From positions 1 to 35,477 of the IMG/VR virus record IMGVR_UViG_3300025647_000118: DNA of 35,477 nt. One strand, given 5' to 3'. The translations under genes and the position numbers were made by a program. Each line of letters begins with the position of its first letter. Position 1 is the first letter of the stretch. The notes below the pieces were generated by a model, which was not told the DNA's origin, did not search any database, and saw only the letters and a list, made by a program, of their open reading frames with translations. The stretch comes from a virus. This document shows, one piece after another, positions 1 to 35,477 of the stretch.

Positions 1-59
1 GCGTTTTGTACTGCCGGACGGCCTGCTTTGGGGATGAGGTCATCAAAAGGGTTGGCCAT
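1..59 (-). CDS. Internal virion (ejection) protein, N-terminal fragment cut by window edge
   Basis: Only the first 19 codons are inside the window; they read MANPFDDLIPKAGRPAVQN and run off the left edge. The ATG lies three bases after the TAG stop of the upstream 877-aa gene, with an AAGGGA 12 bases before it. The NPFDDLIP string resembles the GLFDDVP motif that occurs twice at the start of the upstream protein, and such starts are common on large internal virion proteins of podoviruses. By position it should be the next member of the ejection module. The remainder, and any lytic domain, lie outside the window, so the assignment is inference from the N-terminus and the neighbours. Confidence 0.6.
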   Translation of the reverse strand, partial: MANPFDDLIPKAGRPAVQN

Positions 60-62
60 GCG

Positions 63-2696
63 CTAGAGGTCCCTTGGATCAACGCCGAGTGCACGCAGGC
101 GGTCTTCGACGGCGGAGCGCTCCGCACCACGTCGGAGCGCATTTCTGGCTTGGCTGAGAAGTCGGGTTGCAGCCTGTGGACTTGCTTTGGCCGCATCGGC
201 GTTTGCGGGTTTCCCCGTCATTCCTTCGGTTTCGGTTGAAACGGCTATGTACGCAGGCCACAGCGCGGGATTGTCATGTGCCATTCGCTCCAAACCAGAC
301 ACATGCCTCAACAGGGGCGCAATGGTCCGGTCTGTGCCCTCGCGAACCGCCGCACGAAGCTGCATATAGCGGACCATCCATTGCGTGTACGCTGGCCGCG
401 ACATCAAGATCGATGTGCCGAGCATCGACCCACCAATAGCAAGCGGCGTCACAAAATCGCCAGTCACGGCGGAACCGACAGCAGCAACACCCCCGCCAAT
501 GTTGATCGTATTGGTTCCTGACCTGGACGTGTTTGCCAACGCGTCGACGTTTGACAGCCGGTTGGCAATACGGAACAGGTCATCAATCGCCTGCCGATGT
601 TCTGGTGAAAACATCAGATCACGCGCCTCTGGACTCAGCTTGTTATAGCGAGTGACAAAGGAACTGGGGGACCACCCTACCTCCTGCACAACGCCTCGCG
701 CGGAATCAACCGGCCTGCCAAGTTCGCGGACAAGGACCGATGCAAACGATGCTCGATCCTCCGGGCGAAGCGGCGACATGGCAGCACGGACCATCTGCAT
801 GTTGCCGCGAGTCCCGTCAGTCGCGCGGTTGATGAGAGCTTGCGCTGCTGCCTGGGGATTCTCTGTGCCCATTACCCGCTCAAACCGCTCGATCGCGGTC
901 ATGCCGGACCGGTTGTATCTGTCTGCACGCTGGAATGCGCGCAATGCCTGTGCAGCCCTGTTTGCAACGTCTGATGCTATGTAATCCGGGTCAGCCGGAT
1001 TGAGCCGGGACCGGAGGAGAGCGCGGTTGGCGATATCTTGAACGCCGACCTCGATATCTCGAGAAACAGCTCCATAAAGGTTTCGGAGTTGCGACTGGCT
1101 GAGCGTCTGCTGTGCGGGGTTGAATTCCGACATTGCCCGACCAATTTCTGTTCGGATAGATCTTAGGTCGTCGAGCGAAAAGTGCGCATTGGGATTCCGA
1201 ATGCGGTTAGCCAGTGGACCATTCAGCGTGCCTTGCCCGGATATGTTGCTGGCCACCTGCCCATCGATTTGCCGAAGTGCCTGCCTCGTGCTGGTGGGTG
1301 ACAACCTACGCGTATTCACCCGGCCGTCGCTGCGCAGCATGGTGGGAACTTGCCGCCACGCATACTCGTAAAGAGCCTCCCGACGGGCGGCAAACGACGT
1401 CTGAGTCGCTGGCGTTTCGATCACTCGAGCCAACTCTGCGTCAGAAAGATCCGGTGCAGACCGTCTGGCTGTGTAGAGTTGATTTCGCGCCAGCGCGAGA
1501 TCGGGAACCTCCCGCATCGCCGTCTGGACCGCATTGTCCATCGATGCCCCGGCTTGCGTTTCCCGGACAATAATTGCCTGGCGCTCCTGCTGCCGGATTG
1601 CCTCGGCCTGCTGCAGCCTTCGAGCGGCAGCCGCACTCATGATGGTGGGTGGCTGAATCGGTTGGTACGGCTGGATGCCGAGACCTGTCAAACGCCCTGG
1701 CTCCAGTCGTTCAACCCCATCACTGGAAAACCTCTGCAGCCCACGCTGAACCGCGCGCCCCGCCTCTTCCGGCGTCGCTGTTGCGGAAATCTGACCTGCG
1801 GTCCGATCTACCGCAGCAGCCGCATCCTGCATTGTCTCATCAAGGTTGTTTCGCAGGGGTGCGCCGACGTATGGAGTTTCCGTAATCTGCTTGCCAACCG
1901 ATGCAACCGGGCCCTGATTGAACGCAGGGCCGAACGGACGGACATCCTGCCTGACAAAAGCTTCAGCATCAGCAGCGGCTTCAGTGGCCCGCCTTCGCGC
2001 AATAGTTGCTCCGGTCGTTGTGCCGATACCAGTGTTGCTTGGTGTCCTGTACGCCATTATGCCGGCTGGCGTTAGTCCACCTACCATCGCGCCAACCATC
2101 TGGCCTGTCGGCCCATAACCCATGTCCTCGGCCGCTTGCGCGCCAATTCCGCTGGAAGCCGCAGATGCAGCATCGAGTGCGAGTGTCTGCGCAGGCGCAG
2201 CCCGAACGGCATTTATCGCATCGCGGGCAATACCGCCAAGTGTCGTCGTTGCTGGACCGGCCGCCTGTGTTGCGCGCCCTGCAATACCAAGAACGGTACC
2301 GGCCGGCACAGCCGCCGCGCCAACAGCTTCGCCAGCTCTTTGCAGATACCGCCCGGCGGTCGTCGTCGGCTTCTTTGGATTGAGGTAGTATGACCAGACG
2401 GGCATATTTTGAATATCGGGCAACCCGTACCGGCCGCCAGACGCCGTCTCTACTGCCCAATCAAGCGCGCGGTAGGGGGCGGACACAACCTCAGCGAGAC
2501 CTTTGTTAAAACCACGCAACGGATCCGTTGCGACGTCGAGTGCCGTAGTGGGTTCAGCAGACGGAGCGCTGGTCTTTTTTGCGTCTGGCACATCGTCAAA
2601 CAGCCCGCCGCCTGCGGTCGTCGAAGGTGATGGTGGCGTGCTGGATGTGCGCTTTGCGCCGACGTTTGGAACGTCATCGAATAGGCCGCTGGCCAT
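63..2696 (-). CDS. Large internal virion / DNA-ejection protein (877 aa)
   Basis: This 877-residue, Ala- and Arg-rich, mostly helical protein sits at the end of the tail genes, where podoviruses encode proteins carried inside the capsid and ejected with the DNA. The N-terminus carries the motif GLFDDVP twice (about residues 4-10 and 31-37), separated by a Ser/Thr/Pro-rich linker; a related motif opens the next gene. Residues around 115-215 are Ala/Gly-rich and weakly hydrophobic, and a Gly-rich hydrophobic stretch near residues 750-785 could touch membrane. I see no enzyme motif. Its ATG immediately follows the end of the 862-aa gene, sharing base 2696. The function is inferred from position, size and composition rather than from a recognised fold. 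Confidence 0.65.
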   Translation of the reverse strand: MASGLFDDVPNVGAKRTSSTPPSPSTTAGGGLFDDVPDAKKTSAPSAEPTTALDVATDPLRGFNKGLAEVVSAPYRALDWAVETASGGRYGLPDIQNMPVWSYYLNPKKPTTTAGRYLQRAGEAVGAAAVPAGTVLGIAGRATQAAGPATTTLGGIARDAINAVRAAPAQTLALDAASAASSGIGAQAAEDMGYGPTGQMVGAMVGGLTPAGIMAYRTPSNTGIGTTTGATIARRRATEAAADAEAFVRQDVRPFGPAFNQGPVASVGKQITETPYVGAPLRNNLDETMQDAAAAVDRTAGQISATATPEEAGRAVQRGLQRFSSDGVERLEPGRLTGLGIQPYQPIQPPTIMSAAAARRLQQAEAIRQQERQAIIVRETQAGASMDNAVQTAMREVPDLALARNQLYTARRSAPDLSDAELARVIETPATQTSFAARREALYEYAWRQVPTMLRSDGRVNTRRLSPTSTRQALRQIDGQVASNISGQGTLNGPLANRIRNPNAHFSLDDLRSIRTEIGRAMSEFNPAQQTLSQSQLRNLYGAVSRDIEVGVQDIANRALLRSRLNPADPDYIASDVANRAAQALRAFQRADRYNRSGMTAIERFERVMGTENPQAAAQALINRATDGTRGNMQMVRAAMSPLRPEDRASFASVLVRELGRPVDSARGVVQEVGWSPSSFVTRYNKLSPEARDLMFSPEHRQAIDDLFRIANRLSNVDALANTSRSGTNTINIGGGVAAVGSAVTGDFVTPLAIGGSMLGTSILMSRPAYTQWMVRYMQLRAAVREGTDRTIAPLLRHVSGLERMAHDNPALWPAYIAVSTETEGMTGKPANADAAKASPQAATRLLSQARNALRRGAERSAVEDRLRALGVDPRDL

Positions 2697-5284
2697 CAGT
2701 TGGCCTCCAGTTCATAGCCCCATTGACGCAACTTGGCGCGGACGCCGGCCGGATCTTTTCCAGCCGCGATCGCCTTGCGCGCCTCGGAAATAGCTGTCGA
2801 CCGATCAGGCTTTGCCCCGCTTTGAGGTGTAAATCCAGCCCACGACTCAATGTCTCCGAGCGTAATACGCGTGGCACCCTTGTACCCAATAAGCGTACCG
2901 TTCTTTTCATAATACTCAGCAGCGGCCTTTTTGGCCGCCAGCCCCTTTTTCATTGCCTCCATAAGACGAGAAAGACGTTCGCCATTGTATTTTTCGTCCA
3001 GCGCTGGATTGTATGCGCGGGAAATCAAGGCCTCGCCTTCCTTCTGCGTGAATTGTGCACCAAGAACCAGCCGCAGATTTCGTTGTACGATCTCCTGCAC
3101 TTGCTCCGCTCGATCAGCAGCCTCAGGAAACAGAATCTTGTGCGACGATTGAGGTGTAACGGCCATAAATCCTCCGGTCAGATTCTTTTTACTTACCTCC
3201 TTGCCGCTGATCGGATCCTTGCCTGTCAACTCTCCAACGACACCAGATAGCTGCTTGATCCCCTTCTCTGCATCAGCAAACCCGCCACCAACAACGAATT
3301 CTGCATATTCCTTGCCAAACGCCGTATCGACGGCCTTTTGCGCTGGGGTTATTTGAGGAGTGGATGCTTTTGTTGCAGCGGCCTTGGCTTGCGCCTCAAG
3401 CAAGGCAATGCGGGATGGATTTGTCCTGATCTCGGCGTCTGCACGCGCTTCGGCCAATCGCGTATCCGCATCGATTTTCCTCTGCTGGTACGGGATCATA
3501 TTCAGGCTGTGTTGTGCTTGCGCGTCTCGTATGTCCTGCGCACGCTTCATAAGAGCGAGTTTTGCGTCCTCGATCTGCCGCTCGCGCATCGACTTCTGAT
3601 CTTCGCGCCAGCCTCTCTCGGCAAGGCCACCCGATTCGCCAGTAGCCTGGAATGTCCCGCCAACACCTGCATATTGCGGCGACGCACGCGACAGCATGTT
3701 CCAGCCAAAATTCCGCAAGGCACTTTTGCCCTCAGGTGTCCCAAACCATTGCATAGCGCCAGAAATACCACCGCTTGAGGATGGTGCCTCAACGGGTGGA
3801 GGTGTGGGAGCCACAATGCCGGGACCAGGGTTTGCAATAGGTGGAGGTGGCGGCATATCGCGGTACGGAACACCAGCAGTCGTCGCGGCGCGCTCCATAA
3901 CGCGAGGCTCGGTCATTGCTGGCGCTACAGATAGTCCAGGAGCTGACACGGGCCCTTGCCCGCGGCCCTGCTCAGCCGCCAACATGGTCATGAACGGCGA
4001 CAATCCAGCCCCACCCGTCGCCTCGTCAAATGGCATCTTAGGCTCTGTCGGGAACCCCGGAACCTCACCCCCCACAGCAAACCCCATGGCAGACGCAATA
4101 CCATTGCCGACGTTCGAAATCCCGTAGCGTAGATTGTTCCCGAAGCCGGCAAGGGGATTACCAGAATCGTAGGTGACCATGTTGGACCACCCGCCCGGCC
4201 CCGTGTCCGTCCGCATTGTTTGGCCGACATTCCCAAGACTTTTTCCTGCTTGGCGCCCCTGTTTGATGGCGCCCATCACGTCGGACAAATGATCGCTGAC
4301 AGTGGGAGACCGCGCCATGGAAATATCACCACCAGCATTGGATGGCCGGATGCCGCCAGTTGGCATGATTGGTTGCGGGATGTACCCACCAGCACTAATG
4401 CCAGGCACACGGCCACCGTCGGCAAGTCCGAACGAGCCCAATAGCGAAATCCCACCCAATGCCGCGTTCACATAATTGGGCTTGCCGCCGACCTCGTCTT
4501 GCGTCTTTGTGCCTGTGCTGTTGGTGGTTGATCCCATGTTTGGCGAAGCAGCACCCATAATGCCAGCCAGCCACTGCTGAGTCTGGAATGGATACGCCGA
4601 CGCGGCTGCTGCGTTCTGCGAGGCCGCATCAAGCCGCGCTTGGTCAAGCGCCTGCTGCATGCCACCCGACATCAGGAGGCCCTGCGTATCGGTGTAGGAC
4701 AGCGGCACAAGGTTTGCCTGGAGTCCCGATGCCTGCAGTGTGCGCGCCTTATCCTGCTGTGCCGCGCTCAAAGCCTGGCTGTAGCCCTGGCTTCGAAGCC
4801 CAGCGATCACCGGAGCCTGGACGCGGTTTTGCTGTTCTTGCGTCAATGCCTGGACAACTGCCTCGCGATCACCCCCAAGAGAGCCCGCCATGCGCGCCTT
4901 GCCGGTGACGTCCGAGATCTGGCGTGCATTCTGGACTCCGAAATCAGCCATCGTTGAATTGACGACTTCGTTCGTGTACGGGTCCATGTACGCTTGGATG
5001 CCGGCGGCCGTGACGGGTTGCGCACCCGACATCGCCAGATTGCTGGCATTGTTCAGGTAGGGCGCAGCAATGCCCGCATCTATGTTCGAAAACGCCTGGT
5101 ATTGCGGTGCCGTGAAGCCCGCGACCTGCTTGCCAGTATTCGGATCGTATGGCGCATAGGAGGTCTGCGTCGCTCGATCAAGCAGGCCGTAGTATTTGTC
5201 GAGAACAGGCTGCAAAGCGGTTGTGCTGCTTTGCTGTGTCTGCTGCGCCTGGACGACAGGCTTCTTGCCAAAGCAGCTTCCCAT
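2696..5284 (-). CDS. Internal virion / structural protein with N-terminal GGDREAV region (862 aa)
   Basis: The protein begins MGSCFGKK, a short Gly/Lys start seen on many phage proteins of this type. Residues 55-200 form a helical Gln/Ala-rich segment with an AYMDPYTNEVV stretch (about 98-108) and a GGDREAVVQ stretch (about 137-145), a combination I recognise from podovirus structural proteins of unknown mechanism. Gly/Pro-rich linkers occupy roughly residues 280-520, including PPPPP near 480. A charged helix, probably coiled coil, spans about 560-645. It lies between the acetyltransferase and the 877-aa protein, within the ejection module. The start is the first ATG, twelve bases after the acetyltransferase stop; only a weak GAG-type ribosome site precedes it. 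A virion role is likely and the exact role is unknown. Confidence 0.65.
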   Translation of the reverse strand: MGSCFGKKPVVQAQQTQQSSTTALQPVLDKYYGLLDRATQTSYAPYDPNTGKQVAGFTAPQYQAFSNIDAGIAAPYLNNASNLAMSGAQPVTAAGIQAYMDPYTNEVVNSTMADFGVQNARQISDVTGKARMAGSLGGDREAVVQALTQEQQNRVQAPVIAGLRSQGYSQALSAAQQDKARTLQASGLQANLVPLSYTDTQGLLMSGGMQQALDQARLDAASQNAAAASAYPFQTQQWLAGIMGAASPNMGSTTNSTGTKTQDEVGGKPNYVNAALGGISLLGSFGLADGGRVPGISAGGYIPQPIMPTGGIRPSNAGGDISMARSPTVSDHLSDVMGAIKQGRQAGKSLGNVGQTMRTDTGPGGWSNMVTYDSGNPLAGFGNNLRYGISNVGNGIASAMGFAVGGEVPGFPTEPKMPFDEATGGAGLSPFMTMLAAEQGRGQGPVSAPGLSVAPAMTEPRVMERAATTAGVPYRDMPPPPPIANPGPGIVAPTPPPVEAPSSSGGISGAMQWFGTPEGKSALRNFGWNMLSRASPQYAGVGGTFQATGESGGLAERGWREDQKSMRERQIEDAKLALMKRAQDIRDAQAQHSLNMIPYQQRKIDADTRLAEARADAEIRTNPSRIALLEAQAKAAATKASTPQITPAQKAVDTAFGKEYAEFVVGGGFADAEKGIKQLSGVVGELTGKDPISGKEVSKKNLTGGFMAVTPQSSHKILFPEAADRAEQVQEIVQRNLRLVLGAQFTQKEGEALISRAYNPALDEKYNGERLSRLMEAMKKGLAAKKAAAEYYEKNGTLIGYKGATRITLGDIESWAGFTPQSGAKPDRSTAISEARKAIAAGKDPAGVRAKLRQWGYELEAN

Positions 5285-5295
5285 GTCTCACGCTC

Positions 5296-5775
5296 TCATC
5301 GGCTAGGGTTGACATTGGCAAGAAAAAACGCGCCCGCTGGTGCTCCGAACTTTCGTTTATACAGGCCCAACTTGGCCTCAGTTCTGTTGTTTGACACAAC
5401 GCCAGTAAGTAAAGGTATTCCAATCTCTTCTGACATCTTCTTCGCAAAGTCTATCAGATCTTTGGCATTATTGGAACGTCTAAATTCCGGCAAGACAAAT
5501 GTCATGAAATCTTCGAGAACAACTTCATCGGTGTACCATGCCGCCTGGCATATCCGCAGACCGATAATGCCCTCGAGCGCTCCAGGCTCGCCGATGACAC
5601 CGATCAGGCCGCCTGTGCGCTCGAAATGAGTCATGACCATCTCGCGCACCTTGGTATGGCTCATGGAAAACAACCCGTTCTCTGTGTGCATCTCTTCGGC
5701 CAAGAACAGGATTTGATCGAAATCGCACGGCTCCGCAATCCGCACCCGTGACGGCGCGTCGGTCTGCTCTGTCAT
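5296..5775 (-). CDS. GNAT-family N-acetyltransferase
   Basis: The 159 residues fit the GNAT fold, which transfers acetyl from acetyl-CoA to an amine. The usual beta-alpha order is visible: an N-terminal RIAEPCDFDQILFLAEEM start, a central LIGVIG...GIIGL hairpin, then motif A as FVLPEFRRSNNAKDLIDFA (about residues 92-110). The pyrophosphate-binding signature R-x-x-G-x-G/A is degenerate here (RRSNNA, with Asn for the first Gly). The C-terminal part LGLYKRKFG matches the usual YxxxGF region. The gene sits between two large virion proteins, with AAGGA eleven bases before the ATG. The substrate is unknown; a virion or host protein target is possible. Acetyltransferases recur in this tail location in related phages. 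Confidence 0.8.
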   Translation of the reverse strand: MTEQTDAPSRVRIAEPCDFDQILFLAEEMHTENGLFSMSHTKVREMVMTHFERTGGLIGVIGEPGALEGIIGLRICQAAWYTDEVVLEDFMTFVLPEFRRSNNAKDLIDFAKKMSEEIGIPLLTGVVSNNRTEAKLGLYKRKFGAPAGAFFLANVNPSR

Positions 5776-5782
5776 GTGTCGG

Positions 5783-8407
5783 TTAGTCCTTCGCTGGTGG
5801 CGGCAATGACATCAAGGTGTCGATTGCCTCTTGCCTCATCCCCATGATCCAGGAGTCGATGGCCTCGTGTCCGGCCTGCATGTCACCATTCCCGACGGCT
5901 TCGACAACCTCTGGCGGGACTACGAATTCACCATCCGAAACCTGGACGGGGACATCAACCTCACCGCCATCCGCACGGCGACGCGTACGCATTCCATAGG
6001 GACCAGTCGAAAACATCTGCTCAAGCATCTTAAGGCCTGAGAGGGAATTACCTTGTCCCATGTGAGAGACGATATCGGCCGGGATAACGTGGCTCCCAGC
6101 TCGCAGGTACGTGGCGATCTTGTCGGCTCTGCCACCGGTCGGGCCAATGATGCCACCTGATGCCCGGTGTTGGACGCGGCCACCATCAGCATGCATCGTC
6201 GAATTCTCGCGCGTCATGCGGTGGAAGTCGCGAACACCCTTGTACCACTCTGGCGGTGGTGCCATTTCGACGCCGCCAGCCGCACGATTTGCAATGACCT
6301 CTGACGGCTCGCGCACAATTTGAAGGCCGGAGAGATCGGGCACAGATCCCGGTCGAACGGCTGATGCTGTAGCGCGCGCACCGCTATCTCCAATCTCTGC
6401 CGCCTGCTGCCTCAATGAATCGTAAGGCAGAGACCGCTCGGCAGCAGATCGAGACAGTGCAGCCGCCTTGTCCTTGGCTATCTCATCCGCAATTTTGGCT
6501 TTGAACACTGGATTGATCCCGCCGGATTGGTACATGGAATTTGTCCAAGCAGATGGGCCGCCTGGCGTTGCTTCCCTGCTAACCGTGTGACCTTTGCCAA
6601 CATCCCTTGACCAATACTCAGCGCCATCATCTATCGCATTCGCACGGCCTCGCGTGTTCCGCAGGAACCGCCCCCCATAGCGCCCAATAGCCCAAGGTAG
6701 AGTGGCAAGCACCCCGTCTGCTGCCGCACCCAAATAATTACCAACCGAGGCTTTCTTTGCCACATCTGCCCCGGCCGTTGCCATCCCGACGCCCGGCGTC
6801 ACGTCAGGCAAAGAGAGATAGGACCTCCCAATGCCAGACCCTGACCCAGTTAGTCCACCAACAAGTCTCCGATGTGCTTCGGGCACGATCTTGTCATCCG
6901 AGCCAAGGGCCCCAAGCAAAGCCCGTGCTGCGCGGTCCCGCCACGTCGGCTCATAAGCGCGAGCCTCCTCCGGTCGCCAGTCCGGCCGCCTGTCAAAATC
7001 ATCCGACGTCATGCCCGGATCTTCGACTGGACCACCACCGGCCCGCGCCAGACCAATCGCTCGCTCGGCTACTCCCCGCTGCTCCAGCACCCCATCAATC
7101 GGCTCCACGTCAATATCATGATCAGGCGGTGCGGACCGGAGCATAGTGTCAGCCTGGATGCCAACGGTCGACGGTGTTGCCATTGATGCCCGAACCTCAC
7201 GGCCCATTGGATCACGCTGGGTGATGGCAACGGGCGGTTCGCCTGACATCATGGATTCGGACGCAACATCGCCCTTGGATAACGGACCAAGCCCAAGAAC
7301 CTCGTTCTCGCGTCCTTCGCGCGACGCCTGGACAATGTCCTCGGCCGTCACTTGCAACGGGTCGAAGTGGAACACGCCACGGTCTGTGACGACACGCTCC
7401 AGCCCCGCCACAAGGGGCAGTTCTGGCGTCCCGCGCGGGAACATCACGGCTGGCTTTCGCCCGGCCGCAACCTCGCGCTGTTGTGCCTGCAGGGCCTCTG
7501 GCGATTCCGGTACATTCATCCCAGTGTCCGACATTGGTTCGCCAGGGATTCCACCCCCCATTGCACGTGCGATTTGCAAAGCGGATTGATAGGGCATAGC
7601 GGCCTCGGCGAGTTTGAGCCCGCCAACCGGTGAAGCACCGAGATGCGGGGATCCTGGCATGGGGTCGAAGTGCAATTCGGTTGACTGTGAAGATTGCGGC
7701 CTCATCAACTCCGCAACAGACCCAAGGCCACCCGCGATCGATTTGATTGATGGCACGCCAATGCCACCCGGTGCCTCTGGAGTTGTCTCTGGTGCAGCCT
7801 GAAGTGGTGATGTGCCCGGCGCGGACGAAGCGACAAACGGCTGGCTTGATGAAGCTGCCGATGCGACCTGCGTGCGCGGGGCAATTCCGCTTCCACCGTA
7901 ACGCTCATTTGGCGCAAGAAACCACTCGCCATTGACGTTGGTAAAGTCGCCAGCCGCTACGGCCTTTGTGGCCCATGACGGCACCAACACGCTCCCATGT
8001 CCGGGCACATCCATGCGGACCGCCGAACGCACGAGGTTTGGATTTTTGTCGTAGTACGCCTGCATGCCGGCCGGCGAGAAGAAGTGCGTCTGACCAGATC
8101 GCAAAGGCCCTTCACCGGCGGTGATCTTGTCGTACGCTTCGCCCCACTTTGCGACCGACTTTGGCGTGACCTCGCTCCACCGATGGCCGAGCGCAACCGG
8201 ATCGTAATGCCTCAGATGTCGGGATGGATCGCCACCCTCTGCCTGCAGTCGATTACGGAAGGCATGCCCAACCGCAATCGACCCCTCACCACGCTGCTCG
8301 AGCTGCATGATGGCCGCCGCATAGTCACGCTCACTCGGCTCACGCCCAAGCACGCCGCGGAGATAAGCTTGAAACGCAGGGACCCGTTGATCGCGCCATC
8401 CGGCCAT
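5783..8407 (-). CDS. Large virion protein with N-terminal SleB-like cell-wall hydrolase motif (874 aa)
   Basis: The first 60 residues resemble the Hydrolase_2 (SleB/CwlJ) family: YAAAIMQLEQRGEG at about 29-42, then AVGHAFRNRL at about 45-54. This corresponds to the family's EARGE...AVAxVxxNR signature, with the catalytic Glu at about 37. That suggests a virion-associated peptidoglycan hydrolase for DNA entry. The rest is long and low in complexity: Ser/Ala/Pro linkers to about 270, a helical middle, and a C-terminal part with VPVQVSDGEFVVPPEVVEA (about 819-837) and a final PPPAKD, a segment found at the end of other phage internal proteins. The ATG shares one base with the preceding stop (TAATG). 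The virion role is likely; the hydrolase domain is motif-based. Confidence 0.65.
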   Translation of the reverse strand: MAGWRDQRVPAFQAYLRGVLGREPSERDYAAAIMQLEQRGEGSIAVGHAFRNRLQAEGGDPSRHLRHYDPVALGHRWSEVTPKSVAKWGEAYDKITAGEGPLRSGQTHFFSPAGMQAYYDKNPNLVRSAVRMDVPGHGSVLVPSWATKAVAAGDFTNVNGEWFLAPNERYGGSGIAPRTQVASAASSSQPFVASSAPGTSPLQAAPETTPEAPGGIGVPSIKSIAGGLGSVAELMRPQSSQSTELHFDPMPGSPHLGASPVGGLKLAEAAMPYQSALQIARAMGGGIPGEPMSDTGMNVPESPEALQAQQREVAAGRKPAVMFPRGTPELPLVAGLERVVTDRGVFHFDPLQVTAEDIVQASREGRENEVLGLGPLSKGDVASESMMSGEPPVAITQRDPMGREVRASMATPSTVGIQADTMLRSAPPDHDIDVEPIDGVLEQRGVAERAIGLARAGGGPVEDPGMTSDDFDRRPDWRPEEARAYEPTWRDRAARALLGALGSDDKIVPEAHRRLVGGLTGSGSGIGRSYLSLPDVTPGVGMATAGADVAKKASVGNYLGAAADGVLATLPWAIGRYGGRFLRNTRGRANAIDDGAEYWSRDVGKGHTVSREATPGGPSAWTNSMYQSGGINPVFKAKIADEIAKDKAAALSRSAAERSLPYDSLRQQAAEIGDSGARATASAVRPGSVPDLSGLQIVREPSEVIANRAAGGVEMAPPPEWYKGVRDFHRMTRENSTMHADGGRVQHRASGGIIGPTGGRADKIATYLRAGSHVIPADIVSHMGQGNSLSGLKMLEQMFSTGPYGMRTRRRADGGEVDVPVQVSDGEFVVPPEVVEAVGNGDMQAGHEAIDSWIMGMRQEAIDTLMSLPPPAKD

Positions 8408-8643
8408 TAGCTTATTGCCGCTCTATCTGTGACCCGACGCCAGTTCGTGCCGTCAAAAAAAGCTGGCACTGCTCCACCCGTCTCATCCGTTACATAAATC
8501 ATCGCACCGATAGATGACGTAGTTGGTGCCGAAGATACGGTGTAGCTTGGCAGTGTCGGCACTGTTCCGGTCTTGCTTACGAGTTGTGACAGAATTTGAT
8601 TGAGGCCTTTGAAAACGGACAAAAACTCTGCTTCGCTGGGCAT
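8407..8643 (-). CDS. Small virion-associated protein (78 aa)
   Basis: This 78-residue protein has a helical N-terminal half (about residues 3-23) followed by a beta-rich half: IGAMIYVTDETGGAVPAFFDGTNWRRV (about 45-71, broken here only by description). The pattern YVTDExGGAVPAFFDG...WRRV is typical of small phage tail or fibre-associated modules. It is preceded by GGGAGG nine bases before the ATG and follows the tail-hub gene by two bases; its TAA overlaps the start of the 874-aa gene. A minor tail role is inferred from context. Confidence 0.7.
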   Translation of the reverse strand: MPSEAEFLSVFKGLNQILSQLVSKTGTVPTLPSYTVSSAPTTSSIGAMIYVTDETGGAVPAFFDGTNWRRVTDRAAIS

Positions 8644-8645
8644 CG

Positions 8646-10919
8646 TTAAACCCTCCCATCAGGTGCTGCGCGATACCTCATTCGTCCCATGCGCCACCAC
8701 GATGAAACGTCGTTTGATTCGATTTTGATGGAGACTCTGTGGCCGCGGACGCGCGGGGACAAATAGTTGGTATCTGTCGTGTACGGCATGGCGCCAGACG
8801 ACATCGATGCGCCAGTGAAGTCGTTTGTTGCTGTTACTGTGATTGCCATGTTAGCAAGCTCCGGTTGGCCGTACAGTCCATAGCGCATGTCAGGTCGAAT
8901 CTGATCTACGAACAAGCAATCCGTCCCGTCATTCAACAGAACCTCCCCCGATTGAACCCATGCGTTTATCGGCTGCCCATCGGCGTCGACGCCGCTCTCA
9001 TGACGGTAGACAATGCCTCCTGGTGCCGTTGCCAATGGATAATCTATGATCGACTGCCCTATTCCAGAAGATCGAGACAAGACGCCCTTGTCCCACACTA
9101 TTGCGTTGCCTTGCAGTGTCATCTTCACGTAGCGCGAGCATTCGCCCGTGCCATCATCCAGTGATGGATAAAAGAACCACACTTCATTGAACGAGCTGAC
9201 ACCCCATGCCCAGCATTTTGATTGAGCACTTGTGTCGAGGTCCTGAAAGACGGAATCCCACACCGTGCACGGCAAGGGCTGAACCCCGCCCGGACCCAGT
9301 GCAAAAAAATTCCTGTGCCCCATCCAATAGACTGTTGTGCCGAGTATCGCCTGTGCGTGTCGTCCGATTAAACCGCAGTTGGTTGCGATCTCGTTAAAAG
9401 TGAAAACCAGAGGTTGGCCGACGTACTGCATTGACCAGACTGCGACATCAGTCCAGATAAGCGCCTGATTTGGACCCTGAATACCACCACGTATCTCCGA
9501 GCCCCTAGGCAAACGAACAGATCCAACCTGATCGGTTGTGTCCAATGACCAATCCTCATAATTATCCTGATCAGACCACCGTATTAGAAGTGGATCCTGT
9601 CGTACTCCTATTGACGTCGTGCTTGATCTTGTCGTTGACCCGTAGGCCACAAGAATATTGGCCGGCTGCGCAATAAAGCAGCCCTTGTTATAGAGGGGCG
9701 CGTCAGAGCCCCCGAGCAGCCGCGCAGTGACAAGACCGGCCGTAGGAGACCATGCATAAAGAGCGCCGTCTTCCGGACAGGCTATCAAAGTCTGCTGCCA
9801 GGAGTCGAGACTCCAATCGGTAGCCGTTATCTTGTTTCCTGTTTGCGCAGATGGAATAACGCCAGTCCCGTAGTTCCCTGACCCGTAAGCGCCGATGCCG
9901 TACCCTGCACCGGGTGGGTTTGGCCCAAGAGTGACGTAATACTTAATTTCAGCTTCACCGGAATTCATCGCAGAAGTAGCGGACGAAGATGCCGCTGCGC
10001 TTGCAGATATAGTCAAGGTGCCAGAACCGGGAACCGTAAGGACTTCATAAGTTCCGGATATCGTCACTCCGCCAACAGAAGTTGACACATCAAAGGATAT
10101 GCTGTTCCCAACAGAAAGGCCGTGACCAGGGAAAACAACCGTAACAATCTCGGAGCCAGACGATGTCGTAAATTGAGGGACAATCCCGCCATAAACCGAC
10201 CCTCCAGTGGAGTATGCCGTATAACCAGTGCTGTTGACCCCAGACAGTTCGAATGTGTTTGCTGATGCGTTGGCCACTGTATAGATGCCGCCATTAAGCT
10301 CCGTCATCCCAGATACGCCATCGATGTAGACAAGGTCTCCATTCGATCTCCCGTGCGATGTTGCCGTTATCTCGCACGGGTTTGCCTGTGTCGCACCTGT
10401 TATAGATACGGTCGACACCGTGGCCGTGGCGTTCTGTGCCGCGGTGATCTGATATGTCCCGGTCCCTGTCGACTGAAGGACGCGATACGTGCCTTCAAGA
10501 ATTAGACCTCCAACCGATATCGGCGTGTTAAAGTAAATGAAATCGTAGTCAGTTACAGACCCAACATTGCTATCTGTGATGTTGACGACAGCAGACCCTG
10601 ACGTTGTCTCAATGTCAGGCGGCAGGTCGTAAGCTACGATCTGGGGAGTAATGTCGGAGAACACGCCGCCAGATATTACGCCGAGCACATCATCTCCACC
10701 AAGGCCAAGGTAAGTGACAGCCGTTGTTGACTGGAACTCCTTCATGTGTCGAATGCTCGTTGCAAGACTAAATGGATAATACTTATCCCACCCACCGATT
10801 TTTTCCGGTTCGCCTTCGTGAAACCTAATTAGACTGCTATCTGACCATCCCCCCTCATTGAGGGCTGGTGTCATTTGTGTGTTGATTCCAGGTCGAAACT
10901 TGATCGTTCCCATTGGCAT
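8646..10919 (-). CDS. Tail hub / nozzle-type protein, P22 gp10-like (757 aa)
   Basis: The N-terminus (IKFRPGINTQMTPALNEGGW...IRFHEGEPEKIGGW) and the repeated bladed strands suit the packaged-DNA stabilisation / tail-hub family exemplified by P22 gp10 and the T7 nozzle. Conserved-looking stretches include LLIRWSDQDNYEDW, GSEIRGGIQGPNQALIWTD and TNCGLIGRHA between about residues 460 and 550. An inserted Ser/Thr/Gly-rich part (about 100-330) contains repeated beta modules, one with ATSHGRSNGDLVYIDGVSG, of the kind called FCCH-like in phage annotations. The protein would form the tube below the portal adaptor. The start has AGAGG eight bases upstream. Family placement rests on my recognition of the pattern and gene order. 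Confidence 0.75.
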   Translation of the reverse strand: MPMGTIKFRPGINTQMTPALNEGGWSDSSLIRFHEGEPEKIGGWDKYYPFSLATSIRHMKEFQSTTAVTYLGLGGDDVLGVISGGVFSDITPQIVAYDLPPDIETTSGSAVVNITDSNVGSVTDYDFIYFNTPISVGGLILEGTYRVLQSTGTGTYQITAAQNATATVSTVSITGATQANPCEITATSHGRSNGDLVYIDGVSGMTELNGGIYTVANASANTFELSGVNSTGYTAYSTGGSVYGGIVPQFTTSSGSEIVTVVFPGHGLSVGNSISFDVSTSVGGVTISGTYEVLTVPGSGTLTISASAAASSSATSAMNSGEAEIKYYVTLGPNPPGAGYGIGAYGSGNYGTGVIPSAQTGNKITATDWSLDSWQQTLIACPEDGALYAWSPTAGLVTARLLGGSDAPLYNKGCFIAQPANILVAYGSTTRSSTTSIGVRQDPLLIRWSDQDNYEDWSLDTTDQVGSVRLPRGSEIRGGIQGPNQALIWTDVAVWSMQYVGQPLVFTFNEIATNCGLIGRHAQAILGTTVYWMGHRNFFALGPGGVQPLPCTVWDSVFQDLDTSAQSKCWAWGVSSFNEVWFFYPSLDDGTGECSRYVKMTLQGNAIVWDKGVLSRSSGIGQSIIDYPLATAPGGIVYRHESGVDADGQPINAWVQSGEVLLNDGTDCLFVDQIRPDMRYGLYGQPELANMAITVTATNDFTGASMSSGAMPYTTDTNYLSPRVRGHRVSIKIESNDVSSWWRMGRMRYRAAPDGRV

Positions 10920-10924
10920 AAAGC

Positions 10925-11629
10925 TTAGCCTCTTTGCGGTAGTGCAACAGGAGACAGGGCCTTACTCGTCCAAGACACAGACTGCCACCGTTTGCGGTGC
11001 TCCTCAATCGAGGACGATGCGAGAAGCGTCTGATACTGGGCCTCCCAACTCATAGCCATTTTGGGATCGTCAGATTGAGCCCCGAAATTACGCTGCCACC
11101 CAGAAATGAACACCATCGCGGCAGCGAGAAACAGGTCAGGAAGGTAGTTTGTTAGGTATGTTGTCGTTTGGGCATCGCTCAAAGCAACTGGGCGTATCTC
11201 ACCAATCACTTCAACGTCCCACGCAGAACCAGGCGCCGGGGCAACCGCGATTGACTGATCTGTAACCATAGCAAAGTATTCCGGCACAACGGACGACGCA
11301 GTAGCTGTTTCAGCCGGGTATGTCGCGTCGATAAACTCAAGACTAACTGGCGATAATTGAGCAATTCTAACACCACTCGACAGTAGGTTTATCCCCGTCA
11401 AGACAACAAACCGCCCATCCCCGCTTGGCAGTGTAAAGTTTCGACTATTTGCAGTAAGGCTGCTTCCAGTCGTACGCACTGTCGTTGTCAACAAATTGAG
11501 ATCTCTATATATGCGCTGCTCCGCGTAGTCGATCGCGCTGGGGAGAATGGCAACGTACCTCACGTCGGCTTCGTCTATAACCGCAAGCGCTGCGACACGA
11601 GACACAAAGCTGTCATAATCAAGAGCCAT
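10925..11629 (-). CDS. Connector/adaptor-like structural protein (234 aa)
   Basis: The N-terminus ALDYDSFVSRVAALAVI is followed by FVAILP-like YVAILPSAIDYAEQRIYRDL (helical, about residues 24-43 of the protein), then beta strands with NFTLPSGDGRFVVLTGINLL. This layout, a helical N-terminus, a beta domain and a C-terminal helix with WEAQYQTLL, is that of head-tail adaptor or tail-accessory proteins placed next to the tail hub in podoviruses. I chose the ATG at 11629, which overlaps the upstream stop as TGATG and has AGGTGG five bases before it, over an in-frame GTG nine bases upstream. The role is inferred. Confidence 0.65.
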   Translation of the reverse strand: MALDYDSFVSRVAALAVIDEADVRYVAILPSAIDYAEQRIYRDLNLLTTTVRTTGSSLTANSRNFTLPSGDGRFVVLTGINLLSSGVRIAQLSPVSLEFIDATYPAETATASSVVPEYFAMVTDQSIAVAPAPGSAWDVEVIGEIRPVALSDAQTTTYLTNYLPDLFLAAAMVFISGWQRNFGAQSDDPKMAMSWEAQYQTLLASSSIEEHRKRWQSVSWTSKALSPVALPQRG

Positions 11630-12063
11630 CAGGGCCACCTGCTGTCGTCAGCGTAGTCATCAGGTATCGGGACAATAGCCTCGATCTCGTTGGATTTGTT
11701 TCTTATCGCCTTTATGGCAACGGCATAAGCCTGCAGCGCAGCGGCTTCAGCTTGCTCGTCCGCCGACAATATGCCGCCAGTTGCGAGCTTGTTGTTCAGT
11801 TCATTCGCCCGCATATTTGCGTTCATCTGTTTAATCAGGCAACTAACAATATCGGCAACCCCCGTCATTGCAATAATACGACGCTGCGCCTCAGTCTTGA
11901 CATCTTCAATAGAGGGCCCACTGAGGGCAGCGACCTGTGCCGCGATCTCTGCATCGCTAGGGCGCGATTGCTGCTGGTCCAGCCAGACAAGCCCGTCAAC
12001 CGTATCGCCGTTTAATGACCATTGCGCTCCGGGACGCAGCGATTTTAGAGCTTCTACGATCAT
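11629..12063 (-). CDS. Tail-fibre partner or assembly protein (144 aa)
   Basis: The first 40 residues (LRPGAQWSLNGDTVDGLVWL, then DQQQSRPSDAEI) resemble XkdW-like and short tail-fibre accessory proteins, in which a Trp-containing start is followed by a PxxxEI helix. The remaining 100 residues are helical. The ATG overlaps the stop of the tail-fibre gene (ATGA), so the two are probably translated together; small genes right after a fibre often help it fold or attach. I see no catalytic motif. Assignment is by position and N-terminal pattern. Confidence 0.6.
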   Translation of the reverse strand: MIVEALKSLRPGAQWSLNGDTVDGLVWLDQQQSRPSDAEIAAQVAALSGPSIEDVKTEAQRRIIAMTGVADIVSCLIKQMNANMRANELNNKLATGGILSADEQAEAAALQAYAVAIKAIRNKSNEIEAIVPIPDDYADDSRWP

Positions 12064-14318
12064 CCCTGTATCTCCTCGACCAAGAGCTGACTAGCCAGGC
12101 GCGGCGAAAATCCGGCGTCGCTATCCAATATTGTCCGATTGAAATAGTACGTTCCGCCCTGCAGATAAAATTGCACTTTGTACGTTGTCGCGCTAGCAGA
12201 CTGCGGGAAATCAAGGTAAACCACCCCGTTGAAATTTACGCTTAAATTGTCTGTTGTGCGAAAGATAGTCGTTGTCGAAGGCGTCCTACTGCCGGCGGCG
12301 TCTCCAAGAACAAGTGCGGTGCTACCCCGAACGAGACGGGTGGCCGCCATGTTAGCGCCACCCGCGATGTTGTTCCAGCCGCCCGTAACTTTTACGAGAT
12401 TACACGCGGACGCCGGAGTGATCGACACGCTGAAATCTGTAATATCAGTATAAGCCGACGCCGTTGTAGATGTGAAAGTGTCAGTCTTGATGACCTGAGC
12501 CATATTGCCTGTTGTTTGTCCGGGCAGTGGTGTGCCAGGACCAAAAAGCTGCAACTTCGTAGGCGCCGCGTCCCAATTACCTGCCGCTGTAGCGAGGCCA
12601 GACGCGTAGTCGAAATACCCCAGCACACGGAACGCCTTGTTTGTTACAGCCGAACCCGTATAAATAACTTTCGTACTGTCGGCTGCGCCCGCTCCGCCCT
12701 CGGCGGTAGAGGATAACAACTGCGACTCATCCAGCGATTTTATTGATGTGCCGCCATTGCAGTTAACAACGCCCAACCGCGGCGTTCCCGCGTCGTTGAA
12801 CAGCAAAACCCACCCTCGAAAAGGTATGGATGTACCAGTCACCCCCAATGTAGAGCCGCTGCTTATTGTCAGAGATAGCGCGGCCTCAATCGACACCGTA
12901 TCGTAATCACCATCAGCAGCCGTCGAGGATCGGAACGTCACGCTGATAGGATCGCCGCTACTCGGATCAGTGCTACCATCCGCCACTTTAACGGCTATTG
13001 TCAGCGCGCTACTGCCGACCGATGCCGCGAGCGTTAAATTATTGATATATGACGCATTCCCACCGCCGCCGCTGCCGCCCGTGAAGCTGGAAAACAGCGC
13101 GTGCTTGAGATTGTCGCTATCGCTGGCATCGAGCAACAGAACCTTGTCACCCGCGGCTGGCGTTACGCCTGTTGTTGTTGCACCGCTAAGTGCCGCCGTA
13201 ACGTTGGCCTCGTCCGTAACATCTGCCCCAGCCTCGATCCCATCGAGCTTCGTTTCGTCGGCGATTAGGAAGCTGGCAGTCGTGTTGGCGAGGACGGACG
13301 AATACGCTTGAACGTCTGTGCCAATGACCGTTCCAATGGCCGTCCTGGCAGCCGCGGCGTCAGTAGCAGTAAGTACGGCCCGCCCAGTCGACGTTGAATC
13401 TGTGATGTCGGTAGATGCTATCGTAACGGCGCCTGTTCGACCGGCAACGGAGCTAACCCGATCTGTATAGTCCGCCTTATACCAGTTGCTGGCATACGTT
13501 GTCGTGGACGCGTTATCTGTGATGGCAATAATGCGATCACCGTCAGTGAATTCAACACTATCGACAGTCCCACCAACAGTGACAAGGTAGGATTCACCCG
13601 CCTGCGCCGTTCCTGAACCAGGGAATGTCCCTGCCGATGCATCCCATGTGCCAACAAGAACAACGGCCGCATCCAGCGCGTTGACGCGAGATTCTATTGC
13701 ATCAAGATCAACGCTCTGTGTTATGCTAATATAGCCAAGCTTTGTTTCTTGGGCCGTTGTGAACGAAGCCGTTGTTGCGGCAAGAACGGAGGAATATGCT
13801 TGGACGTCTGTGCCGATAGCCAACCCAAGAGCTGTCCGCGCCGCTGAAGCCGTTGATGACCCGGTGCCGCCCTTTGAAACTGAGACAATCGGCAGATCAT
13901 CATCAACGAGCGCCCTGTACGAAGGCGCCGCGTCAGCACCTGATGCCGGACCCGCAAGGACCGTGTTTGCGGATTGATCATCCGCGTTGTCGTCTACCCA
14001 CTCCGTATCATAATCGGAACCCGACGCCTTGGCCAATTTCTGGCCCGCCGAGCCACCCGCGGGGACGGTTCCGACACCAGTCAACGCCTCGTTTAATGTC
14101 GTGCTGTAGGGCTGTCCGTCTGAAATTTTATAGAGAGCGATCCGGTAGCCACTTGTTGGAACCGGGTTTCCGCCATTGTCAGGCAGAACGCCAATTGTCT
14201 TGAAAAGGTTTGTTAGTGAAAGTCGGTATGACACGTTAGACTTTGCAACTTCAGTCTCTTCGCTTCCGGTCAGCGCCACGGACAGCGCTTGCATGCCGGA
14301 AATCTTCGATGTTGCCAT
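12060..14318 (-). CDS. Tail fibre / receptor-binding protein (752 aa)
   Basis: A long Ser/Thr/Ala/Gly-rich beta protein. It has phage-fibre shaft units: VSKGGTGSSTASAARTALGL (about residues 147-166), followed by GTDVQAYSSVLA...ETKL, and a second copy with the sequence GTDVQAYSSVLANTT near 335-350, ending in ETKLDGIEAGADVTDEANV. These two units of about 50 residues are homologous. After a GGSGGGG hinge near residue 425 comes a different C-terminal part (about 430-752), which should carry the receptor-binding surface. The N-terminus (MATSKISGMQALSVALTGSE) is probably the virion-attachment part. The stop overlaps the partner gene. Host receptor unknown. Confidence 0.85.
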   Translation of the reverse strand: MATSKISGMQALSVALTGSEETEVAKSNVSYRLSLTNLFKTIGVLPDNGGNPVPTSGYRIALYKISDGQPYSTTLNEALTGVGTVPAGGSAGQKLAKASGSDYDTEWVDDNADDQSANTVLAGPASGADAAPSYRALVDDDLPIVSVSKGGTGSSTASAARTALGLAIGTDVQAYSSVLAATTASFTTAQETKLGYISITQSVDLDAIESRVNALDAAVVLVGTWDASAGTFPGSGTAQAGESYLVTVGGTVDSVEFTDGDRIIAITDNASTTTYASNWYKADYTDRVSSVAGRTGAVTIASTDITDSTSTGRAVLTATDAAAARTAIGTVIGTDVQAYSSVLANTTASFLIADETKLDGIEAGADVTDEANVTAALSGATTTGVTPAAGDKVLLLDASDSDNLKHALFSSFTGGSGGGGNASYINNLTLAASVGSSALTIAVKVADGSTDPSSGDPISVTFRSSTAADGDYDTVSIEAALSLTISSGSTLGVTGTSIPFRGWVLLFNDAGTPRLGVVNCNGGTSIKSLDESQLLSSTAEGGAGAADSTKVIYTGSAVTNKAFRVLGYFDYASGLATAAGNWDAAPTKLQLFGPGTPLPGQTTGNMAQVIKTDTFTSTTASAYTDITDFSVSITPASACNLVKVTGGWNNIAGGANMAATRLVRGSTALVLGDAAGSRTPSTTTIFRTTDNLSVNFNGVVYLDFPQSASATTYKVQFYLQGGTYYFNRTILDSDAGFSPRLASQLLVEEIQG

Positions 14319-14319
14319 G

Positions 14320-14682
14320 TTAAGACCCGTAGTCCTGATCTGCTGAGCTTTCTGTCACGCGATTCACGTCGGATTCGTCTATCCTGTCCGCACCATCTTC
14401 CGTCTCACGATAATCGACTTGATCCATCTCGTATGGCTCTGGTCGTGCGTCGATGACGGGTGGAGGGTCCGGCGGAAGCGTGATCGCCTTCAGAAACAAG
14501 GACGGCTCATCCATGCAGCGGTCACACACGCGAATACGCTTGTTGATCAACTCTGTGCCGGCCCATTGGTGCTGGTAGCCGAGGTCGCAGAGATTGTGAA
14601 GGAACCCACATCTGTCGCAGGCGCCAAAGGCGCTCGGGTTTGATGTGTCAACGCGCGCGCGGCCATGGAAGCGATAGCTCAT
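14320..14682 (-). CDS. Zinc-ribbon phage structural-module protein (120 aa)
   Basis: A compact protein with two CxxC pairs: FGACDRCGF (about residues 19-27) and RVCDRCMDEP (about 50-59), the right spacing for a zinc ribbon. The start (SYRFHGRARVDTSNP) and the middle (YQHQWAGTELINKRI, LPPDPPPVIDARPEP) match a conserved family of phage proteins of unknown function next to the tail adaptor. The C-terminal 30 residues are acidic. The ATG overlaps the adaptor stop (ATGA); I rejected an upstream in-frame start that would overlap the adaptor heavily and has no ribosome site. It may be a virion or assembly factor. Confidence 0.75.
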   Translation of the reverse strand: MSYRFHGRARVDTSNPSAFGACDRCGFLHNLCDLGYQHQWAGTELINKRIRVCDRCMDEPSLFLKAITLPPDPPPVIDARPEPYEMDQVDYRETEDGADRIDESDVNRVTESSADQDYGS

Positions 14683-15392
14683 CGGTAGTAGCCGCCGAGA
14701 GATGGAGATATGTAAATCGGAACATCTTCCGTATCTTGACCAGCGGCCGTTTGCCACGACCGCACAGCGCGTTCCGCAAGCGTCTGTGCGAACCCAGCGC
14801 CCAGCGCCGCCTTTGCTGCCTCCGGATATACCGCGCCCAACCGATCGGCCAATCCGTCAACAAAGGCCGTATTAAACCGATACGGGATCTCGACGTCATA
14901 CCCACCAGCAAGAACAGCATCCTCGGCTTGTCGTACGCAGCGGTATTTGAGAGTGTAGGTGTAGACGCTGTCAGGCGTCGGCCACAGCGTTATTTGAGGC
15001 GTTACCTGTCGATCGAACCAGAACGACGTTGGGTATCCCGTCGTCGCCTTGTTTGGGATGGCGTGGTATTCGACGGTTGAAAGGGCACCTAGCGGTCGAT
15101 CTGTCGTCGTTGTGCCTACAGTCGTCGAGATGTAAGCAATTTGAATTGCCACGACTTCGGGATCGAGCGTGTAGGTGGCGGTGCCGGCTGTGATGGCTTC
15201 GGTCTTCAGCGATGATAGCCATAGGTTCGGTTGCTTGTTGGCCCAGTCGCACAGCAGGAGGTTGGACTCGAACTCGGCGTCCTTCATGTGTTCTACGCCG
15301 ATGGCTGTCCGCCTGATGCCAATGCGAGCAAACGCAGCAAGGACGTGCCTCCCGAGGGTAGGAGAGAACCCGTATGTGCCTGACGTCGCCAT
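14679..15392 (-). CDS. Head-tail adaptor (connector) protein, P22 gp4-like (237 aa)
   Basis: This matches the head-completion/adaptor family that attaches under the portal in short-tailed phages: a helical N-terminus (SPTLGRHVLAAFARIGIRR), an EHMKDAEFESNLLLCDWANK helix (about residues 34-53), a strand pair with TATYTLDPEVV, and a C-terminal helical part (FVDGLADRLGAVYPEAAKAAL, then LAERAVRSW). The order adaptor then tail hub agrees with P22-like tails. It starts 13 bases after the coiled-coil gene and is translationally coupled to the zinc-ribbon gene through ATGA. Confidence 0.75.
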   Translation of the reverse strand: MATSGTYGFSPTLGRHVLAAFARIGIRRTAIGVEHMKDAEFESNLLLCDWANKQPNLWLSSLKTEAITAGTATYTLDPEVVAIQIAYISTTVGTTTTDRPLGALSTVEYHAIPNKATTGYPTSFWFDRQVTPQITLWPTPDSVYTYTLKYRCVRQAEDAVLAGGYDVEIPYRFNTAFVDGLADRLGAVYPEAAKAALGAGFAQTLAERAVRSWQTAAGQDTEDVPIYISPSLGGYYR

Positions 15393-15405
15393 GTTGGGCC
15401 TCCTA

Positions 15406-16041
15406 TTACAGCGCCGTCACGCTGCCGATTGCCGTTCGAAGCTGGTCCGCTGCCACCTTTGCCTTTGTCAGCAATGCATCAGCTTGTGCCTTTAGCTTTG
15501 CCGCATCTTCGTGTGCCTGTTGTGCCGTCTCCATCAGTTTGCGCGCCTCGGCTCGGTCGGCCTGTGCTGCAGCGCGTTCGGTCTCCGCTTTGGAGTGTTC
15601 TCCTTGTGCCGTCGCTAGCGCCGCCTCTTGTGCGCGCCGCATGTCTACCAATGCGGCATCGGCCCGTGCTCTGTCTGCTGCCATCTCGTCCGCTGCCTTG
15701 CTTTTGATGTCGGCCGCCAATGCTTGCGCCGCCGCCGCTAATCCATCGGCTGTCTCTCGAGCTGCCGCCAGTGCGTCGGCGGCTTCCTGCCGTGCCTGGT
15801 CCGCCGCACGCTGTGCGTCGCCCAGTATTTGACTCGCCTTCTGCTCGGCATCCAGAAGCCGCCTGTCGGCGTCTGCGCGCGCTTGAGCGATAGACTTTCC
15901 GAGGCGAAGCGATTTCAAGGACTCATCGGCGTCCGCCTTTGCTTGCATGATCTGAGCGAGGCGCCGCTCAAACGTGTCGCCGCCCTTGGCTGCGAGAGCG
16001 ATGTCCCTTTCGCCCTCAGTCGAGATTTTTGAAAGTGCCAT
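15406..16041 (-). CDS. Ala-rich coiled-coil protein (211 aa)
   Basis: Nearly all of this protein, from about residue 25 to 200, is a long Ala/Asp/Glu/Arg/Lys helix with heptad-like spacing and no Pro, that is, a predicted coiled coil. It lies between the 318-aa repeat protein and the adaptor. A linking, spacer or assembly role in the neck or head is possible, but no family is recognised. A GGTGA precedes the ATG. Composition-driven similarity to other coiled coils should not be read as homology. Confidence 0.7.
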   Translation of the reverse strand: MALSKISTEGERDIALAAKGGDTFERRLAQIMQAKADADESLKSLRLGKSIAQARADADRRLLDAEQKASQILGDAQRAADQARQEAADALAAARETADGLAAAAQALAADIKSKAADEMAADRARADAALVDMRRAQEAALATAQGEHSKAETERAAAQADRAEARKLMETAQQAHEDAAKLKAQADALLTKAKVAADQLRTAIGSVTAL

Positions 16042-16055
16042 GGGTGGTCACCGCC

Positions 16056-17012
16056 TTAGAGTGTGTTCACGGTTGATTGGATCGCGGTGTAAACAACCGT
16101 CCCCGTTCCAGAATTCAGCAGTATCCTTGAAACAAGCGGCGCGTAGGCGTAATTTGACTGCGCCGACGCCGTCCCGTTGACAAAATCAGAATCCGCGTGA
16201 GCCAGCCACGTGACGCTTCCCAACCCGATATCTTCCGGGTCATCGAGGCTCTGCTGAACAGTGAAGCTCACCGTTCCGGTCGCCGTCACCTGCAACGCCA
16301 CCTCGGGACCCGCGAACTCATCAAACCGAATTGGGCGGCTGCTGGCGATGCCGTTTGTTCCGATCGTGACCGCGTCTGCTGATGCACCGGACGCCGTGAT
16401 TTTCGCCACCGTCTTGAAGTCGAGCGTGCTGTCAGCCGTTGACGCATTGGAGCCAGTGATGGTCTCGGTGACAATGTTGTTGTTCCAGTCGGTTCCGGTC
16501 AGAGTGAACGTGATGCCGGCGTCATTGCCCGCCGATGTGATCCGGATGCGGCGGGCCATGTCCGTCGTTGCGACGCCGTTTGTGCCGACCGACACGTTCC
16601 CTGCCGCGGCACCCGATGCCGTTACGGCAGTCACCGTGTGAAATTTCACGCTCGTCGCGACAATGCTGGTGTTGGATCCTGTAATCGTCTCGGTGTAGTA
16701 GGCAGGGCCACCGGCATCATAGCGCATGCCCGCGACCGTAAATGTTATCCCGCTGTCATCGCCTGCGGACGTGATCGTCACGTATCCGGGCGTAGCCATA
16801 TATCCGACACCACTCTGCGTCAGAGTGCCATCCAGAGTGAGGTCGCCAGCACCAGCAACAGCCTGAGCTGTTGCAAAGGCGTCAGCATCAAATCCGGCGG
16901 TGAGCGCGCCATTGATGGCAAGAGCGCCGGCAGCAGGAACGACTTGAGACGCGCACACGCCGTCCGCGTCGGCCGTAGCAAGAGGGCCGACTGTGACGCT
17001 GATCGGGATCAT
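16056..17012 (-). CDS. Beta-rich virion protein with two internal repeats (318 aa)
   Basis: Two adjacent repeats of about 70 residues are plain: each has ITSAG(D/N)D(S/A)GITFT, then TETITGSN, then (F)xTV..(I/V)TASGA..., and ends with (V/T)xxGTNG(V/I)A. They cover roughly residues 80-160 and 160-225 and look like tandem immunoglobulin-like or similar beta domains. The C-terminal part (about 230-318) is different, with SFTVQQSLDDPEDIG, a pattern of small phage beta domains. The ATG at 17012 has AGGAG eight bases upstream; it follows a strong terminator-like hairpin. Likely a head decoration or head-tail component. Confidence 0.65.
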   Translation of the reverse strand: MIPISVTVGPLATADADGVCASQVVPAAGALAINGALTAGFDADAFATAQAVAGAGDLTLDGTLTQSGVGYMATPGYVTITSAGDDSGITFTVAGMRYDAGGPAYYTETITGSNTSIVATSVKFHTVTAVTASGAAAGNVSVGTNGVATTDMARRIRITSAGNDAGITFTLTGTDWNNNIVTETITGSNASTADSTLDFKTVAKITASGASADAVTIGTNGIASSRPIRFDEFAGPEVALQVTATGTVSFTVQQSLDDPEDIGLGSVTWLAHADSDFVNGTASAQSNYAYAPLVSRILLNSGTGTVVYTAIQSTVNTL

Positions 17013-17035
17013 CCTTAGGTCTCCTGAGGTGGGGC

Positions 17036-17068
17036 AAAAAATGGGGCACACCTCGAAAGGTGCGCCCC
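17036..17068 (-). terminator. Strong intrinsic terminator, leftward
   Basis: On the minus strand an 11-position stem (17068-17058 with 17053-17043, one mismatch) has a TTCG loop and is followed by A then TTTTTT at 17041-17036. It lies after the 63-aa gene and just before the 318-aa gene's ribosome site. Confidence 0.7.
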
Positions 17069-17125
17069 TGTCTTAGGGCGCTTGGCGCCGCCGCGTGCAT
17101 GCTGGACCGGGGAACGCGCGGAGCG

Positions 17126-17317
17126 TCAGCACCCGGCCCGTCCGCCTCGCTTACGATCGAGCCGACGTTTGGGCGGCGACCCCATCATCGGCGGCATTTC
17201 TTTGGGCAGGAACACATCAGCATCACCATCTGCCATGACCGGCGGCTTCATGGGTTTGTCCATTTTGCCTTTGGGTGAGTCCTTGGATGGCATATGCTTT
17301 TTGTGGCGCATTTTCAT
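17126..17317 (-). CDS. Small basic Met/Pro-rich protein (63 aa)
   Basis: This short protein is rich in Lys, Met and Pro and ends in KRRLDRKRGGRAGC. The ATG at 17317 has GAGGGT seven bases before it, a good ribosome site; an in-frame TTG upstream is less likely. It lies between the beta-helix gene and the repeat protein, bracketed by hairpins on both sides. It resembles the 146-aa protein near the portal, which also has an RLDR/basic segment and PPM repeats. Function unknown; nucleic-acid or scaffold binding is possible given the charge. Confidence 0.6.
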   Translation of the reverse strand: MKMRHKKHMPSKDSPKGKMDKPMKPPVMADGDADVFLPKEMPPMMGSPPKRRLDRKRGGRAGC

Positions 17318-17342
17318 GGGCGAGACCCTCAAAGAGGAATGG

Positions 17343-17374
17343 ACTCTGAGTGGCCCATGAAGGCCACCCAGAGT
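17343..17374 (-). terminator. Hairpin after the beta-helix gene
   Basis: ACTCTG-A-GTGGCC (17343-17355) pairs with GGCCAC-C-CAGAGT (17362-17374), one mismatch, loop of six. Downstream on the minus strand is CCATTCCTCTTTG, moderately T-rich: a terminator or an mRNA-end stabiliser. Confidence 0.5.
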
Positions 17375-17383
17375 AGGCTAGGC

Positions 17384-18298
17384 TTAGGCGTCGGCCGAGG
17401 CAGTCCAGTTGATCAATAGACCCTTTTCCCCAGCCAGGTTCACGACGTAGATCGGGTCGAACAGAACGAACGTGGCCCCCGTGATTGCCTCTGTCACGTT
17501 GTCTGCGTTGTCGTTTAGTCGCAGACTGATGTTCGGCCCAATCATTCCCGTCGAAGCCGTGATAGTATCGACAAGGAAGATGTCGGCCGCGTTCCGAGTC
17601 CGGAACACGACGTTGCGCACCTCGAGGTCGGTCGTCGCAGTGGTTCGAACATCGATACCGCCCACCGCGAAGTTGCCGTCCATGTAGAGGCCATCGATAA
17701 CAATGCGATCACCACCAACGATCGCAATGCCCGCATTAGCCCCAGCGGCCGCCGCGCCGTCAAACCGGAAGTTCTTGATGAGCATCCGGTTGGCCGCTGC
17801 CGTGGTGAGCACCACATCCGTGGCCTGGCCAGTCACATCCCGCCACTCGCAGTCGACGAGCGCAAAGTCTGCCGCCTGCACGTGGATGGGATTGGCCAAC
17901 TCATCGACTCCGCCAGTAAACAGCACGTTTTTGATCGTGCAGTTTGCGGCGGAGACAACAACGCTGGCTGTGGCTGCTGTCGTGAAGTTGACGGTGGGGC
18001 GGAGCGAGCCCGTCCCCATGCCGATGATCTGGACGCCTGCAACATCAAGCGTGATGCCGCCAGCCGCCGTCACGGTCTCGGTGTGCCCCGGCAAGACGAC
18101 AATCACGCTACCACGCGACGCCGTACAGCGCCCGATGGCGTAGTCGATGGTCGCGTAGGGATATGACATATTCCCTTCGTTGCCATCGGAGCCCAAAGTC
18201 GAGCTGACGAAATAGTATTCCGATGAGATGGGGAGCGCGCCCCCCACCATCGGGATACCAAAGCTCGTCACCCCATTCGGAAAGTCAGAATAAGGCAT
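17384..18298 (-). CDS. Beta-helix capsid-associated protein (304 aa)
   Basis: After an N-terminal part (MPYSDFPNGVTSFGIPMVGG) the sequence shows the rungs of a right-handed beta-helix: PYATIDYAIGRC, GSVIVVLPGHTETV, VQIIGMG, CTIKNVLFTGG, FALVDCEWRDV, MLIKNFRFDGA, IVIDGLYMDGN and LEVRNVVFRTR. Such pectate-lyase-like folds occur in phage decoration proteins and tailspikes. Its place directly after the major capsid gene favours a capsid decoration role over a tailspike. No catalytic acid pair is evident from the sequence. AAAGGA lies eleven bases upstream of the ATG. Confidence 0.7.
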   Translation of the reverse strand: MPYSDFPNGVTSFGIPMVGGALPISSEYYFVSSTLGSDGNEGNMSYPYATIDYAIGRCTASRGSVIVVLPGHTETVTAAGGITLDVAGVQIIGMGTGSLRPTVNFTTAATASVVVSAANCTIKNVLFTGGVDELANPIHVQAADFALVDCEWRDVTGQATDVVLTTAAANRMLIKNFRFDGAAAAGANAGIAIVGGDRIVIDGLYMDGNFAVGGIDVRTTATTDLEVRNVVFRTRNAADIFLVDTITASTGMIGPNISLRLNDNADNVTEAITGATFVLFDPIYVVNLAGEKGLLINWTASADA

Positions 18299-18325
18299 AG
18301 GAGTCGATCCTTTCCTGTTGCGGGA

Positions 18326-19237
18326 TTACGAGCTGGGGAACGAGCCCCAAACAGCGCGCGGGTCGTTGTAAAAGAAGCCGGCGCGCTGGTAGCCCTTGAC
18401 CAACAGATTGTCGGTCGTGAAGTCCACCTGCATGTCGGTTTCAAATGCAACGCGCTCGATGTGGATCAGGCCGTCGATGGAGGTGTCAAGGAACCATGCG
18501 CGGGTGTTCGTGAGATAATCCCACGCGATGTACTCCGACAGGCCACCGGACAGAGACCGCACCGCATTGACGTCGTTGTTCGCCGTGCCCGGGCGAAGCT
18601 CCGACTTCAGAAGGCGGATGGCCACCTTTTCCAGCTCGAGCGGAACGATCAAACGCTCCGCGCGGGCATAGATCTTGAGCCCAGCCTCATCGACGAAATC
18701 ACGCCGCACGCCAGTCATGCCGTCCAGTAGTGAGCCCTCATTCAGATCGGTGTCGGTCGACGGACGGTTAGCCCACGTTCCACCATCGTACGGGTGGTCG
18801 GTGGCACACATGGCCTTGCCGTCGCCGCCAATCTGAGTGTCGTAGGTGGTTGCCGTATTAAAGATCGACGCCGCCTCACGCTCCCAATACTGATTGAACG
18901 CCTTGACGAGACCCAAAGCCGTTGGCTTAAAGTCGGACTTGTAGAGGTTGTCGTCGATGGCTTTGCGCGTGATCGCGTAGCCAAGACCAACTTCGACCGG
19001 CTCCATATTGTAGACGTAGCGCTGGCCGGCAGAGTTGTCGAAGTGCGTCGACCCGCCTTCGGTCTTGAGTTCCGGCAGCCCAACGTATCGGGTTTGGACC
19101 GAGCGCTCCACCTGCAGTTTGCTGGTGCGCTTTGAGAAGACCTTGCCATAGTAGTTCGGCAGATCCTTGTACTGCCCCGTGACCTCCATGAGCCCCGGGA
19201 TGAGCAGGTCCTTGATTGCTGAGAGTGCGATTGCCAT
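18326..19237 (-). CDS. Major capsid protein, Mu gpT-like (303 aa)
   Basis: The protein fits the gpT-like branch of HK97-fold capsid proteins: MAIALSAIKDLLIPGLMEVTG at the start, YYGKVF with a Ser/Lys-rich stretch, then VGLGYAITRKAIDDNLYK and a helix (KAFNQYWEREAASIFN, about residues 112-127), LLDGMTGVRRDFVDEAGLKI, a P-domain-like EKVAIRLLKSELRPGTANND..., and WFLDTSIDGL...DNLLVKGYQRAGFFYNDPRAVWG at the C-terminus. It is preceded by scaffold and a decoration-like gene, the standard order. The 303-residue size is normal for this group and no delta domain is needed as a scaffold gene is present. Confidence 0.85.
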   Translation of the reverse strand: MAIALSAIKDLLIPGLMEVTGQYKDLPNYYGKVFSKRTSKLQVERSVQTRYVGLPELKTEGGSTHFDNSAGQRYVYNMEPVEVGLGYAITRKAIDDNLYKSDFKPTALGLVKAFNQYWEREAASIFNTATTYDTQIGGDGKAMCATDHPYDGGTWANRPSTDTDLNEGSLLDGMTGVRRDFVDEAGLKIYARAERLIVPLELEKVAIRLLKSELRPGTANNDVNAVRSLSGGLSEYIAWDYLTNTRAWFLDTSIDGLIHIERVAFETDMQVDFTTDNLLVKGYQRAGFFYNDPRAVWGSFPSS

Positions 19238-19251
19238 TGTGTCAGGCCCCC

Positions 19252-19848
19252 TTAGATGCCGGTCGAACCGGTAATGTTGGCCGCGACGATCACCCAGTTG
19301 TAGCTGGAGGAATCATCGGCTCCGTTCGGCGCATTCGGCGAAACCTCCGACCAGAGATCCACGACACGAAACGGCAGTGTTGCCGTCGTTGCCAGGGTTG
19401 ACTGGTCCAAGGTTGCGCCGGAGAGGCCGGTCACCGTTGATCCCGTGCCGATCGAGACGTCAGCGTTCGCGCCAACGTCCGCACGGGTGATGGCCGTGCC
19501 ACTGGAAGCCACGAGAAACCGTGGCGCGACGCCAAGGATGCACGGGACCACATACGCCTCGACATCGCCAGATGCGTTAGCTCCAGGCCAATACGGCCTG
19601 TTGACGACGCGGCCCTCGGCGGAGTCGTGGTACTTGCAGCCGACGAAAACGCCCCACAGTTGGCTTGCGGCGGTCGATGCGGTCCACTGAGCAATGTAGC
19701 CCGTGTTCAACATCTTCACCGGATCGCCCTTGTAGATCTTGGTGGTGTTGGCGGATGCGATTTTGGCAGTGCGCAGCTCGAAATTCGGCGCCGCTCCACC
19801 GCCAACTCCAATCGGCCTGAAGCCGAAAGCAGTCTGAGTGTTTGCCAT
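19252..19848 (-). CDS. Head decoration-like structural protein (198 aa)
   Basis: It begins MANTQTAFGFRPIGVGGGAAP, a start shared by a common phage head-protein family, and continues with short strands: IYKGDPVKMLNTGYI, WGVFVGCKYHD, NRPYWPGA and VEAYVVPCI. It is a small beta protein just before the capsid gene, the place of decoration or stabilising proteins. AGGGA lies seven bases before the ATG. A terminator-like hairpin stands about 100 bases upstream. Confidence 0.75.
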   Translation of the reverse strand: MANTQTAFGFRPIGVGGGAAPNFELRTAKIASANTTKIYKGDPVKMLNTGYIAQWTASTAASQLWGVFVGCKYHDSAEGRVVNRPYWPGANASGDVEAYVVPCILGVAPRFLVASSGTAITRADVGANADVSIGTGSTVTGLSGATLDQSTLATTATLPFRVVDLWSEVSPNAPNGADDSSSYNWVIVAANITGSTGI

Positions 19849-19912
19849 TTTGGTTTCCCTTTTTTGGCAGAGGTTTAGCTGACGCCGAACGCTCGTCGGG
19901 TCTCGCTGCTAT

Positions 19913-19933
19913 CCTGCAGCGGCATGCTGCAGG
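19913..19933. repeat. 7-bp inverted repeat upstream of the decoration gene
   Basis: CCTGCAG (19913-19919) and CTGCAGG (19927-19933) flank CGGCATG. Together with the neighbouring terminator-like hairpin it makes the 146-bp gap before the decoration gene structured. Confidence 0.4.
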
Positions 19934-19949
19934 TACGCCGGAACGAGAA

Positions 19950-19970
19950 AGGGCGGCACAAGGCCGCCCT
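19950..19970 (-). terminator. Terminator-like hairpin upstream of the capsid block
   Basis: AGGGCGGC (19950-19957) and GCCGCCCT (19963-19970) are perfect partners around a five-base loop; on the minus strand the sequence continues TTCTCGTT. No promoter is evident between it and the decoration gene. Confidence 0.6.
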
Positions 19971-19994
19971 ACTCAAACAAATCTGCAATCGCGC

Positions 19995-20582
19995 TCAGCT
20001 ATCGATGTCGACCTGCCGAGAGTACGATGGGCGCAAAGCCGGATCCGATGCCTCAACTTCGCGCTTGGCAAAGTTGAGCCGGGCCGCTGCCGGCGATTGA
20101 TCGTCGAAATACCCGGCGAGAGTTGCTTCGTTGCGCGGGCGCCGCTGCTTCATTTTTTCCGCCATCGCAGCCTGTCGCTCCTCGGCTCGAGACTGAGCAA
20201 CAAACATCTCCGGACACTCCATAAGGACGAGCCCTTCCAGTTCGACCGGATACTCCGGATGGCGATCCGCCGGCACCTCGCGCCAACCGTTACGCTTGAG
20301 GTTTGAGATGTTGGCAAGATCAGGTTCGCCCAGCGTGCTCTTGCGGCGCCACTGATAGACCATGCCGTCAGGAATCAGTTCCTTCGGGATGTGATACTGG
20401 GATGACCCCGACGGGATCGGGTCGCGCGTGAGGACTTCGCCTGTGATGGGATGTGTGAACGATAGCCCGCCGGCACGGGCTGGCTCACGCGCCCTCTCCC
20501 GCTCTGGCGTGCGCTCGCTTGTGACAGGCTCGCGTGCCTTTTCGCGGTCTGGCTTTTCCTTGGTTGCGGCTTGTGCTGCCAT
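19995..20582 (-). CDS. Conserved phage head-module protein of unknown function (195 aa)
   Basis: The first 37 residues are highly charged (REKAREP, RTPERERAREPA) and probably disordered. The core has YHIPKELIPDGMVYQWRRKS (about residues 63-82), LKRNGWREVPADRHPEY and ELEGLVLMECPEMF, a set of motifs I recognise from phage proteins located between scaffold and capsid, with no known function. The C-terminal third is a charged helix. The ribosome site is AAGGAG, eight bases before the ATG. It may be a minor head or assembly protein. Confidence 0.7.
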   Translation of the reverse strand: MAAQAATKEKPDREKAREPVTSERTPERERAREPARAGGLSFTHPITGEVLTRDPIPSGSSQYHIPKELIPDGMVYQWRRKSTLGEPDLANISNLKRNGWREVPADRHPEYPVELEGLVLMECPEMFVAQSRAEERQAAMAEKMKQRRPRNEATLAGYFDDQSPAAARLNFAKREVEASDPALRPSYSRQVDIDS

Positions 20583-20600
20583 GATATGTGCTCCTTGCGC

Positions 20601-21635
20601 TTAGGCGCCGATGAGGCCCTGGTTGCGGGCCTTGATGAGATTCTTGGCGTAGGCTGTCGGCGTCATGCCCATGGCCTCTGCCATTTCGCGTTGCTCGGCC
20701 GTCAGTCGGACTTGGTAGCGGCCGTCCTCCCGCTGCGTAACGACGGCGCCGTCCCGAGAGACGGGAGCGGCAACGCGCTTTGTCTGCGGTGTCGACGCTG
20801 GCTTGGACTCAGTGCTGACAACAACGCCATCATCCTCCACCTTCTCTGGTGGCGCGTCGCGGAACCCCATCTTTTCGTCGATGTAGGCAAAATACTGATC
20901 GGTGCCAGGCTTTACGTCGTCCGATAGCGCCGCATAGTGAGCTGCCTGTGCCTTCGCGAATTTCTTCGCGTCGTGCATCGGTGCGCACTCTGGGTGGTCA
21001 CGGAACCACTGCTGCTCACGCGTTCCGAACTGCCGCAGAAACGCATTGAAGTCGTCAGCCGGTTCGTCGGCCTCATGCTTCGTTTCTGACGCCTTCTTTG
21101 CGCGGTCCTTTGCTTGCTCCAGTCGGGTCTTAAGCTCGCTTTCGCCTGACTTCAGATCGGCGTGCCGCGCACGGGCTTCGGCAAGTTTGTCGGCGGCTTC
21201 CGTAACGGCATCGTAATCGCCAGCCTCGAGCGCTTCCTTGTGCGCGCGCTTCAGTGCTGCGATTTCTGCGTCCGTCCGGCCGAGCGCATTAGAGACGGCG
21301 TAATAGTCAGCCTCCGTTGCGCGCGCTTCCGTGACAGCTAGAGACGTCGACTTTTCGTGTGCCGTCTTTTCCGCAGCGATGCGGCGCGCACGCTCAGCCT
21401 CCGTCTTCTCGTTAGCTTCCCTGAGGCGCCGATCCCATAACTCCTGATCGCTCACCTTAGGTGTGGCAAGCTTGGTCTCCTTGACCTCGCTCGCCTTGGC
21501 TGGGGCCGGCTCCACCTTTGTTGCAGGTGGCGCAGCGGCAGGAGCCGCTGATGCCGGGTCCTGGCCTGCATACGGCGCCTCTAGCGCCTGGATCTCCTCC
21601 TCGGAGAGGTCGATCACAAAATCATCGCTTGCCAT
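20601..21635 (-). CDS. Capsid scaffolding protein (344 aa)
   Basis: Acidic N-terminus (DDFVIDLSEEEIQALEAP), an Ala/Pro-rich linker to about residue 60, a long charged coiled coil (about 65-195), and a C-terminal helical segment (RYQVRLTAEQREMAEAMG). That layout, with its place between the portal group and the capsid gene, is typical of scaffolding proteins, which guide procapsid assembly and leave before maturation. No protease motif is visible. GAGGTGATCG precedes the ATG directly. Confidence 0.8.
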   Translation of the reverse strand: MASDDFVIDLSEEEIQALEAPYAGQDPASAAPAAAPPATKVEPAPAKASEVKETKLATPKVSDQELWDRRLREANEKTEAERARRIAAEKTAHEKSTSLAVTEARATEADYYAVSNALGRTDAEIAALKRAHKEALEAGDYDAVTEAADKLAEARARHADLKSGESELKTRLEQAKDRAKKASETKHEADEPADDFNAFLRQFGTREQQWFRDHPECAPMHDAKKFAKAQAAHYAALSDDVKPGTDQYFAYIDEKMGFRDAPPEKVEDDGVVVSTESKPASTPQTKRVAAPVSRDGAVVTQREDGRYQVRLTAEQREMAEAMGMTPTAYAKNLIKARNQGLIGA

Positions 21636-21643
21636 CGATCACC

Positions 21644-22066
21644 TCACCAGATCACGGATGGATCGTCTATTACGCCGCGCAGCATGACGGACCGGATAAT
21701 GCGACACGACACGCCATGCAGTGCGATTTCCCAGCCATCGGACGGCCGGTACACAACCCAGGAATGTATATTCGGGGCCTCGCCTTCGAACTTGAACATC
21801 CCGCTCCGGTCGAATTTGAAGGCGGCTGCACCACACTTGAGCAATAGGCCAGCCTTGCCCTGGAACCGATCCTCGTCCTTGACGCGCTCCGGCATGATAA
21901 TGCCGCCTGCCGTCTTCTCTGGCCGAATGTAGGTCGCCAACAGAACGTCATCATCGAAAAGGCGATACTGATCCACGGCAGAGCCAAGTGCCTTCAGAAT
22001 TGACTCTTTGATATCCAGGCTCTTGGAAAGCTCCTGAATTCGTTGCGACATCAGAGCATTGCTCAT
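21644..22066 (-). CDS. GroES-like co-chaperonin (140 aa)
   Basis: From about residue 36 the sequence follows the chaperonin-10 fold: FDDDVLLATYIRPEKTAGGIIMPERVKDED (in parts), then GLLLKCGAAAFK, IHSWVVYRPSDGWEI and CRIIRSVMLRGVI. The EKTAGGIIMP stretch lines up with the GroES mobile loop, whose hydrophobic tripeptide binds GroEL; here it is IIM in place of IVL. Phage co-chaperonins such as T4 gp31 replace GroES to fold the capsid protein. No GroEL-like gene is in the window. It precedes scaffold and capsid genes, which fits. The ATG at 22066 has GGAGA about eleven bases upstream; in-frame upstream codons exist but have no ribosome site. Confidence 0.75.
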   Translation of the reverse strand: MSNALMSQRIQELSKSLDIKESILKALGSAVDQYRLFDDDVLLATYIRPEKTAGGIIMPERVKDEDRFQGKAGLLLKCGAAAFKFDRSGMFKFEGEAPNIHSWVVYRPSDGWEIALHGVSCRIIRSVMLRGVIDDPSVIW

Positions 22067-22143
22067 GCGGTCTGATTCTCCATAAAGGTTTGATCTCCAC
22101 CCCGGCGCGGGATGGCGCTCACGCACGCAACAGAAGGCTACAA

Positions 22144-22353
22144 TCAGGTTCGCGGGTCGGCTGGGTCGCTCTCCCGCTCGATCTCTTCGCACCACTGCAT
22201 GACGTCGGACAGTGCCTGCAAATACCCGCAGCGCGAGCGGTACGTTGCAAAGTCGGGCAGTGCGCCATTGACAATGCTCGCGGTGCGGTCCTCCATCTCC
22301 TCGCGAATGCGTTTCGACAAAAGACGCATCAATCTCAGGTCGGCCGGATGCAT
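22144..22353 (-). CDS. Small helical phage protein of the portal region (69 aa)
   Basis: A 69-residue helical protein with the pattern LRLMRLLSKRIREEMEDRT...LPDFATYRSRCGYLQAL...WCEEIERE, which I recognise as a widespread small phage protein near portal genes, function unknown. Its ATG overlaps the stop of the 146-aa gene (ATGA). No good ribosome site is seen, which suggests coupling or, less likely, a -1 frameshift fusion with the upstream gene (see findings). Confidence 0.7.
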   Translation of the reverse strand: MHPADLRLMRLLSKRIREEMEDRTASIVNGALPDFATYRSRCGYLQALSDVMQWCEEIERESDPADPRT

Positions 22354-22793
22354 CAGCGCTTCACGCGTCCGCCGCGGGCAAACGCTGGGGGGGGAGCGGC
22401 ACCAGGAGGCAGCCCACCTGGTGCTGCGCCCGCCGGCATCATGGGCGGCATGGGAGGTGGCATCGGCGGCATGGGTGGTGGCGGACCGACCGGGACAGGC
22501 ATCGCACCTGCGGGCTTTTCATCGCCACCAGCGCCCTTGTTCGGCGACACAACGATGTTGACCACTGTCGTCGATGCTGACGGCTTCTTGCGACCAGCGC
22601 GATCGAGACGCTTGCGCGAACTCATGCCGCCGACCACGTCACCAAATCCCGCATCATCGTCGGAAACGGCACCGCCTGCCGCGCGCATCTTCGGCGTGGT
22701 CCCGCGTGTGGAATAAGGTGACGAACCGTCGCCCGCACACCGCCCCACCATCCGCTCAGTTCTTGCGAAGGCGCTGTCCTTCATGTTTTTCAT
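22353..22793 (-). CDS. Pro/Met-rich basic phage protein (146 aa)
   Basis: The N-terminal half is Gly/Ser/Arg-rich with SSRKRLDRAGRKK (about residues 56-68). Residues about 95-135 are almost all Pro, Met, Gly and Ala (PPPPMPPMPPPMPPMMPAG), and the end is ARGGRVKR. Low-complexity proteins with this end recur beside portal genes in related phages, with no known function. The ribosome site AGGAG overlaps the portal stop and is seven bases from the ATG at 22793. A C8 run near its end makes a possible slippery site. Confidence 0.65.
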   Translation of the reverse strand: MKNMKDSAFARTERMVGRCAGDGSSPYSTRGTTPKMRAAGGAVSDDDAGFGDVVGGMSSRKRLDRAGRKKPSASTTVVNIVVSPNKGAGGDEKPAGAMPVPVGPPPPMPPMPPPMPPMMPAGAAPGGLPPGAAPPPAFARGGRVKR

Positions 22794-22803
22794 GTTGTGG
22801 CTC

Positions 22804-25086
22804 CTAGTTGCGGTAGAGGGGGACTTTGTCCGTGTCCAAGAAATCTTCAACCAGCGCTTCGCTTTCAGGGTGAACCGCCAGATTGCCGGCCAGCTTCAAC
22901 TTCTCGATCATCAGCTTTGTGTCGCGATCCTTTTCCTTTTCGATCGCGTCGGCTTCGCGCTCCAGGCGAGCGTTCTCCGCGTTGATCAGCGCAACGGCGA
23001 GTTTTGGGTCGATTGGCGGAGCCTGCTCGGCCGTCGCGTTTGGATCGCCGGGCTTGGGCTGCATTTTTAGCTGCTCGATCGCCAGCTTCAATTGGCGATC
23101 CCGCTCGTTGTCCTGCAGTTTTGCGCCCAACTCCGCCTGCTTGAACTGTGTGTTCATTTGTGCAACGAGGAGCCTTGGGTCGGGCGGCATTTGGGCCGCC
23201 GGTTGTGGCGGCAGGAACAGGTCATCGTAGTCGTCGATGCCGAGCATTTGCAGGACACGCTCATCGACCTTGCGTGGATCGTACAGATTGGGGTTGGCGG
23301 CCTGGAGCTGCTTGATGCCGATCGCCCGCATCATGCGCTGCATATGGCTTGGCGTGTTCGGGTCGGCCTGTGGAATGAGGTCAATGTTAGCCAGCGCCTG
23401 CCGCAACGCATCTTCGTTCCATTTTCCTTCTGTGCGCCGCGCGTGGCGCCACAACCCTTCTGGGTCCTCCTCAAACAACCGTTTTAGGAGCCGGAATTCC
23501 TCGCTCTGCGATGAGTGCAGACCTTTGTGAACAGCAGCCTCCACTTTGGTGGCCTGTTCGATCAATGCCAAGGTTGTTCCAACCGGCGCGTCTTGCTTGC
23601 CTTCGCCAACGGAAATTTCAGCCATATTGCCAACGCCACGTCCATTCTGGCGCAATGCGTCGAGGAACTGCATAAAGGCAGGGCCTGGCTCTTTATATGG
23701 TAGGGCCATAACCAAGTCCTGGATACGCCGGCCGTCGCCACCTTGGATCGGCGAACCGCCACCGGGAGGCACGCGGAAGTTGTTCGTCATCTGCCGGGTG
23801 CCGTCTTTGAGATAGAGGAACCCGGGGAAGTTGGCCAACATGCCAGCGTCAAGAACTTCCCGCGTGCCGGCTGTCAGCGCCGTGGCAATGTTGCCCAGGA
23901 TGTGTAACAGGCCAATGCCATAGAAGCCAAAACCTTTGATGTAGTAATACTCAACAAACGTCTCGCGCGTTTTGTATTCGTCGTCGCCCTCGTCCCAGTT
24001 GCGTGAGATTTCGAGGATTTGTTGCGCGTTCTTATCGATCGTTACGCGGTATGGCAGTGGCAACCCCGTAACCTTGCCATTTCGTTTGTGCTCGAACCCA
24101 TCGATGTTAAGCTCGCAGTAGCACTCCCATAGCTCGTAATCCTGGTCCTCGAGTCGATCTTGTGGCGGCGTTATGCCTGATGTCGCGTTCAAGGCTTGTT
24201 GGACACGGTCTGGCGCGTTGGGCTGTGCCGACGTGTCGACGTCAGCATAGACACCCAACAGCTTCATGCGGATCATGTCAGACTGCTTCATTCTGACAAC
24301 GTGCGTGACGCGCGCGGCAGAGGACAGGTCAACGGCCGCGTTTGACACGATCAAATCTTTTGCGTCAACGTACTCTGAAACCGGCCGGTTTTTTAGGGGC
24401 GAATGGTAGAGCTTCTTGAACCCGCTTCCACCGAAGCCGGTCATGAACAGCATGCGCTTTGTGTCGGGGTAATAATCCGACGCTGTTGTTGTTAGGTGAC
24501 CGTTCATGTCCCGCTCAAGGGTCTCAGCCTGCTTGTCGGTGTCCTTTGTGTGCGCGCCGATGTTCTTGACTTTGACGGGACCTGATGCAGGCAAAAGCTC
24601 CGCCGACGCGTGAGCCATAAACCGGATGCACGCTTCAAGCAGGATAGGATCCCGCACCGTCGACATGCCCTCCAACGGGGCGCCGGATGCGACCGATGCC
24701 TTGGGGTCACTCAATTTCAATCCCAACAATTCGATACCGCGTGCGCGTGTCTCAAGCCATTCGGATCGTGACCGATCATCAGAATCGATGGCCTGGCACA
24801 GGTCGCCACAAATGCGGGAGAGTTCGCCCGCTCCAATCTTCTCGACGAGGTTTTCTGTGTGCCCAGTGACTTTCTGTGAGCGCGTCGGCTGTGGATTGAG
24901 ATCGATGATCACGCTACCGTCTGGCAGTGGGACCTCGATCGTGCCTTCGTCCGTCATTCCGGGCATTGCGTTGGCGGGATCATCGTCGGTCACGCCTTCC
25001 ACAACGACGTCGAAATCAGCATCAACAATCGGATCCTGTTCGACAATCGGAGTAGACAAGGCTTTTGATGCGATCCCGCCAGCCAT
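22804..25086 (-). CDS. Portal protein, P22-like class (760 aa)
   Basis: The protein forms the dodecameric DNA channel at one capsid vertex and docks terminase. It has the size and layout of large podovirus portals: an N-terminal acidic extension, ILLEACIRFMAHASAELLPASGP (about residues 150-172), the FMTGFGGSGFKKLYHSPL stretch (about 216-233), EFVEYYYIKGFGFYG, a crown-entry helix region with FPGFLYLKDGTRQ, EISVGEGKQDAPVGTTLALIEQ (about 487-508), and a long charged C-terminal helix that probably forms a barrel. The ATG at 25086 has AAGGA nine bases upstream. The C-terminal Gln/Pro-rich region (about 640-700) is a linker. Confidence 0.85.
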   Translation of the reverse strand: MAGGIASKALSTPIVEQDPIVDADFDVVVEGVTDDDPANAMPGMTDEGTIEVPLPDGSVIIDLNPQPTRSQKVTGHTENLVEKIGAGELSRICGDLCQAIDSDDRSRSEWLETRARGIELLGLKLSDPKASVASGAPLEGMSTVRDPILLEACIRFMAHASAELLPASGPVKVKNIGAHTKDTDKQAETLERDMNGHLTTTASDYYPDTKRMLFMTGFGGSGFKKLYHSPLKNRPVSEYVDAKDLIVSNAAVDLSSAARVTHVVRMKQSDMIRMKLLGVYADVDTSAQPNAPDRVQQALNATSGITPPQDRLEDQDYELWECYCELNIDGFEHKRNGKVTGLPLPYRVTIDKNAQQILEISRNWDEGDDEYKTRETFVEYYYIKGFGFYGIGLLHILGNIATALTAGTREVLDAGMLANFPGFLYLKDGTRQMTNNFRVPPGGGSPIQGGDGRRIQDLVMALPYKEPGPAFMQFLDALRQNGRGVGNMAEISVGEGKQDAPVGTTLALIEQATKVEAAVHKGLHSSQSEEFRLLKRLFEEDPEGLWRHARRTEGKWNEDALRQALANIDLIPQADPNTPSHMQRMMRAIGIKQLQAANPNLYDPRKVDERVLQMLGIDDYDDLFLPPQPAAQMPPDPRLLVAQMNTQFKQAELGAKLQDNERDRQLKLAIEQLKMQPKPGDPNATAEQAPPIDPKLAVALINAENARLEREADAIEKEKDRDTKLMIEKLKLAGNLAVHPESEALVEDFLDTDKVPLYRN

Positions 25087-25098
25087 CAATCTGTTTCC

Positions 25099-25344
25099 TT
25101 AATTCGGGGCGCCGGTCATGGCGTCCTCATCGCCAGGGGCTGCGCCGTTCTGTGTGCTGTGGACGAGCGAATGAACGCGCGCCGTGAGGTCCTGCATCCG
25201 GGTGAGATGCCTATGGAACGCAGCCCAGTCGGTCCGCACGCCGTTGACGGCGAGATGCGATGCGGCTTGGTTTGCATTGTGAATCAGGATGCCGACGATG
25301 TCGTCGGCTGTGATGTCCATGTTGTTGTCGGTCATATGGCTCAC
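25099..25344 (-). CDS. Small helical protein upstream of portal (81 aa)
   Basis: The core is helical: ADDIVGILIHNANQAASHLAV and WAAFHRHLTRMQDLTARVH. No family is recognised. The GTG at 25344 overlaps the upstream stop (GTGA), which favours it by coupling; an in-frame ATG at 25335 is the alternative and would give 78 residues. Neither has a strong ribosome site. It lies between the pyrophosphatase-domain gene and portal, so a packaging or portal accessory role is conceivable but unproven. Confidence 0.6.
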   Translation of the reverse strand: MSHMTDNNMDITADDIVGILIHNANQAASHLAVNGVRTDWAAFHRHLTRMQDLTARVHSLVHSTQNGAAPGDEDAMTGAPN

Positions 25345-25874
25345 ATGGCTAGAGGTTGAGTTGTGTCGGACTTCACTAGCCAGCGTTTGAACTGGCCAAT
25401 GTTCATCCTGGTCACGCCGCCAACGCGGTCGTCGGCTTTACCGTCGGAGAACGCCTTACGATACGTGGCAATCGCTTCGTCCTTGGTATCGAAGCCGGCC
25501 ATCACCTTGTGTTCGTCAAATGCGCCAGTCTTGGCGTCGACCTGGTCAATGACCCAAAGAACCTGACTAAGCGGGTTAGCCCCGATGTAGAGGTCCACGT
25601 GATCATCATCGGCGCCGACTGAGCGCTTGATGTAGCCGTAGGTCGCAGGCATGACGACGGACCACGTCTTGCCGTTGGCTGCGCGTCCTGATCGGATGGA
25701 GCCCTTTGGATTCTCGATCGTGATCTTGAGACCATTCCAGGTCAGGTGACCCTTGCGGTAGTTGCCGGCCTGCTTTGCGGCGTCGCTGGGTTTTCTCTCT
25801 GCCTTGGCTTCAGCCTCACGTACGTGCTCACGAGCCAAGCGTATTGCTCGAGAGACGACGTCGGGCCCGCTCAT
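25341..25874 (-). CDS. Inorganic-pyrophosphatase-domain protein (InPase, phage polyvalent type; 177 aa)
   Basis: After a charged helix (residues 1-40) comes the domain: YRKGHLTWNGLKITIENPKGS (about 38-58, shown in part), YGYIKRSVGADDDHVDLYIG (about 80-99), VIDQVDAKTGAFDEHKVMAGF, and MNIGQFKRWL at the end. This is the phage InPase domain family, usually one module of large polyvalent proteins, distantly like soluble pyrophosphatases; the GADDDHVD acidic cluster would bind metal. Here it stands alone between terminase and portal. The ATG overlaps the stop of a 32-codon membrane peptide (ATGA). A role in hydrolysing pyrophosphate or in modifying a phosphate compound is inferred from family name only. 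Confidence 0.75.
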   Translation of the reverse strand: MSGPDVVSRAIRLAREHVREAEAKAERKPSDAAKQAGNYRKGHLTWNGLKITIENPKGSIRSGRAANGKTWSVVMPATYGYIKRSVGADDDHVDLYIGANPLSQVLWVIDQVDAKTGAFDEHKVMAGFDTKDEAIATYRKAFSDGKADDRVGGVTRMNIGQFKRWLVKSDTTQPLAM

Positions 25875-25969
25875 GGCTCTATGTTCCGGTCTACTGTTGC
25901 TACGACGCACAGCGCCAGAGCGCAGCCAACGATCAGCATGATTGTGCCGGGGGAGATGAGGTCAAGCAC
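25871..25969 (-). CDS. Small single-span membrane peptide (32 aa)
   Basis: A GTG at 25969 opens a 32-codon frame with the sequence VLDLISPGTIMLIVGCALAL followed by CVVATVDRNIEP; residues about 8-25 are a clear membrane span. AAGGAA sits eleven bases upstream and the stop overlaps the pyrophosphatase-domain start as ATGA. It is too short for ORF callers. It could be a membrane anchor or a lysis-related peptide; expression is unproven. Confidence 0.5.
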   Translation of the reverse strand: MLDLISPGTIMLIVGCALALCVVATVDRNIEP

Positions 25970-26039
25970 GGGCTGCGTCGTTCCTTTGGTTTATGTGCTG
26001 GCGATAACGCCCACTTAGGGTACGCACTTACCGTCGGAC

Positions 26040-27698
26040 TTAAACCGGATACAGCGGCGGCATCTGCTCCTGATGCATCGACCGCGCAATTTGCTCGTCC
26101 ATCCGCTCTTCGCGCCGCACAGCCAAACCAACAGATCGAAGATGCTTCAGCGCTTGTGTCGTCGAGTCCGTCAAGTCCCTAAACCTGCCATTGGGAAAGA
26201 CTGCCATCTCATCGATGACAGTCTGTGCCCAGTCGCGTGGCACCAGGTGACTATCGGCATCCTTCGGATCCTCAAGGCTCGCCGGCACCATGACCAAGCC
26301 ATCGGCCCATAGATGCATCACTGCAACGGCGCGCGCGTACTTGTCACCCTCGGGGTTTACGAGTTCGATCCCATATGCCTCGTTGGCGTAGAGGCGTCGC
26401 ATCTCCTGCGCCACCGTAATGCCGCTCGCCTTGGCCTCGATCAGCAGCTTATCGACCCGCAAGCGCTTGCAGTCATAGGCCACCCACTCGACCAGCCCCC
26501 AGTCTTTCTTGCAGCGATCAACGTAGGCCCTGTCGCTTTCGCCCGGGCGTCGCTCCTGGTGAGGACCGTGCATTTCCAGGTGCTTGCGCCAAGCGCCGAG
26601 CATCAGGACCTTGGGATTACTGTGTAGGTCCCTGTAGACGCCCCACACAGTAAATCCCGACGGGTCGTTGCGCTCTTGCTTCGTGTAGGCCGAGTCCAGT
26701 GACGCGACGATGTACTCGCAATCGGGAGGGCGTTTCCCGAACGGGATGTGCTCGAGGCCCCACCAGTCACGCTTGAACATGCCGCCACCGCGCGGCTCCG
26801 GCGCTTGCTGGTACTGCCCAGCCCACATGAATGGATTTCGGCGGGATCGCCTTAGTGTTTCATCTGGATACCGCTCTGGCCACGCCAACTCGCCGTCGAA
26901 TTCCCGCGGGTCTGTCCAGCCGATGGATGTTGTAAACCGCCGACCATCCCACTCCATCGGGATAAGAAGGTGCTCGTATTCCGGCTCATGCTCGATAATG
27001 TGCCCAGACACGTCATTTTCATGAACCCGCTGCATGATCACAACAATGGAGGACTTCCGCAGATCGTTGAGGCGATTTGACATTGCCTCATCAAACCACC
27101 TTACTGTCTTTGTCCGGATTATGTCGGACTCACCGTCTTTTACGTTGTGTGGATCATCAAGAATGATGCGGTCTGCCCGCTCACCCGTTCCGACGCCGTG
27201 CGCTGACGACGCAAACCGCCAGCCGGTCTTGTTGTTTGATATCTTCTCGACACCAACACCAACCGCCTCAAATCGATCACCGTAAAGCGCGATGTATTCC
27301 CGTGACGTCACAAGGTCGCGAAACCTGCCGTTATCGCGTTGCGTCAAATATGCCGCATAAGAGAAAGCAATGTGCCGCAGGTGCGGCAGGTTCGCTGGTC
27401 CCCACTCCCACGCCGGCCAGAACACGTTCGTCAACAAGCTCTTAGAAAATCCAGGTGGCACATTGATCAAGAGGCGATTGATTTCACCATACGTGACCGC
27501 CTCGAGGTGCTCACAGATCGCCCGAATGGCCCACCCATCGACGAATGGCGTCTTTGGTTCGAGGATGTGCCAGAAGTATTTGACGAACTCGAATAGTCCA
27601 CCGCGCTCCGTCTGGCGCTGCCGAGCTTCGCGGCGCAGGATCTCCCGATTGATAGCGACTTGCCGCTCTACTAGCTGGCGCTTCGTGAGGCCCTGCAT
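26040..27698 (-). CDS. terL: Terminase large subunit (TerL; 552 aa)
   Basis: The motor that cuts concatemeric DNA and pumps it through portal. ATPase half: Walker A as NVPPGFSKSLLTNVFWPAW (about residues 79-97), where the P-loop is unusual (PPGFSKS instead of GxxxxGKS) but matches a known phage subgroup with PPGxxKS; Walker B as RIILDDPHN (about 177-185); motif III as VVIMQRVHENDVSG (about 219-232). Nuclease half: YIVASLDSAYT (about 329-339) with the first metal-binding Asp, and the later ELVNPEGDKYARAVA region. It starts two bases after the TerS stop. Full length. Confidence 0.92.
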   Translation of the reverse strand: MQGLTKRQLVERQVAINREILRREARQRQTERGGLFEFVKYFWHILEPKTPFVDGWAIRAICEHLEAVTYGEINRLLINVPPGFSKSLLTNVFWPAWEWGPANLPHLRHIAFSYAAYLTQRDNGRFRDLVTSREYIALYGDRFEAVGVGVEKISNNKTGWRFASSAHGVGTGERADRIILDDPHNVKDGESDIIRTKTVRWFDEAMSNRLNDLRKSSIVVIMQRVHENDVSGHIIEHEPEYEHLLIPMEWDGRRFTTSIGWTDPREFDGELAWPERYPDETLRRSRRNPFMWAGQYQQAPEPRGGGMFKRDWWGLEHIPFGKRPPDCEYIVASLDSAYTKQERNDPSGFTVWGVYRDLHSNPKVLMLGAWRKHLEMHGPHQERRPGESDRAYVDRCKKDWGLVEWVAYDCKRLRVDKLLIEAKASGITVAQEMRRLYANEAYGIELVNPEGDKYARAVAVMHLWADGLVMVPASLEDPKDADSHLVPRDWAQTVIDEMAVFPNGRFRDLTDSTTQALKHLRSVGLAVRREERMDEQIARSMHQEQMPPLYPV

Positions 27699-27700
27699 GA

Positions 27701-28324
27701 TCAGTTTACGGTGTCTGTTCCATCGTGCAGCACTGCAGCCACATCCTTTGATAGCCGCTCATGCTCGGCACGTAATTCATCGTCTGTCATTGCCGCGAAT
27801 TCACCGGGCGTCCCGACCTCGTGCTGTTTGAGATCGCGCCAGGAGTCGCTGCGCCTGTTCTTCAACCACATCATCGCGGCGCCAGGATCCGGCGGCACAT
27901 GCTCGGTGTATCGCTCATGGACGATTTCACCGCCGTGCTTCATGATTTTAACCGCATCGTAGGAATATCCTACTGCCCGCTGATACAGCGATCTTTCGAC
28001 CCGATCGTCTGGAAAACCCTTACCTACCACTAACGAATTGCAAAAATCAGGGTGCGAGGTTTGCCACCTCCAGATGGTGGTTGTGTCAACTTGGAAAAAT
28101 TTTGCTAAATCTGCATCTGTAGCACCTAGCGAGCAGAGTTTCCGTGCTTGTTCTGCATACTCAGGCTTGTACTTTGTTGGGCGCCCACGTCCGCGTGATT
28201 CTGGTGGATCAAGTGGACCTTGGCTTTCCGTCTCGAAGTCCTCCCCGCGCGAGCGCGCTTCCGCCCTGTCTGCTGCTGCCTTGACTTCCTCTTTGGTTGG
28301 TCGTTTTTTCTTCATACCTTTCAT
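27701..28324 (-). CDS. terS: Terminase small subunit (TerS; 207 aa)
   Basis: Recognises the packaging site and activates TerL. RGRPTKYKPEYAEQARKLCS at about residues 46-65 leads into a helix-turn-helix (LGATDADLAKFFQVDTTTIWRWQ, about 66-88, shown in part), then a helical oligomerisation region (RVERSLYQRAVGYSY) and a C-terminal tail. The basic, Lys-rich N-terminus could help bind DNA. The first ATG is favoured by GAGGGT six bases upstream; a second ATG three codons on is too close to the AAAGG. Directly upstream of TerL, as usual. Confidence 0.88.
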   Translation of the reverse strand: MKGMKKKRPTKEEVKAAADRAEARSRGEDFETESQGPLDPPESRGRGRPTKYKPEYAEQARKLCSLGATDADLAKFFQVDTTTIWRWQTSHPDFCNSLVVGKGFPDDRVERSLYQRAVGYSYDAVKIMKHGGEIVHERYTEHVPPDPGAAMMWLKNRRSDSWRDLKQHEVGTPGEFAAMTDDELRAEHERLSKDVAAVLHDGTDTVN

Positions 28325-28356
28325 TCGTTGACCCTCATGTCCACAGTCGGCATGGT

Positions 28357-28875
28357 TTAGTTCTTCGGATCGTCGTCAGAATATTTGTGAGTCCCGTAGG
28401 GTGTGCAGACAGTGACACCATCCTCATCGAACGCGTATTGGTAGGGGACTGGCTCTCGGGCGTTCATCTGTGCGACGACGCGGGTGCGTTCCATCTCCAT
28501 TTCCAACGCCATGCGCATCCGCTGGTCTTTTGTGAGGACAGACGCTGCGTTGGACTTGATGGTCTCCCATTGCGCCTTAGTTGGAACCTTAGTGCAGGCG
28601 GCAGCAAACCCAGCAAACCAGGAATGAAATTCATCTGGAGTCATCCCGGTGGTCCTTTCGGATGCCGCGTTGATGGAGACCATGATGTTGTTGGCGTCCG
28701 TGTCGACGGTGATGGTATGAGCGCGGGTGGGCTTAGGCATCGCTGCGGCGAAATCATCGATCTCCATTCCGGAGGCTTTGATCATATCGGATGGGATGAC
28801 ATAGGCGGTGCCGGGGCCGGCGGCGTCGAGATTGGACGTGCTCTTTTGGAGTGCGCGGTAGATGGCGTCATCCAT
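28357..28875 (-). CDS. Uncharacterised phage protein (172 aa)
   Basis: An unrecognised, mixed alpha/beta protein. Visible features are an N-terminal helix (DDAIYRALQKSTS), a strand pair with AHTITVDTDANNIMVSI near residues 52-68, and a long Met-rich charged helix (about 105-140: KDQRMRMALEMEMERTRVV). The ATG at 28875 has GGAGG five bases upstream, a strong site. It is followed by TerS after a 32-base gap, so a packaging or head role is possible. Confidence 0.65.
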   Translation of the reverse strand: MDDAIYRALQKSTSNLDAAGPGTAYVIPSDMIKASGMEIDDFAAAMPKPTRAHTITVDTDANNIMVSINAASERTTGMTPDEFHSWFAGFAAACTKVPTKAQWETIKSNAASVLTKDQRMRMALEMEMERTRVVAQMNAREPVPYQYAFDEDGVTVCTPYGTHKYSDDDPKN

Positions 28876-28901
28876 GATCACCTCCTGAGGCATCATCCAC
28901 T

Positions 28902-29120
28902 CTACACTTCTGACTGCGACTTGCTTTTGCTCTTCAGAAATGCGCCGAAGTCAAAAAGCAACTTCTCCGCGTCTGTGAACAATTTCAACTCTCGCAGCGC
29001 CCCGTCCGGGTCGCCGTTGGTTTTGAGATTGACCGCCCTTTCCCTGTGTCTACTCGATAGCCGAGATAAATCGTTGAAAATCTGCTCATCTAACACTGCG
29101 TCATCTTCCGAATGGATCAT
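28902..29120 (-). CDS. Small acidic/helical phage protein (72 aa)
   Basis: No family recognised. It has an acidic start (IHSEDDAVLDEQIFNDLSR), a basic middle (RHRERAVNLK) and a helical end with KSKSKSQSEV. GGAGG stands five bases before the ATG at 29120, so translation is likely. The sequence is predicted helical. Small genes in this place are rarely characterised. Confidence 0.6.
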   Translation of the reverse strand: MIHSEDDAVLDEQIFNDLSRLSSRHRERAVNLKTNGDPDGALRELKLFTDAEKLLFDFGAFLKSKSKSQSEV

Positions 29121-29152
29121 TTCAACCTCCAACCGTGCAACAACTGCCTACC

Positions 29153-29440
29153 TCATGCAAGGCAACAATGCACGATCCATTTTCGCTCACCCTGTTCCAC
29201 TGCCTGCTTTAGGGTCGGCACCGTGTGCCAGCGCAGACCGGCACCGACTGCGGTAATCCGTTCCAACCTGTACCTAACATCTTCCCATGCGGCATATGAT
29301 GTCTCCGCTGGCCCGCCTGGCACTCTGTTGTCGACCTGGATGACAGGTGTGGATGGGTCAGGGTTGTCGAGGCTGGGGATTGGGTTTTGCATCATCCACA
29401 GACGGATGGCGTCTGTTGTTGCATGCTCAGATGGCTGCAT
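29153..29440 (-). CDS. Uncharacterised phage protein (95 aa)
   Basis: No family recognised. The centre has SYAAWEDVRYRLERITAVGA (about residues 48-67), an amphipathic helix, and the end is IVHCCLA. The ATG at 29440 has GGAG seven bases upstream and lies 14 bases inside the end of the preceding zinc-finger-like gene in another frame; the ORF extends further upstream but no better start is seen. Confidence 0.55.
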   Translation of the reverse strand: MQPSEHATTDAIRLWMMQNPIPSLDNPDPSTPVIQVDNRVPGGPAETSYAAWEDVRYRLERITAVGAGLRWHTVPTLKQAVEQGERKWIVHCCLA

Positions 29441-29681
29441 CCTGCTTCTCCCATGCGGAGCAGACGGATAGATCAGTGGTGTGGACTGAGGTGCGCAATG
29501 CTGCTCCCGGGCTGGTGGGATCGATGGTGGGAGCCAACGTGCTGTAGGAGTTGCGCTGGCATATGCCAACAGCGACACCCAGTGCGCCTGTGCTTGACCA
29601 ATGTCTACAATTCGCGCACTTCGGATTGCGATCCTCGCGTTTGGCCTTGAGCAAGTTGGCGGCGTCGATTTGATCCATCAT
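29427..29681 (-). CDS. Cys-rich putative zinc-binding protein (84 aa)
   Basis: Four cysteines are arranged as PKCANCRHW (about residues 21-29), GICQRN (about 40-45) and SVCSAWE (about 73-79), a layout that could bind one metal ion. Such small Cys proteins are common in phages with no known role. The ATG at 29681 overlaps the stop of the 31-aa membrane gene (ATGA) and has GGAG eleven bases upstream; a second Met follows directly. Confidence 0.6.
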   Translation of the reverse strand: MMDQIDAANLLKAKREDRNPKCANCRHWSSTGALGVAVGICQRNSYSTLAPTIDPTSPGAALRTSVHTTDLSVCSAWEKQDAAI

Positions 29682-29773
29682 TTGGCAGCAAGCTCCAGAA
29701 CGCGGATTGTGAGGTATGCAGTGAGGATTGCTATGATGAGGCACGACGTGAGATAGAAGGCTACTGTGCTCAT
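29678..29773 (-). CDS. Single-span membrane peptide, possible lysis-cassette member (31 aa)
   Basis: Thirty-one codons: MSTVAFYLTSCLIIAILTAY followed by LTIRVLELAAK, one membrane span over most of its length (about residues 4-23). The ATG overlaps the stop of the XhlA-like gene (ATGA), and its own stop overlaps the next start. The position suggests an accessory to lysis. Too short to recognise by family. Confidence 0.5.
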   Translation of the reverse strand: MSTVAFYLTSCLIIAILTAYLTIRVLELAAK

Positions 29774-30075
29774 GGAGCGCTCAACAGCTTTACGACTTTG
29801 GCGATGGCCTTTGCCACCGGGTCCGACACTAACCAGGCGACCAAACTCGAGACCCCCAGCAGAACCCACCGGCCAAGGTCCTTGATCACATGCAAGTCCC
29901 TGCTGAATTGTTCCAAAACTTTCAGTCGCTCCGCGTGCTCCTTGACTGTCCCTGCTATACCGTTGGTTCCATTCACCCCCCACAGCGTCAGCGTGACCTT
30001 CACCAGCGTGTCGTGATCGCTGTGCTCTGGTCCACTCGGATATCTGCCTCTCTCGCTCCTTGGGTCCCATGCCAT
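29770..30075 (-). CDS. XhlA-like holin-type protein (101 aa)
   Basis: The order is a hydrophilic N-terminus, a charged coiled coil (about residues 41-66: VKEHAERLKVLEQFSRD), and one membrane span near the C-terminus (about 70-84, WVLLGVSSLVAWLV), ending in a short Lys-containing tail. This is the architecture of XhlA-type haemolysin/holin proteins. The ATG directly follows the stop of the four-span protein. Role in lysis is inferred from architecture and neighbours. Confidence 0.6.
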   Translation of the reverse strand: MAWDPRSERGRYPSGPEHSDHDTLVKVTLTLWGVNGTNGIAGTVKEHAERLKVLEQFSRDLHVIKDLGRWVLLGVSSLVAWLVSDPVAKAIAKVVKLLSAP

Positions 30076-30489
30076 TCACGGTCGAACCCCTGCCAGAGCT
30101 GCACCTAGAGCAATGAGAGCGAACAGGCCAGCCGCCACACAACCTGCTGACCATTTCTTGAGGTACGGGCGTGCAGCAACAGCGATAGCGGCGCCTGCTG
30201 CGCATAGCGCGATGATGTTCATCGCGATCGGCACGACCGGGGCCGACAGCATCTGATCGGCCCATACTGGCTTGTCGTTCGCGCGCAGCGCCCAGTACAT
30301 ATGCCAATAACCCTGCCGAATGCCCCATGCAACGAAGAAAACAGCGAGCGCAGCCATTGTGGCCACCGACGGCGACGTCATCAAGTCGAGCGCTGCGCGA
30401 CGAGACTGCATGCCCATCAGGACGGCCAGCGCAAAAAGCACCGTCACCATCGGGAATTGCAGCGCTGAATGGACGGCGTCGATATCCAT
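30076..30489 (-). CDS. Four-span membrane protein, candidate holin (137 aa)
   Basis: Four hydrophobic segments at about residues 12-28, 41-57, 83-105 and 115-134, joined by short loops with KPVWADQM and RPYLKKW. A small multi-span protein next to XhlA-like and single-span peptides suggests a holin, which permeabilises the inner membrane at lysis. GGAG lies about nine bases before the ATG at 30489; the ORF extends upstream but earlier starts overlap the 88-aa gene with no ribosome site. Antiholin is an alternative. Confidence 0.6.
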   Translation of the reverse strand: MDIDAVHSALQFPMVTVLFALAVLMGMQSRRAALDLMTSPSVATMAALAVFFVAWGIRQGYWHMYWALRANDKPVWADQMLSAPVVPIAMNIIALCAAGAAIAVAARPYLKKWSAGCVAAGLFALIALGAALAGVRP

Positions 30490-30503
30490 GATCACACCAT
30501 CTC

Positions 30504-30770
30504 CTATGTGTGAACCGAGTCGCGCAATTCGAAGTTTGCCACCGTAAAGATCTCCTTGCAGTACTGCTCGACACGCTGCCCCGTGAAATGCTCTGGCGGT
30601 TCCACAAATGGGCCCATGTCGCTGCGATGCTGGACGGCAATAAACGTCCCTGTCGCTTCCTGCCAAACAGCTACGATCTGAGCGGCGTTAATATGCATGA
30701 CGCGACCCGCCATCTCACGTGAGTTGTGCGGGTACTCCACATGCGTCGCCGTTACCCATATGCACGTCAT
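30504..30770 (-). CDS. Small conserved-looking phage protein (88 aa)
   Basis: The fold looks like a short beta protein: IWVTATHVEY, then VMHINAAQIVAVWQEATGTF, IAVQHRSD and QRVEQYCKEIF. The INAAQIVAV...GTFIAV pattern is reminiscent of FlbD-like small beta proteins that occur in many phages; this is pattern resemblance only. GAGG stands seven bases before the ATG. It lies between the 419-aa virion protein and the candidate lysis genes. Confidence 0.55.
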   Translation of the reverse strand: MTCIWVTATHVEYPHNSREMAGRVMHINAAQIVAVWQEATGTFIAVQHRSDMGPFVEPPEHFTGQRVEQYCKEIFTVANFELRDSVHT

Positions 30771-30791
30771 ATCGATCCTCGTGCCGGTTTA

Positions 30792-32051
30792 TCAGACAGG
30801 GTTTTCGTGCACGGTCAGGACAATTCGCCCTGCACACGACGTGTTATTAACCGTCGTCGCTGCCTCCAACCAGATTGTGGACTTTGGTCCAACTTGAAGT
30901 GGCTGCTGCGGATCCCGCACAAGATGATTTTCAAGGCTCCCGTCTTTGTGCCGGCCCACTGCGTCCTCTATCGCGCTGAGTGTGATTGGTTCGCGCGCGA
31001 GGGCGCAGCGCTCGATCTCGTCCATTATTAGCTGTGCGAGTGTTTTCATGATCCTGGCCTTGATGTAGTAGGTGCCTACTTTGTACTTAGCGTTGCTGAC
31101 CGCACTGAAAACCCAGAGATTCAGTGTCACGACCGGCTGCGTCCCTGATGCCAGCCGAACCACATCGGCGTTGATGTGGTCGATCAGACATTGAGCGTTG
31201 TCCTTGACGTGGAAAATGACCTGCTGCGACGTCCCCTCACCGACCGGCATTTCGGCCATTGTTTCACCGCCCGTCACAGCGGTGACAGTAATTGTTCCCT
31301 CGTTAAATAGACTGGAGCCGGCGCGAAAGATGGCAATCCTGTTGATGCCTAGCCACGTGCTTGTCGTCACAACCGGCGTAAGTCCGGTCAAGAACACGAC
31401 CTCGATCTTTTCTGCCCAATTCCCGTCCACGCCATATACTACGATGCCGTGTGCACCAGTGTCGCCGTTTACGTCGTTAGCATCCGAGCTGACGATAGAT
31501 AGTGTGGTTGCTGATGTTCTCGGCGTGAACGTCCCCCCGAACGAGGCCATCACCTCAGGTGAACCGGTGTCGACGTCAGTATTTCGGCCAAATTTGTGCC
31601 AGGTCGTGGCTCCGGAGCGACGGCCGAGCGCGGTCTCATGGTTGACGTTGGTCGATCTGACTGCAATCGCGTCTGCGTCGGCCGGCAGCGCGCGATTGAG
31701 ACTGAGATTCGGTTGTCGAAAAGACCCATACATCGTCGACAATCGAAAATATGTCTGCGCGGATGAGCCGTTGACGTACCTGATGCGGCAGTACCGCGGC
31801 CCCTTTACGACGCTATGGAATTCACCGACACCGCCCGTCACCGCGAATGGAATCGATGTATCCCAGTTTGTGTTGTCTATGCTAAACTCAATGTATAGCG
31901 TGCCACTCGCGTCCGTCTTGAGTGTCACCAGGACATCGGTGTGTGCATTTCTTACGCCGGCACCAGTGAACGTCTCGTCAGCCCCAAGAGGGATGACGGT
32001 GGAGTTACCTTCGTCGATGGAGTCATCATCATAGATATGAGACAGCCCCAC
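30792..32051 (-). CDS. Beta-rich probable virion protein or fibre (419 aa)
   Basis: The N-terminal third has SIDEGNSTVIPLGADETFTG, LVTLKTDASGTLYIEFSIDN and YCRIRYVNGSSAQTYFRLST, typical of phage beta-sandwich modules in neck or fibre proteins. The middle has repeated strands (VFLTGLTPVVTTSTWLGINR, TITVTAVTGG) and MPVGEGTSQQVIFHV. The last 85 residues differ: a helical start (MKTLAQLIMDEIERCA, about residue 335 onward) then a short beta end. It may be a fusion of two units. The start is GTG, nine bases after AAGGGG that overlaps the previous gene's stop. It stands far from the tail genes, next to lysis genes. Confidence 0.6.
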   Translation of the reverse strand: MGLSHIYDDDSIDEGNSTVIPLGADETFTGAGVRNAHTDVLVTLKTDASGTLYIEFSIDNTNWDTSIPFAVTGGVGEFHSVVKGPRYCRIRYVNGSSAQTYFRLSTMYGSFRQPNLSLNRALPADADAIAVRSTNVNHETALGRRSGATTWHKFGRNTDVDTGSPEVMASFGGTFTPRTSATTLSIVSSDANDVNGDTGAHGIVVYGVDGNWAEKIEVVFLTGLTPVVTTSTWLGINRIAIFRAGSSLFNEGTITVTAVTGGETMAEMPVGEGTSQQVIFHVKDNAQCLIDHINADVVRLASGTQPVVTLNLWVFSAVSNAKYKVGTYYIKARIMKTLAQLIMDEIERCALAREPITLSAIEDAVGRHKDGSLENHLVRDPQQPLQVGPKSTIWLEAATTVNNTSCAGRIVLTVHENPV

Positions 32052-32057
32052 GATGAG

Positions 32058-32363
32058 TTACCCCTTTTTGGGTGTGCGCTTTTTCGGCAGTGGCGTGACG
32101 TTGGCGGCCATATCCGCGTCCGTGTCCTCGGCGGCCGGGGGAGGTGGGGCCGGGTCGGCCGCCGGGACATGTGCGGGTGCGGATGGACGTGGCTTTGCTG
32201 CTTCGGCGAGCAGCTTGCCGCCGCGGAAGGCCACCAATGCATCGAATGCGGCGATGATTGTCTTGGCGTCATCCAAGCGCCCTTCGCAATCAAGGCCTGG
32301 AACCTTTGCGTGACAGTCAGCGATTGCTTGAGCGACCGCACGGATCTCATCATCGTCCTGCAT
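32058..32363 (-). CDS. Uncharacterised small phage protein (101 aa)
   Basis: Helical N-terminus (DDDEIRAVAQAIADCHAKV and DDAKTIIAAFDALVAF), then a Pro/Ala-rich segment (about residues 60-80), then a basic tail (KKRTPKKG). No family recognised. A GGGGGT motif lies about six bases before the ATG at 32363; an in-frame TTG upstream is less likely. First gene after the structured intergenic region and so the first gene of the long late operon. Confidence 0.6.
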   Translation of the reverse strand: MQDDDEIRAVAQAIADCHAKVPGLDCEGRLDDAKTIIAAFDALVAFRGGKLLAEAAKPRPSAPAHVPAADPAPPPPAAEDTDADMAANVTPLPKKRTPKKG

Positions 32364-32383
32364 AGTGACCCCCAATGCAAAAC

Positions 32384-32406
32384 GCCGCCTCGGTTTCCCG
32401 GGCGGC
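32384..32406 (-). terminator. Hairpin with T-run, terminator- or attenuator-like
   Basis: On the minus strand GCCGCC (32406-32401) pairs with GGCGGC (32389-32384) around an 11-base loop, followed by GTTTTGC. It stands about 20 bases before the ATG of the 101-aa gene, so it could end readthrough from the right or shape that leader. Confidence 0.45.
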
Positions 32407-32515
32407 TCCCTGCTGGCCTATTATTGCGAAGATGCTCTTTTGTGACTGATTCACTCGTAAGCGTCAATGCCTCGACCTATAAGCTGGACGATTAACAGCA
32501 CATTTCCTGCCGATC

Positions 32516-32554
32516 AAAACGAAAGAGGGAGCGGTCCAGCAGAACCACTCCCTC
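32516..32554 (-). terminator. Intrinsic terminator, leftward
   Basis: On the minus strand GAGGGAG-T-GGT pairs with ACC-G-CTCCCTC (32554-32544 with 32535-32525, one mismatch), followed by TTTCGTTTTG. It should end the transcript that carries the VRR-NUC gene. Confidence 0.65.
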
Positions 32555-32784
32555 CCAGCGCACTAGGCGACGGCCCTCCGCGCCCTGACCTCGTCACCAT
32601 GTCACTCGAATCGTATTCCATCAACCATAAATATGAAACAGCAGCAGCGGGGCTCCACACTCGCGCTGCGGCTGAAACGTGTTGGGCGGCGGGCTGAACC
32701 CCTGGGTACGCCTACTGCTGGGAGCCTTGCGAGCTGTACCAGACCGCCCTCTCTGGGTATTCCTGTATGCTACCCTGCATAAAA

Positions 32785-32900
32785 CACGACATGCGCAGGG
32801 CACAGCGTCGGTGAAGGGTCTCGAATCGCATCACCAAGCCACAAACAAGGAGACAAGACACCTGTCAATGGTGAGAACGCTGTGCCCTGCGCATGTCGTG
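32785..32900. repeat. Perfect 24-bp inverted repeat with 68-bp centre
   Basis: The arms at 32785-32808 and 32877-32900 are exact reverse complements over 24 bases (outermost CACGAC...GTCGTG). The 68-bp centre has short secondary pairings: GGTGA at 32810-32814 and again at 32870-32874, either of which can pair with TCACC at 32831-32835, and GTCTC 32818-32822 with GAGAC 32850-32854. On the minus strand the second arm is followed by TTTT. It lies 31 bases after the VRR-NUC stop. Confidence 0.85.
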
Positions 32901-32931
32901 CCGTACGATTCGTACTGTATTGCAAAAAGTC

Positions 32932-33372
32932 TCATGCCGCAACGCGCTTCTGAGCGCTTGCGAGTAATCCCCAACGATCAAGAATAGCCAGCGCGCTGTC
33001 AATGCCATAGGCAACTGCGGTGAAGGCGCCGGCCGCATTGAATGCGGCCAGCATGTCCTGCTGGTCACGTGAGACCCGGCCTCGATCTGTTTTGATTTCG
33101 AGGCCGTATGTGCGGCCGTCGGCAATCAGGACAAGATCCGGGATGCCTGGCGTCACACCCATCGCCTTGAGTTTTGCGGCGGCGCCCTTGTCACGCTTTT
33201 CGCCGTTGGCAGGGTGGAACCAGACGACACCCTTGCGGGCGCGATAGCGCAGATGCTGGGCAACGGAGATATGGATTTGTGTTTCGGACGCCTTGGGCAG
33301 TTTGGTCTCTGCACGGGAGGCTGTCCGTGTGCGAGGTTTGCTGGGACGCCTCGCGTGTGCTCGCCGAGGCAT
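32932..33372 (-). CDS. VRR-NUC domain nuclease (146 aa)
   Basis: A compact PD-(D/E)xK nuclease of the VRR-NUC family. After a basic N-terminus, QIHISVAQHLRYRARKGVVW (about residues 32-51) is the leading helix; then FHPANGEKRDKGAAAKLKAMG; GVTPGIPDLVLI with the metal-binding Asp; and the catalytic LEIKTDRGRVSRDQQ (E-x-K). Stand-alone phage VRR-NUC proteins act on DNA, perhaps in replication or recombination intermediates. The ATG at 33372 follows a run of nine C (on plus) that serves as its G-rich ribosome site. The C-terminus is followed by the inverted-repeat region. Confidence 0.88.
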   Translation of the reverse strand: MPRRAHARRPSKPRTRTASRAETKLPKASETQIHISVAQHLRYRARKGVVWFHPANGEKRDKGAAAKLKAMGVTPGIPDLVLIADGRTYGLEIKTDRGRVSRDQQDMLAAFNAAGAFTAVAYGIDSALAILDRWGLLASAQKRVAA

Positions 33373-33388
33373 GACGTGCCCCCCCCCT

Positions 33389-34261
33389 CTAAAGATTGAT
33401 CTCGTAATGGACGACCAGCCGCTCCAGGCCAGCCTTGATGAGTGCTGCGCCGGCAGCCATTGCCTGGACAGGGCTCTTGTACCCCATGTAGGCGCGGCCG
33501 GCGTCCTCAAGTGTTGGTGTGCGTTCGGACGCGACGCTGTAATCCTCGCAGATCAAAACGAGCATCCACTGCAGTGTGCGTGAGGGCTGTGGCCGCCCGG
33601 TGACCGGGCACGACACAACACCGACCGCTTTACAGGCATTCCACCAACGCGTGTGTGCGTCATGGCGGCGATCCTCGGGGCCTCGGGCCTCATAGGCGCG
33701 GCCGAATTTGTCATACTCCCACCGCACGACCTGCTGCGATGCAGGCGTGCCGCCTGCCGACGTCAACTCTCCATAGCGCGCCGTGACGCGCGTACCAGAA
33801 TGACCCATCGAGAAGTCGGCATAAAACTGCCTCGCGGCTTCCACAAAGGAGGGAGCATCTTCCTTACTGATCTGGCCTCGGCGGATCATGGCTTCGACGA
33901 TCGGCACGTGCCGCCAGACCTCAGAGCGCTGATCGCGCCCTGCGCCGGTCGTTACGCTGACGCGTTCGAAGTCACCCCGCGACGCGACACGCTCTGGTGT
34001 TGGGGCGTTGGTCTCCGCAATGCTGTCCGCCGAGATCCCATCTCCATCCATAAGGCCAAGAGGGTCGCCGGCACGGCGGAGGCGCTGATTTGCCGACCGA
34101 ATGCGGTCACGCGTCGTCTCATCATCAACGAGAAGATCGTCAATCGCGCTTTCGATGGCCGCTTTGATGCAGGGCTCGAGCGCACCCGTCGGCGCCAGTC
34201 CGATGGCATCATCGGCCCCTGCGTCGTCGCCTGTGGCGATCATGGTGCTGGTCTCTGTCAT
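33389..34261 (-). CDS. Uncharacterised phage protein (290 aa)
   Basis: No family firmly recognised. The N-terminal third is acidic with DDETTRDRIRSANQRLRRAG near residues 48-67. The middle has WRHVPIVEAMIRRGQISKED and FVEAARQFYADFSMGHSG (about 117-155). The C-terminal 90 residues (RWWNACKAVG...TPTLEDAGRAYMGYKS...GAALIKAGLERLVVHYEI) resemble the helical end of DUF6456-type proteins, a weak similarity. The ATG at 34261 has GAGGCGG upstream; a TTG start 26 codons earlier is possible but poorer. It stands first after the control region, as a regulator or early gene would. Confidence 0.65.
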   Translation of the reverse strand: MTETSTMIATGDDAGADDAIGLAPTGALEPCIKAAIESAIDDLLVDDETTRDRIRSANQRLRRAGDPLGLMDGDGISADSIAETNAPTPERVASRGDFERVSVTTGAGRDQRSEVWRHVPIVEAMIRRGQISKEDAPSFVEAARQFYADFSMGHSGTRVTARYGELTSAGGTPASQQVVRWEYDKFGRAYEARGPEDRRHDAHTRWWNACKAVGVVSCPVTGRPQPSRTLQWMLVLICEDYSVASERTPTLEDAGRAYMGYKSPVQAMAAGAALIKAGLERLVVHYEINL

Positions 34262-34308
34262 GCCCCGCCTCGAAACACCCGGTGCCTGTGATGGGGAATG
34301 CGGTATCG

Positions 34309-34321
34309 GTGCAAATTGCAC
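34309..34321. promoter_or_regulatory. Operator-like palindrome, site 1
   Basis: GTGCAAATTGCAC is a perfect palindrome with 6-bp arms around one central base. Two near copies follow to the right. It lies between the candidate promoter and the start of the 290-aa gene. Confidence 0.5.
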
Positions 34322-34391
34322 TGTTCGACCCGGCCCCAACAGTCAAGCAAAGGTGTCGTGTGAACACAACGCATCAAACAACTGGATTTTA

Positions 34392-34418
34392 ACTATATTA
34401 TTCGGACTGATTCGTCAA
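34392..34418 (-). promoter_or_regulatory. Candidate leftward sigma70-type promoter
   Basis: On the minus strand TTGACG (34418-34413) is followed, after 15 bases, by TATAGT (34397-34392). The spacer is short; ATAGTT gives 16. It would drive the 290-aa and VRR-NUC genes with a leader of roughly 120 bases that includes operator-like site 1. Confidence 0.3.
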
Positions 34419-34485
34419 CGCACCTTGTCAAGATATTTCTTTGACTTCGGTGGAGATTTTGATTCTCGCTGCGATCTGTTGCGTG

Positions 34486-34498
34486 GTACAAAGTGCAC
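34486..34498. promoter_or_regulatory. Operator-like palindrome, site 2
   Basis: GTACAAAGTGCAC matches site 1 at 11 of 13 positions and keeps the dyad layout. Confidence 0.45.
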
Positions 34499-34563
34499 TG
34501 CTACCTAAATTCGCCACATTCGCAAGTTATCAGTTCACCTTAGTTATGCGTTTGTACCCTGCG

Positions 34564-34576
34564 TTGCGAATTGCAC
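34564..34576. promoter_or_regulatory. Operator-like palindrome, site 3
   Basis: TTGCGAATTGCAC matches site 1 at 11 of 13 positions. It overlaps the right arm of an 8-bp inverted repeat and lies 8 bases before the strong hairpin. Confidence 0.45.
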
Positions 34577-34583
34577 ACACCTA

Positions 34584-34617
34584 ACGGCCCCTGCACTGTA
34601 AGAGTCGCAGGGGCCGT
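34584..34617. terminator. Perfect 11-bp hairpin, possible bidirectional terminator
   Basis: ACGGCCCCTGC (34584-34594) and GCAGGGGCCGT (34607-34617) are exact reverse complements around a 12-base loop. The plus side is followed by TCTTGATT, only weakly T-rich, so it may be a terminator, an attenuator for the small plus-strand gene, or an end for methylase transcripts. Confidence 0.5.
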
Positions 34618-34638
34618 TCTTGATTCGGGAGGCGTGCA

Positions 34639-34770
34639 ATGCTTGCCGTGGTTGCGCTGAATGTTTTCTTTTGGGGCGGGTTGATCGCGCTTGCCCTCAA
34701 TCCCATTGTCGGAGTCGGCATGCTGATCGTAGCGATGGGGATGATTGTTTCGCACGACTGCAGGCGGTAA
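34639..34770 (+). CDS. Small membrane protein, only rightward gene (43 aa)
   Basis: Forty-three codons opening MLAVVALNVFFWGGLIALAL and ending IVSHDCRR. Two hydrophobic segments (about residues 2-19 and 22-38) make two likely membrane spans. GGAGG stands six bases before the ATG, a near-ideal ribosome site. It is antisense to the methylase transcript's 3' side and faces away from all other genes, suggesting separate control. Function unknown; short two-span phage proteins can act in exclusion or lysis control. Confidence 0.5.
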   Translation: MLAVVALNVFFWGGLIALALNPIVGVGMLIVAMGMIVSHDCRR

Positions 34771-34786
34771 GCAGGCTACATCTTAG

Positions 34787-35477
34787 TTAGAATGAAAACG
34801 CAATCTGCTCTGAGTCGCTGTTCGTCTCGACCTGTGGTGCGTTTTGCACTGCGAACGGCCGCCGCAAAATCTCGTCAGCTTGATCCTTGGCCAACCTAAA
34901 CAGTTCGCCGCCGAATGGGGTGCGGCGGACGTGGTAGCCGCCCCACGCCTCCAGCGACAGGCTGTTGCCGTGTATGATCCAGGTGTTGGCGTTGCGCACG
35001 AGGCAATTGAGTGTCGCCATATGCACGCATGTGAGATCGGTATCAGTGCCAAGGAAGGTGGCGAAGCGGTTGCGGCGGATGCCGGCGATCAGCATGCGGC
35101 CGGAGCCGCAGGCGGGATCAGAGACGAAAGCCTCGTCGGGAAGATCGTCAGGCATTGATAGCGCCGCCGTCGCCTCTGCCAAATGCTCCGGCGTGAAAAA
35201 CTGGCCAGAATAATTGCTTGCGATTGCCTGCTCCTCATAGACGCGGCCGAGGTAGTCGGCCGGCTCGGCCTGCATGGCGCCCATCCATTCGCCAAGCGCC
35301 CTGGCGAAGTGGTCGGCGGGGTGGTCCTTCTGGCCCATCGGTGCCTCGCGCGGGCCGTAGCGGGCCATGATCTTCATGTAGGCCTCCTCGTCGCGCAGGA
35401 ACGCGTTGACGGCGAGGGCCAGCCAATCCTCGAAACTGCGGAAGAAATGCTGGTGGGTGATGCGAAGCAGGTGCTTG
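34787..35477 (-). CDS. N-6 adenine DNA methylase-like protein, 5' part beyond window (229 aa visible)
   Basis: The frame stays open to the right edge, so the start is outside. Visible: SFEDWLALAVNAFLRDEEAY near the edge, YEEQAIASNYSGQFFTPEHL (the GQFFTP target of type I-like HsdM proteins), and DPACGSGRMLIAG, the AdoMet-binding motif I. After IIHGNSLSLEAWGGYHVRRTP no NPP(F/Y) motif IV is present where HsdM-like enzymes carry it, a trait I have seen in small phage and plasmid methylase-like proteins. It may modify phage DNA or bind without modifying. Cys, His and charged residues are unremarkable. Confidence 0.75.
   Translation of the reverse strand, partial: KHLLRITHQHFFRSFEDWLALAVNAFLRDEEAYMKIMARYGPREAPMGQKDHPADHFARALGEWMGAMQAEPADYLGRVYEEQAIASNYSGQFFTPEHLAEATAALSMPDDLPDEAFVSDPACGSGRMLIAGIRRNRFATFLGTDTDLTCVHMATLNCLVRNANTWIIHGNSLSLEAWGGYHVRRTPFGGELFRLAKDQADEILRRPFAVQNAPQVETNSDSEQIAFSF

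Follow-up and report, generated by a model that had tools for sequence, protein, structure and literature searches.

The first 165 or so residues of an 874-aa phage protein probably form a strongly diverged lytic transglycosylase domain of the SleB/CwlJ type, and we read the protein as a virion-carried wall-opening enzyme encoded in the gene adjacent to the tail hub; its presence in the virion, its catalysis and its timing at entry we infer. The features computed directly are the motif, the predicted SleB fold, the conservation of the glutamate E37, the gene order, and the lack of any recognisable SLT or canonical SleB domain in the three records of this clade. The DNA analysed, here called the window, is the 35,477-base virus record IMGVR_UViG_3300025647_000118 (positions 1 to 35,477). 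SleB domains on long virion proteins are already known, and what is new here is a diverged copy that escapes the family models and lies in an unusual gene. The original prediction was largely right in kind: a long protein encoded in the tail/ejection block begins with a domain modelled as a SleB-type fold, the predicted catalytic Glu included.

Gene neighbourhood

Matches to PHROGs outline a virion block of terminase, portal, major head protein, fibre, hub, the 874-aa gene, an acetyltransferase and a DNA ejection protein. The 874-aa gene is encoded inside the tail/ejection part of this block, which runs from the hub through a 78-aa ORF, the 874-aa gene and the acetyltransferase to the ejection protein. 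The genes and the parts of the 874-aa protein are as follows.

10925..11638, minus strand: probable adaptor protein, upstream of the hub (phrog_2941, 1.5e-9; its counterpart in phage MW202675 matches SU10_adaptor)
8646..10919, minus strand: tail hub / packaged-DNA stabilisation protein, upstream of the 874-aa gene (phrog_3287, 4e-57)
8407..8643, minus strand: 78-aa ORF between the hub and the 874-aa gene, conserved in record L019
5783..8407, minus strand: 874-aa gene, ATG at 8407
7898..8407, minus strand: N-terminal SleB-like domain, aa 1-170, with the fold match at aa 22-165 (AF2 model and identities with relatives)
8249..8299, minus strand: motif EQRGEGSIAVGHAFRNR, aa 37-53, with E37 the predicted catalytic Glu (hhalign pairing; invariant in 3/3 sequences)
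8072..8089, minus strand: THFFSP, aa 107-112, predicted counterpart of the (A)THYYxP substrate-site motif of SleB-type enzymes (hhalign; invariant in 3/3 sequences)
7073..7525, minus strand: second conserved, ordered region, aa 295-445 (identities and pLDDT)
5786..6184, minus strand: C-terminal domain, aa 742-874, common to the proteins encoded at this position in related phages (tblastn to MW202675)
5296..5775, minus strand: acetyltransferase, downstream of the 874-aa gene, order conserved (phrog_1249, 1.5e-12)
2696..5284, minus strand: 862-aa ejection protein (phrog_4287, DNA ejection protein, 9.6e-8; the MW202675 counterpart carries SLT)
63..2696, minus strand: 877-aa protein, probable second ejection protein, with homologues in L019, L020 and Octadecabacter Antarctic DB virus 2 (gp20)

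The 78-aa ORF and the 874-aa gene overlap, the stop of the former and the ATG of the latter sharing bases in TAATG. The hub is P22 gp10-like by the annotation of its relatives in a tblastn search of 64 phage records. The 877-aa protein has no family match, and its homologue gp20 sits beside the SleB protein of DB virus 2. The order adaptor, hub, hub-adjacent gene, acetyltransferase, ejection protein is the same in both relatives of the window and in MW202675, where the hub-adjacent protein has 193 aa and consists of the C-terminal domain only, without the SleB-like domain. The PHROG matches and this conserved order bear out the earlier placement of the gene in a tail/ejection module; the putative virion location of the 874-aa protein is read from gene order and C-terminal homology only.

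Conservation of the N-terminal domain

A SleB-type motif does stand at the start of the protein, as originally noted: on the minus strand, EQRGEGSIAVGHAFRNRL occupies aa 37-54. A loose SleB-type pattern (E.RG[EQ], AV and NR, in that order) has a single match in the six frames of the whole window and arises in 4 of 200,000 shuffles of the 874-aa protein, a frequency to be read with the pattern having been defined post hoc, when the motif was already known.

A scan of IMG/VR returned two relatives of the 874-aa protein, L001 (624 aa) and L002 (1020 aa). Scans of viral contigs with the protein or the domain recovered the same two contigs and no further members; the genome contigs scanned for the protein or domain and the phage records scanned for the N-terminal domain held no relatives. 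Conservation across these three sequences peaks in the N-terminal SleB-like domain, with 136/170 (80%) and 132/170 (78%) identities to the two relatives over aa 1-170. Identity falls to about 23% in the linker (aa 171-294), returns to 98/151 (65%) and 92/151 (61%) over aa 295-445, and stands at 63% and 60% over aa 742-874. Invariant in all three are E37, A45-V46, N52-R53 and THFFSPAGM (107-115). The proposed likeness of the motif to EARGE stands for its first Glu, E37, which aligns with the catalytic Glu of SleB and is invariant, and fails for its second, E41, which is replaced by P in one relative and A in the other, leaving E37 the sole candidate for a conserved catalytic Glu.

Family membership by sequence

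Standard family models pass over this domain. Pfam Hydrolase_2 (PF07486, curated cut-off 27 bits) matches neither the 874-aa protein (no families at E<=10) nor its first 110 residues, nor any of the three domain sequences, and has no match in the three records formed by the window and its two relatives; the same search gave 69.6 bits for its positive control, gp19 of DB virus 2. PHROGs and PDB sequence searches with the N-terminal domain yielded nothing useful, and a single-sequence hmmsearch with a joint SleB profile reached 10.3 bits, which is not significant (one of 2523 scored shuffles reached 18.2).

Profile-to-profile comparison is more telling. With nine phage SleB-type enzymes (alignment A3) as the target, hhalign gave E 0.0025 at probability 12, a score that none of 500 column shuffles matched (reversed alignment 13.0 vs 23.8), and it pairs E37 with the Glu of EARGE that is invariant in all nine A3 sequences. 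Against a joint 15-sequence SleB profile, the comparison improved to E 7.9e-6 and probability 84 over aa 25-117, with a score of 38.1 vs a maximum of 23.6 in 300 column shuffles; such shuffles preserve composition only and are no control for other helical families. A comparison restricted to the six SleB domains taken from long phage proteins (E 9.6e-5, none of 500 shuffles as high) was set aside as support, because it aligned 19 columns and left E37 outside.

Predicted structure

AlphaFold, run on aa 1-174 with the three-sequence alignment, gave a model with pLDDT 78 and pTM 0.65 (five models, pLDDT 78 to 56). Foldseek returned 67 PDB matches, none at E<=0.001 (best 0.74), with SleB absent among the first 50 listed. 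Among predicted viral proteins (BFVD) it returned 154, again none at E<=0.001 (best 0.0098), and of the ten named proteins in the first 16 rows, nine are SleB or cell wall hydrolases. The PDB match to SleB emerges only on re-alignment of 421 of Foldseek's PDB candidates with VIA-align, which placed B. cereus SleB (4f55) at Z 9.7 (2.7 A over 110 residues, 14% identity) and B. anthracis SleB (4fet_B) at Z 9.2, the next chain scoring Z 3.7. The model of the whole protein gave the same answer over aa 22-165 (4fet_A Z 8.7, 4f55 Z 8.6), its next match reaching 5.2 in another region. The fit begins with model residue 23 on 4f55 residue 143, which would place E37 on residue 157 provided that the stretch is ungapped; Glu157 is given as the catalytic residue of B. 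cereus SleB in a passage of PMC11533991, and a passage of PMC12331253 states that SleB requires its catalytic Glu.

Two outcomes had been named in advance as telling against a SleB-type assignment, the lack of a Hydrolase_2 hit and a predicted fold different from SleB. By Pfam the first was found, so half of that case against it holds, while the predicted fold came out as that of SleB. The domain itself extends to about residue 165 and is thus longer than the 110 residues first proposed.

Beyond the domain, the whole-chain model is ordered at 1-167, at about 300-436 and in parts of 770-867, and has low confidence at 168-300 and 437-770. Between 301 and 440 the pLDDT is mostly 52-82 per 10-residue block, and Pfam gives no match over cut-off for aa 295-445. 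A match to 2phc (Z 5.2) was rejected as a clue to the function of the C-terminal domain, being within noise. Among viral proteins, the whole-protein model best matches one annotated as 'large polyvalent protein associated' (E 3e-12).

Probable retention of catalysis

With the SleB/CwlJ catalytic domain (PF07486; 4f55, 4fet) the window's domain shares the predicted fold, the E..G..(A)V....NR pattern and, in part, an aromatic motif, THFFSP. It differs in lying below Pfam detection, in its length of about 165 residues and its additional helix at the N-terminus, in its fusion to a phage virion-type C-terminal domain, and in lacking two elements, QFS and DPTGGA. The E-x-x-G ... A-V ... N-R motif is present, with its first Glu at the catalytic position. 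The QFS motif that should follow it has no such string in aa 54-107; in the SleB sets its Q is invariant in A3, and its Q and F are invariant in A4. In the hhalign alignment THFFSP pairs with the end of (DPTGG)A-x-H-Y-Y-x-P, but RSGQ stands in place of DPTGGA.

Alternatively, the SleB fold may have been kept and catalysis lost, the domain now binding peptidoglycan or acting as a structural component of the tail/ejection apparatus. E41, QFS and DPTGGA are not kept, the Pfam model is blind to the domain, and a fold does not reveal function. We nonetheless consider such a loss unlikely, for neither E37 nor the THFF motif varies among the three sequences, conservation along the protein is highest in this domain, and searches of the three records for a different entry transglycosylase found neither SLT (PF01464, 0/3) nor Hydrolase_2.

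The SleB-like domain is joined by long disordered stretches to a C-terminal domain characteristic of a small tail/ejection-module protein in many related short-tailed phages. The 874-aa protein would travel in the virion and leave it with or before the ejection proteins, and E37, acting as catalytic acid, would cut the glycan strands of the peptidoglycan locally so that the ejection tube and DNA could pass. In this the domain may stand in for the SLT or canonical SleB domain that some related phages carry within the neighbouring ejection protein.

The C-terminal domain and the hub-adjacent gene

We searched IMG/VR with a hub profile and surveyed the best 80 of 595 loci. The three-sequence profile of the N-terminal domain matched none of these 80. 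A SleB profile matched two of them, both in long ejection-region ORFs, of 882 aa in L074 and 1515 aa in L070 (Pfam Hydrolase_2 46.9 and 35.7 bits, respectively). The C-terminal domain is far more widespread, with 34 of the best 80 loci having an ORF that matches it at E<=1e-9. These ORFs are usually of about 210 aa and without the SleB-like domain (median open frame 211.5 aa, including some truncated at the ends of contigs). In 27 of the 34 the start lies no more than 1.5 kb past the hub, and where a locus has an acetyltransferase, it lies within 600 bases after the C-terminal-domain ORF in 25 of 28. A start motif resembling MPLKxGKSQxxISxNISE is present in 23 of the 34 and absent from the window's protein and both its relatives.

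Two similar motifs, GSHVIPADIVSHMGQGN and GEFVVPPEVVEAVGNGD, lie within the C-terminal domain. The 34 loci just described fall within L036-L115; the domain also occurs at L006 8103-8684, and the 'tape measure' protein of DSL-LC04 ends in a string similar to its motifs.

At one locus, L045, the hub-adjacent protein (963 aa, 13718-16606, plus strand) carries an ADP-ribosyltransferase domain, ART-PolyVal (36.5 bits vs a cut-off of 31.2), before the shared C-terminal domain. One might then see the C-terminal domain as an address for packaging or ejection and the hub-adjacent gene as a docking slot for varied N-terminal cargo, with the wall-opening function hopping between genes and unrelated enzyme families, a possibility that we raise tentatively and with some doubt. 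The cargo would be a SleB-like enzyme here, an ADP-ribosyltransferase in L045, and nothing recognisable in most others.

Wall enzymes across related phages

Related phages place their recognisable wall enzymes elsewhere in the module. The MW202675 ejection protein (internal virion protein D) has an SLT transglycosylase (aa 601-694, 91 bits), and in L070 and DB virus 2 the ejection region encodes a canonical Hydrolase_2. Among records covering 44 of the 80 hub loci, SLT exceeds its cut-off in six, five of these in frames of 735-1233 aa, and Hydrolase_2 occurs in two; L070 has both, with Hydrolase_2 in its ejection ORF and SLT in a separate 241-aa frame. In another set, of 17 hub-bearing records, SLT is over cut-off in two and below it in two, Hydrolase_2 occurs in one, and the window's domain occurs in three, which are the profile's own sequences.

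Taken with the 0/3 counts for SLT and Hydrolase_2 in this clade, such a distribution is consistent with the wall-opening role having moved, most likely, into the hub-adjacent gene. None of the 17 records has two wall enzymes and nine have none, and because of those nine, the many hub-bearing phages that have no recognised wall enzyme, and the many IMG/VR records that are fragments, the exclusive pattern is weak evidence, suggestive at most. Strict mutual exclusion was rejected, as many records have no wall enzyme and that of L070 has two.

A Peptidase_S74 chaperone domain is present in ejection-region proteins of L070 (6826-11370) and L006 (9188-12745), followed by Hydrolase_2 in the former and SLT in the latter, an apparent exchange of wall enzyme within the same protein.

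Precedents and lysis enzymes

We examined 14 phage SleB contexts, chosen non-randomly, of which six are long proteins and eight are short and endolysin-like (about 120-210 aa). The long ones are those of Rhizobium phage RHph_TM34 (1115 aa, its neighbours being a large internal virion protein on one side and, on the other, the small protein that follows tail tubular protein B), Atu_ph03 (1191 aa), Stappia SI01 (1102 aa), Ruegeria V13 ('structural protein', 637 aa), DB virus 2 (gp19, 523 aa) and Atu_ph08 ('DarB-like', 4877 aa). Canonical SleB on long virion or ejection proteins of several phages, and PF07486 in injected polyvalent proteins as described in part of PMC5512222, mean that the arrangement was overstated when it was first called unusual.

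A close parallel is gp19 of Octadecabacter Antarctic DB virus 2 (MW805364), likewise short-tailed, with a homologous hub and a wall-hydrolase domain fronting an ejection-region protein, but its Hydrolase_2 is canonical and its gene lies directly before the homologue of the 877-aa protein and not beside the hub. The alphaproteobacterial T7-like phages RHph_TM34, Atu_ph03 and Stappia SI01 also carry a SleB-type domain on a long ejection-module protein, but the domain is recognisable and the position gp15-like. The SLT domains of ejection proteins (T7 gp16; internal virion protein D of MW202675) have the same supposed role, opening peptidoglycan at entry, and belong to another family and a different gene of the module. 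According to a passage of PMC8954989, T7 gp16 has an N-terminal transglycosylase that P22-like gp16 lacks, and wall enzymes have been swapped between ejection proteins. Polyvalent proteins, long phage products presumed to be injected, likewise bear PF07486 but have several enzyme domains, whereas the window's protein has one that is recognisable; the relevant passage of PMC5512222, which calls PF07486 SpoIID-like, reports it in few cases and proposes help at injection. Within literature on SleB/PF07486 in phages, represented mostly by titles, we recognised no account of the present case, nor in passages of PMC11091411, PMC7344957 and PMC8310338.

Most of the 60 phage SleB-type proteins listed are named endolysin, cell wall hydrolase or similar, and the tested part of the window's ORFs yielded no further recognisable lysis enzyme, so that one could take the 874-aa protein for a late endolysin and not an entry enzyme. 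We regard this as improbable, since the protein is long and multi-domain, has a C-terminal domain typical of the hub-adjacent position and is encoded by a gene embedded between tail and ejection genes, while the eight short SleB-type proteins have only about 120-210 aa. An accidental likeness, a helical domain with a chance EQRGE..AV..NR string, is very improbable indeed: single sequences give no significant match and Foldseek against the PDB was negative, but in two models only two SleB entries exceed Z 8, nine of the ten named BFVD proteins are SleB or cell wall hydrolases, and the profile comparison lies far beyond the shuffles.

Reading the domain as a diverged entry enzyme suggests that SleB-type domains can drift below standard profile models and yet retain the fold and catalytic Glu, and because of such drift the entry enzymes of phages seemingly without one may simply go unrecognised. 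It would also offer a concrete case of an entry enzyme placed in different genes of one module and varying in kind, SLT in one relative's ejection protein, canonical SleB in others and diverged SleB here.

Elsewhere in the window, 25341-25910 (minus strand) encodes a stand-alone 189-aa inorganic pyrophosphatase-like protein (PF18823 InPase, 171 bits) between the large terminase and the portal, a domain otherwise described in large polyvalent phage proteins, and an N-6 DNA methylase-like sequence (PF02384, 45.7 bits) lies near the record end at 34787-35377 (minus strand).
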